Origin: Mesostigma viride
Lineage: Eukaryota > Streptophyta > Mesostigmatophyceae > Mesostigmatales > Mesostigmataceae
Reading direction: 5' to 3'
NCBI GenBank assembly: GCA_009746045.1
Contig: RPFO01000027.1
Span: 3,167,609 to 3,231,608 of the forward strand
Length of the DNA: 64,000 nt
In this document: piece by piece, positions 1-64,000 of the stretch
Layout: every line of letters begins with the position of its first letter
How positions within the stretch are numbered: the first letter of the stretch is position 1
The notes under the pieces: generated by a model
The model's database searches: none
What the model was told of the DNA's origin: nothing
Seen by the model: the letters and a program-made list of their open reading frames with translations, nothing else
Position numbers and translations under genes: made by a program

Positions 1-2725
1 CTGAACTGCAGCTTGGGACATACATGTATTTGTAAACAGAAGCACCCTGCAGCTTGTGGAGCTAGCGATGCCAGTTCTTATACAGTACTGTACAGACGGA
101 TGCCTGTTGCCTGATGTCAGTCTTAATTGCGCTTTCACCTCAGTATTTTTTCGTTACTAGGTGTGCGGTATGTACTAGGAGTCCTGCGGTAATTAGGCCC
201 TAACTATTTTGACCCAAGTATCGCCAGTAACAATAACCGCTCAAGCGTTCACGGGGACAGACGCCACCTGGCCTGCAGCCCGCATCTTGCCAAAGCGGTA
301 GTCTCGAAATTTGCCAGCCAAGCCCGCTTGACTGGGTTGTCTGATGGCAACAAATGGCAATATTCTTGCCCACGCGTAATGTCAGAGAAGGCGAAGTGAC
401 TGGCTGAACGCTGACCTCGCCAATTGCCTCATACGGCAAAGGATTCCTATTGACGGCAACGCCCATGTGTCCGTTCAAAGGATCTAGATAGGATCAGGGC
501 TCGCTTTTATGACGCCCAAAAATTCCGCGCGATAGCGCGCGGTCGTTGGCGCTTGGCGCAGAAGCCAGCGAGGGACAGATCTGCCAAGGAAGCAACAGGA
601 GATGGTGGAGCTACGTTGCACCGACGTTTCCGCGGGGGTTAAGTGTGGCGCTTCGGCAAATTCAAGCGGCAAGGCAAGGAAAGCAGTTGAATTCTCCTAA
701 TTGGGACAGCATTCATGCGGCTCCCCGCACCTGGTAACTCAGGGGGTGAAGGGAAGGCAGAGCAGTTTTCGCCTCAGGCTTGGATATATCAGAAATTCGC
801 CAAGACGTGCGTTTTTCTGTAAATTTCGTGCATCATGAGCATGGAAGGTTGCAAATCTTCATCCATCGCGAAGGCGATGGGTCTCGCGCCCGAATCTCTC
901 AACATGCGTGATCAGGTTGGTTTATGAGAATCTTTGCGTGAATGACTCGGTAATTGGCCCTAGGAAGTGTGGCTTAGAACAGCTGCAGGCGAGAATTAAT
1001 GCTCTCCAGATCGATGCTGCGCATGCCGTAATGATCGGCAGGCGGCCATTAATTGGCATCATTAGAGCAGCTGGTGGCAATCATCAATTGTGAAATCGGA
1101 TCAATTTTCTGCCACGATTGACTTTCGGAATGCACCTAGATGATACAGTCGGCAATTGCTTGTGTCCTGTGTTGGGAGCGTCGGCTTCATGCCCCAATTG
1201 CCCGATCGGTTGGCTCTCAATTGCCGTCACCTTCAGCCGGTTTCGATCGCATGCCGATGGCAGCACTTAAAGAACTTGATTCGCTGGGTTTTCCACCTTA
1301 GCTGGTTTCCCTTCTGTTCACGAGGCGCAGGCTGTCGGTTGGGCTTATTTGGGACAAAACTGCGCGCGTCAATTACGGGTTCTCATAGGGCATCCTCCGG
1401 CCTCGATAGTTCTAGTTGCTACCATTGTGCGAACTACTGCAGCGACGTGTTGAGTTGCCTGCTAGGTAGCTTTGCAGGGATATCGACAGTACTCCTGCTT
1501 TTGGAGCATTTTAGTTGGTAGTTTCTTTTGGGGCGTCGAATGCTGGTCTATATAGTTTTTGGGGCCGGGACTGCTGGATCGATCGTCATCATGTTGAAGT
1601 GCACATGCATGAACTATTTTCCTTTGGAATCGGCGCATAGTCGCCCAGGCGGCGATGCCGAAGCTTTTTTGCTTTGATGCATGGTGCTACTAAACGAAAT
1701 TCAATTCTTGCTGTATTTTTCTCAAAGCCTCTTCCGTTTTTTTTTTTCTCTTCTTCTAGCTTCTAAGTAGCACCCGTGGGTTGTTGGTGATCATGCAGGA
1801 TTAGTATTCCATTGTAATCAAGCTGGTGCTGTTGTCTGTAATTACTATTCCGACAGTACTAAAAGTTCGCCAAAGAAGTCTTTTATGTATAATTTTTTAT
1901 TACTGTAGTAGTTAATATCCTAACAGTCAAGATGGCGTAGGGCGTGTCTTTCAGGTGTACCTTCACTCCGAATGCAGCCTCTTGGTTTCCCCACATGAAC
2001 TGAGCCCAGGTTGTCGGATTGGAATTGTAGTAGGATATGGAGAGTGATTTATGGTTTGTGTATTTTCAATTGTGTGAGTATTTAATTGTTTAATTCGGTG
2101 CTTTAGTTGTTTTATTCAGCTCATATCATTGATGTATGGATTGGTGGTCACTGGAAAACATTATGTGTGCTGTCTCTCTCTCTTGGATGTGTGTTGTGAT
2201 CATCTTCACTTTATTTAGAAAGCCATTAGTTTCAAGGATGCTTTGAGTTGGCTTGATGTTTTGATTGCTTGAGCCCTCCTTGTTGATGAATCGATTTTGT
2301 GTTGCCAATCATTAGGGCGGATTGGTAAGGTGAGAGTCGCCAGGTATTAGGACAGATAGGCACTAAGGTGAGAGTCGCAGTTGCCAAGGGAGACTGACCG
2401 GGCCCTTTCATCACTGCCGCATGGTTCCCTTCCCTCCCCCCCCCCCCCCCCCTTTTTTCCCCCTTGTCTAGGGTTGCCTCTGGGCACCAATCACCCAGTG
2501 TTTGGTGATATTTTATACGGGGGTGGTTGGGCCGGTGATATTTCAGAAAGCAGAATCCAACCCCTTGGTGGGGAATGGCAGCCTTGGGAAGCCGTAGGAG
2601 ACCATAAAGGTGTGTTGTATGGTGATTACCTGTTTGTGCATCGGTAGTTACCTGTGCGTTATGTAGTCCATCCCTATGTATTTCGGTCAGGTGGTTATTG
2701 TTCCTATGGTTTGGTTTCTGTACTT
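1..2725. other. Non-coding upstream region
   Basis: I see no convincing gene. The open frames are short, overlap on both strands and show no recognisable motif. It includes homopolymer stretches (T-run near 1738-1748, C-run near 2437-2452). A purine-rich block at about 2548-2609 is bounded by AG and GTG and could be a 5' non-coding exon of the downstream RNA-binding gene, but nothing confirms this. Confidence 0.5.
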
Positions 2726-2726
2726 G

Positions 2727-2868
2727 TTTACAATACTACTCGTATAGGTAGTCGAATACAGTACTTGTATAGGTAGGAATACAGTACTTGTGTAGGTAAG
2801 AATGCAATACTTGTATATGTAGTCGAATACAATACTTGTGTATGTAGGAGAGCAATACTTGTATAATA
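2727..2868. repeat. Degenerate AT-rich tandem repeat
   Basis: About five to six imperfect copies of a roughly 24-27 bp unit built around TACTTGTATAGGTAG and GAATACA. It lies upstream of the RNA-binding gene. Confidence 0.7.
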
Positions 2869-2991
2869 GGTAGGAAATCGAGGCCTGCCAAAGGGAAACC
2901 TGACCGCCATAGGTTCAGGTCATGACGTGCAGCGATGGTCAGTTATTGTTTATTGCCCTTTTCCTTCACGACATGGAACTTCAGCTCCAGT

Positions 2992-3335
2992 GCATGCCCA
3001 GTCTCGGACTTTCCCATGCCTCCCTGAGTACCTTATAGTGTCCGGTGTTCTTTCTCAAGCTGCCCGACTACAGTGTCCTGTGTTTGCATGCTGCAAGCTG
3101 CCCGACTACAGTGTCCTTTGTTTGCATGCTGCAAGTGCCCAGTCTCGGACTTTCCCATGCCTCCCTGAGTACCTTATAGTGTCCGGTGTTCTTTCTCAAG
3201 CTGCCCGACTACAGTGTCCTGTGTTTGCATGCTGCAAGCTGCCCGACTACAGTGTCCTTTGTTTGCATGCTGCAAGCTGCCCGACTACAGTGTCCTGTGT
3301 TTGCATGCTGCAAGCTGCCTGGCTACAGTGTCCTG
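2992..3335. repeat. Minisatellite, 39-bp unit inside a larger duplication
   Basis: A unit of about 39 bp (core CTACAGTGTCCTGTGTTTGC, then ATGCTGCAAG) is repeated head to tail. A longer block, beginning GCCCAGTCTCGGAC, occurs twice (starting near 2997 and 3137) and contains two or more of these units each time. The ORFs read through it are artefacts of the repeat. Confidence 0.85.
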
Positions 3336-4156
3336 TGTTCGTACCCCACTATAGTGTCCTGTCGGTGTGTTCCTCGAGCTATAATACTACATCGTCCGTG
3401 TGTTTGCCAAGCTAGAGTACCCTGCTACCATCGCGTCCTGTGCTTCATGAGCCGCCCCCATTCTTCTGCCCGGTGCTTTATAAGCTACGCGGCTGCTATC
3501 ATGTCCTGCGTTTTCCCCTTGTGTAGTGGACTGTGTCCCTCGGGCTACCCTCCTACAGTGCCTTGTGTCCCTCGGGCTACCCTCCTACATAGTGTCCTGT
3601 GGGTTCTCCCTTTGACAGAGTCCTGTATGTCTCCATTATTGATTTACCCAGCGCGACAGTCTGGTTAATTTGGCACCTGCTTTTTCCCCATATCCTTTTT
3701 ATTTCCCGCTGACTGGGTGATTAACATTTTCCCAACTACCTGCACGATTGCTGGCCAGGTCCTACAATCATGATCCTCTGCTTAACAAACCTAGTAGTAG
3801 TATCTTATCAACCATAGGTAGAGGCTAGCTTATTTTCAACCGGCACATGGCCAACTACTGATCAAGCCATCTGTCGGGGTAGTTCTTACCAAGTGACCCA
3901 TGCCAACCAACTGATTGGCTAGGGGCTTCTTTTTTACTCTCATGAGGTAACTTCTTACATCTTTGGCGGCTCCTTTTCCCCTCCAGCTCCTGCCGTACGT
4001 GCTACTTCCTCGGCTTCACACTTTCAGCTGCTCTTTCTGGTCATGTATTCTTCCGGACGTTTTCCTTATTCGTCCTGATGGGTTCTCCTTCTCCTCACTG
4101 CCAGCAAACGGACGCTGGGGGGAGTAACAAAGCCACCAATGGGATCCACCCAGCTC
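3336..4156. other. Non-coding stretch with decaying repeat copies
   Basis: The first 300 bases keep scattered copies of the TGTCCTGTG core (near 3356, 3440, 3555, 3595). The rest shows no repeat or coding signal that I can support. Confidence 0.4.
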
Positions 4157-4366
4157 ACTCCCGAAACTTGTCCTATTGATCGACTTGTGCTGTTCATCGA
4201 CTTGTCCTGTTCATGGACTTGTCCTGTTAATTGACTTTTCCTATTCATCGACGTGTCCTATTCATCGACTTGTCCTATTCATCGACTTGTCCTATTCATC
4301 CACTTGTCCTATTGATCGACTTGTCCTATTAATCGATGTGTCCTGTTCATCAACGTACTTGCCATA
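4157..4366. repeat. 17-bp minisatellite abutting a splice acceptor
   Basis: About twelve head-to-tail copies of a 17-bp unit, consensus CTTGTCCTATTCATCGA, end some 14 bases before the TTTTTGTTGCAG acceptor of the first recognisable coding exon. It therefore occupies the 3' part of an intron upstream of that exon. Confidence 0.85.
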
Positions 4367-4380
4367 CGTTTTTGTTGCAG

Positions 4381-6038
4381 AAAACCAACTCGGGAGACGA
4401 GCGCGAGGATAAAGCTAGGAATAGGACTAGGAGCCCGACCCAGGAGAGCAAACTCAACCAGCTGCCCCCCCACGACCCCTCCAGCGACGACGTCGATAAC
4501 CCGTCCGACATGTCCCCGGCATGCGACAAGAACAGTAATAATGGCAACGGCAACCGCGGCGGTGCTGTGCTCCCCCTCCAGGTCAAGAGCGCCCAGATGC
4601 AGGATGACCGCGCGGCCGGGTGTGAGGTCATCGTGGACCCCTGGGACCTCGGCCACCCGCCGCGTGGCGGCGACAAGAATAGCACCGCCACGAGCAGCGG
4701 CAGCAGCAGCAGCAAGGCACTGCCCTCCGTGACGGACGAGCAGGAATTCCCCAGCCTGACACGCAGCGTCAGTGGCGGCCGATCCGCCAACAGCACGGGC
4801 ACCGCCGTGGGAGCTATTTATAGCGGGGGGGGCAGCACTGGGGGTGGTGCGGGGTCGACCGTCAAAGCGCCGGCCACGACCAGCTCCGCATCTGCCTCGC
4901 CGCCGCCCTCGTTTTCAACATCCTCGTTGTCCTCATCGTCGTCATTGGCACCATCGACGTCGTCCGCGTCAGCAGGCGCAGGGGGGCCAAGCCTGTCGTC
5001 GTCAGCACCGTCAGCACCGTCGCTGCCCTGGGCCAGCAAGTCCAGCTGGGCCCACCCTGCGCTGCCTGTCAAGGAAGAGCGGGCACAGGAGGAGAGAGAG
5101 CGTGATAAGGAGGACGGCGAGAGTGGAGAGCCAGCGTCCGCGTTGAAAGACAGGGATCGCTTGGACAGTCGTGAGCATGGCTCCAAGAATGCCCTACACA
5201 CGGGCGCGACGGACGTCGGCCCGCCGGCATGGACCCCCAGGGTGGATGGCAGCGACGAGGCGCCGCCGCCGCCGTCGTCGTCGTCGTCCAGGTCGCCGGT
5301 GCGTCCCAGCGCGCCAGGTGGCGCCACCAGGGCGCATGCCACGCCCGGGGACCCACAGCTAGACGGCGACGTGGGTCACGTGGCGGCGATGCTGGCAACT
5401 GTACGGTGTGACGGGGAGGGATCTACTGTGGATGGGGCGATTGGTGAGGCAGGGGCAGCGCCATCCCTTGCTTCTCTGCTATTGGAAGGGGGCCAGGGGC
5501 GGTCAGCTTCGGGCCATCTGCCGTTGGGGCATCAGGCCACGGAGGGTGGGGGGAGGGAGGCAGGCTTAGATGGGGAGGGGGCGGTCGCCAAGGTGACGTC
5601 GACAGTAGGCCGGCCTTCCGAAGGAGGCATTCCAAGCCCAGATGCTGGTACCGATGCGGCCCCCCCGGCCGCCCCGCGGGTTCGACCCGACTTCGTGGGG
5701 CCATCTTCAAGCCCTGCGCGCGCCGTGTCAGCCCACAAGGGGGCTGGGTCGGCCGCGAATTCATCCAGTTCTGCACCAGGGAATACTGGCAGTGGGGCTG
5801 GTGCTTCTAGTGGCCATGGTGCGCAGGGGACCTCACACAAGGCGGGTCGGCCGGGAGGTGGCGTGGGGCCGTCGTCGGCGTTCCGGACATGCCGGTCGTT
5901 GTACGTAGGGAACATTGACCCGGAGATCGACGAGGTGGCGCTACGGGAGGCGTTCGCAGTTCACTGCGTGGTGGAAGGGTGCAAGTTGATGCCGCGGGGA
6001 AGGGGGGGGTCCAAGGGAACGGCGGCGGCGGCCGCTAG
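4381..6038 (+). CDS. RRM gene, exon with N-terminal low-complexity region and start of RRM1
   Basis: The acceptor is TTTTTGTTGCAG ending at 4380 and the donor is CTAG|GTATGT at 6038/6039, leaving phase 2. The first in-frame ATG is at 4510 (MSPACDKN); upstream codons 4381-4509 are open and may be 5' UTR or coding. Content is Ser, Ala, Gly and Pro homopolymeric runs with an acidic/basic patch (EERERDKEDGE), then the beta1-alpha1-beta2 part of RRM1 from about 5890. Confidence 0.8.
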
Positions 6039-9000
6039 GTATGTGGATACGCCCACGCTTCATTGTGTCCTGTTGGTTTCTATAGTGTCCTGTTGGTGTC
6101 TAAAGTGTCCTGTTGGTTTATGGTGTCCCGTTGGTGTCTACAGTGTCCTGTCGGTTTATAGTGCCCCGTTGGTGTCTACAGTGTCCTGTCGGTTTATAGT
6201 GCCCCGTTGGTGTCTACAGTGTCCTGTCGGTTTATAGTGCCCCGTTGGTGTCTACAGTGTCCTGTCGGTTTATAGTGCCCCGTTGGTGGCAGATGGCAAC
6301 GAGTGTCCATTTGTGACCGATTCAATGATACCAATGGTGTTGCCACTGTTGGCAGTGCCCTCGGGTGGGATCGCCCTCGGGTTGGATCGCCCTCGCGAGG
6401 GTTTAGGGCCTAGCCAGGGCTGTTAGTGAAGTATAGTAGTCTACAAGGAACCAAACCTGTGCTGCTGCACCGGTTTCTTCTCACACCGGTCTTCCCTTCC
6501 TATGCTATACCATACTATGCTTTGCTTTTCTATACTGTACTATACTACACTATACTACAGCCGGTTTCTGCTCACGCCGGTCTTCCCTGCCATTTTTTTT
6601 TTCCCTTCCCTTTCCGCTTCCATGCTCGTCCCCACCCCTTTGCTTCCCCCTGTCCTCCCCCCCCCCCCAACATCCTCCCTCATCCGCCATCATCCCTCAT
6701 CCGCCACCCTCCCTCATCCATCATCCTCCCCCGCAGCCCATCATCTGCCAACCCCGCCACACACGGTGCGGATGCCAGCGCGGCCTCTCCCCCCGCCGTC
6801 GCTGCATCGTCATCCTCTTCAGAGGGGGTGACGGCAGCAGGCAGCACCGCTGCCACAACGACAGCTAGTACCGCCTCGGCTACCACGGCGACTGCGGCGG
6901 CGACACCTGGCGTGTCCACCTGCTACGGCTTTGTGGACTGCGCGACGCATGAGGACGCCCAGCGGGCCCTCCTTGCGATGAACGGGACCCGGCTGGGGCG
7001 TCAGGAGATCAAGGTGAACTGGGCGTTCAACAGCAACAGCAACAATGGCCCCGGGGCGGGCGGCAGCAACGGCCGCGGAGGGAATGGTGGTGCTGGCGCC
7101 GGCCACGGCGGCTCCTCGCATCACCACGATGACGTCAGCCATCATCGCGCGAGTGGGCACCACCAACCGGGGACCACCAGCGGGATGCACGTGAGCCAGC
7201 ATCATGCGGGAGGTCTCTCGATGGACCGGTCCTCGGGCGGCTCGTCCTCTGGGCCCGGCCAATTCCACCTCTTTGTCGGGGACCTCGGGACGGAGATCGA
7301 TGGGGCAGAGCTGTACGCCGCCTTCGCGTCCTTTGGCGCTTGCTCTGACGCCCGGGTCATGCTGGACCCCTCCACTGGTCGTTCCAGGGGCTACGGGTTT
7401 GTTTCGTTCACCCACCACGCCAATGCGGAGCGGGCCATGCTGACCATGCATGGGAAGCGCCTGGGGTCTCGCATCGTGCGCTGCAACTGGGCCATCCAGA
7501 GGGATGGGGAGGGGGGACACCATAGTGCGGCCGGCATCGGCACGAACAACATGGCCAACATGGCCGCGAGCGGCGCACTCATGGGGGACATGAGCCAGGC
7601 GGGGATGCTGTACCATGCGGGGGCGGCGGCGGCAGCGGCAGCGCAGGCCGGCATGGGCTACGACTGGCAGGCGCAACAGCAACAGCAGCTCCTGTGGCCG
7701 TATTACCAGTGGCAGATGCTCCAGCAACAGCAACAGCAGCAGCAACATGTCCAGCCGCATGAGCTCGCATCCCACCACCAAGTGTTCCCTCCCAAGGGCA
7801 TTTATGGAGTGGGAGCAAGCGCAACCGGTGGGGGAGGGGGGGCGGCGCAGGACCCTGCAGGGGTGGTCGTTGGCGGTGGAGGCACATTGAGGGGTGGCAG
7901 CAGTGGCGGCGGCAGCACAGTGCTGACTACTACCGTGTATGTGGGCAATCTGGCCTCGAAATCGACCCCCGCGATGCTCTCCCGCTTCTTCAGCGAGTGG
8001 GGGCATGTGGAGGAAGTGCGGCTGCAGAAGGAGAAGGGGTTCGGCTTTGTCAGATATCCTTTCCCACACACCCAAGGCACCCCACACATCCACACACCCA
8101 GTGACAGGTGTAGAAGGTGTGCATAGCCCTCGCCACTGTTTTAGGGTTTCGACAAGCCGAAGGGGTTTGGCTTTGTCAGAAATCCTTTCCCACACGCACA
8201 GTGACTGCTGTGGAAGGTGTGAATGCGATCTATGCTCTGTCCGCTTTTAGCCCAGGACACCCCACACATCCACACAATAGAGATGGGCAAAGCGACCCCT
8301 CGCAAAGCCTGACACCCAGGGGTTTTTTTCTGTCAGCCCCTCGTCGTCTGGCCACCAAAGCGTGAATTTTTGTGCCTGGGCGAATAACAAATTGCGTTGG
8401 GGTATTTTCCTGCCACGGGGATATTTGGCTGAGGCAGCCTGGTATTTTCCCACACGTTCATGCGCACCCAGGGTCACACGACGACCTTGGTTTCCAGTGC
8501 TGGTCCGTTTCCCGTGTTTGTTTTACTCACCCAAGCAGCTCCTGTACGACCGGATTTGTGCTTTATACTTCTTGCCACCTGTGTTAAACCTGCCGCAGTA
8601 TGCATTGTTGTTGCTGTTTGTCTGCGGGTGACTAGGACGGCTTCATAGGGACAGCTATTTGTGCTTATCAGACAACCTTGGGTTCGTTATGGTTCAGCTA
8701 TAGCACAGTTCGGCATTCGCCATTTTGCGTGCCTTGCTGTGGGACCTTGAAGCGCTCTTGTGAGGTTGTGGAGGTATGGTTCTGCTGCTGAGGTTTGCTT
8801 TACGTGCATGTCTAGCCCCCTTGAAAAGCATGAGCTACGCGAAACTGTTTTCCTCGTTTCATTTGCCATGGTTGGAGGTTTCCTTTCGAGAGTTATCCTT
8901 AACGAGGATGCCGTGGGCTACTGGACTCCGCTTCTTGGGACTGTCCTTGTTGGGCTACTGGACTCTCCTTGTTGGGCTACTGGACTCTCCTTGTTGGGCT

Positions 9001-12000
9001 ACTGGACTCTCCTTGTTGGCCTACTGGACTCTGCTTCTTGGCCTACTGGACTCTCCTTCTTGGGCCACTGGACTCTCCTTGTTGGGCTACCGGACTCTCC
9101 TTGTTGGCCTACTGGACTCTCCTTGGGCTACTGGACTCTGCTTCTTGGGCTATCCTTGGCTCTCCCATTCCCCGGTTTGCACACTGCAACCGCCTGTGCA
9201 CAACTGGTGCAAGATTATGCGCTTGTTCCCTTTCCTCTCCTCCGACTCCCCTTGCCCCCTCCCCCCCTCCCCAATTCTTTCTCCCTCTCTTGGTCGCCAG
9301 CCCCCCTGGCTCACTCCCCTGTCGCCCCCTGGCTATCTCGAGAGCACGTTCCGGACGCGGGAGGAGGCCACGCGCGCGATCGCGTCCGCGCAAGGGAAGA
9401 GCATCCTGGGCCGACCGATCAAGGTGAGGGGGGGGGCTTGAGCCGAAAAGTGGGAATTTAAAACCGTCCTTATCAGGGGAACGGGTTTACTGGAGGGGGG
9501 GGGGCAGGAGGGGGGGATGGAGACGCCATGCAGCGGCGCCTTACCATATAACGATACACGGTTTACCATATAACGATATGAAGGCGTTCGTAAGTTACGC
9601 CGATAAGAAGGTAGCGATAAGAATATAGTGATAAGAACGTAGCGCTTCTATAAGAACTATATAGAAGATAGTGATAAGAACGTAGCGCTTCTATAAGAAC
9701 TATATATAAGATAGTGATAAGAACGTAGCGCTTCTATAAGAACGATATAGAAGATAGTGATAAGAACGTAGCGCTTCTATAAGAACGATATAGAAGATAG
9801 TGATAAGAACGTAGCGCTTCTATAAGAACTATATAGAAGATAGTGATAAGAACGTAGCGCGGATGAATGCGACTCGGATTAGCTCGTTGTCATGCTTGTG
9901 TGGATGTATCATGACTCCCCCACGCATTCACCGGAAACATGTTTGTTACTTTCGTGAAGCGGGGTCTGTATTCCTCCTGGGGATATATACCATAAGATGC
10001 GCTGCACGAACCAATACCATTGGCAAGTTCTGTGCCTCTTGCGAATGACTGCTTGTACCAAACTTCCATGGCACTCACTGTTGGTATACAAAGCAAAACT
10101 GCTAGTGCACTGACTACTTCCGTGGATTGCTTGTACCGGCTGCTCTTGCTCCGAAATTACTCGTCTGATATCACAGTGCTCGTGGGGTAAGCAGCGGGCG
10201 TCCATCAGCGCCTCCACCACCACCCCACTCCTGTCCACCGGCACAGGGCTCGCCCCCCACACACTCCCCCAACCCCTCACCAACTTCCCCTTCTACATCC
10301 TCCCCACCGATGCCTCCGCCGCCGGTATAGCCGCCGGCCAACCGATGACGCCCCTCATGTTCCCCAATCCCCCCCCGGGGGGTGCCCCGACCCCCTACCC
10401 GTCCCCCGCTGCCACCCCGTACGGGTCGCTGCTCTCTCCCTACCCCCCTTACCTCTCCCCGATGGGCCACTACCTGCCGCCGTCACCGCTCCTTTACCCG
10501 CCCACCACCCCCACGGGGGGGTTTGCGTCCCCGCCCGCGGGTGCCCCTATTCCTGCGGGGGGGGCGATGGGGCCAACCCCGCCCGGGTCTGCCCCCGGGG
10601 CCACCCCGACAGGGTGGGTGGCGTCCCCGCCCCCGGTGCTGTCCCTGCCTGCACGAATGGGACGACCCGCGCGTGGCGGTGGTGGTCCATCTAGCGGAGG
10701 GATTCAGCAGCAGCCACAAGATGGAGTGAGCGAGCCGCCAGCCGGGCCCAGCCCAGCAGGGGCCGGCATTTCCCCCAGCGCCCTGCAGGGTGGTGCTCTT
10801 CTCGCCGCCGGCCCCTCATCTGATAGCGCTTCATCAGCTATGGGTCTGTCACCACAGGTGCAAGTGCAAGTAGGATCCGTTGGAGCAGGAGGAGCACCGG
10901 TGCCTGTGGCATCGGCTTCATCAGGTCATGGCATTCTAGTCCCGCCCCTCCCTCCCCCAATCAGCGGTGGTGCCCCCTCGGCACCCGGGGCCGACAGCAA
11001 CGCTCCGGCGACGCAAAACGATGCCATCGTGAAGACGGGGGGGGTAGGAGAGGCGCCTCTCCCAAACCAATTGTCGTCATCTGGGGCACCCTCCCAGGGT
11101 GCCGTGGTGGCCGGGTCAGTCGCACAAGGGCAGGCCGTGACTAGCCCGCTGCCGGGGCCAACCCCTTGGGTGGCCACCCCCGGGGGCATGCTCCCTGGCT
11201 ACCCCTCTGCTGCCTTCCTCCCCGCCATGGTCAATAATAGGGGCACGGGGGTGGCAGGAGGAGCCCCCGGCCAGGGGCAGGGGCAAGGGCAGCCATTCTC
11301 GGACCCAAGCGCCGCGGCTGCCTCCGGGGGCGCCCTGGGTTACCCTGGCTGGTTCTATTCGAGCGATCCCGGACGGGGAACAGGGGTGTTCATGGACCCG
11401 CGAATGGCGGCGCTGGGTGCCGGGTCGCCCGGTCTCGGCATGGGGTATGGGATGAGCATGGGCGGGGGCGGGCTGCCTCCGCATGTGCTCGTGCAGGCCA
11501 TGCCCTCGATGGCCCAGCAGCCGCAGCAGCAAGGGCAGCCAGCTGGGATGGCCGGGATGCAGCAGGGGCAGGCGATGGCCCAGTCAGGACTGGCGCAGGC
11601 ATCGGGGCCGCATGGACCTGGCACCGGGGGCGGAGCTGCGGGAGCCGGGGGTTACTTACCGGGGGGGATGACCCTGGGCATGGGCATGGTCCCTGGGGGC
11701 ATCGCGGCGGGGGGGGTTGGTGTCGGGGGCCAGCAGGTGGCGGCGCAAGGGGTGGGGATATATGGTGCCCCCGCGGTGGGGTCGCAGGGGATGGCGGGCA
11801 TGGGCATGGGGATGGGGATGGGCATGGGGATGACGCAGGAGATGCTGGCGGCCGGGATGCAGCCGATGGGTACGTTTCGCTAGGGGTCCCCCCACCTAGC
11901 CACGGGTAGCAGAAATGTGTTTTCGATAGCTGGGATGTGTGTCAGTGTTACGTGCTGTGTGTGATGTCGAATGTGTATCAAGGTATACTGTATACCGTGG

Positions 12001-12488
12001 ATCTCATGCACCCTATGGGCCAGGCGTGTCCTTATTCTATTTGCAAGGCGAGTCCTTATTCCATTTGCAAGGCGAGTCCTTATTCTGTTTGCAAGGCGAG
12101 TCCTTATTCTGTTCGCAAGGCGAGTCCTTAATCTATTTGCAAGGCGAGTCCTTATTCTATTTGCAAGGCGAGTCCTTATTCTATTTGCAAGGCGAGTTCC
12201 TATTTGTTTTGTCACGGGCTCAATGGCGTATGGCATACTAGGTGGAGGATTCTATGGTGCATGTAGGCTGGCATGGGGCTGGATGAATCTGGGGTGTGGC
12301 CGTGAGACGTTTTGCCAAGTTGAGATGGCCTAGGGTGGGAGCGAGTAGTTTCGTTTGCTGGGGGGGTCATAGCCATCTATTTGGTATGGGCCGGTCTGGT
12401 GGGGGAACCGTGTGGTCTTTTCGTTTAGGGTTCCGTCTTTTCGTAATCTCTTTCTTGCTCTCGCTCTAACACACATGTACACGTGCAG

Positions 12489-12586
<98 letters not shown>

Positions 12587-12886
12587 CCCCCGTGTGTGTG
12601 TGTGTGTGTCTGTCTGTCTGTCTCTCCCCCCCCTCCCCCCCCCTCTGTTGTTCTCTCTTTCTTATGTTTACACGTACGCTCACATTTATTGGGTGATGTC
12701 TGCCCTATGCCTCATTGCCTGACCGTGTCCCTTGTCGCGCCTCCCTTGTTGCTTTTCACTTGGTGGGTTGCGTCTGCAGCGTATCCAGGCTACGGACCAA
12801 TGGTGGGCATGTACCTGCCGTCCATGGCGCCGGTGGAGGGGGGAGGGTACCCTGGCACGCAGCCGCAGGGGCAGCTGCGATCCTAG
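4381..12886 (+). CDS. Three-RRM RNA-binding protein (TIA-1/RBP45/Nam8 type), spliced
   Basis: Five exons are supported: 4381-6038, 6737-8048, 9343-9423, 10177-11869 and 12780-12886. All use GT-AG borders and the phases agree. Starting at the ATG at 4510 the coding length is 4722 nt (1573 aa plus TAG). RRM1 has RNP2 SLYVGNI (about 5895) and an RNP1-like CYGFVDC (about 6922). RRM2 has HLFVGDL and RGYGFVSF (about 7267-7409). RRM3 has TVYVGNL (about 7930) and is split by intron 2. It ends IK-CSWGKQRA across intron 3, the WGK ending typical of TIA-1-like RRM3. The N-terminal 460 residues are Ser/Ala/Gly-rich, and the C-terminus is Pro/Gly/Met-rich with Gln tracts and a GM repeat. Family members bind U-rich RNA in nucleus and cytoplasm, act in splicing (U1 recruitment) and enter stress granules; that role is inferred here. 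The frame is open upstream through the 4380 acceptor, so an earlier coding exon is possible. Confidence 0.85.
6058..6292. repeat. 38-bp intronic minisatellite
   Basis: This lies in intron 1 (6039-6736). Four nearly perfect copies of a 38-bp unit (TGTCCTGTCGGTTTATAGTG followed by CCCCGTTGGTGTCTACAG) are preceded by diverged half-units. The remainder of the intron is pyrimidine-rich. Confidence 0.9.
6737..8048 (+). CDS. RRM gene, exon with end of RRM1, RRM2 and most of RRM3
   Basis: The acceptor CCCCCGCAG ends at 6736, completing an AGC codon with the previous exon. The donor is TTT|GTCAGA at 8048/8049, phase 0. This choice puts the next exon exactly where TIA-1-type RRM3 continues, with the FxxF spacing conserved, although GTCAGA is a weak donor. 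RRM1 resumes at CYGFVDC after a long Ala/Ser/Thr insert. The linkers are Gly/His-rich, and two Gln tracts lie at about 7669-7695 and 7722-7747. Confidence 0.8.
8927..9150. repeat. 22-bp intronic minisatellite
   Basis: In intron 2 (8049-9342), about ten copies of a 22-bp unit GGGCTACTGGACTCTCCTTG-TT, some with GCTTCTT variants. The long ORFs over it in two frames are repeat artefacts. Confidence 0.9.
9343..9423 (+). CDS. RRM gene, 81-nt exon with last part of RRM3
   Basis: Borders are CTCGAG|AGCACG and ATCAAG|GTGAGG, both phase 0. The 27 codons read STFRTREEATRAIASAQ and continue to LGRPIK, the alpha2-beta4 portion of RRM3. Joining to 8048 gives a gap-free RRM3; joining to 10177 gives IK-CSWGKQ. 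Confidence 0.85.
9600..9862. repeat. 43-bp intronic tandem repeat
   Basis: In intron 3 (9424-10176), about six copies of a 43-bp unit beginning GATAGTGATAAGAACGTAGC. The copies differ at a few positions, for example ACTATATA versus ACGATATA. Confidence 0.9.
10177..11869 (+). CDS. RRM gene, large C-terminal Pro/Gly-rich exon
   Basis: The acceptor ATATCACAG ends at 10176 and the first codons read CSWGKQRAS. The donor is GATGG|GTACGT at 11869/11870, phase 1. The exon encodes about 564 residues rich in Pro, Gly, Ala, Ser and Gln, including Gln-rich stretches near 11510-11600 and a GM dipeptide repeat near 11795-11845. Such disordered C-termini are usual in TIA-1/RBP45-like proteins and are thought to promote condensation. 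Confidence 0.85.
12040..12200. repeat. 24-bp intronic minisatellite
   Basis: In intron 4 (11870-12779), about seven copies of AAGGCGAGTCCTTATTCTAT-TTGC. Confidence 0.9.
12487..12612. repeat. (TC)n and (GT)n microsatellite in intron 4
   Basis: A near-perfect TC run of about 90 bases is followed by short GT and CTGT runs. It produces spurious Ser/Leu and Arg/Glu ORFs on either strand. Confidence 0.95.
12780..12886 (+). CDS. RRM gene, terminal coding exon
   Basis: The acceptor GCGTCTGCAG ends at 12779. With the carried-over G the exon reads AYPGYGPMVGMYLPSMAP and continues to QGQLRS, then TAG at 12884-12886. It continues the Gly/Tyr/Met composition of the previous exon. Confidence 0.8.
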
Positions 12887-12984
12887 GGGAAGTGGTAAGG
12901 TAATTATCATGTAGACCATCAGTGTTATTACAGTATTATTTTACTTTTGCTTATTAATTATCTGCCTTTTTTCATATGCCGGGG

Positions 12985-13250
12985 GTGCAGCCGCGATCCT
13001 TGGGAAAGCGCTCAGGTAATGGCCGTGCTATGGTTGTTCCTACGCTTACTATTCTACTATTCTTATACATTGAAGTCGTCAGGTAATGGCCGTGCTATGG
13101 CTGTTCCTACGCTTACTATTCTTATACATTGAAGTTGGACATCAGGTAGTGGTCGTGGTATTATGGTTTCTAAGCTTACTGCTCTTTTATCTTTGCTTAG
13201 CCTTCATTTTGAACCGCGGAACGGGCAGCCGCGGTTCTGGAGGAGGGGTT
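12985..13250. repeat. Degenerate tandem copies of the terminal-exon border
   Basis: GCAGCCGCGATCCTTGG at about 12988 and GCAGCCGCGGTTCTGG at about 13226 resemble GCAGCTGCGATCCTAGG at the end of the last coding exon. Between them a roughly 60-bp unit beginning TCAGGTAATGGCCGTGCTAT is repeated two to three times. This is probably the 3' UTR or just downstream. Confidence 0.6.
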
Positions 13251-13529
13251 CTGCTGTTTGGTATTCTCGCGCTTTGTCTTTATTGAGGTACCACTGCGGT
13301 TTTGTATGTGGTCATCCCTTTCTTTACTTTCTTCCTTAATTCCTTTTTTTATCATGTCGGTACTTCTAGTCTGCTCGTGTGTTTGATCTAATCTATGTGT
13401 GTATTTATCCAACTATTATTCCGTGTGTTCGTGTTTAAGCTAACTACTATTCCATGTCTGTGTTTCATGTAATTTTCTTCCTGCTCCCACCCTTGTTGGT
13501 TTTCAGCCTTCCATACTGAGTGGATACTG

Positions 13530-13697
13530 AGTTGGATGCTGAGCATGTAGTAGTAATTACTTAAGAGGGAGAGTTCTTCATGAACTGTTGGATGCTGAGG
13601 ATATAGTAGTAATTACTTAGAGGGAGAGTTCTTCATGAACTGTTGGATGCTGAGGATATAGTAGTAATTACTTAGAGGGAGAGTTCTTCATGAAGAG
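13530..13697. repeat. 55-bp tandem repeat
   Basis: Three near-identical copies of a unit starting GTTGGATGCTGAGGATATAG and ending TTCTTCATGAACT, in the region 3' of the RNA-binding gene. Confidence 0.9.
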
Positions 13698-15656
13698 TTG
13701 CCTTTTGTCCCGCTTTCCTTGCTGACTGGGTGTCAGTACCCAATCAGCGCATGTGATCGACTCCCTGGGAGCGTGTGGCGATGGGGAATTAAGTAATGCG
13801 TGTAATCCGTTCGCAATCTTTGTCTCTCATGCGACTAACACTTCATCAACGCCTGTGATCCATGCGCCATTGGGTCTCCCACGGGAACACCGCAGGCCCG
13901 GGAAGGACTCACCATCCTTGATCGGACCCTCGAATCGACCATCGAATCTCACCCTCCTTGATCGGTGGAGTTGATGAGTTGAGGAGGATGTAGCCCAGGA
14001 AGGGAAGGGTGGGATAGGAAAGGGCATGGGGCGAAGGGGGAAAGTGAAATGATCATTTCCCCCCCTTTCCTAGGAGTAACCGTGAGGACTTTGCCCGACC
14101 GCATGGCTGATGGTGGCAGAGGGTGACAGATGGTGGCAGATGGTGGCAAAGGGTGGCAACTGACATCGAGCGGTGGAAAACGGTAGCAATTGGTGGCAAG
14201 GGAATGTGGACCCCGTCGCCAAAGCACAACATGCATCTGCCTGCAACATTTTCACAATCCAACCTCCTCGCGAATCCGTGGTGACGTGGCAGGCGGCAGG
14301 TCGTTCGAGGAGGGTTTCCTGGCAGGGACGGGTTGGATTGTGAAAATGTCGGACCCTGACCTCTTTCTCGTTGTTTGGAGGCCGAATAGCGGGACGGGAC
14401 CTGCGCTGCTTGCCTGAGGGCCATGCGCTATAATTACCGTGCGCTACAGTGACCATGTGAGATGGTGATCGTGAGCTAGAGCGACCGTGTGCTTCCGGGG
14501 GCCTTGCGCTTGCGGTATCCGGGGCGTGCAAGGCGACTGGGGGGCATGCATGCATGACCACAGAGATCTCTTGCTGTGGTTTGCTTGGCTTGTGCCTGGA
14601 TCCTCACCATTGGTGGCGGTCACTCCATGCTAGGGTTGTGGTCAACGCCAGTGGATGATGCTGATTTCATACAAGGATGACAAACAAGGACGGCATTCTA
14701 TTTATAGTCGAGTGGAATGGCTCATCAAAGGTGAAGGCGGCGGTTAGCACTCCCGGGGATGGGGTTATGAGGAAGGGGGGTGGAGGAGGGGGATGGTTTG
14801 AAGGGATGGGGGCCAAGGGCTGAAGGGGAGGTCTGACCACTGTGACGCGAGCTCTCAGGCGTTTACCAGAGACTCTTTTTTTCTTTTCCCTTCAATGTCT
14901 ACAAAGACCATGTCAGGCAACCGCGAGGGGCTGCCTGGCTGAGGCGTTGCCGCGGGCGTTATCGCAGGGCCAACTGTCAAACAGATGTCGAACAGCTGGG
15001 CTGTTAAACTGGGGAGTGGCAACACGCTGGGTGATCTCTCTCATGTGGCTACCTTGGATATTTCATGCTAGGTGTGCATGGCTCCCATCATGCACACCTT
15101 GTATGAAATGCGGGCTGGCATTTCACCATAATCGACATGGAGCAGGTCAGATTGCTACCCTGCTGGCTCTGTACAGCTTGTAGACCCTGCTGCACGGCAC
15201 TCAAGTACTTGCTTACAACAGTAGGGTGGAGCAGTGGCATTGCATGCCTTCATTCGCCATGCATGGTTCGTGGATGCATCAATCCCTACATTCGCGTCCC
15301 TTGGGTGGGAGAGCCATGGGTGCAAACGTTTGGGTGCCATATGCATTACTACAGAGCTCTGTCCAGGGGGCCCAGGGAGGGCTTTGCCCTGCAGGAAATT
15401 AATGGTGCCTCTTCCTGTTTTACCAGTACCTGTGAGCGCCCTGGTCCGGTCGGCCAGGCGTTCCAGTCACAAGGTATCCCTTTTCATGGTATTTGTAGCA
15501 AAGCACATCCATTGCACTCTATAATGTGGACAATTTGTATATAGTTATTATCATCATGTTCAGTTGTGCACCATGTATACGTGCATTTCTGTCTCACTAA
15601 CTAATCGATCAATCAAATTCTCACCTCCCCATGGGGGGGCAACACACTACGTAACT
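13698..15656. other. Non-coding stretch between the RNA-binding gene and the LINE
   Basis: I see no supported gene. 14100-14200 has irregular GGTGGCA-type repeats, and 14246-14349 carries an inverted repeat listed separately. ORFs around 14840-15540 show no domain, biased composition or splice context. Confidence 0.5.
14246..14349. repeat. 19-bp perfect inverted repeat with 66-bp spacer
   Basis: ACATTTTCACAATCCAACC at 14246-14264 is perfectly inverted at 14331-14349. It could be a short MITE remnant or a transcribed hairpin. I find no target-site duplication. Confidence 0.6.
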
Positions 15657-15756
15657 CATTAATTAATTAATAGACACGTGGCTGCGTCACGTGAGCATAA
15701 GTCATCAGTGGGAGGGGAACATGGGATGGAATGGATGGTGTTGAGCCCTCCTAGTT

Positions 15757-17560
15757 CTAGGTCCTAGTTACAGGGGTGTGGGCACCGCGGCCCGAATCGC
15801 TATGAATGCCATACGCGGTCACACGCGGAGCCCCCACAGACTTGCGGGTGGTCTCCTTCATCACTACTTGCCATCTATCCTTGCGTACCATCTGCCTCCA
15901 TATTACAGACAAACCAGGAGGCTGCCCGGGTGTGAGCCCGTCTCGTCTAGTGTAGCACATGTCCATGCAGAGTCTATCACGAAAAGTCCACGGGTGGCGG
16001 CCCTGCCGCGCGCGGCCTGGGGCACGCCAGGTGAGGACATATCGCCCAGGCTGGGCGGGCTTGGTGCCAGCTACCGTAGTGGTCAAAATCACTTTGCGTC
16101 TAACTACTTTGCGAATCGACCTCGCAAACTGCTATTAATGGGCTTCATTTTGGGTCGATCGCAAAGTTCAAAAGTGACCGCGCCGCGCCTGCGCCGCGCC
16201 GGGCCTTTAGAGCCAAGTATCGTAACTTGGCTAGCGAACGCGTCGCGCCACAATTTTCGCGCCCTGTCATTTGAAAGGTTTCTTCAAACTTCAAAGGCTT
16301 GTGCAGACTGCACGGTGTGACTCGTGAGGCACGATGGCATACTTTCAAAACATTCTGGGCTACTGCCGGTGTTGAAACAATGTACAGGTCTAGTCATCCT
16401 TAGGGCTAATGCCACAAGACTCCACACCGACTAACATGCATGACCGCGTGAGTTATAATAAATCCTTACGGTATTTAATGAAGAAATATACCATGAGTGA
16501 TCATGAGTGCTATCAATGAAACGACTGAAAGAGACGGACAACCAGCGCAGGCCAAGTGAGACACACATTAGCCTCTCACCTATCACACTACACACAGTTG
16601 GTAAACCAGCTGGTCGATACGTGGTACCTCTTAACCTAACGATATTCCTATTGGTTAATAAAAAAGACCCATTTACCCGGAAAAAGACACACATTAGCCA
16701 CCGAACCTAAACAAGTCGACCGGCTCGCAAACCTAAAACTTTGCCTTCATTTTGGGTCGCAAACTTTAAATTTCACCTTGTTTTGGGGTCGCAAAGTAGT
16801 TAGGCGCAAAGTGATTTTGACCACTACGGTAGTCTATCTGATGCATGTGTCTACCTGATTTGTGCGGGCCAGGTGCCCGGCGCTAGGCCCAGGCGCCTGT
16901 GCCTAATAATGTGGGAAACATAGGGCAAATCAGCGTACAGATCCTCATTACTAATGTGCAAACCTAAGGGGATGTTAAGGGCCTTGCGCAGCATTTTGGT
17001 GACGTTGCCGTCGAGTCGTTGCTCCAGCTCCTGCGACAGTGTCCAGGTCTAGCTCGGCGCCGTAGGTCCGGATCGTCAGAATGACGACCTTGAAGAGGTC
17101 ACGCTTGAGGATCCGGGGTAGGGCGGGGTTGCTCCACCAGCGGCGGTGCATGGTCATGGAGTTGCGTCCATGCTATGCCGATCCGTGTCGTCAGGTCGTC
17201 CTCGCAGTCGGGAAGCCAACTGCCGAGCAGCTTGAAGCGGCCTGAAGTAGGGTAGTTGACCTCGGCGTCGTCTAAGAGGCGGAGTTTGGGTGGGGGCCCT
17301 GCCGTGCCGAGGGCCCGGCCAGGGCCTCCGTTTTGGGGCTGATTTCTAGACCAACCGCGCCCAAGCCTCGAGCGCCAGGCCGTCCAGCCAAAGTTGGGCA
17401 GACTCCGGCTTCTCGATGAGCGTGATGTCGTCGGCATAAATGAGGTCAGCTAGTAAATTATGCTTGTTAGCCGGCCCCCCTTCTCCGAGCTCATTCGTGA
17501 TCGCTAGGCCAGGGGCACGGCCTGCAATGCTAGCAAATTAAGCGAGCACGTGTCTGGCGC
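15757..17560 (-). pseudogene. LINE ORF2 fragment: RT palm to C-terminus
   Basis: Minus-strand translation gives CVLSPYLFIIVVDYVMRQ, then LADLIYADDITLIEKPES with the catalytic YADD. Next come FKLLGSWLPDCEDDLTTRIG, RDLFKVVILTIRTYGAEL and, beyond the inserted DNA element, a C-terminal segment ending near 15757. These are the standard late-RT landmarks of LINE ORF2. Several frameshifts and the DNA insertion break the frame. Reverse transcriptase for target-primed integration is the ancestral role; this copy cannot make it. Confidence 0.75.
16074..16829. mobile_element. 756-bp TA-flanked inverted-repeat transposon (Tc1/mariner-type MITE)
   Basis: The ends are inverted repeats of about 40 bp starting CCGTAGTGGTCAAAATCACT, with one mismatch in the first 40. 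The element is flanked by TA on both sides. The second LINE copy has CCAGCTAGTCTATC with nothing inserted (about 63840-63853), so the insertion and the TA duplication are seen directly. No transposase is encoded, so it is non-autonomous. Tc1/mariner is inferred from TA targeting and the TIR sequence. Confidence 0.85.
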
Positions 17561-17639
17561 ATAACATAATCCACTACAATAATAAACAGGTACGGCGACA
17601 GGACGCAAACCTGCCAGACGTACGCAACCCCGCCCGACG

Positions 17640-18200
17640 TACGTAACTCATGCTTGCAAGATAAGTGTCCATGCACCAACGTCGGTCACCAAGAGGTATT
17701 CCGGCCAAAGGTCGCGTCGCTGCTGCTGCTGAGCGGGGGTCAGGTCGTCGTCCAGCGTCCAAGTGAGGTCGTGCAACCGCTTGCGACGATCGAGCGAGGA
17801 ACCGCTGCTCAGTTGTCCTCACGGGAGGGGAAGGTGAGCAAGACTGGTGGGGGAGCCGCCTTATCCCGTGCGTGGGGAAGGCGGTGGCACCCACGCAGTT
17901 CTACTACTGGCTCACCTACCAGGCCCATGAGGATAAGGAGCTGGTCCTTAAGCTCGTCGGCAAGGGAGGTTGACGTCTCACCTGGCTTCTGGGGGAAACG
18001 ACGCAGCACCACCCGGCAGTCGCGGCGGCCGGGCGCGGTCGGCCGGCCTCCCGTTGTTGTGCCTATAGCGAAGGTCTTCAAGCTCTTGGAGTTTCGTAGC
18101 AATGGCGTCGGTGCATGGTGGAGGCGGTCGCTGTCCGCAGCAGGTCCGCATAGGAGAGGGGCGGGAGGTCACCAGCATCCAGCCGCCGGGGGTGGCTGGG
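17640..18200 (-). pseudogene. LINE ORF1-like fragment
   Basis: On the minus strand a short coiled-coil-like stretch (ATKLQELEDLRYRHN) is followed by PPPVLLTFPSRED and, one frameshift later, LDDDLTPAQQQQRRDLWPEY. The VLVxF...DLTPAQQxxRxxLWP pattern is familiar from L1-like ORF1 C-terminal regions of algal and other LINEs. At least one frameshift and a stop lie inside. After DLWPEYL the sequence jumps to RT, marking the internal deletion. Confidence 0.55.
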
Positions 18201-18340
18201 ATGCGATGGTCGGGCCGTCTGCTCCGCTATCTTTGGGACCTGTGAGGCCAGGGCCTCGGACTGGGCGAAGCTGCAGCCGGAGCTGCAGACGTATTTTCAG
18301 GGCTTAGCGCCTAGCCGCCAGGCTGCGTTGCGTCGAGGAG

Positions 18341-18498
18341 CGTTTGCTCGTCATATATTGCGTAATAGCTTCGGAAAATTATATTAGCGTGTGCGTCTTA
18401 GAAAGACGAAGCGATTGACGGATGTTCACAGCCAAATTTGGTGCCCAAGTTTACGTGAAAGTTATGAGCTCCGCCGTCAGCCAAGGCTACCTCGTGGC
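18341..18498. other. Non-coding block partly copied at 22959-23040
   Basis: A roughly 85-bp stretch here (CTTCGGAAAATTATA ... GACGGATGTTCA ... CAGCCAA) recurs in diverged form at the junction between duplications A and B. Confidence 0.6.
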
Positions 18499-18601
18499 TC
18501 GTGGCTTAACACGCGATCCTACCGCCCGTCTATTCTATCTTTTAAAAAAAACTTGTACTCTATATCTATTGTGTCCTCGACCCTAGCCTGGGTCTAGTTG
18601 T

Positions 18602-19125
18602 CTAGCGGGTGCTGGGCGGCGGGGGCGGGGGGGGGCTTGGGGCGGGTCTCCACCGCCCTCGCCTCGGGATGAGCTTGTGCCGGCAGGTCCTGGCGTGCTC
18701 CTCGCTCTCGGACCGCGACTGGGAGATGTGGGAGCACCCCGCTCGGACCTTGCCCCCGCCATGGAGCTCGTCGTACTCGAGGTAGTTCCTGCACACGTAC
18801 TCGAAGCTGCGCTTGCAGACGCGGGCATGTTCGTCCTTGCCTCCCATGTCTCGTGCGTCTCGTCGCACAAGTCGCACGCCATGATGTTCGTGTGGCTGAA
18901 CACGAGGCCAGACATCACCCCATCCCGCGTGTACCACTTGCCGTCGACCAGGCGGAGCAGCGGCTTGTGGCAGATCGGACAATTAGTATGCTTTTTCTGC
19001 AGCATGCATAGTGTCGGCGCACCCGTTGCACAACAAGGGACGGCACGCGTGACCGCCGCCGATCTGGAACAGCACGGGGTACTTGTCCTTCTCGCTGCTG
19101 AAGGCCTCGGAGCACACCACGCAGC
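18602..19125 (-). pseudogene. RING plus zinc-finger protein, frameshifted (copy A)
   Basis: Minus-strand reading gives VCCVVCSEAF, then GGGHACRPLLCNGCADTMHA and, after a frame change, NCPICHKPLL. This resembles the C-x2-C ... H/C ... C-x2-C ... C-P-x-C order of a RING finger. It continues with CDLCDETHETWE and, after another shift, KDEHARVCKRSFEYVC and EEHARTC, a repeated C2HC-like zinc-finger pattern. RING proteins are mostly E3 ubiquitin ligases, so that is the inferred role. Two frame changes within 400 bases and no clear introns there suggest a pseudogene. Copy B has the same changes, so they predate the duplication or are real introns that I cannot place. Confidence 0.5.
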
Positions 19126-19880
19126 ACACCCTCGGGCCGCTGCGATGCCCCGCCGAGCCTTGGACAGCTCCGGCGGCGCTCGTCTTCGCCAGCTTGCGCC
19201 GCCAGAGGGAGCTCAGCTGATCCTCCGTCTCGTGGGCGGTGTGCGGGCAGCTGCCACTCGCACGAGCAGCCCACCGCGGAGGGTGTGTGCAACGGCTCCC
19301 GCTTGCGCTTCTTGTGGTTGTGGCGTCCGAGAGTGCCGCTCACAAACACGCTCGAGACTCCCAGCGACGGGCGGGAGGGGCCGGGCGCGGTGCCTCGCAG
19401 CAGACCTGCGACAGAAAGGCGCGGAACACCACGAGGGAACACTGTCAGACGAAGAAAAACAGCGGAGGGCCGGGGGCAACAAGCGAAAAAAGCGGGCGAA
19501 AAAAAAGGACACACTGGGAGCCGGAGCTCGGCGGCGGCACGAGCTGGAGCTGGAGCGGGGGGCGGGGCGGCAGGGAGCACGCCCAACATGAACGCGGTGT
19601 CGGCGGGGCGCGTCACCACGTCCTCGTCGTCTTCCACGTCGATGTATGCGAAGGAAAATCATAGGGCGACGAAAAACGCGAAAAAGTTTTGTCAGACGAC
19701 GAAAAAACGCGAAAAAAACTCGTCGGGCGACGAAAAAACGCGAAAAAACTCGTCTGGCGACGAAAACTCACGTGCGTTGTCGACGTTGGGAGGCGTGTGC
19801 TGGTTGTAATGATCGTTGTTGTGGTACGCGTAATCGTCGCGAGCGTGAACGCTGTCGGTCGGCTGGTCGTTGTTGGCCAT
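19126..19880 (-). pseudogene. Putative 5' part of the RING gene (copy A)
   Basis: An ATG at 19880-19878 opens MANNDQPTDSVHARDD; the frame reaches a good donor, GCAC|GTGAGT, at 19772/19771. A downstream block encodes EDDEDVVTRPADTAFML and a basic KKRKREP stretch. Between them lie tandem CGAAAAAACGCG units (about 19670-19765). The exon structure linking these to the RING domain cannot be resolved, so this is a tentative gene model. Confidence 0.3.
19663..19766. repeat. Short tandem repeat CGACGAAAAAACGCGAAAAA (copy A)
   Basis: About four imperfect units of 25-30 bp containing GGCGACGAAAAAACGCG and AACTCGTC. Copy B has the same array at 24262-24365. It lies where an intron would follow the GTGAGT donor of the putative RING gene. 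Confidence 0.75.
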
Positions 19881-21695
19881 CGCTAACAAGTTGCTGGTGG
19901 GGACAGAGTTTGGGTGTTTTAGACAGCGCTGAAGGATTGTAACAGTATTTTCTGACAGTGTGTATACTGTTACATCCAAGTGGACGTGAACTTGGAGTTC
20001 AACGTTCAGTGTAAATGGCTGAGTCTTTTGTACGGCCAAAGTGTAATGATTCCTGTCCTGACTTGACTTTTTGGGACTTATATGCGGAGTGCCCTTTTGA
20101 TGGTGCTTTGTGTTGGGCCCTGGACGGTACGGGACAGTACCTTGGAATCTATGTGTTATCTGACTGATGTCAGTTAGTATCTTTCGTAAGTTAGGGGTGT
20201 AAAGCATATATAGAGAGAACCTTATACCGGTTCATCTGTGTTCTGATTGGCTGAGACCTGTAGGATTGCGTTGGACTCCTCTGTGTCGGCGGGGACATAA
20301 GCTTTGCCTGTTTGTCACCATAGCCATCACGCGGAAACCCGGCCCAATTATGTGAAGTTATTTCTAATAACCAAACATGCTCACTTCAGGCCCTGTTATT
20401 GGACAGCCATATCCGATAGACAGGAAGTCTTGTGTCTGTATGAACAAGCAGAGAGACGCCCGACCAAAAGGGGACCACCGCTCTCTATCGCGTAAGTACC
20501 GTCTCGTAGGAATGGCCTCTAGACGGGAAACGACCACCCTCTACGATTCCTGGAGAGTGCTAGGAATCTCCCCTGTCTCTTGGGGTTTGATAAGTCCGTT
20601 CTGTCTTCAATGACAGGAGGTAAAAGATCTGTGCATTTAGTGGAGCAGAGGCCACCATTTTATTCTGTTACATTGGTAATCGGAGGTTTGACCTCTGAAC
20701 AGACTTATCAAAGCATGGGACGAGTTTCCGTTTACTGACTCTTTCAGTATACATCAACCATTTCCGCCTACCAACGTTTTTCCTACCGAGGGAAGAACAA
20801 GAACGATAGCATTCGTCCTGGTTGACACATTTAGAAGAAAGCTTTCTACTAGCTCAGCGGCCAGTCACCTGGCAGTTTCACTAAGCCTGCTGAACTGTAT
20901 AGAGTGCATTCTTCACTGGGCAGCGAATTTATTTTTGTAGTCTGTGTTGCGGAGTAGGCTATGCGTCTGGCATGGGACGTTCTCACGAACAAGCCGAGCC
21001 AGAGCACATTTTCCAGAGCCCAAGCTAACGCACCAGACCAGCCAACTCAAGTGATTCTGCTGCTGTCGCCTATTCGACACTGCGTCAATCTGCCCTACCC
21101 GCTGAAACGGCAACGAGCTCTACACGACAACAACAATCAGCCGACACAGTGTGCAGACTGTGGTGGCAACGAGTTCTCCCAGTCATGCCAATGCCTTCTT
21201 TTTCAACGACTACATCTGCCACTTTTAGTGACAACATCTTCATGTTTCGGCAACAACCTTTCGCTCTAGCGCCGACGTTTTGCCGTAGCAGCGACATCTG
21301 GTTGTGGCGACAGCGTCGTCTGCTGCAACGGCATCTGCTAGGCCAACATCTCGAAAAGCAGGTGGGCACCTGGTGATCTCTTTTGGTTGCAGAATTAGAG
21401 ATGCCTAGGGGATGAGACATTTTCTTACTGCTCACCACCATGATGCTAGAGTGGAGAAGACCCAGTCCTGTAAGCAGTTTGGAGGAAGGTCTTTTCCCTG
21501 TTCTAGTCATGGCTTGTAAAAAGGGTGACAGTCCCATGTCTCTCAAGGTGTGCTGTCATACTGCGGACACCTTAAAGGTGTTGTGCCTAACACCTGCGTG
21601 CCTAGTTATTAGGGAGTGCTGGCTTCTTCCCCCATAGGTTGGGAGGAGAACAACCTAGTTGTTCCCATCATTACATTATTCCATGCCTGTGATGC
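19881..21695. other. Uncharacterised block of the duplicated segment (copy A)
   Basis: No ORF looks real: frames are short, overlap on both strands and lack motifs. A small ORF ending in LSIA followed by GTAAGT at about 20487 could be an exon. The same block recurs at 24480-26294 and, from CAAACATGCTC onward, at 44064-45387. Confidence 0.5.
20586..20712. repeat. 127-bp inverted-repeat unit (three copies in window)
   Basis: Arms TTTGATAAGTCCGTTC (20586-20601) and its inverse (20697-20712) match at 15 of 16 positions. Copies lie at 25185-25311 and 44278-44404 as part of the larger duplications. It could be a small MITE or a hairpin. No target duplication is seen. Confidence 0.5.
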
Positions 21696-22163
21696 TGTTT
21701 TAGCCGTGTTGGTCCGTACGGCAACTCGGGTATGAAAGTACGCCGTATTGTACGGTACCGATGCTTTCGACCGCGTACGCCGTACGATTTTCGCTGTTTT
21801 TCACTTTGGACTTAGCCGATTTCGGAGGTCGCGGAGGGCGGGGGGCAGGTGTCACGCGAGGCCCAGGAACCTGTCCGCGGTGCTGAGATAGCAGTAATTG
21901 CAGCGAGTGCATAGCTACTCCTTTGTACGCGTGGCAGTGCACCTTTTTCCTTTTTGACAGGATTTTTTATTGCGTGGGAGAAAAGCTGTAAGGGGACAGC
22001 CTGGCAGAATCATAAGGTTGAGACACGCGTGCAGTTCTAGAAGGACGCAATTATTAATGTAGAAGGACGCGGAAAATGGACGAGGAAAATGGACGAGGAA
22101 AATGGAGGGTGGTGCGACGGTTCATGCATTGTGCGCCAGGCAATCACCTACTAAGATGAAACC

Positions 22164-22598
22164 ATGGCGCTGCGTAGAGCCCCAAACGACAGAAAAGTAG
22201 AGGAGTATCAATACCTCCATCTGATTGACGAGGTGGAAAAGACCGTTCATGGGGAAGAGGTGGTAGTCGGCCAGAGGTGGGCGTGCAAGCTGTGCGATTA
22301 CAAGTTCGGTAGGCCTGGCAGCTTTAGCAAGGATCGCGCTGTCGACCATCTCGGCCACATCCCCAACAAGGGAGCCGCGTTTTGCAAGGAGTCCGGGAAT
22401 GTAGAAGGCCTGATCGGGAGGCTTCAGGCGGCTGAGGCAGCCCGGTTGGAAAGGAGAGAGCTGAGGCCAGCGCTCGGTGCCCGCGTTGCCAAGGCCCTTC
22501 TGCCTGCCGCTGCCCCGGGTGCTGGCCCTTGTGGCTCTGGCAAGGCAGTGCAGAAGACGATTCCACAGTGCTTTTCCAGGCATATCCTTGGCAGTTGA
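22164..22598 (+). CDS. BED-type zinc-finger protein of hAT element (copy A)
   Basis: 144 aa, identical to the copies in B and C. Residues C41, C44, H62 or H65, and C74 form the C-x2-C ... H ... C pattern of plant and algal hAT BED fingers (CKLCDYKF ... HLGHIPN ... C). No dimerisation domain or DDE catalytic core follows; the ORF stops after SRHILGS. It may act as a DNA-binding repressor or helper, or be a relic. A 24-bp palindrome follows directly. The host element is truncated here. Confidence 0.6.
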   Translation: MALRRAPNDRKVEEYQYLHLIDEVEKTVHGEEVVVGQRWACKLCDYKFGRPGSFSKDRAVDHLGHIPNKGAAFCKESGNVEGLIGRLQAAEAARLERRELRPALGARVAKALLPAAAPGAGPCGSGKAVQKTIPQCFSRHILGS

Positions 22599-22602
22599 CA
22601 GC

Positions 22603-22626
22603 GTTATCTGGGCATGCCCAGATAAC
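22603..22626. repeat. 24-bp perfect palindrome in hAT element
   Basis: GTTATCTGGGCA and its exact inverse abut. Copies are at 27202-27225 and 46296-46319. It lies just after the BED ORF, between two CCTTGGCAGTTGAC-like repeats. It may be a transcript-terminating hairpin or a protein-binding site. Confidence 0.7.
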
Positions 22627-22958
22627 TGCAGTTTGCCATATACTTTTTCTCAGGAATGCCCTGGCAGTTGACGGTGTGTTTTCTGGGCTACTTTTCGACC
22701 TTTTTTTTACTGACTAGGTTGTCCCCAGTTTACAAATTAACAAAATTAACAAATTAACGCCGGCGGACTACCTGCGGACTGCTCTACGTGGAGTCTCCGG
22801 GCTACAAGTTGCGTACTTGACCAAACTCAGCCGTAGAGGCCGCCGCACCAATTTTTACTTCTTTTCGTCACATGGCTTGCGTTGGGTTCATCGACGAGCA
22901 TCGACGCTCATCGACGGTGCAATCTGACGGCGGAGAATAAGTTCGCCACAGCACAGCG

Positions 22959-23103
22959 TAACGCTTCGGAAAATTATACAGCGTGACATGCTTAGAAAGA
23001 CGAAGCGCTGACGGATGTTCAACAGCCAAGTTTGGTCGCCCACCTCTGCCTCTTAACCGTCGAATGCGCAATCGATCTAGAAAGTAGAAACGTCTCCGCG
23101 ACA
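22959..23103. other. Patchwork junction between duplications A and B
   Basis: The first 82 bases resemble 18358-18448, upstream of copy A. The next 63 are identical to the hAT interior at 27662-27726. Copy B then starts. Two distant templates in 145 bases point to template switching. Confidence 0.7.
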
Positions 23104-23204
23104 CTCGTGGCTTAACACGCGATCCTACCGCCCGTCTATTCTATCTTTTAAAAAAACTTGCACTCTATATCTATTGTGTCCTCGACCCTAGCCTGGGTCT
23201 AGTT

Positions 23205-23725
23205 GTCTAGCGGGTGCTGTAACACCGGGCCCCCGCTTGGGGCGGGTCTCCACCGCCCTCGCCTCGGGATGAGCTTGTGCCGGCAGGTCCTGGCGTGCTC
23301 CTCGCTCTCGGACCGCGACTGGGAGATGTGGGAGCACCCCGCTCGGACCTTGCCCCCGCCATGGAGCTCGTCGTACTCGAGGTAGTTCCTGCACACGTAC
23401 TCGAAGCTGCGCTTGCAGACGCGGGCATGTTCGTCCTTGCCTCCCATGTCTCGTGCGTCTCGTCGCACAAGTCGCACGCCATGATGTTCGTGTGGCTGAA
23501 CACGAGGCCAGACATCACCCCATCCCGCGTGTACCACTTGCCGTCGACCAGGCGGAGCAGCGGCTTGTGGCAGATCGGACAATTAGTATGCTTTTTCTGC
23601 AGCATGCATAGTGTCGGCGCACCCGTTGCACAACAAGGGACGGCACGCGTGACCGCCGCCGATCTGGAACAGCACGGGGTACTTGTCCTTCTCGCTGCTG
23701 AAGGCCTCGGAGCACACCACGCAGC
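23205..23725 (-). pseudogene. RING plus zinc-finger protein, frameshifted (copy B)
   Basis: Same reading as copy A: CCVVC ... GHACRPLLCNGC, frame change, NCPICHKPLL, CDLCDETHETWE, frame change, HARVCKRSFEYVC. The 3' border differs from A (TGTAACACCGGGCCCCC replaces the G-run). The shared lesions mean the break predates the duplication. Confidence 0.5.
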
Positions 23726-24479
23726 ACACCCTCGGGCCGCTGCGATGCCCCGCCGAGCCTTGGACAGCTCCGGCGGCGCTCGTCTTCGCCAGCTTGCGCC
23801 GCCAGAGGGAGCTCAGCTGATCCTCCGTCTCGTGGGCGGTGTGCGGGCAGCTGCCACTCGCACGAGCAGCCCACCGCGGAGGGTGTGTGCAACGGCTCCC
23901 GCTTGCGCTTCTTGTGGTTGTGGCGTCCGAGAGTGCCGCTCACAAACACGCTCGAGACTCCCAGCGACGGGCGGGAGGGGCCGGGCGCGGTGCCTCGCAG
24001 CAGACCTGCGACAGAAAGGCGCGGAACACCACGAGGGAACACTGTCAGACGAAGAAAAACAGCGGAGGGCCGGGGGCAACAAGCGAAAAAAGCGGGCGAA
24101 AAAAAAGGACACACTGGGAGCCGGAGCTCGGCGGCGGCACGAGCTGGAGCTGGAGCGGGGGCGGGGCGGCAGGGAGCACGCCCAACATGAACGCGGTGTC
24201 GGCGGGGCGCGTCACCACGTCCTCGTCGTCTTCCACGTCGATGTATGCGAAGGAAAATCATAGGGCGACGAAAAACGCGAAAAAGTTTTGTCAGACGACG
24301 AAAAAACGCGAAAAAAACTCGTCGGGCGACGAAAAAACGCGAAAAAACTCGTCTGGCGACGAAAACTCACGTGCGTTGTCGACGTTGGGAGGCGTGTGCT
24401 GGTTGTAATGATCGTTGTTGTGGTACGCGTAATCGTCGCGAGCGTGAACGCTGTCGGTCGGCTGGTCGTTGTTGGCCAT
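23726..24479 (-). pseudogene. Putative 5' part of the RING gene (copy B)
   Basis: ATG at 24479, with GTGAGT donor near 24371 and the same acidic block and repeat array as in copy A. It differs by one G near 24160. Tentative for the same reasons as copy A. Confidence 0.3.
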
Positions 24480-26294
24480 CGCTAACAAGTTGCTGGTGGG
24501 GACAGAGTTTGGGTGTTTTAGACAGCGCTGAAGGATTGTAACAGTATTTTCTGACAGTGTGTATACTGTTACATCCAAGTGGACGTGAACTTGGAGTTCA
24601 ACGTTCAGTGTAAATGGCTGAGTCTTTTGTACGGCCAAAGTGTAATGATTCCTGTCCTGACTTGACTTTTTGGGACTTATATGCGGAGTGCCCTTTTGAT
24701 GGTGCTTTGTGTTGGGCCCTGGACGGTACGGGACAGTACCTTGGAATCTATGTGTTATCTGACTGATGTCAGTTAGTATCTTTCGTAAGTTAGGGGTGTA
24801 AAGCATATATAGAGAGAACCTTATACCGGTTCATCTGTGTTCTGATTGGCTGAGACCTGTAGGATTGCGTTGGACTCCTCTGTGTCGGCGGGGACATAAG
24901 CTTTGCCTGTTTGTCACCATAGCCATCACGCGGAAACCCGGCCCAATTATGTGAAGTTATTTCTAATAACCAAACATGCTCACTTCAGGCCCTGTTATTG
25001 GACAGCCATATCCGATAGACAGGAAGTCTTGTGTCTGTATGAACAAGCAGAGAGACGCCCGACCAAAAGGGGACCACCGCTCTCTATCGCGTAAGTACCG
25101 TCTCGTAGGAATGGCCTCTAGACGGGAAACGACCACCCTCTACGATTCCTGGAGAGTGCTAGGAATCTCCCCTGTCTCTTGGGGTTTGATAAGTCCGTTC
25201 TGTCTTCAATGACAGGAGGTAAAAGATCTGTGCATTTAGTGGAGCAGAGGCCACCATTTTATTCTGTTACATTGGTAATCGGAGGTTTGACCTCTGAACA
25301 GACTTATCAAAGCATGGGACGAGTTTCCGTTTACTGACTCTTTCAGTATACATCAACCATTTCCGCCTACCAACGTTTTTCCTACCGAGGGAAGAACAAG
25401 AACGATAGCATTCGTCCTGGTTGACACATTTAGAAGAAAGCTTTCTACTAGCTCAGCGGCCAGTCACCTGGCAGTTTCACTAAGCCTGCTGAACTGTATA
25501 GAGTGCATTCTTCACTGGGCAGCGAATTTATTTTTGTAGTCTGTGTTGCGGAGTAGGCTATGCGTCTGGCATGGGACGTTCTCACGAACAAGCCGAGCCA
25601 GAGCACATTTTCCAGAGCCCAAGCTAACGCACCAGACCAGCCAACTCAAGTGATTCTGCTGCTGTCGCCTATTCGACACTGCGTCAATCTGCCCTACCCG
25701 CTGAAACGGCAACGAGCTCTACACGACAACAACAATCAGCCGACACAGTGTGCAGACTGTGGTGGCAACGAGTTCTCCCAGTCATGCCAATGCCTTCTTT
25801 TTCAACGACTACATCTGCCACTTTTAGTGACAACATCTTCATGTTTCGGCAACAACCTTTCGCTCTAGCGCCGACGTTTTGCCGTAGCAGCGACATCTGG
25901 TTGTGGCGACAGCGTCGTCTGCTGCAACGGCATCTGCTAGGCCAACATCTCGAAAAGCAGGTGGGCACCTGGTGATCTCTTTTGGTTGCAGAATTAGAGA
26001 TGCCTAGGGGATGAGACATTTTCTTACTGCTCACCACCATGATGCTAGAGTGGAGAAGACCCAGTCCTGTAAGCAGTTTGGAGGAAGGTCTTTTCCCTGT
26101 TCTAGTCATGGCTTGTAAAAAGGGTGACAGTCCCATGTCTCTCAAGGTGTGCTGTCATACTGCGGACACCTTAAAGGTGTTGTGCCTAACACCTGCGTGC
26201 CTAGTTATTAGGGAGTGCTGGCTTCTTCCCCCATAGGTTGGGAGGAGAACAACCTAGTTGTTCCCATCATTACATTATTCCATGCCTGTGATGC
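24480..26294. other. Uncharacterised block of the duplicated segment (copy B)
   Basis: Equivalent of 19881-21695. No supported gene. The 127-bp inverted repeat lies at 25185-25311. Confidence 0.5.
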
Positions 26295-26762
26295 TGTTTT
26301 AGCCGTGTTGGTCCGTACGGCAACTCGGGTATGAAAGTACGCCGTATTGTACGGTACCGATGCTTTCGACCGCGTACGCCGTACGATTTTCGCTGTTTTT
26401 CACTTTGGACTTAGCCGATTTCGGAGGTCGCGGAGGGCGGGGGGCAGGTGTCACGCGAGGCCCAGGAACCTGTCCGCGGTGCTGAGATAGCAGTAATTGC
26501 AGCGAGTGCATAGCTACTCCTTTGTACGCGTGGCAGTGCACCTTTTTCCTTTTTGACAGGATTTTTTATTGCGTGGGAGAAAAGCTGTAAGGGGACAGCC
26601 TGGCAGAATCATAAGGTTGAGACACGCGTGCAGTTCTAGAAGGACGCAATTATTAATGTAGAAGGACGCGGAAAATGGACGAGGAAAATGGACGAGGAAA
26701 ATGGAGGGTGGTGCGACGGTTCATGCATTGTGCGCCAGGCAATCACCTACTAAGATGAAACC

Positions 26763-27197
26763 ATGGCGCTGCGTAGAGCCCCAAACGACAGAAAAGTAGA
26801 GGAGTATCAATACCTCCATCTGATTGACGAGGTGGAAAAGACCGTTCATGGGGAAGAGGTGGTAGTCGGCCAGAGGTGGGCGTGCAAGCTGTGCGATTAC
26901 AAGTTCGGTAGGCCTGGCAGCTTTAGCAAGGATCGCGCTGTCGACCATCTCGGCCACATCCCCAACAAGGGAGCCGCGTTTTGCAAGGAGTCCGGGAATG
27001 TAGAAGGCCTGATCGGGAGGCTTCAGGCGGCTGAGGCAGCCCGGTTGGAAAGGAGAGAGCTGAGGCCAGCGCTCGGTGCCCGCGTTGCCAAGGCCCTTCT
27101 GCCTGCCGCTGCCCCGGGTGCTGGCCCTTGTGGCTCTGGCAAGGCAGTGCAGAAGACGATTCCACAGTGCTTTTCCAGGCATATCCTTGGCAGTTGA
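26763..27197 (+). CDS. BED-type zinc-finger protein of hAT element (copy B)
   Basis: 144 aa. ATG at 26763 after ACTAAGATGAAACC. The BED-like finger is C41-x2-C44, H62/H65, C74. The C-terminal half is Ala/Arg-rich (LQAAEAARLERRELRPAL) and could be helical. Real hAT transposases are 600-800 aa; the dimerisation and catalytic regions are absent, and about 1.7 kb of non-coding sequence follows within the element. It is the only plausible product of this element. Confidence 0.65.
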   Translation: MALRRAPNDRKVEEYQYLHLIDEVEKTVHGEEVVVGQRWACKLCDYKFGRPGSFSKDRAVDHLGHIPNKGAAFCKESGNVEGLIGRLQAAEAARLERRELRPALGARVAKALLPAAAPGAGPCGSGKAVQKTIPQCFSRHILGS

Positions 27198-27583
27198 CAG
27201 CGTTATCTGGGCATGCCCAGATAACTGCAGTTTGCCATATACTTTTTCTCAGGAATGCCCTGGCAGTTGACGGTGTGTTTTCTGGGCTACTTTTCGACCT
27301 TTTTTTTACTGACTAGGTTGTCCCCAGTTTACAAATTAACAAAATTAACAAATTAACGCCGGCGGACTACCTGCGGACTGCTCTACGTGGAGTCTCCGGG
27401 CTACAAGTTGCGTACTTGACCAAACTCAGCCGTAGAGGCCGCCGCACCAATTTTTACTTCTTTTCGTCACATGGCTTGCGTTGGGTTCATCGACGAGCAT
27501 CGACGCTCATCGACGGTGCAATCTGACGGCGGAGAATAAGTTCGCCACAGCACAGCGCGACGCAAGGGCTAAGATCCGACAAC

Positions 27584-28170
27584 GTGACATGCAAAGCTTT
27601 AGACCGCATCGCTAACCGGAAATTCCGTCCAACACCGTCGTACAGTACTGCCAGTCGACCGCACCTCTGCCTCTTAACCGTCGAATGCGCAATCGATCTA
27701 GAAAGTAGAAACGTCTCCGCGACACTTCCGCGATTTCAGTACATGCCGTCACCCTTGACAGTTGTCGTACAATACTGCAAATTTACGCCAATAGAAACTC
27801 GCCTGCAAACATATATCTCGATAGAGGCATGCGTCTTATTTAATTTCAAGGTACCTCTTAATTAATCTCGCCCTCCCGTTGTAACACCGTCCCCCCGTTG
27901 TAACACCGTCCCCCCCCCCCATAAATGCGTCCCCCCCCCGTTGTAACACCGTCCCCCCCACGTACAGTACTTTCAACCGCAGCTCTGCCTTTTAACCGTC
28001 GAATGCGCAATCGATCTAGAAAGTATCCGCGATTTCAGTACATGCCGTCACCCTTGACAGTTGTCGTACAATACTACAAATTAACGCCAATAGAAACTCG
28101 CCTCCAAACATATATCTCGATAGAGGCATGCGTCTTATTTAATTTCAAGGTACCTCTTAATTAATCTCGC
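27584..28170. repeat. Internal duplication and C-run block inside hAT element
   Basis: About 140 bases at 27727-27870 (CGATTTCAGTACATGCCGTC to CTTAATTAATCTCGCC) recur at 28030-28170. They are separated by CCGTTGTAACACCGTCCCCC repeats. The matching ORFs at 27584 and 27925 reflect this repeat. It is also present in copy C at 46678-47264. Confidence 0.85.
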
Positions 28171-28917
28171 CCCCCGGCCTCCGCTAATTTGCTAATTTGC
28201 TAAATTTGCTAAAAAAGAGCCAATTTTACCCCGACTACTTGCCACTTCGTATTTACTTTTTCGGGCATTTCCTTGGCAGTTTATTGTGTGGTTCATTCTG
28301 CATGGGTTGATTGCCATTTTATTTTTAAGGGATTCATGGCATGCACATGTTGTCATTGTGCAGCAAAGCTGCCGACTGTAGTGCTATCACATCCACTGCA
28401 TCAACTATATATAGGCAGAGATCTGGGTGCATTATACCATGTTCAATCATGCATTATATTGAGTTGATGGCATTCATGCAAATTTTGTAAAGGCTGATGC
28501 ATTATAATAAAAGGGTATTATAATAAAAGAGACCGGTGTTAAATGGTCAATAATTTGCATGACCACAATATACACATGTACTTGAAGGATGTATTGCAAT
28601 GTAAATCCAAGTGTGGCAGGTGGCAAGTCACAACCACTTTATGTTCATTAATGAATAGCATAGGATAATTATATCGTAGTAACATTTGTTGGCTGCAGGG
28701 TCACACATCCTTGTCCAGAATACCCCGTACTTTTCAGCATTCGCCTAAAAAATACCCCGTACTTCTTAACCACAACTTGAAAAATACCCGTACTGCCGTA
28801 CTGCGTATTTTTTCCCGTATTTTTTACCACTCCTCCTGAAAATACCCGTACTTTTGCAGTACACGCGGGTTTTACCGAATACCCCGTACTGCCGTACGGA
28901 CCAACACGGTGTTTTAG

Positions 28918-31421
28918 CATTGCTGTGTGAGTCTGAGCTTTTAGCACTCACCATAGGCTTGCGTGGAGTAAATGTTTTGATTGGTGCCTGTCACTGCCCT
29001 CTAGTAGTGTATCTGGTACATTTTAGGGTCTCACCCACCGTAAAAATTTTCTGGGAGGGTGTGGATCTGACCAGACACCTTGTGCATGGTTCTGGCACGT
29101 ACCAGCACACAGCCAGATAGTACTAGAAAGGCTATCCATTCCAGGATGGTTTTGATAGTCAGTAGTTTATTTAGAATACAACCCGGACTTGGGTCAGCCA
29201 GCATTCAATGTTATTTCTTGGTGCAGGCTGAAACTTGTACCCTGTCCTGGGTAGTCACAGGCACTTGTATTATCTATGGATGGTGTGCTCTATTGCATCT
29301 ATGGCTTGGCTTGCCTCTGTAGATGTGATAGAGTACTGCACTCTAGATAGTATGATGTGCACCTCTTCAGTTGCATAGACATCTTGCAGCTGTAGGTAGC
29401 TACTGCGGTGCATCTTTTGAGTGCATGCTTCTGAAGTGCCTCGGCTTGGGCGCATCTCTGCAATGTTCTCTGGTCTTGCACACATATGAGGTGCCTTGAT
29501 TGCGTGAACTAGCTATTTTGTTCACTGCTGAGAACATTGTAATGGGCAGTGTCAAGTCTTTCCTTTTCTTCTTTTTTTAGTAGAAAGGATGCTTGTTCAC
29601 TGGGTCCCATAAGGAGTATGGTCATCAAGTTCGCTGCATAGGACGTACTTTACGCCTGCCCTTGATGACTCAGCTAGGTTGGCAATAGTGCCTTTTAGCA
29701 ATCCGCTGTAGTCATAGTTTTACAGCTGGCTTGTCCTAGACACGTGGGCTGTTACGTGTTGTCACCACATGTCTTGGTCAAGACCTGCTGCTTAGGGGAG
29801 CCACTAACACTGCCTGTCACCTGATTTAGGCCATACAGTATTATATAGCATTATAGGCCACCTGTTGGGAGAAACAGTTTGTTTGTCTCCTGACCCTGCC
29901 AAGGTTGCCTGTACTGTTTAGTTCTAGTTTTAGGTCGCCTGTTGGGAGACGCCAGCTTTGTTTGTCTCCTAACCCTGCCAAGGCTGCCGGTATTTTCTGT
30001 ACCAGTTTTGGGCTGCCTGTTGGGAGAAAATAGTTTGTTTCTCTCCTAACCCTGCCAAGGCTGCCTGTAGATTCCAAGTGCCTAACTCTTACGTCAGTCA
30101 CTCAGGTTTACATCTTTCTTGTGGCCATTGGGATGGTGCAGACGTTGTGCTTATCATGGATGACGTCTATACAGTTGCCCCTGGTTGCCTTATTATGGCA
30201 AGATGTACAGTTGGTTGATAGATGCGTGACAGTTGTTTTTCAGTCATGAAAGCAGTCACTAGCATCTGTCCCAGTGTTGGATATATTACCAGAATCCCCA
30301 CGAGGTTTTGGTTGTTTGCAGTCTTATAAGAGCTTGCCTGAGGGTAAATGATGTGCCAGTACGCCATGGCTGAGTTTTACTTATTTTGCTTTTTCCTCAG
30401 TGACCTGGACTTCAATCAGTTGGGCTTTCTCTGCATGTCAGCCTTTCTTGTCAGCTGTCTGCTGACTACTGATGAAGTTCATATGGTCAGAAACAGTGGG
30501 AGTCATACTTCTCATGTGATTCCCTGTTTTCAAGCTCTCTCTCTCTCCGCGTGCAGTCTGTGACTCCAGTGCACCAGCTATACAGACTGTGTGCATACCT
30601 AGAGTACTCATCTTCTTCAGTTCTCACCGTTATGAGAGCTTTGAGTATTCGCACGGCCTATGGAGTGGCCTAATGGTGTGCATCTTTTGGAGCAGTGGAC
30701 ATCATGAACAGAGTTGCTAGGGTGTGTCAAGGACGTTTTGTGGCTATCATAACAGGGATGCAGACGAGCATTTATTAAGTGTGGAGTTTACCGGTGGCTT
30801 TTGTTGCTCTTGAACTCCGCACTGCTTGTCAATTGCTTGCCTTTGTCATTGATCCTTGTCACTGTCCTGTTGACCCCCTTCTGATCTTTCCTTGCTTGCT
30901 AATCCTTGTCTTGGGAAGATCTCACCTCTCACCTCTGTTCATTTCTTTGTCTATCTTGCTGCCTCCCATGAGTGGACTTTGTGGTATCCTCTCATGTCTG
31001 TCTGAGAGCCTCTCTCTGATAGAGTTTTAATTGGGTACAACAGTATGCTGGCATCTGTACCCTGAGTGCCTACTCACTCACCTTCAGTTGTACATGATGC
31101 AAGGGGTCTTGCTACAGCTCTTGAGTATTTCTCTATGCTGACGGACCCTTCCGCCCTTGAGCTGCCCACAATACAACAGCGTTCTGGATCAATGGACAAT
31201 TTTTGTACCTAGGATGGGTTGTGATACTGTTGCTGAGGAGCTGTGAGCTCTCTTTGTGTTGACCTCGTCAGCTTTACCCGCTGCTTGACATCAATCTGCA
31301 ACCTTTATATGGCTGTCAAGGATTAATCCATGTTGTGTGGTCTCACAGGAACATCTTATGGAGGGAGCCTGTCTGACCTTGTTGTCTTGTGGGTTTGAGA
31401 TGCCCTCACCCCTACACCTTG
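28918..31421. other. Non-coding flank between hAT and gypsy elements
   Basis: I see no supported gene. It contains one tandem repeat array (29861-30070). The whole stretch is duplicated at 48012-50502 with few differences, among them a 13-bp deletion in C near 49941. Confidence 0.5.
29861..30070. repeat. About 70-bp tandem repeat, three units
   Basis: Units contain CCTGTTGGGAGA, GTTTGTTTGTCTCCT and ACCCTGCCAAGG. Copy C has it at 48955-49164. Confidence 0.8.
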
Positions 31422-31426
31422 ACAGG

Positions 31427-31999
31427 TGTTACGTCGCGTAACAATTCGTTGTAGTTACGGACGTAAATTAGGTCTTTTGCCTCAGTTGTCCCTAGGTTTA
31501 CGTTTAGGCTCCTACCGGGACATTATTGTCTTCGTAACAGTACTGTGGTACATTGGGTGCCGTTGGGCGCCGCGCCGCGTACTTTACTAGTGGTCCTGAT
31601 CCTTTGGTAGAATGTAGTGGACCAGCGTGCATCAGTAGATGTAGTGGACCAGCGTGCATCTGTAGGCGAGGGCCATGTCGGCCCGAGCGTGTTGGACCGT
31701 TGGTGACCATTTATGCGTGTTCTACCCCTTGTGTGTGCACTCGGCGTGTGTTAAATGAATTAACACATATAGGCTTGGGTCACGGCAGTGTAGTTGTGTT
31801 TCCTTCCTCTTTTCCTGGAGTAAACGGGTTTTGGTAAATGGTTGTATGGCGTATTATAGTAACACTTACGTTAATGCATTGAGATCAGCTCCGTCACGTT
31901 CGTCTTTCGCCAGAGGTTTGAGTAGAGGAGGCCTGACCAGTATAGGTAGTATTAGGCCCATTAGAGGTAGAGGCGGAGGTAGATACCCGCGGCGTAACA
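31427..31999 (+). repeat. 5' LTR of gypsy element
   Basis: 573 bp, TG...CA. It starts with the palindrome TTACGTCGCGTAA and contains a 26-bp direct repeat (GTAGTGGACCAGCGTGCATC at about 31614 and 31640) in the likely U3 region. It includes the start of the Arg/Gly-rich ORF. Confidence 0.95.
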
Positions 32000-32205
32000 A
32001 TGGTTCCGGAGGAACTTCAGTAGGTAGAGAACAAGACGACGATCCCTTGCCACATACGCCTTTTCAAGACCCCTTCCGCGTCCAGGAATACGAAGCCGAC
32101 ACGTCCTTGATAGGTAATGGGCGGGTCGCCTTCAAGCTAGGAGAGTCGTGCTGCCCGTTTCGGGACACGCTCTACCTGGATGCTAGACCTGCTCGCAGCG
32201 GATAA
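31846..32205 (+). CDS. Arg/Gly-rich leader protein of gypsy element, starting inside the LTR
   Basis: 119 aa from the ATG at 31846. The first 51 codons lie in the LTR, and the frame crosses the primer-binding site. Residues about 15-55 are rich in SRG, RGG and RGRGGG motifs (SRGGLTSIGS, RPIRGRGGGRYPRR), typical of nucleic-acid-binding RGG regions. The C-terminal half is acidic (EQDDDPLPHTPFQDP). The frame is identical in the C copy at 50927-51286. No homologue is recognised. If the transcript starts upstream of 31846, this would be the first ORF on the genomic RNA, and it could instead be non-coding leader. Confidence 0.5.
   Translation: MAYYSNTYVNALRSAPSRSSFARGLSRGGLTSIGSIRPIRGRGGGRYPRRNNGSGGTSVGREQDDDPLPHTPFQDPFRVQEYEADTSLIGNGRVAFKLGESCCPFRDTLYLDARPARSG
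32001..32016 (+). promoter_or_regulatory. Primer-binding site of gypsy element
   Basis: TGGTTCCGGAGGAACT starts one base after the 5' LTR. The leading TGG pairs with a tRNA CCA end. The tRNA is not identified. Confidence 0.65.
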
Positions 32206-32503
32206 ACCCTTTCGTAGTTAGCCTGTCCTTCGCCTTGTTTTCCTGCTTACGGTTGTTTCCTGTCATAGATAGGGAAGTATTACTGTCCGGAGACGATTAG
32301 CGTCGCAGTACCTACACCTTTTCCTTCGTGTTGCTGCTCATTAGACGGCCGCACTCGCAGAAATTCACTGGGTCGCTGACTTTAGGACTACGAGCGCTGG
32401 ACCGTTTTCGCCCTCGTCATTTCGGTGATCCAGATACCCCAGCTAAGTCGACTCCTACCCCTTCCACTCCTATCGTGACTACTCAAGAACAAGGTGCGTT
32501 ACC

Positions 32504-32896
32504 ATGAGCCAGCGGCGATCTTTTACTGCTCCTTCCCATTCATCTAGTGATAATAGCTTAGCTAAATATTACGTAGTTATTACCCCTCAATGGTCAGCCA
32601 TTTTCCTCTCTTGGTCAGATGCTAGGAAGATAGTGCAAAACCGTACATATAATGTAATTAGGTATAAGAAATTTGTTACCTTCGAGGAAGCTCAACAATT
32701 CCTTATAGACCATAGTGTATCAGATCTAGGCCTACACGTACGTTCTACTCCTCATGGTCGCCCTCCTGTAGAAGCTCTAGATTTTGCTACCCCTCCTTCG
32801 TCTCCCCCTAAGAGGGCTGCATCCTCATCTAGCTTAGATACTCCTCTCACCTTAGAATTCGGTTCCCTATCCATTACTGTTGTTAAAAAGGATTGA
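32504..32896 (+). CDS. RNase H1 N-terminal / viroplasmin-type hybrid-binding-domain protein
   Basis: 130 aa, own ATG, own stop, 125 nt before gag. Residues about 21-70 fit the small domain found at the N-terminus of eukaryotic RNase H1 and in the caulimovirus inclusion-body protein. Features are KYYVV, then a Trp (FLSWSDARKIV) and the ending YKKFVTFEEAQQFL, where the domain's conserved K-x-F-x(4)-E-A-x(2)-F-L signature is clear. The family binds RNA:DNA hybrids or dsRNA; in caulimoviruses the protein supports reinitiation on polycistronic RNA. The rest is Ser/Pro-rich. It is identical in copy C. The function in this element is inferred. Confidence 0.7.
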   Translation: MSQRRSFTAPSHSSSDNSLAKYYVVITPQWSAIFLSWSDARKIVQNRTYNVIRYKKFVTFEEAQQFLIDHSVSDLGLHVRSTPHGRPPVEALDFATPPSSPPKRAASSSSLDTPLTLEFGSLSITVVKKD

Positions 32897-33020
32897 GTTA
32901 AATAGTTTCCTTCGTTTAAGCCATTAAAAGCTTTTTCTTTTCCTTCCTTGCCTTAAATTAGGCCTTGTCCATTATCTTTGTTGCTTTCAGTTAGATTTCT
33001 AATCATTTATTTAATTAAAA

Positions 33021-34751
33021 ATGGATCCAGTGGGTGGTAACATGTCGCCTATACCTACCAATACTCCTACTATGAATAATATAATAATAATAATAATAAC
33101 AACCATAACAACAATCGTGGTAACCGACGGGACTCACTTGAAACGGTGCACCATCTCACTCCTCAAGGTAATCTTCGTACCTCACCTCCTTCTCCTGTTG
33201 CTGGTGGTCGCCGTCGTCCCTCACTTACCCCTCCTACCTATGAACAACGTATGCAAGTCAGATTTAGTGATGACCCTTCCCTTACCTTGAACCAGGCCCC
33301 TGCCCCTCCTGCAACCTTGGCTCAACCCCCAGCAGGTCCTCACTAACTAACAATGTTCTAGGCCTCCTTCCCACCCTGTGCCTTCCATGCCTGCTTTAAC
33401 ACGGGTCGTGCCTCTGCCCCTGTCGGCCCTTCTGGGCGCCCTAGTGCAGTTCCCTTTTACCCACCTGCTTCCTGGTCCTACCCTGAGACGGCCTATGAGG
33501 CAGCCCAGGTCCCTACCCGTGTGGCTGATTTAGAAGTTAACAGTGATTTCAGCACCATGCCCCTAGATGATAGAAATTATGATCATTTTGCCTACTCCTC
33601 TCTTCGTGAGCAATATACTGTCCCCTTTCTTATGGGCACCAGCCTGAAACGGTGGCCCCTTCTAGACCCCTACCCAAGACTTTTCCTCTTCCTTCCTTCT
33701 ATCCCGCTTATGTAGCAGTGGAAGATAGTGGCCCTATGGGAAAAACTGACTCTTCTAATCCCCCTAAGCCTCCTGCTCTTCCCCTCTTTGCTAACCTTCC
33801 CAAGCTGGATGTCAAGTCTACCCCTCAACAGTTTTTCACCTTTATTATGTTGCTTACCCAGAACACAGAGTCGTGGCAGAATCATAATAGATGGCGTCTC
33901 TCTGATGCTGTGTTAGTTCCTCATTATCTTACAACCTGCATTACTCCTGAGCTTGCTAACCTCATTCAGTGTGAGTCTTTGGCCTCTCATGCCTACCCTA
34001 ACTCTGTAGCAGAATTGTTTAAGCGTTTAGAGAACCATTTAGTCCCTCCTGATTCAGATTGGCAGGATAGATTAGCCTTTGGTACCTTGCAGCAGGGTAC
34101 TAAATCATTTAAGGAGTATATGAAAGAGTTTGATGCTCAGATGGTACGAATTAGGGATTTGTCGGGTGCAGAAGTACGTGCTCGCTTCCTCCAAGGCCTC
34201 AGTAGACCCTTATTACGTGAAGTCAAGCGCCAGTTCTCTGCCTACCGTTTTACTGATCTGCCCCTCAAGCATGTGCGCCAGCATCTCTTGCGTGTAGCAG
34301 ATTTCTTCACCACCCCTTCTCTTCCTACCCGTTCCCGTATTAATAATATTATCCTTACCCCTGAGGAGGAGAACTCCTATGTAGAAGAATTAGATATCTG
34401 TGTTACTGACCTTTCAGCCCTTGATGTCTCTCATATCACATGCTATCATTGTAAGGAAGTAGGTCATCTTAAACGTGAGTGCCCCAAGTTCCTTTCGGGT
34501 GCTCCCCCTCATCCCGACGCTCGCCCTCCTCGTACCCCTCAGCGTGCTCCTATTCGTCCTACTTCAGGACGCATTCCCTCAGCTACCCCTAGTAGGCTGA
34601 ATGCTGTGCAGCAGGATCCCCAGGGTTCCCCTATGATAATCAGGCTCCCGCACCCTCTTCGCTCCCTCGTGACCCTCCAGCAGTGGCTTTTTCGCCAGGG
34701 TCTTCTTCGGGGTTAGTTCCTATGGATTTGGGGGGGGAGGGGGAACAGTAG
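33021..34751 (+). pseudogene. Gypsy gag (capsid plus CCHC zinc knuckle), frameshifted
   Basis: Starts ATGGATCCAGTGGG. The capsid-like core runs from about 33780 (LPLFANLPKLDVKSTPQQFF) to LLRVADFF at about 34305. The zinc knuckle CYHCKEVGHLKREC is at 34441-34482. Compared with copy C, single-base changes break the frame near 33085, 33350, 33628 (CCCCTTTC for CCCCTTTTC) and 34610. The capsid part is intact in one frame from 33652. Gag forms the virus-like particle and its knuckle binds genomic RNA. Confidence 0.8.
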
Positions 34752-37700
34752 GCCTGTCAGCCGGGGGTAACCTGGACAGGTCCTTAGATAGTACCCCAGA
34801 TAAAATTTTTGCCTGCCTGTTTTTATAACCTCTGTAGGAGCTGAATCTTCCCTACCACTACGTGTGCGTCCTCTTATGTTCTTGAATGGTGGTTTAACCG
34901 TCCCTCACACTGTTGTAGACCCTTTCCTGCATGCTGATGAACTCTTGAATGTCTCTGTGTTGGTAGATAGCGGTGCGGCTAGCTCCTTTGTGAGCGAGGC
35001 CCTAGTTAGGCGTTTAGGACTAGTCCCTACCCCTCACACCAAACCCGTCACTGTTCATTATGCTGATGGTCGCACCAGTCATTCCCCGGGTACGGTGTCC
35101 CTTCCCATGGTTATACAAGGACGTACTGTCAACCTGACGGCCACTATAGGCCCTATCACTACCGCTGATGTATTACTAGGATTAGATTGGCACCAGGATA
35201 ATAAGATTACTATTAATTATGATACCATGGTCATTGGTTTCCAGATAGCTCTTACTGGGTACCGGAACGTCATTATAGATTGGAAAATTTATCCTTGGTA
35301 GATATTACTCCTCCTACACCTGTTGATCCTCCTGTGAGACCTATACCTGAAGTATTAATGTCCAATGATGAGTTGCGTTCTGAACTAAAGGAATATGGAT
35401 ATTTATTATGTATGTTCCTTCAGTTAGAAGTACAGGAGATACCTATCACTAATAATAGTGTGGATATAGATATAAACACAGTGGATACAATAGGAGTGGG
35501 ATTTACTGAAAATGAAATAGTAAGATACATGGCTGTGATAGATTCCTCAAAAGTTTTTGAAGAAAAGACTCCTTCTTATCCTCCTCCTCGTTCTGTTTTA
35601 CACCGTGTAGTTATCAAGGACGGTGCAGTTCCTACGCACTCTCCGATGTATAGAATGGGCCCTACCGAGTTAAAGGAACTAAAACAGATTTTAGTGTCAT
35701 TATTAGAAGCAGGATTGATAGAGCCTAGTAACTCCCCTACTCAGCTGGTGTCCTGTTAGTTCCTAAGCCAAATGGCAAGTTTCGCCTAGTTACTGATTAT
35801 AGGAAGTTGAATGATATTACTGTGAAGTCTAAATACCCTCTACCTCGTATTGATGATATATTTAATAAGGTTAAAGGTTCCACTTGTTTCACAGTACTGG
35901 ATTGTGCGGATGGTTTTTGGCAGTTGCGGATAGCTCCTGAGGATTGCCATAAAACCGCCTTTGCTACCCCTTTTGGTCATTACCAGTTTAGAGTAGCGGC
36001 TATGGGACTCTGTAACTCGCCTGCCTCTTTTCAAATGTTAATGAATGAAGTGCTTAGACCTGTTATGGGAAATTCTCACCTTCCTCAGGTGTCCTCTGAT
36101 CTAAAGGATCCTTCCTTCTCCTCTGTTTCTTTATCTGAGCATGACCGTTCTTGTGCTCAAGCTTACTTAGATGATATTCTTATTTACTCTCCTGATTTTG
36201 AAACGCACCTACGTGATTTAAAGAAAGTATTAGAAATAATGGCTGAAAATTCTTTGTGGGCGCGCCGTGCTAAAGTTCGTTCGGGTAGGAGTGTCCCATT
36301 TTTAGGGCACGTTCTGTCAGATGCCGGGGTCGCTACCGACCCGGATAAAACTAAGTCAATTCAGGAATGGCCTACCCCTACCGACGTTAAAGGTGTACGT
36401 AGTTTTCTAGGAATTGCTTCTTACTATAGGCGTTTTATCCCGCGTTTCGCAACTATAGCAGCCCCTATTAATCATTTATTAAAGAAGGATATCCCCTTTG
36501 TTTGGAGTAGTGAATGTCAGTCGGCTTTTCAGTGCCTAAAATCCCTACTCCTTTCCCCTCCTGTACTCATCCTACCGGATACTACTAAACCCTTTGTTGT
36601 GGCTACAGATGCTAGTAAGGTAGCTATAGGTGGCGTCCTTCTCCAGGATCAGGGTCAGGGCTTACAGCCAATTGAGTATATCTCTAGGACAATGCTCCCT
36701 GCGGAGCGTAACTATCCCGTACACCAGCAGGAACTCTTAGCTGTGGTGTATTGTTGCCACGCGTGGCAGCACTTTCTTAAAGGTGCTCAATTTGATGTCT
36801 GCCTGAATGAACCCTGTGAGCTAGATCCTTATAGATTAGTTATCCAAACGGATCACCGTCCCCTTACCCATCTTCTCTCCCAACCCAACCTTACCCCTCG
36901 GCAAGCGCGCTGGATGGAATTTTTAGCACAGTTTTCCCCTTTTAAACTTCAGTATGTCAAGGGTGTAGATAACATAGTACCAGATGCACTCTCTCGTCGT
37001 GCAGACTACTCCTTTTTCGAGGACCTTGATGTTCTCAATACTACTCTAGTTCCTACTACTATGGGTGTAACCCCTTATGGTGAACTACCTGATGATGAAT
37101 CCTATGCCTACCTCTTTCATACAGCTGTTCGCATGCCTGATCTCCTTTCTCACGTAGGACTCTCTCTCCCGTGTGAGGCCCTTCCCGTGGCCTCGGTGGG
37201 GGGGAGGGGAAAAATAAAATTTCTATACCGCTTAGCCATATAGCGACTAGGTCAGGAAAGTCTTATGAAAACGTAGTCCCTCTAGGACCTCCCCTTCTCT
37301 TTGGCAAGGCGGTAGGAGATCTCTTTAAACCTGTTCTGGATACCTCTGTAGCGATGCCTACCTCTGATCTTGAACGCCTTATTAGTAGATTTACGGCCAC
37401 TGAGCCGGAAGCATTAGCTGCCATTGCTGCACATCCCCAACAATTAGGCAAGCACCCTTGTAAATTTGTAGGTGGGTTTTTATATGTGCAGATAGCAGAT
37501 TCTCCCCCTCAATGGCGCCTGTATGTCCCTCCTATCTGTCGCTCCTCCTTGCTCTTTGAGTTGCATGACTTAGCTGCTCATCAGGGTGGTAAACGGGTAC
37601 GGGACCTAGTAGCCCGCTCTTATTACTGGCCTTCCCTTTATAAGGATGTAGATGAGTATGTTAGAACTTGTCAATCTTGCCAGGAGATGAAACCCAATAA

Positions 37701-38825
37701 TGTAGGACAGATAGCAGAACCTAGGACCTTGCCTGACCCCATCATGCCGTGGGATTCTATCATGATGGATTTTGTAGGACCTTTTAGAAAGAATGATAGA
37801 GGCAATGCCCAAATCCTTGTGTTCATAGATCGTTTTACTCGTATGTGCCATCTTGTGCCGTGTCCTTTAGAACTCACCGCACGTGATTGCGCACGCCTAT
37901 ACCTCAATAATGTATATAGATATCATGGTTTGAGTAGGCAGTTTATTAGTGATAAGGATAAGTTATTTACCTCAGATTTTTGGCAGCAGTTTTTCGCTGC
38001 CATCGGTACCAAGGTTACCTACGGTACTGCCTACCACTCCTCCTCCTCTCATTTAGTAGAGCGTCTTAATAGGGTAGTAGAAGAAGCGCTTAGGCACTAT
38101 GTTAATGGCTCGGGTAGTGATTGGGAGGATTATTTATGTTTGGTAGAGTTCTCCCTCAACAATTGTCCCCAAGCTGCGCATGGATATACGCCCTTCTTCT
38201 TAGATACTGGTAGACAGCCTCTTACCCCTACCTCTCTCTTAGCTAGTCCTCTACGGGACAAGGATGATGTGTCCCGAGATACTGTAGAAGGTGTACAGTC
38301 CTTACTAGATAGAATGAAAACTGCTCATGACCACGCGATCTCAGGGTACCAAAAAGCTCAGGCTAAGTACCTTGCTAGGTTGCGTGCCTCCTTAGATAGA
38401 AGAGCACCTGAGATAGAAATAGGAGATCTAGTATTAGTAGAAGGCCCCCGTGTTGGCCGTTTTGCTCATAAGTTTGAAGCAGAACTAAGGTCAAACTTAG
38501 GCCCGCCTTCTTAGGACCCTTCCGTGTTTGTCTAGAGTAGGAAATTTCTATATAAAGTCGATATCCCTACCTCTTGGCAGACACATTCAAACACCTTCCA
38601 TAGGAGCCAGCTAAACTGTACCACCCTAGTACGTTCGCTGGTAGAGAGTTAGCGCCTGCCCCTTTAGAGCATAACCCTGACACTGGGGAAGTAGAAGACG
38701 AAGTAGAAAGCATCGTGGCCCATAGAGATATCAAAAAGGGCCGCGGTACCCAGCGTCAGTACAAAGTGAAGTGGATGTATGCTCGTAGTGAAGTAGATAA
38801 GGTCTGGTATACGGAAGTGAGCTAG
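34740..38825 (+). pseudogene. Gypsy pol: protease, RT, RNase H, integrase, chromodomain; frameshifted
   Basis: Domains in order are as follows. Aspartic protease: DSGAAS (34966) and LLGLDW (about 35180). RT: FTVLDCADGFWQ (about 35890) and YLDDILIY (36165-36188). RNase H: TDAS (about 36608), E in QQELLAV, and TDHRPL. Integrase: H-x4-H (37564), CQSC (37672), DDE residues in MMDFVG, ISDKDK and LVERLNR. A GPF-type segment follows (about 38505-38640), and a chromodomain-like end reads VESIVAHRD ... QYKVKWMY before TAG at 38823. Frameshifts relative to copy C lie at about 35235 and 35738. Others are inferred near 37200 and at about 38515-38620. Chromodomains steer integration to modified chromatin. 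Confidence 0.85.
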
Positions 38826-38950
38826 ATGGGTGTAGTCGCCTGCTGCAGGAATATAAAACCCTGCACAAGCTCTAGTTGTAGACCTTCTCCTCTCTTATGT
38901 TATGTCTGCTGTCGACGGGTGGTTGGTTGTCCCCCCCCTCCGCAGCCGTC

Positions 38951-39427
38951 ATGTCAGAGCCTACCCCTCCGGCTGAGAGCTCGCTGCCGTCCCCGCCCCT
39001 ACCGGACCCTGAGCTGTATTTCGAGGCCCTTCCGGGCCGCTGGGTGTCGCGATCAAGTTACCCGGGTGGCGTTGTGCAGCCGGCCCTTCAGGCCCAACAT
39101 GCGGGCTTAGTCAGGGCGGCCCTCTTCGGGGTCACGTGGTATGGTCCTTCCCCTGATGAGCCGCACCAGCTTGTCCTGCACGGGTTCGACGATGCCGGAC
39201 ACTGTTTGTTGGGGTGTGGTTCCAGCTGTCCCGCCTTGGGACAGATAGATGCGGTTCTCCGGTGCTGCCGTGTGTTCTCCTACCTCTCTACCCCTGTGGG
39301 CCGTACCTGCCTACGGGAGGTGTTCCCTTGGCTTCCGGCTGAGGGTGATGCTGAGGTAGATGAGAACCCCTGCGACCTTTTACGGGCCGTAGAATTCATG
39401 GAGATAGCTGATCAGTCGGCGGACTAG
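38951..39427 (+). CDS. Accessory ORF 1 in env position of gypsy element
   Basis: 158 aa from the ATG at 38951, 125 nt after the pol stop. It begins with a Pro/Ser/Glu stretch (MSEPTPPAESSLPSPPLP), followed by a globular-looking part with six Cys, including CLLGCGSSC and RCCRVF. No signal peptide or membrane segment is visible, so it is not an obvious envelope. GC content and codon use differ sharply from the AT-richer pol. No family is recognised. It could be a captured host exon or an element-specific protein. Confidence 0.5.
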   Translation: MSEPTPPAESSLPSPPLPDPELYFEALPGRWVSRSSYPGGVVQPALQAQHAGLVRAALFGVTWYGPSPDEPHQLVLHGFDDAGHCLLGCGSSCPALGQIDAVLRCCRVFSYLSTPVGRTCLREVFPWLPAEGDAEVDENPCDLLRAVEFMEIADQSAD

Positions 39428-41258
39428 CGGTTAGTGGTCCTGCCCCTTCGGGCGCCCCAGCCGAGGTACATTATACTCCAGATTATTCTGCCTCGAGCGC
39501 TGCGTCCGCCTCCTCGGCGTCTGTTCCTCCCTCTCCGGTCCCGTCGTCCCCTCGGTCGACCCGGGTGTTGCAGTAGAGCCTACCCCTTCGGGTTTGCCTG
39601 ATCCTCTTTCGGCGACGGTCTCGGCTATGCAGGCTCAGATCCAGTCCCTGACCACGGCGTTCGGGGCCTTCCTGGCGGCCCAAGCGCAGACTCCGGCCAC
39701 GCCAGGTGGGGTGTCTGTGGTGTCCGCGCCCCCTACCCCTTTGGTTGCTTCGGCACCTGTGGTTTCGCCGGCGCCCCCTACCCCTTCGGTTGCTGCGGCT
39801 CCGACACCTCCGGTTGCCTCCGTGCCTGCGGCCGACGTTCCCGCGCCTCGGCGCGAGTCTTCAGCCCCTTCGGCTGTGCCCGCCGTCGCCCCTCTGGGCC
39901 GTCCGCTGCGCCCTCACAGCCAGTTCGTGGTTTCTTCAGCGACACGGGCGATCATCCCAGGCTTTGGGAGGGTGGTCCCCCGCAGAGGATCCCGGTGCCC
40001 GACTGGAGCTTGGATGGTAACCAATCTTATGCCGGGCTGCCTGTCCCTACGGGCCCTATCTTCAATATGTGGCCTGAGGGTGCACCGGCAACGGAGACCG
40101 GCGCGCCTGCGCGATGGCGGGTCCGTCACGGCCCTCTCTGGCTTCGGGTCCGGCGCGACCTCCTGTTTTACCAGTGCCCCCTGCGTCGGTGTCGGCTCCT
40201 GCCCCTGCGTCGGCCCCTGCTTCGGTCCCTGCTCCTTCGGCCTCGCGGTCATTGGCCGCGGTTGTTCGGTCCACCGGTCAGGATCCTCGCGTCACCCGCG
40301 CTGCCGATTCCCTCCGGGAGTTGTCCCAGGGTGATCGGGACAGGGCCCCTTCTGTGGTGCATGCGACGCCGGAGTCGCGCGACACGCCCATTCCTGGGTA
40401 TGGTATGTCCGCACTCGCCTGCCGACAGTGTGACCTGCCGCGCGCCTCTGCTGAGCTTGCCATCTCCCCATGTCCTACGGGTTCTCCCAGGTGTGTCGGG
40501 CGCCTCGGGATCGTGGCCTACCCATTGAGACTGATCGGCCTCCTTCGACATGGTTATTTTAGCTGATCCGGTGTTCGAGGGTGAGATCCTGGTCCGGCGC
40601 GTTCTGTATCGCTGGGCTAGGCGCCACAACGACTTGGACACCTACGGTGGGTTCCAGTGGGCTTACCCTCCGCCTCTGGGCATTATGGCTTCGGATGCCC
40701 TTACGGTAGAGTTTCCTGCGGTACGGGTGCTGCGTACAACACGGTCCTCCAGCCCATCCTCGAGTGGGATGCCCGTCGTCCGGCGCCCATCCCGGGCCAG
40801 GGTCTAGACTCCCGTGCCACCCTCCTCCTCGGGCCAGCGACTACCTGGAGACATTCGGGTCGCGCCAGTGTGCTCGTCGGTGGCGCTCCCGAGAGGTTCG
40901 GCACATCCGGATGTGGCCGTCCAACGTGGAGCCCCTGGTGGACCTGTTTTTCCCGACGGGTTTGCGCCCTCGGATCCGGTACCATCGCCTCCTCCTGCGG
41001 GCCCTCTGTTTGATCGCGGTAGAGCCTTTCCTTCGCCTCTTTGCCTGTGGCTTCCTGGACTGGGCCCGTGGCCAGGTCGTTCTTACGCAGCATAGGTATT
41101 ACTGGGCCTTTCTGGGCCTTTTTCCTGACGGTGTGTGGGCCGATGTTTTCCTCACTGTAGATAGGCATGACAATGTCGAGGATGTGGCCCACTACCAGGC
41201 CTACCTGGAGGTCCTGCTGGCCTCCGTGGTACCTATCAGACGGATGGCCACTAGATAG
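39428..41258 (+). pseudogene. Accessory region 2 of gypsy element, Pro/Ala/Ser-rich, frameshifted
   Basis: A run of overlapping frames together suggests one broken ORF. An Ala/Pro/Val-rich part (about 39430-39990) contains MQAQIQSLTTAFGAFLAAQ, a helical segment like those at retroelement gag N-termini. A second conserved-looking part ends at TAG 41256 and includes FFPTGLRPRIRYHRLLLRAL and QHRYYWAFLGLFPDGVWADV. The middle switches frame several times. No homologue is recognised. The truncated C copy lacks this region, so the frame cannot be cross-checked inside the window. Confidence 0.4.
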
Positions 41259-41609
41259 AGGGCCTTAGGCCCGACCTGAGGGTGTTGTCCCTCCGGTATA
41301 TAGAGTCGCCCTCATATTCTGGCCAGTTGGTTGGCTGTTCTTGGTCCTTGCGCTGATGTGTTTACTCTGTGTGTCCTGCCCAGTGCCGTCCCCCCGGCCA
41401 GGACTCCGTTCCAGGCAGTTAGGGGAACCTCCCACCAGGCTTGGTGCTGGCTAACCCTACACCACCCGGCGTGGTGGTGGAGACCGTGTGAACTATTGGT
41501 GCTTTGTATCTGGGATGGTCTATCGATTGTGTTGGTGTGTGCTGGGTGCATTAGGTTTTTCCTACCCCTTCGTTTCCTCCCTGCGTAGGGAGAGGGCTCC
41601 CTACCTTTG

Positions 41610-41621
41610 TGGGGGGGGAGG
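41610..41621 (+). promoter_or_regulatory. Polypurine tract of gypsy element
   Basis: GGGGGGGGAGG directly precedes the 3' LTR, the expected plus-strand primer position. The preceding 41259-41609 is non-coding. Confidence 0.8.
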
Positions 41622-42194
41622 TGTTACGTCGCGTAACAATTCGTTGTAGTTACGGACGTAAATTAGGTCTTTTGCCTCGGTTGTCCCTAGGTTTACGTTT
41701 AGGCTCCTACCGGGACATTATTGTCTTCGTAACAGTACTGTGGTACATTGGGTGCCTTTGGGCGCCGCGCCGCGTACTTTACTAGTGGTCCTGATCCTTT
41801 GGTAGAATGTAGTGGACCAGCGTGCATCAGTAGATGTAGTGGACCAGCGTGCATCTGTAGGCGAGGGCCATGTCGGCCCGAGCGTGTTGGACCGTTGGTG
41901 ACCATTTATGCGTGTTCTACCCCTTGTGTGTGCACTCGGCGTGTGTTAAATGAATTAACACATATAGGCTTGGGTCACGGCAGTGTAGTTGTGTTTCCTT
42001 CCTCTTTTCCTGGAGTAAACGGGTTTTGGTAAATGGTTGTATGGCGTATTATAGTAACACTTACGTTAATGCATTGAGATCAGCTCCGTCACGTTCGTCT
42101 TTCGCCAGAGGTTTGAGTAGAGGAGGCCTGACCAGTATAGGTAGTATTAGGCCCATTAGAGGTAGAGGCGGAGGTAGATACCCGCGGCGTAACA
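41622..42194 (+). repeat. 3' LTR of gypsy element
   Basis: 573 bp. It differs from the 5' LTR only in CCTCGGTTG (A in the 5' copy) and GTGCCTTTGGG (G in the 5' copy). It is followed by ACAGG. Confidence 0.95.
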
Positions 42195-42199
42195 ACAGG

Positions 42200-44063
42200 G
42201 TTGGCTGGCCCCATCCCCCTTCCTGTGACTAACCCATGACTGTCCTGTGACCACGCCGTTGGCAGAATGTTGGCAGTATGCCTGCTGATTGCATCCAGTT
42301 AATCAGTGGCAGATTTGGGAACGAGTTTGTCTGCTGGTGGTATCCAGTTCACCATGCAGAGACAGTACCTCTGTTTGGCCAGTGCCTTCTGGTTGTTTCC
42401 AGTTAACCCGAGGCGGCCAGATGAATGAATACGCTTACGTATGGCTGGTTGTCTCCAGTTTAGCAGCTGTTGAGTAATTGGACCATGGCTCTGCATGATC
42501 AATGATGTGCTGAATTTCCTTGGTCTAAGGTGTCACTCACTCTTGGCACTGAGTGATGCATTGAGCCTTGATGATGGTCGCGGTCTTGGGTGACCTGAGT
42601 CGTTCCATGCAAGATCGTTGGTTGCTCTCACCATTCCAGTTGAGAGAGACTGATGCGTGTGCCTTCATTCATTTAGGGCCACTTGTTTGTGGGTTGAGAT
42701 GTGGCCGCAGGCTTTCCCTCACCCTAGCCCCCTGCGTCTTGTCTTAGAGGGGAGGAGATCTATGAGGTCTATGGCAGATGGACATCACTATTTGCCTATG
42801 AAACTGATTGGGATTTTCAGTTTCTTCTTTTGTTACCTCATAGATCCCATTCTGTCCTGGTGACCTGTGCCTTCATGGCAGATTTGCTGTGGTCACCTGA
42901 CTGAGGGCCTTAACTCGTCGTCTGTCCCAACTCAGTCCTCACAGGAGGACTGAGTTGACAATTTTCAACCGCGTGTAGCGACTAGGTGGGGGGTCCATCC
43001 CAAATGTTTTGATGTGGATCTGGGGTGTACTAGATATCATTTTGTTGGCAAAAATACTGCATATGTGAAAACTTGACCCGAACACCTGAAAATTACACGG
43101 ACGTTGGGCGCCCCTCGCGAATTTGCATTTTTCGGGATAAGAACGAGTGGGAAAAATTCAATCAAATCCTGGTGCATGAAGAAAAAATATAGGCATGTAA
43201 ACAACATAGTTCTTGAAGCGTGGCAAAAAACTGGGCTCCATTTGGCCACTGCAACTGCCTGAAACAATTAAAAAACTCTCAGTCCTCAGGAGAGGAATGG
43301 GGCTTTTGCTAACTTTGCTAGCATGTAAGTGCGGTCATACTACATCACCGTGGCCACCAACCATCCCAATCAACTCATTTCCCTTCAAGCATTACAGGAC
43401 AACACACTTGCATCATCATACTTCAGGTATATCATGCCTTATCATGTAGTGAGAGCCTATGCATGCATGTAGGGAATGGGCTTGGATACCTACCAACAAA
43501 GGGTTATGTTATAAGTGTCAACCACCAATATAATGGGTAGGTTAAGCATATTTCCATTGTTTCAAACAACAATAGATATGGCTATAACTGTTTTGCCTTG
43601 CCATGATGTGGCCAACATAGTTGCTGGCACATGATGGCAGTGGTTTGTCACCAAGACTTTTCACTCACCCGTAAAAGCTTGAATGCACCCTTGACGCAGC
43701 CCGTGGCCACACAATCATGCAGTATGAACGTAGCAAAAGAATAACTAACATCTATGAAGGTGTTTAAACCTGCACAGCTCCTAAAACCCTGCACAACTAC
43801 ACTGGGTTAAGGCAAATGCCTGCTAACATCATCTGAAAAGGGGGTTTTAGAGAGGGGCAGGCAACGGTCAAGAAAGAGCATCAAGACTTGAACCTGACAA
43901 CGCCTCGCAAGCTTAAACTCATGTACGAACATCAAGGAACGAAGAGGCAACGATTATCCGGCTTTACCTGGCACGGCTGGCGTTACCTTGGCCCAGGCGG
44001 TGCCCGACAAAAGTGGCACTTTGCGGCACATAGCCATGACGTGACAGAATGGTCGAAGATCAT
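42200..44063. other. Non-coding stretch between gypsy element and segment C
   Basis: I see no supported gene or known repeat. Short direct repeats (ATCCAGTTA-like) occur at 42290-42460. An open frame at 43888 runs across the segment C border and is discussed as a finding. Confidence 0.5.
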
Positions 44064-45395
44064 CAAACATGCTCACTTCAGGCCCTGTTATTGGACAGCC
44101 ATATCCGATAGACAGGAAGTCTTGTGTCTGTATGAACAAGCAGAGAGACGCCCGACCAAAAGGGGACCACCGCTCTCTATCGCGTAAGTACCGTCTCGTA
44201 GGAATGGCCTCTAGACGGGAAACGACCACCCTCTACGATTCCTGGAGAGTGCTAGGAATCTCCCCTGTCTCTTGGGGTTTGATAAGTCCGTTCTGTCTTC
44301 AATGACAGGAGGTAAAAGATCTGTGCATTTAGTGGAGCAGAGGCCACCATTTTATTCTGTTACATTGGTAATCGGAGGTTTGACCTCTGAACAGACTTAT
44401 CAAAGCATGGGACGAGTTTCCGTTTACTGACTCTTTCAGTATACATCAACCATTTCCGCCTACCAACGTTTTTCCTACCGAGGGAAGAACAAGAACGATA
44501 GCATTCGTCCTGGTTGACACATTTAGAAGAAAGCTTTCTACTAGCTCAGCGGCCAGTCACCTGGCAGTTTCACTAAGCCTGCTGAACTGTATAGAGTGCA
44601 TTCTTCACTGGGCAGCGAATTTATTTTTGTAGTCTGTGTTGCGGAGTAGGCTATGCGTCTGGCATGGGACGTTCTCACGAACAAGCCGAGCCAGAGCACA
44701 TTTTCCAGAGCCCAAGCTAACGCACCAGACCAGCCAACTCAAGTGATTCTGCTGCTGTCGCCTATTCGACACTGCGTCAATCTGCCCTACCCGCTGAAAC
44801 GGCAACGAGCTCTACACGACAACAACAATCAGCCGACACAGTGTGCAGACTGTGGTGGCAACGAGTTCTCCCAGTCATGCCAATGCCTTCTTTTTCAACG
44901 ACTACATCTGCCACTTTTAGTGACAACATCTTCATGTTTCGGCAACAACCTTTCGCTCTAGCGCCGACGTTTTGCCGTAGCAGCGACATCTGGTTGTGGC
45001 GACAGCGTCGTCTGCTGCAACGGCATCTGCTAGGCCAACATCTCGAAAAGCAGGTGGGCACCTGGTGATCTCTTTTGGTTGCAGAATTAGAGATGCCTAG
45101 GGGATGAGACATTTTCTTACTGCTCACCACCATGATGCTAGAGTGGAGAAGACCCAGTCCTGTAAGCAGTTTGGAGGAAGGTCTTTTCCCTGTTCTAGTC
45201 ATGGCTTGTAAAAAGGGTGACAGTCCCATGTCTCTCAAGGTGTGCTGTCATACTGCGGACACCTTAAAGGTGTTGTGCCTAACACCTGCGTGCCTAGTTA
45301 TTAGGGAGTGCTGGCTTCTTCCCCCATAGGTTGGGAGGAGAACAACCTAGTTGTTCCCATCATTACATTATTCCATGCCTGTGATGCTGTTTTAG

Positions 45396-48003
45396 CCGTG
45401 TTGGTCCGTACGGCAACTCGGGTATGAAAGTACGCCGTATTGTACGGTACCGATGCTTTCGACCGCGTACGCCGTACGATTTTCGCTGTTTTTCACTTTG
45501 GACTTAGCCGATTTCGGAGGTCGCGGAGGGCGGGGGGGCAGGTGTCACGCGAGGCCCAGGAACCTGTCCGCGGTGCTGAGATAGCAGTAATTGCAGCGAG
45601 TGCATAGCTACTCCTTTGTACGCGTGGCAGTGCACCTTTTTCCTTTTTGACAGGATTTTTTATTGCGTGGGAGAAAAGCTGTAAGGGGACAGCCTGGCAG
45701 AATCATAAGGTTGAGACACGCGTGCAGTTCTAGAAGGACGCAATTATTAATGTAGAAGGACGCGGAAAATGGACGAGGAAAATGGACGAGGAAAATGGAG
45801 GGTGGTGCGACGGTTCATGCATTGTGCGCCAGGCAATCACCTACTAAGATGAAACCATGGCGCTGCGTAGAGCCCCAAACGACAGAAAAGTAGAGGAGTA
45901 TCAATACCTCCATCTGATTGACGAGGTGGAAAAGACCGTTCATGGGGAAGAGGTGGTAGTCGGCCAGAGGTGGGCGTGCAAGCTGTGCGATTACAAGTTC
46001 GGTAGGCCTGGCAGCTTTAGCAAGGATCGCGCTGTCGACCATCTCGGCCACATCCCCAACAAGGGAGCCGCGTTTTGCAAGGAGTCCGGGAATGTAGAAG
46101 GCCTGATCGGGAGGCTTCAGGCGGCTGAGGCAGCCCGGTTGGAAAGGAGAGAGCTGAGGCCAGCGCTCGGTGCCCGCGTTGCCAAGGCCCTTCTGCCTGC
46201 CGCTGCCCCGGGTGCTGGCCCTTGTGGCTCTGGCAAGGCAGTGCAGAAGACGATTCCACAGTGCTTTTCCAGGCATATCCTTGGCAGTTGACAGCGTTAT
46301 CTGGGCATGCCCAGATAACTGCAGTTTGCCATATACTTTTTCTCAGGAATGCCCTGGCAGTTGACGGTGTGTTTTCTGGGCTACTTTTCGACCTTTTTTT
46401 TACTGACTAGGTTGTCCCCAGTTTACAAATTAACAAAATTAACAAATTAACGCCGGCGGACTACCTGCGGACTGCTCTACGTGGAGTCTCCGGGCTACAA
46501 GTTGCGTACTTGACCAAACTCAGCCGTAGAGGCCGCCGCACCAATTTTTACTTCTTTTCGTCACATGGCTTGCGTTGGGTTCATCGACGAGCATCGACGC
46601 TCATCGACGGTGCAATCTGACGGCGGAGAATAAGTTCGCCACAGCACAGCGCGACGCAAGGGCTAAGATCCGACAACGTGACATGCAAAGCTTTAGACCG
46701 CATCGCTAACCGGAAATTCCGTCCAACACCGTCGTACAGTACTGCCAGTCGACCGCACCTCTGCCTCTTAACCGTCGAATGCGCAATCGATCTAGAAAGT
46801 AGAAACGTCTCCGCGACACTTCCGCGATTTCAGTACATGCCGTCACCCTTGACAGTTGTCGTACAATACTGCAAATTTACGCCAATAGAAACTCGCCTGC
46901 AAACATATATCTCGATAGAGGCATGCGTCTTATTTAATTTCAAGGTACCTCTTAATTAATCTCGCCCTCCCGTTGTAACACCGTCCCCCCGTTGTAACAC
47001 CGTCCCCCCCCCCCATAAATGCGTCCCCCCCCCGTTGTAACACCGTCCCCCCCACGTACAGTACTTTCAACCGCAGCTCTGCCTTTTAACCGTCGAATGC
47101 GCAATCGATCTAGAAAGTATCCGCGATTTCAGTACATGCCGTCACCCTTGACAGTTGTCGTACAATACTACAAATTAACGCCAATAGAAACTCGCCTCCA
47201 AACATATATCTCGATAGAGGCATGCGTCTTATTTAATTTCAAGGTACCTCTTAATTAATCTCGCCCCCCGGCCTCCGCTAATTTGCTAATTTGCTAAATT
47301 TGCTAAAAAAGAGCCAATTTTACCCCGACTACTTGCCACTTCGTATTTACTTTTTCGGGCATTTCCTTGGCAGTTTATTGTGTGGTTCATTCTGCATGGG
47401 TTGATTGCCATTTTATTTTTAAGGGATTCATGGCATGCACATGTTGTCATTGTGCAGCAAAGCTGCCGACTGTAGTGCTATCACATCCACTGCATCAACT
47501 ATATATAGGCAGAGATCTGGGTGCATTATACCATGTTCAATCATGCATTATATTGAGTTGATGGCATTCATGCAAATTTTGTAAAGGCTGATGCATTATA
47601 ATAAAAGGGTATTATAATAAAAGAGACCGGTGTTAAATGGTCAATAATTTGCATGACCACAATATACACATGTACTTGAAGGATGTATTGCAATGTAAAT
47701 CCAAGTGTGGCAGGTGGCAAGTCACAACCACTTTATGTTCATTAATGAATAGCATAGGATAATTATATCGTAGTAACATTTGTTGGCTGCAGGGTCACAC
47801 ATCCTTGTCCAGAATACCCCGTACTTTTCAGCATTCGCCTAAAAAATACCCCGTACTTCTTAACCACAACTTGAAAAATACCCGTACTGCCGTACTGCGT
47901 ATTTTTTCCCGTATTTTTTACCACTCCTCCTGAAAATACCCGTACTTTTGCAGTACACGCGGGTTTTACCGAATACCCCGTACTGCCGTACGGACCAACA
48001 CGG
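45396..48003. mobile_element. hAT-type transposon, copy C
   Basis: 2608 bp with the same ends and the same TGTTTTAG duplications (45388-45395, 48004-48011) as copy B. It differs by one G in the run near 45530. It was copied as part of segment C, not by transposition. Confidence 0.9.
45857..46291 (+). CDS. BED-type zinc-finger protein of hAT element (copy C)
   Basis: Identical in sequence to the B copy: 144 aa, finger residues C41, C44, H62/H65, C74, and no catalytic core. Three identical copies reflect recent duplication and say nothing about selection. Confidence 0.6.
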   Translation: MALRRAPNDRKVEEYQYLHLIDEVEKTVHGEEVVVGQRWACKLCDYKFGRPGSFSKDRAVDHLGHIPNKGAAFCKESGNVEGLIGRLQAAEAARLERRELRPALGARVAKALLPAAAPGAGPCGSGKAVQKTIPQCFSRHILGS

Positions 48004-48011
48004 TGTTTTAG

Positions 48012-50502
48012 CATTGCTGTGTGAGTCTGAGCTTTTAGCACTCACCATAGGCTTGCGTGGAGTAAATGTTTTGATTGGTGCCTGTCACTGCCCTCTAGTA
48101 GTGTATCTGGTACATTTTAGGGTCTCACCCACCGTAAAAATTTTCTGGGAGGGTGTGGATCTGACCAGACACCTTGTGCATGGTTCTGGCACGTACCAGC
48201 ACACAGCCAGATAGTACTAGAAAGGCTATCCATTCCAGGATGGTTTTGATAGTCAGTAGTTTATTTAGAATACAACCCGGACTTGGGTCAGCCAGCATTC
48301 AATGTTATTTCTTGGTGCAGGCTGAAACTTGTACCCTGTCCTGGGTAGTCACAGGCACTTGTATTATCTATGGATGGTGTGCTCTATTGCATCTATGGCT
48401 TGGCTTGCCTCTGTAGATGTGATAGAGTACTGCACTCTAGATAGTATGATGTGCACCTCTTCAGTTGCATAGACATCTTGCAGCTGTAGGTAGCTACTGC
48501 GGTGCATCTTTTGAGTGCATGCTTCTGAAGTGCCTCGGCTTGGGCGCATCTCTGCAATGTTCTCTGGTCTTGCACACATATGAGGTGCCTTGATTGCGTG
48601 AACTAGCTATTTTGTTCACTGCTGAGAACATTGTAATGGGCAGTGTCAAGTCTTTCCTTTTCTTCTTTTTTTAGTAGAAAGGATGCTTGTTCACTGGGTC
48701 CCATAAGGAGTATGGTCATCAAGTTCGCTGCATAGGACGTACTTTACGCCTGCCCTTGATGACTCAGCTAGGTTGGCAATAGTGCCTTTTAGCAATCCGC
48801 TGTAGTCATAGTTTTACAGCTGGCTTGTCCTAGACACGTGGGCTGTTACGTGTTGTCACCACATGTCTTGGTCAAGACCTGCTGCTTAGGGGAGCCACTA
48901 ACACTGCCTGTCACCTGATTTAGGCCATACAGTATTATATAGCATTATAGGCCACCTGTTGGGAGAAACAGTTTGTTTGTCTCCTGACCCTGCCAAGGTT
49001 GCCTGTACTGTTTAGTTCTAGTTTTAGGTCGCCTGTTGGGAGACGCCAGCTTTGTTTGTCTCCTAACCCTGCCAAGGCTGCCGGTATTTTCTGTACCAGT
49101 TTTGGGCTGCCTGTTGGGAGAAAATAGTTTGTTTCTCTCCTAACCCTGCCAAGGCTGCCTGTAGATTCCAAGTGCCTAACTCTTACGTCAGTCACTCAGG
49201 TTTACATCTTTCTTGTGGCCATTGGGATGGTGCAGACGTTGTGCTTATCATGGATGACGTCTATACAGTTGCCCCTGGTTGCCTTATTATGGCAAGATGT
49301 ACAGTTGGTTGATAGATGCGTGACAGTTGTTTTTCAGTCATGAAAGCAGTCACTAGCATCTGTCCCAGTGTTGGATATATTACCAGAATCCCCACGAGGT
49401 TTTGGTTGTTTGCAGTCTTATAAGAGCTTGCCTGAGGGTAAATGATGTGCCAGTACGCCATGGCTGAGTTTTACTTATTTTGCTTTTTCCTCAGTGACCT
49501 GGACTTCAATCAGTTGGGCTTTCTCTGCATGTCAGCCTTTCTTGTCAGCTGTCTGCTGACTACTGATGAAGTTCATATGGTCAGAAACAGTGGGAGTCAT
49601 ACTTCTCATGTGATTCCCTGTTTTCAAGCTCTCTCTCTCTCCGCGTGCAGTCTGTGACTCCAGTGCACCAGCTATACAGACTGTGTGCATACCTAGAGTA
49701 CTCATCTTCTTCAGTTCTCACCGTTATGAGAGCTTTGAGTATTCGCACGGCCTATGGAGTGGCCTAATGGTGTGCATCTTTTGGAGCAGTGGACATCATG
49801 AACAGAGTTGCTAGGGTGTGTCAAGGACGTTTTGTGGCTATCATAACAGGGATGCAGACGAGCATTTATTAAGTGTGGAGTTTACCGGTGGCTTTTGTTG
49901 CTCTTGAACTCCGCACTGCTTGTCAATTGCTTGCCTTTGTCACTGTCCTGTTGACCCCCTTCTGATCTTTCCTTGCTTGCTAATCCTTGTCTTGGGAAGA
50001 TCTCACCTCTCACCTCTGTTCATTTCTTTGTCTATCTTGCTACCTCCCATGAGTGGACTTTGTGGTATCCTCTCATGTCTGTCTGAGAGCCTCTCTCTGA
50101 TAGAGTTTTAATTGGGTACAACAGTATGCTGGCATCTGTACCCTGAGTGCCTACTCACTCACCTTCAGTTGTACATGATGCAAGGGGTCTTGCTACAGCT
50201 CTTGAGTATTTCTCTATGCTGACGGACCCTTCCGCCCTTGAGCTGCCCACAATACAACAGCGTTCTGGATCAATGGACAATTTTTGTACCTAGGATGGGT
50301 TGTGATACTGTTGCTGAGGAGCTGTGAGCTCTCTTTGTGTTGACCTCGTCAGCTTTACCCGCTGCTTGACATCAATCTGCAACCTTTATATGGCTGTCAA
50401 GGATTAATCCATGTTGTGTGGTCTCACAGGAACATCTTATGGAGGGAGCCTGTCTGACCTTGTTGTCTTGTGGGTTTGAGATGCCCTCACCCCTACACCT
50501 TG
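48012..50502. other. Non-coding flank, copy C
   Basis: Equivalent of 28918-31421, including the tandem array at 48955-49164. No supported gene. Confidence 0.5.
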
Positions 50503-50507
50503 ACAGG

Positions 50508-51080
50508 TGTTACGTCGCGTAACAATTCGTTGTAGTTACGGACGTAAATTAGGTCTTTTGCCTCAGTTGTCCCTAGGTTTACGTTTAGGCTCCTACCGGG
50601 ACATTATTGTCTTCGTAACAGTACTGTGGTACATTGGGTGCCGTTGGGCGCCGCGCCGCGTACTTTACTAGTGGTCCTGATCCTTTGGTAGAATGTAGTG
50701 GACCAGCGTGCATCAGTAGATGTAGTGGACCAGCGTGCATCTGTAGGCGAGGGCCATGTCGGCCCGAGCGTGTTGGACCGTTGGTGACCATTTATGCGTG
50801 TTCTACCCCTTGTGTGTGCACTCGGCGTGTGTTAAATGAATTAACACATACAGGCTTGGGTCACGGCAGTGTAGTTGTGTTTCCTTCCTCTTTTCCTGGA
50901 GTAAACGGGTTTTGGTAAATGGTTGTATGGCGTATTATAGTAACACTTACGTTAATGCATTGAGATCAGCTCCGTCACGTTCGTCTTTCGCCAGAGGTTT
51001 GAGTAGAGGAGGCCTGACCAGTATAGGTAGTATTAGGCCCATTAGAGGTAGAGGCGGAGGTAGATACCCGCGGCGTAACA
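50508..51080 (+). repeat. 5' LTR of gypsy copy C
   Basis: Shares both diagnostic bases with the 5' (not the 3') LTR of the first element and differs from it once (CACATACAGG for CACATATAGG). Confidence 0.95.
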
Positions 51081-51286
51081 ATGGTTCCGGAGGAACTTCA
51101 GTAGGTAGAGAACAAGACGACGATCCCTTGCCACATACGCCTTTTCAAGACCCCTTCCGCGTCCAGGAATACGAAGCCGACACGTCCTTGATAGGTAATG
51201 GGCGGGTCGCCTTCAAGCTAGGAGAGTCGTGCTGCCCGTTTCGGGACACGCTCTACCTGGATGCTAGACCTGCTCGCAGCGGATAA
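50927..51286 (+). CDS. Arg/Gly-rich leader protein, gypsy copy C
   Basis: Identical 119-aa frame to 31846-32205, starting inside the LTR and crossing the primer-binding site. Confidence 0.45.
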   Translation: MAYYSNTYVNALRSAPSRSSFARGLSRGGLTSIGSIRPIRGRGGGRYPRRNNGSGGTSVGREQDDDPLPHTPFQDPFRVQEYEADTSLIGNGRVAFKLGESCCPFRDTLYLDARPARSG

Positions 51287-51584
51287 ACCCTTTCGTAGTT
51301 AGCCTGTCCTTCGCCTTGTTTTCCTGCTTACGGTTGTTTCCTGTCATAGATAGGGAAGTATTACTGTCCGGAGACGATTAGCGTCGCAGTACCTACACCT
51401 TTTCCTTCGTGTTGCTGCTCATTAGACGGCCGCACTCGCAGAAATTCACTGGGTCGCTGACTTTAGGACTACGAGCGCTGGACCGTTTTCGCCCTCGTCA
51501 TTTCGGTGATCCAGATACCCCAGCTAAGTCGACTCCTACCCCTTCCACTCCTATCGTGACTACTCAAGAACAAGGTGCGTTACC

Positions 51585-51977
51585 ATGAGCCAGCGGCGAT
51601 CTTTTACTGCTCCTTCCCATTCATCTAGTGATAATAGCTTAGCTAAATATTACGTAGTTATTACCCCTCAATGGTCAGCCATTTTCCTCTCTTGGTCAGA
51701 TGCTAGGAAGATAGTGCAAAACCGTACATATAATGTAATTAGGTATAAGAAATTTGTTACCTTCGAGGAAGCTCAACAATTCCTTATAGACCATAGTGTA
51801 TCAGATCTAGGCCTACACGTACGTTCTACTCCTCATGGTCGCCCTCCTGTAGAAGCTCTAGATTTTGCTACCCCTCCTTCGTCTCCCCCTAAGAGGGCTG
51901 CATCCTCATCTAGCTTAGATACTCCTCTCACCTTAGAATTCGGTTCCCTATCCATTACTGTTGTTAAAAAGGATTGA
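51585..51977 (+). CDS. Hybrid-binding-domain protein, gypsy copy C
   Basis: Identical 130-aa frame to 32504-32896 with the RNase H1 N-terminal/viroplasmin-type domain at residues 21-70. It stays intact although gag of the first element has decayed; the duplication is too recent for that to prove selection. Confidence 0.7.
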   Translation: MSQRRSFTAPSHSSSDNSLAKYYVVITPQWSAIFLSWSDARKIVQNRTYNVIRYKKFVTFEEAQQFLIDHSVSDLGLHVRSTPHGRPPVEALDFATPPSSPPKRAASSSSLDTPLTLEFGSLSITVVKKD

Positions 51978-52101
51978 GTTAAATAGTTTCCTTCGTTTAA
52001 GCCATTAAAAGCTTTTTCTTTTCCTTCCTTGCCTTAAATTAGGCCTTGTCCATTATCTTTGTTGCTTTCAGTTAGATTTCTAATCATTTATTTAATTAAA
52101 A

Positions 52102-52714
52102 ATGGATCCAGTGGGTGGTAACATGTCGCCTATACCTACCAATACTCCTACTATGAATAATACTAATAATAATAATAATAACAACCATAACAACAATCGT
52201 GGTAACCGACGGGACTCACTTGAAACGGTGCACCATCTCACTCCTCAAGGTAATCTTCGTACCTCACCTCCTTCTCCTGTTGCTGGTGGTCGCCGTCGTC
52301 CCTCACTTACCCCTCCTACCTATGAACAACGTATGCAAGTCAGATTTAGCGATGACCCTTCCCTTACCTTGAACCAGGCCCCTGCCCCTCCTGCAACCTT
52401 GGCTCAACCCCCTAACAGGTCCTCACTAACCAACAATGTTGCTAGGCCTCCTTCCCACCCTGTGCCTTCCATGCCTGCGTTTAACACGGGTCGTGCCTCT
52501 GCCCCTGTCGGCCCTTCTGGGCGCCCTAGTGCAGTTCCCTTTTACCCACCTGCTTCCTGGTCCTACCCTGAGACGGCCTATGAGGCAGCCCAGGTCCCTA
52601 CCCGTGTGGCTGATTTAGAAGTTAACAGTGATTTCAGCACCATGCCCCTAGATGATGGAAATTATGATCATTTTGCCTACTCCTCTCTTCGTGAGCAATA
52701 TACTGTCCCCTTTT
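52102..52714 (+). pseudogene. Gypsy gag N-terminal part, copy C (interrupted by Copia)
   Basis: Open from ATG 52102 through an Asn-rich stretch (TNNNNNNNHNNN) and a Pro-rich part to REQYTVPF, where the Copia LTR begins. It lacks the frameshifts of the first element. The remainder resumes at 60886. Confidence 0.8.
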
Positions 52715-53358
52715 ATTTAGATGAACGCGGATCAGTGAGTTTCTGGTCTTCCCAAGATGTGATGAATGGAGCCATGGTTTCAACCAGCGGCTTTTAACCT
52801 TTACCACAGTTGCCTCACTACCCTGTGGTCACTAGCCTGAGGCGGCAGCACCCACGGACGGTGTTGGGAAAAGACGCTTGGCCACTGCTGTGTCCGAGCC
52901 TTTCTAGGTCTCACCATTGCTGCCAGGCCTTGCACGCCTTGGCAGGTCCGCCACTGTCAATTTCCTTGGTTGCATCAATCCAGGACGTCTGTCCTTCCAT
53001 GAATGACAGTAACGCTCTGGATTTATCCGTCATGACAAGTACCCGTCCATCCCAGGCCTGCAGGACTGCCAGTCCTGAAGTCCTGTGACATTCTTGGTAC
53101 CATCAACCAATATTGACCACAGTACCTCCTAGTGACAGTCGGTCCTGTGACACGTAACTTGTGATGGTTCACCCAACACTGCCACGTGCCCTGTCCCTCA
53201 CGTGTCCTTAGTCCTGGTACTGCTGTAGCGTCCGGCGGCATTACTTCGGGACTTGATAACTCTCAAGTTCCTTGTCCAAATGAGGCGTTTAGCACGGCGT
53301 TGGAAAGGCCACTTCAAGTATGATATGCTTAGCATATTGCATCACCAATATGCTAACT
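52715..53358 (-). repeat. 3' LTR of Copia element
   Basis: 644 bp. Read on the minus strand it begins AGTTAGCATATTGG and ends CATCTAAAT, not TG...CA. A purine-rich AAGAAAGGG lies just before it on that strand (53363-53371) as a polypurine tract. It carries the palindrome AGCATATTG/CAATATGCT near one end. Confidence 0.9.
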
Positions 53359-54233
53359 CCAACCCTTTCTTGTTTTGGAGCTGCAAGCTTCACACCATGA
53401 CCAACCCATTCCTTGCTGCCTTGTGAAATGGACACCTGGTTACCCTGGACTTATAATAAGCCTCATGAGCACCCCTTTTGCCACCTTAATGGTATCCTCT
53501 TTTAGGGATCTATGGTTCAACCCTGCCATCTGATCATTAACTTGACCTGCAGGTCATCCCCAACCCTTTCTTTTGCAACTGTACCTTGGCTTGGGCTTAA
53601 AGGAGGATATTGAATATTCCTTAGGCAACATATCCTGGATATCTGAATGAGAGGCCCTGACTACAGGAAACGTATTACAGTGAGTTCCTGGTCTTCCCAG
53701 TTATCACTGGCGCCCGTTTCATGGCGCCCGCCCCGAGCGTTCCAGGCATCATCCATCCAAATGTTCACCAATGGAAACCACTTCAACACCACTGTGCCAC
53801 TGCTTGATGGGGAGCCCATGTCATCACTGGGTGTTAAAGCCCAGGAGTCATACATACCAGGCTGTGGCTCAACTAGGGAATCGAACCCTACCCCAGAACC
53901 CCAGGTTAAACTTAACCTGGTCACATGACAGACAACAAGAGAGATTGGCATACAACATGATTATGGTTTATTATAGAATATCCACCAAAACCAATGTTGA
54001 GTGTTCCCAGTGGACCAGCCTGCACCAGCAAGGCCCAACTGTCAGGTTACAGCACCATAATATCCAAGGTTGTCACTTATTCACAGCTAAAGAAAACTAA
54101 ACAAGAGAGATATATACAAACAACCTGGAAGAACTCTCAACATGGCCTGCCCTGTCATGGCCTAACTGCCCGAGGCCAAAGGCATCCCACTGTGCTAATC
54201 CTTTACAGGAAGAGCTTGCTCCTGTTGAGCCTT
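53359..54233 (-). other. 3' untranslated part of Copia element
   Basis: About 0.9 kb between RNase H and the 3' LTR with no supported ORF. A tRNA T-arm-like hairpin sits near 53870-53895 on the minus strand. Confidence 0.5.
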
Positions 54234-55676
54234 CTACCTGCTTGGTGACAGGTAGGCTACCTGTTGCCCTCCCCCCTGGGGACAACAGCACTGGTCAGCC
54301 ACCAACTGGCAAAGGCTGGAAGTCCCACCAGAAAAGGGGTCCATGAGCCCTTTGAGCACAGGGTATTGTAGCTCAGCCTTGCTCTCCAGCTTGGTGAGGG
54401 CGTCTGCTGGGTTGTCAACACCAGGCACATGTTCAAGATGAGCAAGGTAAGACATCTCCTTCAGCAACAAATAATCCAGATCCCTGCTCCTGGCGAGCTG
54501 TCTGTGCACAAACTGCACCATGCCCATGCTGTCTGTCTTGACCAGTGTGTGCAGCTGCAAGCTACAGGAAGCTACCTGACAGAGCTGGTAGAATAACTCC
54601 CTGAGGTAAAGAGCAGTGTGTAGCCCCTCACATATTGCCCTGCACTCAGCAATGTCACTGCTGGGCGTCACCCTGTTCTGTAACCTACTGTACCAGCTGA
54701 CCAGAGAAGTGTGCTCCTGTTGTAGTGTAATGAGTGCTGCTGCCCTACCCCTGACATCCGTCACCTTCCTGCTGTCCATGGAACTGTCCACAAAAAGCAC
54801 CATGTTGAGTGGTTTGTACAAGTCCACAGCTGCCAGTATGAGTGGAGGTGAGCTCCTGACAGACTCAACCACCTGCTCTGCCCCTACCTCAACCAGCTGA
54901 GCATCTGTGAGCCTACTCAGCACCAACAAATCTGGGGCACAAATGCTAGCTAGCCAAGCCAACATTCCCCTGATTGTGGCACACCTGGCCTGGGTAATGG
55001 GCTGCTGGAGGGCATCAATGATCTGCTGAGGATAGTTGTTGCCACCCTCCATCTTGATAAACCAAGTACCTGCCCTCTTGATCAGCGTGGCCTGCATTCC
55101 ACAAAACACCATGGGCTCATCCTGCTTCATGTGCTGGACCTTTCCTAACTCAAACCTCTTCTGGATCTTGGACAGTACTGAATCCACCCACTCAGGAGGC
55201 CCTAAAAGGTGCAGGTCATCTCCATGCAGAGATGCAAACACAGGCAACCCTTCATGAGTACTCTGGAACAAGCAAGGATCAACTGGAGACACAGTAAAGC
55301 CACAGTGAGTTTTCAGAAACTTTTCCAGGCTCTTTCTCCAGATGATAGGGCTGGACCTGAGACCCTCCAAACCCTTGAGTATTCTGAGATATTTTGACTT
55401 GATCTCTGCTCTCCACACCTTGGGCACTGTTACAAAGAAGGGAGGGATATCACGCCACGTCTCCTTGGCCTGCTCCACATCACCCTTGAGAAAAGCCCTC
55501 TTGAAATCAATCAGCACAGAGCTGTACGCAATGCCCTTGACCAGGAAAGACAGATATATACACAGAACAATCCTCCAGGTATCATGCAGCATCCCAGGCG
55601 TATACAACTCCTCATCTGTCAGCTCCCCCGTGCCATGGTACTCAGTCACAACTGGCCTCACATGTGGCACCTGCAC
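54234..55676 (-). CDS. Copia reverse transcriptase and RNase H
   Basis: The frame extends slightly upstream of the ATG at 55676 and overlaps the previous ORF in another frame. RT has LIDFKRAFLKGDV (about residue 57), LKGLEGLRSSPIIWRKSL, VSPVDPCLF, and catalytic HGDDLHLLG (about residue 152) where most Copia elements have YVDD. Then MLAWLASICAPDLLVLSRL follows. RNase H has FVDSSMDS (about 297), SDIAECRAICEGL (about 343) and VPGVDNPADALTK at the end. All key acidic residues are present. A frameshift separates it from integrase; that could be decay or regulated. Confidence 0.85.
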   Translation of the reverse strand: MQVPHVRPVVTEYHGTGELTDEELYTPGMLHDTWRIVLCIYLSFLVKGIAYSSVLIDFKRAFLKGDVEQAKETWRDIPPFFVTVPKVWRAEIKSKYLRILKGLEGLRSSPIIWRKSLEKFLKTHCGFTVSPVDPCLFQSTHEGLPVFASLHGDDLHLLGPPEWVDSVLSKIQKRFELGKVQHMKQDEPMVFCGMQATLIKRAGTWFIKMEGGNNYPQQIIDALQQPITQARCATIRGMLAWLASICAPDLLVLSRLTDAQLVEVGAEQVVESVRSSPPLILAAVDLYKPLNMVLFVDSSMDSRKVTDVRGRAAALITLQQEHTSLVSWYSRLQNRVTPSSDIAECRAICEGLHTALYLRELFYQLCQVASCSLQLHTLVKTDSMGMVQFVHRQLARSRDLDYLLLKEMSYLAHLEHVPGVDNPADALTKLESKAELQYPVLKGLMDPFSGGTSSLCQLVADQCCCPQGGGQQVAYLSPSR

Positions 55677-57856
55677 CCGTCTATCTCCTTCAGCTTGAGC
55701 ACAAACAAGAGCCTTAGCAACTGATGCTCCCTGGGCAACTCATCCACAGGCTCAGCACAGTTAGACACTATCCAGTCATGCCCACTGGAGACAAACCCTA
55801 GAATCCATGCCTTAGCCATCTTGGGGCTTTGCATCAACTCTACCAACTGGTGCCAGGAAATAGGACTGTGACCAGCAATCTGGTACTTGTGCACCCCCAA
55901 GTCCCGTGGATCTAGGGTGGTTGGGATGATCAACAAGTCCTCAGCAATGGGCTCCTTGCCTTCAGGCCCCACACTCTGCTGCCCCTTCACAGCCTTGACT
56001 GCCACAGCTAGACCCTTGGAGTAGTGATATCTCTGGAGGGGCAAACTGCCGTGACCTTCTAGTGCAAGCTCATCTGCTGACAGAGTCACTCCTGGCATGC
56101 ACAAGAAATTCTGGCCCAAAATGGCAGGCCCCTGGTACCCTTCCACCACACAGAACGCAGTGGGGACACCCAGGATAGGCACAGTCACTTCCCCTAGGAT
56201 CTTCATTGTTACAGTGCCCGTAAAGTCACTCACTGCCCTGCAGCCAGCCTTATTCACCTTCAGGCCCTGAGCATCCTCCACCCTGATGATAGACACCTCT
56301 GAGTTAGTATCCACTTCTAGGGTAGCAGCCCAGCAAGAACCCCATTCAGTCAACTTAGATACCTTGGGATCCTTGTGCTTGTTGAACATGAGCGACCGGA
56401 CAATGTCTGCCATGAGTGGCCTCTTGGACCCTGGTGCAGGCCCAGCCCCCGTTGGCTCCACCACAGGTGATGCAGTTGCCTCCTGCACCTCATCATCATC
56501 AGAGGGATAGCCACCTCCCACGTCAGTGACAGGCACATCAACTACCTGGTCCTCAACCTGGCCCTCCAGCCAACACTGGGGTCCAGGCCCGTCTGCAGGC
56601 CAGATTGCATGTGGCTTGCGTTCCTTGACGTTGGCCCAGCTCAACCTGTAAACATGCCTGGGATTACTCTCCAAGGCCACAAGGCAGGAACGATTGGCAT
56701 CTTCCACACAGGTCACCACCCCGTTCTGCCACTTGCCCCTCTTGCCCTGCATTGATGGCTCCTTCCACATTCTGACCTTCAGCCCCACCTGAGGCCTCAG
56801 CACATTCCAGCCCCTATCCTTGCGTCTCAACTGAGCAAACACCCTGTCTGCTTTCCTCAAGCATGCCTGGACCACTTCCTGGGCTAGCATTCCAAACTGC
56901 AGTGCTACAGGATTGACAGCCACCCCGTCATAATAGTAGTTTATTCTGAGGTTCAACTGTTCTTCCACCTGCCTGGTCCACACTGCCCTCTCCAAAGCAG
57001 ATGCTACCAGTGGCACCTTAGGTTCTGCCAGCACTACGGTCTTGACCTCCCTGATGGATCTCTCCACAGCACCTTGCTGTCCATGGCTCTCCCTGGGCGT
57101 GACCAGCAGCTTGCATGGCAGTTGCTCCTGCTGTGACAGTAGGCACTCAAACTGAATATCAGCCTGTACTGTCTTGTACACCCCAAAGCCTGGTAAGAGA
57201 GTCTGCAAGCCCAGCAGCAGGGTATTCCCCTTCATATCTGGCAGAATCTGGAGCAGCCTGTACCTGCTAAATCTGTCCACTGCCACCAAAATGTATAAGC
57301 CCCTGATATGCTGGACGTCTACCTGGATGTCCCCCTTCTCCCTGGCAGGCTCCCTAGCATGGGACCTTGGCTTCTTGGCAGCATTCTCCTTACAAGTACA
57401 TTGCTCAGCTGCAGCCCTGCATGCTTCCCTCAGTGGCTCATCTCCAATCTTCCAACCAAACATCTCAGCCATGGCTGTGTGACCAAAGATATTGTGCAGC
57501 CTGCGTCCAGCATCCGTGTAGCTCAGTTGCCTAGCCAGATTACGCACCTGGGAAGACGCCTGGACGGGCCCTGCGTGTGAGGACGCAACATCCACCTTCT
57601 GCATCTTGGATCCAGAGGACCCAGCAGACCCTCCCAGCAGAGCATCTAGGCTCCCAGAGCCAACCCTGTCTGGGGACCCTCCACCTGTTGACAGTTGAGG
57701 GGATTGTTGTGCTGCAGCATGCATGCAATCTTGTGGAATGAGAACATCAGTACACCCCTGGTGCTGATCAGAGGTGGCACCCTGCCCAGATTTATTTACA
57801 TGTGAAGCTGTGTCCCCACAGGGTGTCTCACTATGTACACGGGACTGCTTCACTAG
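55658..57856 (-). CDS. Copia integrase with downstream protease-like segment
   Basis: Open directly after the gag TGA codon in the same frame. The integrase zinc region is HNIFGH ... CTC (about residues 118-152). The DDE core is spread over VDVQHI, VQADIQFEC and GAVERSIREVK (about 175-265). After a linker, LEVDTNSEVSII (about 513) and GPAILGQNFL (about 577) resemble the two ends of a retroviral-type aspartic protease, but with DTN in place of DTG/DSG. No protease is seen in the usual place before integrase. Copia elements normally run gag-protease-integrase-RT, so this order is unusual. It ends in another frame relative to RT. Confidence 0.75.
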   Translation of the reverse strand, partial: LVKQSRVHSETPCGDTASHVNKSGQGATSDQHQGCTDVLIPQDCMHAAAQQSPQLSTGGGSPDRVGSGSLDALLGGSAGSSGSKMQKVDVASSHAGPVQASSQVRNLARQLSYTDAGRRLHNIFGHTAMAEMFGWKIGDEPLREACRAAAEQCTCKENAAKKPRSHAREPAREKGDIQVDVQHIRGLYILVAVDRFSRYRLLQILPDMKGNTLLLGLQTLLPGFGVYKTVQADIQFECLLSQQEQLPCKLLVTPRESHGQQGAVERSIREVKTVVLAEPKVPLVASALERAVWTRQVEEQLNLRINYYYDGVAVNPVALQFGMLAQEVVQACLRKADRVFAQLRRKDRGWNVLRPQVGLKVRMWKEPSMQGKRGKWQNGVVTCVEDANRSCLVALESNPRHVYRLSWANVKERKPHAIWPADGPGPQCWLEGQVEDQVVDVPVTDVGGGYPSDDDEVQEATASPVVEPTGAGPAPGSKRPLMADIVRSLMFNKHKDPKVSKLTEWGSCWAATLEVDTNSEVSIIRVEDAQGLKVNKAGCRAVSDFTGTVTMKILGEVTVPILGVPTAFCVVEGYQGPAILGQNFLCMPGVTLSADELALEGHGSLPLQRYHYSKGLAVAVKAVKGQQSVGPEGKEPIAEDLLIIPTTLDPRDLGVHKYQIAGHSPISWHQLVELMQSPKMAKAWILGFVSSGHDWIVSNCAEPVDELPREHQLLRLLFVLKLKEIDGCRCHM

Positions 57857-57865
57857 TCACTTCTG
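57845..57865 (-). promoter_or_regulatory. Candidate stop-codon readthrough site between gag and pol
   Basis: The zinc-knuckle frame reads ...GAT CAG AAG TGA CTA GTG AAG... and continues open into integrase. TGA followed by CTAG is the well-known leaky context (UGA-CUAG) of viral and cellular readthrough genes. Confidence 0.6.
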
Positions 57866-59178
57866 ATCAGACTGCCCCTTCTTCTTGTTTGGGCAATCCC
57901 TCTTCCAGTGACCTTCCTTGCCACAAGCAAAACACTTGCTCTTGCCAGACCCTCCCCCTGGGGCCTTGCTGTCCTGCTTGTTCTGGTTGCCTGAGGCTGA
58001 TTGTTATTCTGCCCCTGGCCACCACCCTTACCCTGCTGATGGCTGTTACGGTTGCCAGACTGGTTCCCCTGATTCTGGTTCCCCTGCTGACCTCCTCCAC
58101 CACCCTGGTTCTGCTCCTTCTGGGCCTGCTTCCTTCTCCTGCTACCATACCGTGTCCCAGATGGGGTACGGTTCTTGCCCTGGCTAGCCTGAGACGCTGA
58201 CCCTCCCTGAGAACTGATACCCTTGCAGGTAGGGACCCGGGTCCTGAAGTTTAGTATCACACGCTTCAGAGCCCCCCAGGTGCCATCAGTGAGATCACAG
58301 AGCTGTCTAGCAGTAGCCCTACCTTCCTCTGACAAGCCCATCTTATCAAAGAAGTGGTCTGCTGCTGCCCTGACTGTCACACTGAAGCCCTGCTTCTTGC
58401 CTGCCTCCACGATCAACTCAAACCTGGCCAGCTCAGCAGCCACCTCACCCTTGATCTCAAACTCATCAAATTCTCTCTTCTTTTCCATGGTGAGATTGTG
58501 AACCCTGTCAGAAAACTCCTCCTTGATGTCATCTAGGAACTGTAGCCAAGTGTGCCCCTCTTTCAGAGCATGCCTAGCCATGTCATTGACCCTTTCAGAC
58601 GACCCCTTGTTTGCGGTGGAAGAGTGAAACACCCTGACAATATCCACACCTGCTGCGACAGAGCCCACGACTAGCTTCATGTCATCAAGCCATTTATCCA
58701 GGTTGTCTTGCTTCAGGGAGGGTTGAGCGCTTTCTGCCCATTCATGACTGTCACAGCATCAGAAAATGGACGGGTGCCAGGCAACACACTCCCCACACGC
58801 ACTGGTGGTGCCTGGGGAGGGTCAATCCTAGCCTCCAAACGCTCGGGCAACACCAGACACCCTATCGTGAACAGCAGCTTGCTTTGCAGCACGCACACCT
58901 GGGGTGACGATGGCGTCCTCCTCACCAGGCGTTGTGAGCACCACTGCATCCGTAGGTCGCCTGGCACGCTTGACTTTCTCCGCCTCAGCTTGCCCATCAC
59001 GCCACCGCTTGTGTGTTCTCCCGGCTCTGGGGTCCATCTCTGGGATAGGTTGCCCAGCTGGCGCCTCCACGCCCCTCTCCTCCATCGCCTCCCCTTCCTC
59101 TCTGGCGATGTCCTCCTCTGCCGTTCGCTCCCGTTGCTCCTCGAATGTCGCCGCACCCCGGCTTGCCCTCCTAGGCAT
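57857..59178 (-). pseudogene. Copia gag with CCHC zinc knuckle, frameshifted
   Basis: ATG at 59178 (MPRRASRGAATFEEQRER) opens a charged N-terminal part. A gag-like domain with NLDKWLDDMKLVVGSV begins at about 58710. A Gln/Gly/Asn-rich stretch leads to the knuckle CFACGKEGHWKRDC (about 57880-57925) and the TGA at 57859-57857. The frame is broken around 58830-58740 and again near 58010, where a single-base change would rejoin it. Gag assembles the particle and packages RNA. Confidence 0.7.
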
Positions 59179-59246
59179 TATATACAATGGCTGCGACCAA
59201 CTTTGCAACAAGAAAACAGCAAACTCTCCACCTATCCTCCACCCCC

Positions 59247-60212
59247 TCAAGCCTCGTTTTCAGACGAAGCTTCTCCTGCAACCGGTGCAGGTGCTGGCTC
59301 GTGGAACGGTCCCTCCACCGGATTCAATGGCTGCCCCTGGTCGTCGTGAGTAGGCACAGGCCTAATAACCACCGGAAGCCTCAAACCATACGCGTAATCA
59401 CGTATCCAGCGAGAACGCCCCCACCTCAGCAAATGAGCCTCACCTAAACCAACGTTGTCGTCAATGTGGTAGCGATTAAGCTCGTCCCGCTGCGCCTGCT
59501 CACGGCCCTCCTGAGAGCCGTCGCCCTCGTGACGCCTCTGGGCCGGCTGTACTACCGCCCCTGCTGGCTGATCTACGAAGTCGTAGAAGGCGTCGTCGGC
59601 TGAGACCTCTCGACCGCCAACCACGTCGACAGTCAAACTTAGCTGGTTTAACTCTCGGCGAGAATGTGGAGTATCCCGACTAGTGTAGATGGAGAAGGGA
59701 TTAAGAGTAATGAAGACACGATCAGCAGCGCCTCTGGTCAACTCTAAGACAGAGTGCGCCAGATTCTGGCACTCTGCCACCAACGCCTGCGTACTGCCAC
59801 GAACGATGGCCTCCCGCCTGTCCCGGGCGACCTGCACCACGTTTGGCACGCCGGTGTAGTCGTCCCCAAGGCGGAGATTGGCGACAAGGTCGTTTATCTC
59901 TCGGGCACCCCCGAGGCTTATGGCAATTATCTGCAAAAGCAGAGTGACCACCTGCTCAAACGCGAATGCGTTTGTGTGGCCAGCCCGCCAAGACGCTGGC
60001 AGCCTTCTGATGATTTCCGCGAGGTCCTCGCGAAATCTCAGCAGCTGCTCGGCTGCTCCTCGGACGTACTCGCCCGGTGCCGACACCGCACGAATATTTC
60101 GGCGCACTTCCTCCGAGTCCTCGTGCCCTCCTGCGGGTACTGGACTGGACGCCGCTACCGTTGCTGCACGCGCAAAGGTGTTTGTCCTAGCTTCAGAGTC
60201 CGAATTCGACAT
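59247..60212 (-). CDS. Extra 5' ORF of Copia element, 321 aa, unknown
   Basis: ATG at 60212, only 24 nt inside the 5' LTR border, reads MSNSDSEARTNTFARAAT. It is intact for 321 codons and separate from gag, which starts 69 nt further on. The N-terminal third is helical and charged (VRGAAEQLLRFREDLAEII), followed by a hydrophobic helix (VVTLLLQIIAISLGGAREI). The C-terminal part is acidic and Pro-rich. No family is recognised. It could be a detached capsid-like or accessory protein. The frame also continues upstream into the LTR to 60329. Confidence 0.55.
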   Translation of the reverse strand: MSNSDSEARTNTFARAATVAASSPVPAGGHEDSEEVRRNIRAVSAPGEYVRGAAEQLLRFREDLAEIIRRLPASWRAGHTNAFAFEQVVTLLLQIIAISLGGAREINDLVANLRLGDDYTGVPNVVQVARDRREAIVRGSTQALVAECQNLAHSVLELTRGAADRVFITLNPFSIYTSRDTPHSRRELNQLSLTVDVVGGREVSADDAFYDFVDQPAGAVVQPAQRRHEGDGSQEGREQAQRDELNRYHIDDNVGLGEAHLLRWGRSRWIRDYAYGLRLPVVIRPVPTHDDQGQPLNPVEGPFHEPAPAPVAGEASSENEA

Positions 60213-60236
60213 ATCCGTCGACCAGACTGTAATACG

Positions 60237-60880
60237 ATTTAGATGAACGCGGATCAGTGAGTTTCTGGTCTTCCCAAGATGTGATGAATGGAGCCATGGT
60301 TTCAACCAGCGGCTTTTAACCTTTACCACAGTTGCCTCACTACCCTGTGGTCACTAGCCTGAGGCGGCAGCACCCACGGACGGTGTTGGGAAAAGACGCT
60401 TGGCCACTGCTGTGTCCGAGCCTTTCTAGGTCTCACCATTGCTGCCAGGCCTTGCACGCCTTGGCAGGTCCGCCACTGTCAATTTCCTTGGTTGCATCAA
60501 TCCAGGACGTCTGTCCTTCCATGAATGACAGTAACGCTCTGGATTTATCCGTCATGACAAGTACCCGTCCATCCCAGGCCTGCAGGACTGCCAGTCCTGA
60601 AGTCCTGTGACATTCTTGGTACCATCAACCAATATTGACCACAGTACCTCCTAGTGACAGTCGGTCCTGTGACACGTAACTTGTGATGGTTCACCCAACA
60701 CTGCCACGTGCCCTGTCCCTCACGTGTCCTTAGTCCTGGTACTGCTGTAGCGTCCGGCGGCATTACTTCGGGACTTGATAACTCTCAAGTTCCTTGTCCA
60801 AATGAGGCGTTTAGCACGGCGTTGGAAAGGCCACTTCAAGTATGATATGCTTAGCATATTGCATCACCAATATGCTAACT
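60237..60880 (-). repeat. 5' LTR of Copia element
   Basis: 644 bp, apparently identical to 52715-53358, implying a very recent insertion. No standard tRNA primer site (TGG...) directly follows it on the minus strand. Confidence 0.9.
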
Positions 60881-60885
60881 CTTTT

Positions 60886-62009
60886 CTTATGGGCACCAGC
60901 CTGAAACGGTGGCCCCTTCTAGACCCCTACCCAAGACTTTTCCTCTTCCTTCCTTCTATCCCGCTTATATAGCAGTGGAAGATAGTGGCCCTATGGGAAA
61001 AACTGACTCTTCTAATCCCCCTAAGCCTCCTGCTCTTCCCCTCTTTGCTAACCTTCCCAAGCTGGATGTCAAGTCTACCCCTCAACAGTTTTTCACCTTT
61101 ATTATGTTGCTTACCCAGAACACAGAGTCGTGGCAGAATCATAATAGATGGCGTCTCTCTGATGCTGTGTTAGTTCCTCATTATCTTACAACCTGCATTA
61201 CTCCTGAGCTTGCTAACCTCATTCAGTGTGAGTCTTTGGCCTCTCATGCCTACCCTAACTCTGTAGCAGAATTGTTTAAGCGTTTAGAGAACCATTTAGT
61301 CCCTCCTGATTCAGACTGGCAAGATAGATTAGCCTTTGGTACCTTGCAGCAGGGTACTAAATCATTTAAGGAGTATATGAAAGAGTTTGATGCTCAGATG
61401 GTACGAATTAGGGATCTGTCGGGTGCAGAAGTACGTGCTCGCTTTCTCCAAGGCCTCAGTAGACCTTTATTACGTGAAGTCAAGCGCCAGTTCTCTGCCT
61501 ACCGTTTTACTGATCTGCCCCTCAAGCATGTGCGCCAGCATCTCTTGCGTGTAGCAGATTTCTTCACCACCCCTTCTCTTCCTACCCGTTCCCGTATTAA
61601 TAATATTATCCTTACCCCTGAGGAGGAGAACTCCTATGTAGAAGAATTAGATATCTGTGTTACTGACCTCTCAGCCCTTGATGTCTCTCATATCACATGC
61701 TATCATTGTAAGGAAGTAGGCCATCTTAAACGTGAGTGCCCCAAGTTCCTTTCGGGTGCTCCCCCTCATCCCGACGCTCGCCCTCCTCGTACCCCTCAGC
61801 GTGCTCCTATTCGTCCTACTTCAGGACGCATTCCCTCAGCTACCCCTAGTAGGCTGAATGCTGTGCAGGCAGGACCCCCAGGGTTCCCCTATGATAATCA
61901 GGCTCCCGCACCCTCTTCGCTCCCTCGTGACCCTCCAGCAGTGGCTTTTTCGCCAGGGTCTTCTTCGGGGTTAGTTCCCATGGATTTGGGGGGGGAGGGG
62001 GAACAGTAG
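60886..62009 (+). pseudogene. Gypsy gag C-terminal part, copy C
   Basis: Resumes at CTTATGGGCACC after the target duplication and runs in one frame through the capsid core and the CYHCKEVGHLKREC knuckle to TAG at 62007. It ends beside an 8-G run that may serve a frameshift into pol. Confidence 0.8.
61986..62009 (+). promoter_or_regulatory. Candidate -1 frameshift site between gypsy gag and pol
   Basis: In the gag frame the sequence reads TTG GGG GGG GAG GGG GAA CAG TAG. The pol frame lies one base back and is open across the gag stop. The G run (61988-61995) permits X-XXX-XXX slippage. The same sequence is kept in the first element near 34730-34751. Confidence 0.45.
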
Positions 62010-63436
62010 GCCTGTCAGCCGGGGGTAACCTGGACAGGTCCTTAGATAGTACCCCAGATAAGAATTTTTGCCTGCCTGTTTTTATAACCTCTGTAGGAGC
62101 TGAATCTTCCCTACCACTACGTGTGCGTCCTCTTATGTTCTTGAATGGTGGTTTAATTAACCGTCCCTCACACTGTTGTAGACCTTTTCCTGCATGCTGA
62201 TGAACTCTTGAATGTCTCTGTGTTGGTAGATAGCGGTGCGGCTAGCTCCTTTGTGAGCGAGGCCCTAGTTAGGCGTTTAGGACTAGTCCCTACCCCTCAC
62301 ACCAAACCCGTCACTGTTCATTATGCTGATGGTCGCACCAGTCATTCCCCGGGTACGGTGTCCCTTCCCATGGTTATACAAGGACGTACTGTCAACCTGA
62401 CGGCCACTATAGGCCCTATCACTACCGCTGATGTATTACTAGGATTAGATTGGCACCAGGATAATAAGATTACTATTAATTATGATACCATGGTCATATG
62501 GTTTCCAGATAGCTCTTACTGGGTACCGGAACGTCATTATAGATTGGAAAATTTATCCTTGGTAGATATTACTCCTCCTACACCTGTTGATCCTCCTGTG
62601 AGACCTATACCTGAAGTATTAATGTCCAATGATGAGTTGCGTTCTGAACTAAAGGAATATGGATATTTATTATGTATGTTCCTTCAGTTAGAAGTACAGG
62701 AGATACCTATCCCTAATAATAGTGTGGATATAGATATAAACACAGTGGATACAATAGGAGTGGGATTTACTGAAAATGAAATAGTAAGATACATGGCTGT
62801 GATAGATTCCTCAAAAGTTTTTGAAGAAAAGACTCCTTCTTATCCTCCTCCTCGTTCTGTTTTACACCGTGTAGTTATCAAAGACGGTGCAGTTCCTACG
62901 CACTCTCCGATGTATAGAATGGGCCCTACCGAGTTAAAGGAACTAAAACAGATTTTAGTGTCATTATTAGAAGCAGGATTAATAGAGCCTAGTAACTCTC
63001 CCTACTCAGCTGGTGTCCTGTTAGTTCCTAAGCCAAATGGCAAGTTTCGCCTAGTTACTGATTATAGGAAGTTGAATGATATTACTGTGAAGTCTAAATA
63101 CCCTCTCCCTCGTATTGATGATATATTTAATAAGGTTAAAGGTTCCACTTGTTTCACAGTACTGGATTGTGCGGATGGTTTTTGGCAGTTGCGGATAGCT
63201 CCTGAGGATTGCCATAAAACCGCCTTTGCTACCCCTTTTGGTCATTACCAGTTTAGAGTAGCGGCTATGGGACTCTGTAACTCGCCTGCCTCTTTTCAAA
63301 TGTTAATGAATGAAGTGCTTAGACCTGTTATGGGAAATTCTCACCTTCCTCAGGTGTCCTCTGATCTAAAGGATCCTTCCTTCTCCTCTGTTTCTTTATC
63401 TGAGCATGACCGTTCTTGTGCTCAAGCGTACTTAGA
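61990..63436 (+). pseudogene. Gypsy pol, copy C, truncated in RT
   Basis: Protease DSGAAS (62230), LLGLDW, then RT through LDCADGFWQLRI up to QAYLD, where the sequence stops at 63436 just inside the YLDD motif. A 4-nt TTAA duplication near 62155 shifts the frame before protease. From 62208 on the frame is intact and lacks the two indels of the first element. Confidence 0.85.
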
Positions 63437-64000
63437 TTAATTAATTAATTAATAGACACGTGACTGCGTCACGTGAGCATAAGTCCTCAGTGGGAGGGGA
63501 ACATGGGATGGAATGGATGGTATAAGCTATCTAGGTCCTAGTTACAGGGGTGTGGGCACCGCGGCCCGAATCGCTATGAATGCCATACTTGGTCACACGC
63601 GGAGCCCCCACAGGCTTGGGGGTGGTCTCCTTCATCACTACTTGCCATCTATCCTTGCGCACCATCTGCCTCCATATTACAGACAAACCAGGAGGCTGCC
63701 CGGGGGTGAGCCCGTCACGTCTAGTGTAGCACATGTCCATGCCGAGTCTATCACGAAAAGTCCACGGGTGGCGGCCCTGCCGCGCGCGGCCGGGGGCACG
63801 CCAGGTGAGGACATATCGCCCAGGCTGGGCGGGCGTGGTGCCAGCTAGTCTATCTGATGTATCTACCTGATCTGTGCGGGCCAGGTGCCCGGCTAGGCCC
63901 AGGCGCCTGTGCCTAATAATGTGGGAAACATAGGGCAAATCAGCGTACAAATCCTCATTACTAATGTGCAAACCAAAGGGGATGTTAAGGGCCTTGCGCA
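63437..64000 (-). mobile_element. LINE, second copy, minus strand, runs off the window
   Basis: Starts at the (TTAA)n tail (63437-63454) directly after the gypsy TTAGAT and matches 15657 onward. It has the uninterrupted TA site of the DNA element at about 63846. Only the 3' 560 bases are inside the window. Confidence 0.85.
63531..63971 (-). CDS. LINE ORF2 C-terminus (partial)
   Basis: The open frame on the minus strand gives DLPYVSHIIRHRRLGLAGHL, the RRxxxxGHxxR signature near the end of many LINE ORF2 proteins. It is followed by WTFRDRLGMDMCYTRRD and a stop near 63531. It continues beyond the window edge. Unlike the first copy it is not interrupted. Confidence 0.65.
   Translation of the reverse strand: MHISNEDLYADLPYVSHIIRHRRLGLAGHLARTDQVDTSDRLAGTTPAQPGRYVLTWRAPGRARQGRHPWTFRDRLGMDMCYTRRDGLTPGQPPGLSVIWRQMVRKDRWQVVMKETTPKPVGAPRVTKYGIHSDSGRGAHTPVTRT

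Follow-up and report, generated by a model that had tools for sequence, protein, structure and literature searches.

The 130-aa open reading frame (ORF) that precedes gag in a Ty3/gypsy element of Mesostigma viride is, as judged from sequence, a genuine and conserved accessory gene of that lineage. The predicted product is a short protein in which one RNase H1-type hybrid-binding domain (HBD) is combined with a conserved C-terminal peptide; it has no nuclease. We base this on conservation of the frame in many copies, on dN/dS in ten of ten subfamily pairs and on a second Ty3 family with the same arrangement. An abundant Ty3-type element with a separate HBD gene upstream of its capsid gene appears to be new within the literature searched.

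The host element and its HBD reading frame

The window, meaning the whole stretch of 64,000 nucleotides that was analysed, contains the host element, a 10.8-kb Ty3/gypsy retrotransposon with a 5-bp target duplication (Table 1). The hallmarks of Ty3/gypsy elements (Metaviridae) are all present: LTRs and target site duplication, a zinc knuckle in gag, and the order protease, reverse transcriptase (RT), RNase H, integrase. The 5′ and 3′ LTRs differ at 2 positions over a 577-bp repeat, and gag and pol carry several one-base deletions relative to the second copy in the window. The earlier note had described the HBD ORF as intact in both copies. The two ORFs are indeed identical, but the second copy was rejected as independent evidence, as it is part of a segmental duplication that covers the element together with its 5′ flank (24971-31423 paired with 44064-50504). 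Among 13 long pieces from other genomic places, eight match unbroken from the LTR to beyond window position 40990. Relatives of the RT did not exceed 46% identity among the 120 matches listed, the named ones including Closterium and Haematococcus, and a search of IMG/VR returned relatives of neither the HBD nor the RT alignment.

Table 1. Features of the element, in window positions. A and C are subfamilies; a slash marks a putative splice junction.
Feature	Position	Strand	Basis and remarks
5′ target site duplication ACAGG	31422..31426	.	sequence; 3′ copy at 42195-42199
5′ LTR, TGTTACG...CGTAACA, 573 bp	31427..31999	+	repeat comparison
ORF0 exon 1, RG-rich, starts in LTR	31846..32113	+	A-C dS 0.587, dN 0.214; open to 32205 if unspliced; splicing putative
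Putative intron 1, AG/GTAATG ... CCAG/AT, 320 nt, phase 1	32114..32433	+	predicted; donor motif in 57/59 rows, acceptor motif in 56/59
ORF0 exon 2 frame, peptide ends GALP-stop in window	32434..32507	+	TGA 32505-32507 overlaps HBD ATG
Putative intron 2, MAG/GTGMGT ... TTTCAG, 497 nt, holds HBD ORF	32494..32990	+	predicted; donor in 57/59 rows, acceptor-like in 56/59
HBD ORF	32504..32896	+	130 aa, own ATG and stop; PF01693 domain aa 21-66, then P/S-rich tail ending LTLEFGSLSITVVKKD
gag region (Retrotrans_gag, zf-CCHC)	33021..34716	+	Pfam; 1-nt deletions relative to copy 2 break frame
pol region: protease, RT, RNase H, integrase, in pieces	34876..38514	+	Pfam
Chromodomain-like segment	38604..38822	+	PF00385 21.8 bits, E 1.8e-4; below cut-off of 25.1
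Large ORF region downstream of pol	38826..41258	+	728 aa open in L011; without Pfam match
Polypurine tract GGGGGGGGAGG	41611..41621	+	sequence, directly before 3′ LTR
3′ LTR	41622..42194	+	begins TGTTACG, ends CGTAACA
HBD ORF in copy 2	51585..51977	+	identical to 32504-32896 ORF

Several further features of the window and the element were observed. The ORF after pol (L011:7716-9899, running to the end of the piece) occupies the position of env-like ORFs in plant elements. A candidate primer binding site, TGGTTCCGGAGGAAC (31999-32020), is unlike the usual complement of the 3′ end of initiator tRNA, and we take it to resemble the anticodon arm of tRNA-Arg. A minus-strand copia-type element (52715-60881, 645-bp repeats) is inserted in the gag of the second gypsy copy. 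A 4.6-kb tandem sequence occupies 18360-27726 and 44064-46820, and part of it recurs in the duplicated block at 97-98% identity. Among the named ones of 120 matches listed for the RRM gene of the window are green-plant relatives and some of Mortierella type.

The sequence confirms the ORF with its own start and stop as it had been proposed, and the RNase H1 N-terminal or viroplasmin-type domain attributed to it was borne out by both a profile search and the predicted fold. In the Pfam search, PF01693 was matched by residues 21-66 over the entire profile (1-44 of 44; 32.7 bits, E 8.6e-8, at a curated cut-off of 21 bits), as it was by the HBD ORFs of subfamilies C and E. PF01693 was the only Pfam match within the 130 aa, with no RNase H catalytic domain and no other hit. 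One detail had to be corrected: the spacing given as K-F-x(4)-EEA is K-F-x(3)-EEA in KFVTFEEAQQFL. When solved structures were searched by sequence alone, none was found at 0.001, the best being the human RNase H1 HBD (3bsu; E 0.023). A model of the isolated domain, its input aligned with four other copies, had a pLDDT of 90.2 and the predicted order strand-strand-helix-strand-helix (E5-9, E14-17, H20-28, E36-40, H43-53). In the Foldseek comparison of this model with the PDB, chains of 3bsu took ranks 1-3 (probability 1.00, 0.97 and 0.91; TM 0.61-0.62 by query; E 0.09-0.53), and neither the PDB nor the viral models gave a match at E <= 0.001. Seven of the top 13 viral models are caulimovirus TAV/ORF VI proteins; a phage RNase H1 and a Pithovirus RNase H are also among the 13. 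Second-best among the viral fold matches was a 61-aa protein of Aeropyrum pernix bacilliform virus 1 (BFVD D4QF69). The full-length model of 130 aa had a pLDDT of 41.4 and no HBD among its PDB matches.

Trp37 and Lys55-Lys56 align with the W and KK of the human HBD, where these residues presumably contact the hybrid. The Ty3 protein resembles RNase H1 (PF01693; 3bsu) in its full-length profile match, in the predicted order of three strands and two helices and in the retained Trp and Lys-Lys, but differs from it in being a free-standing retrotransposon ORF without an RNase H catalytic domain.

Conservation among copies and in a second Ty3 family

Searching the 440-Mb genome with the window ORF gave 1501 candidates, of which 150 were scored, a set picked by similarity to the HBD ORF; at least 150 are full length, stop-free and at least 98% identical. 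In 23 of 24 aligned rows from this set the frame is open to the stop, and L007 is one base short there. Most copies compared had been chosen by their HBD. A less biased sample consisted of 20 copies hand-picked from 123 places selected by gag; one of the 20 was also on the list of 150 ORFs. Thirteen of the 20 have one open frame over residues 1-130 (three of them with in-frame length changes), four are split by frameshifts and three showed no ORF in the 651 bases fetched. One of the last three (C280) has a PF01693 domain about 2 kb upstream, which makes an insertion likely. Random breakage in most copies, which the earlier note had named as evidence against its proposal, was not seen, and neither was the other outcome that it had named, the lack of a PF01693 match and of a predicted HBD fold.

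A search of the protein database gave one match, P0002, which is labelled Alexandrium andersonii in EukProt. This 73-aa sequence equals subfamily C exactly over its length. A genome search with P0002 gave 1213 candidates, of which 150 were scored. Since 28 of these 150 listed places match it at 100%, P0002 corresponds to subfamily C starting at an internal Met, and its species label may reflect contamination. Among 30 C-type loci that were cut out, 28 begin with MSQRR, one is frameshifted and one is shortened in its 5′ part.

Selection was assessed on five subfamilies, A (window), B (L008), C (L029), D (L074) and E (L072). The dN/dS over genomic copies, a measure already suggested in the earlier note, was 0.043-0.217 in all ten pairs, at dS of 0.115-0.784. 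Between A and C, 37.5 synonymous and 14.5 nonsynonymous differences were counted, an in-frame synonymous excess with p 1.6e-13, and the other two frames had no such excess (p 0.96 and 1). By codon position, the A-C differences are distributed 12/5/35. The p-distance of this pair is 0.133 in the ORF, compared with 0.617 in the leader (32345-32494) and 0.649 in the spacer. Subfamilies A, B and C share the same C-terminal LTLEFGSLSITVVKKD; in D one residue is added to it, and in E one is changed. A random open frame was rejected by the dN/dS across subfamilies together with the synonymous excess confined to the ORF frame.

We also searched the genome for PF01693. Of 1764 candidates 150 were scored, and they comprise 17 places at 38-78 bits and 133 places at 34.6-37.3 bits. 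Three of the lower-scoring places were fetched, and all belong to the family of the window element. Six of the 17 higher-scoring places were fetched, on C1413 (twice), C2022, C1513, C1579 and C446. On C1513, two HBDs lie in an open frame of 208 aa (78.5 bits). A gag-domain open frame (PF03732, 33.0 bits) starts about 190 nt further on, and the next frame has a zinc knuckle (30.3 bits). The C446 place matches that on C1513 at 98.4% identity over 1979 columns; its HBDs are open, its ORF tail is shifted and gag lies downstream. The gag of this family is 33% identical to the window gag over 178 aa (E 5e-31). Its first HBD is 28% identical to the window HBD, and LGLHVR comes next in both. A second, diverged family with the same arrangement, as read over the HBD ORF and gag region, supports an old association of HBD and gag in the lineage. 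Visual inspection of the 2 kb beyond the C1579 place revealed no gag. L079 (C1413:498200-499000) is an open frame of 229 aa that has two canonical HBDs of the RNase H1 type (142 bits).

The leader and the route to gag

An RG-rich ORF had been described ahead of the HBD ORF, and it does exist (31846-32205), but it starts inside the 5′ LTR and probably forms the first exon of a spliced leader ORF (ORF0) whose stop overlaps the HBD start. As one continuous gene the RG ORF is weakened, because it is often broken while exon 1 and the downstream frame are kept: it stops after codon 100/101 in nine of 24 rows, is frameshifted in three and missing in one. In the window, 320 very divergent nucleotides lie between a donor-like AG/GTAATGGGC, which is in the RG frame, and an acceptor-like pyrimidine-CAG at 32433. 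Both sites are in phase 1, and taking out the segment between them would bring a short peptide, roughly KSPxPxSxxLTxQDxPGALP, back into frame. The motif counts in Table 1 refer to 59 rows from 56 distinct places, three of which are present twice, with acceptor patterns written after the subfamilies had been seen. Exon 1 has a dN/dS of about 0.36 between A and C, and the short exon 2 gave no clear constraint (dN/dS 0.4 to above 1).

For the second putative intron, the strict donor MAGGTRMGT occurs once on the plus strand of the element, compared with 0.24 expected from 50 first-order random sequences. This donor overlaps the PGALP codons and the start context, so that coding could explain its conservation. 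Subfamily C is without the TTTCAG acceptor (30 of 41 rows), and other pyrimidine-AG sites are present there. In 15 of 16 rows the upstream frame terminates at the start of the HBD ORF; in L024 it is shifted, and in L075 and L084 it continues into the HBD ORF in frame. The HBD ORF begins with ATGA in 69 of 69 rows because its second residue is Ser (AGY). The gag ATG lies at 33021, 124 nt past the HBD stop, and the stretch from the HBD stop to gag is ATG-free in 57 of the 58 rows in which a gag start was found. A direct link of HBD and gag by frameshift is not supported, since gag has its own ATG after this ATG-free spacer. As splice-like signals flank the HBD ORF, gag may be made from spliced RNA.

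Possible roles of the HBD protein and comparison with known systems

The HBD of cellular RNase H1 grips RNA:DNA hybrids, the intermediate of reverse transcription. We favour a similar role for the Ty3 protein, which would be a nucleic-acid-binding cofactor for hybrids or dsRNA in reverse transcription. The whole model combines an accessory HBD gene, a spliced leader ORF0, an intron-2 switch to gag and a duplex-binding cofactor of reverse transcription, and we put its probability at roughly 0.55. Genomic RNA that retains intron 2 would present the spliced leader ORF0 and then the HBD ORF, with the overlapping stop and start ATGA. Removal of intron 2 would eliminate the HBD ORF and make gag the next ORF. 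The HBD protein would bind RNA:DNA hybrids or duplex RNA arising in reverse transcription and, once bound, could aid RT/RNase H or protect the intermediate, the domain being supplied in trans to the element's own RNase H. No Pfam HBD match was seen beside that RNase H, and an HBD attached to the RNase H of an LTR element is not known to us. Retention under selection of a separate HBD protein by a high-copy Ty3 lineage suggests that selection can act on the binding of hybrids or duplexes in trans as one step of retrotransposition. According to the available part of PMC7657459, the HBD of RNase H1 binds hybrids and, weakly, dsRNA.

Binding to dsRNA or hybrids could also shield the element from host RNA interference, and the abundance of the family, with at least 150 full-length ORFs among 1501 candidates, would suit such a silencing suppressor. 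The RNase H-like motif of CaMV binds dsRNA as well as hybrids; however, the same excerpt (PMC5902531) describes the dsRNA-binding region of TAV as dispensable for silencing suppression, and we regard this role as unlikely.

A TAV-like reinitiation helper, with which ribosomes would read ORF0, HBD and gag from one polycistronic RNA, seems slightly less probable still. The upstream frame that terminates at the HBD start codon, the ATG-free spacer before gag and the seven TAV/ORF VI proteins among the best viral fold matches are in line with it, and the TOR-binding part of CaMV TAV contains an HBD-type motif (PMC5902531, in part). On the other hand, the ATGA follows from the Ser codon, and the upstream frame is shifted in one copy and runs into the HBD ORF in two others. 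Gag could be reached more simply through the splice-like sites that flank the HBD ORF, and TAV-like activators are not known outside Caulimoviridae as far as the same excerpt goes (PMC5902531). Both proteins are retroelement-encoded with one HBD, but this domain is all that they have in common: the Ty3 protein has no further Pfam domain and measures 130 aa against up to 531 aa for TAV among the rows of the viral fold search, its ORF precedes gag, and its element has LTRs and an integrase. It is doubtful that ORF0, HBD and gag are translated by termination-reinitiation at ATGA with the HBD protein promoting it, as a TAV-like system outside Caulimoviridae. If such a system did exist, the inclusion-body protein of caulimoviruses could be descended from the HBD, which would then be an ancestral helper of LTR retroelements. 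With the Ty3 HBD, the caulimovirus domain has a relative outside Caulimoviridae that can be used to test the origin and the job of the domain.

It is very improbable that the ORF is a captured fragment of host RNase H1 without present use. Seventeen genomic PF01693 places outscore the window family, and some may be host genes, but the Ty3 HBD is only 28 and 29% identical to two further genomic HBD proteins with which it was compared, purifying selection is strong across subfamilies and the HBD-gag arrangement recurs in the second Ty3 family. Bases conserved for an RNA or DNA function such as splicing or packaging, as the flanking splice-like motifs might suggest, can practically be dismissed given the codon-position pattern and the synonymous excess in the ORF frame only.

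With Ty3/gypsy elements, and chromoviruses in particular, the window element shares LTRs, target site duplication, gag, the order of pol domains and a chromodomain-like end, the last below the PF00385 cut-off. Unlike them, it adds a spliced-looking ORF0, the HBD ORF upstream of gag and a large ORF after pol. The literature search, which covered parts of the sources, found no HBD or PF01693 ORF in any LTR element. Within these sources, the earlier claim that gypsy elements have no comparable free-standing 5′ ORF holds for the HBD, but not for extra ORFs in general: plant LTR elements have them up- or downstream of gag-pol (PMC7264820), and an accessory ORF lies upstream in a Burro-like element of a planarian (PMC6431247). 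Such elements (PMC7264820, PMC9289625, PMC6431247) are similar in having an extra conserved ORF, sometimes upstream of gag; they differ in that no HBD or PF01693 ORF is named in the available portions. A mobile element carrying a PF01693 domain is described in the accessible part of PMC4289320, in the Helitron gene capE of Pleurotus ostreatus; in contrast to the Ty3 HBD gene, a conserved retrotransposon part, capE is captured cargo of one long copy of a DNA transposon.
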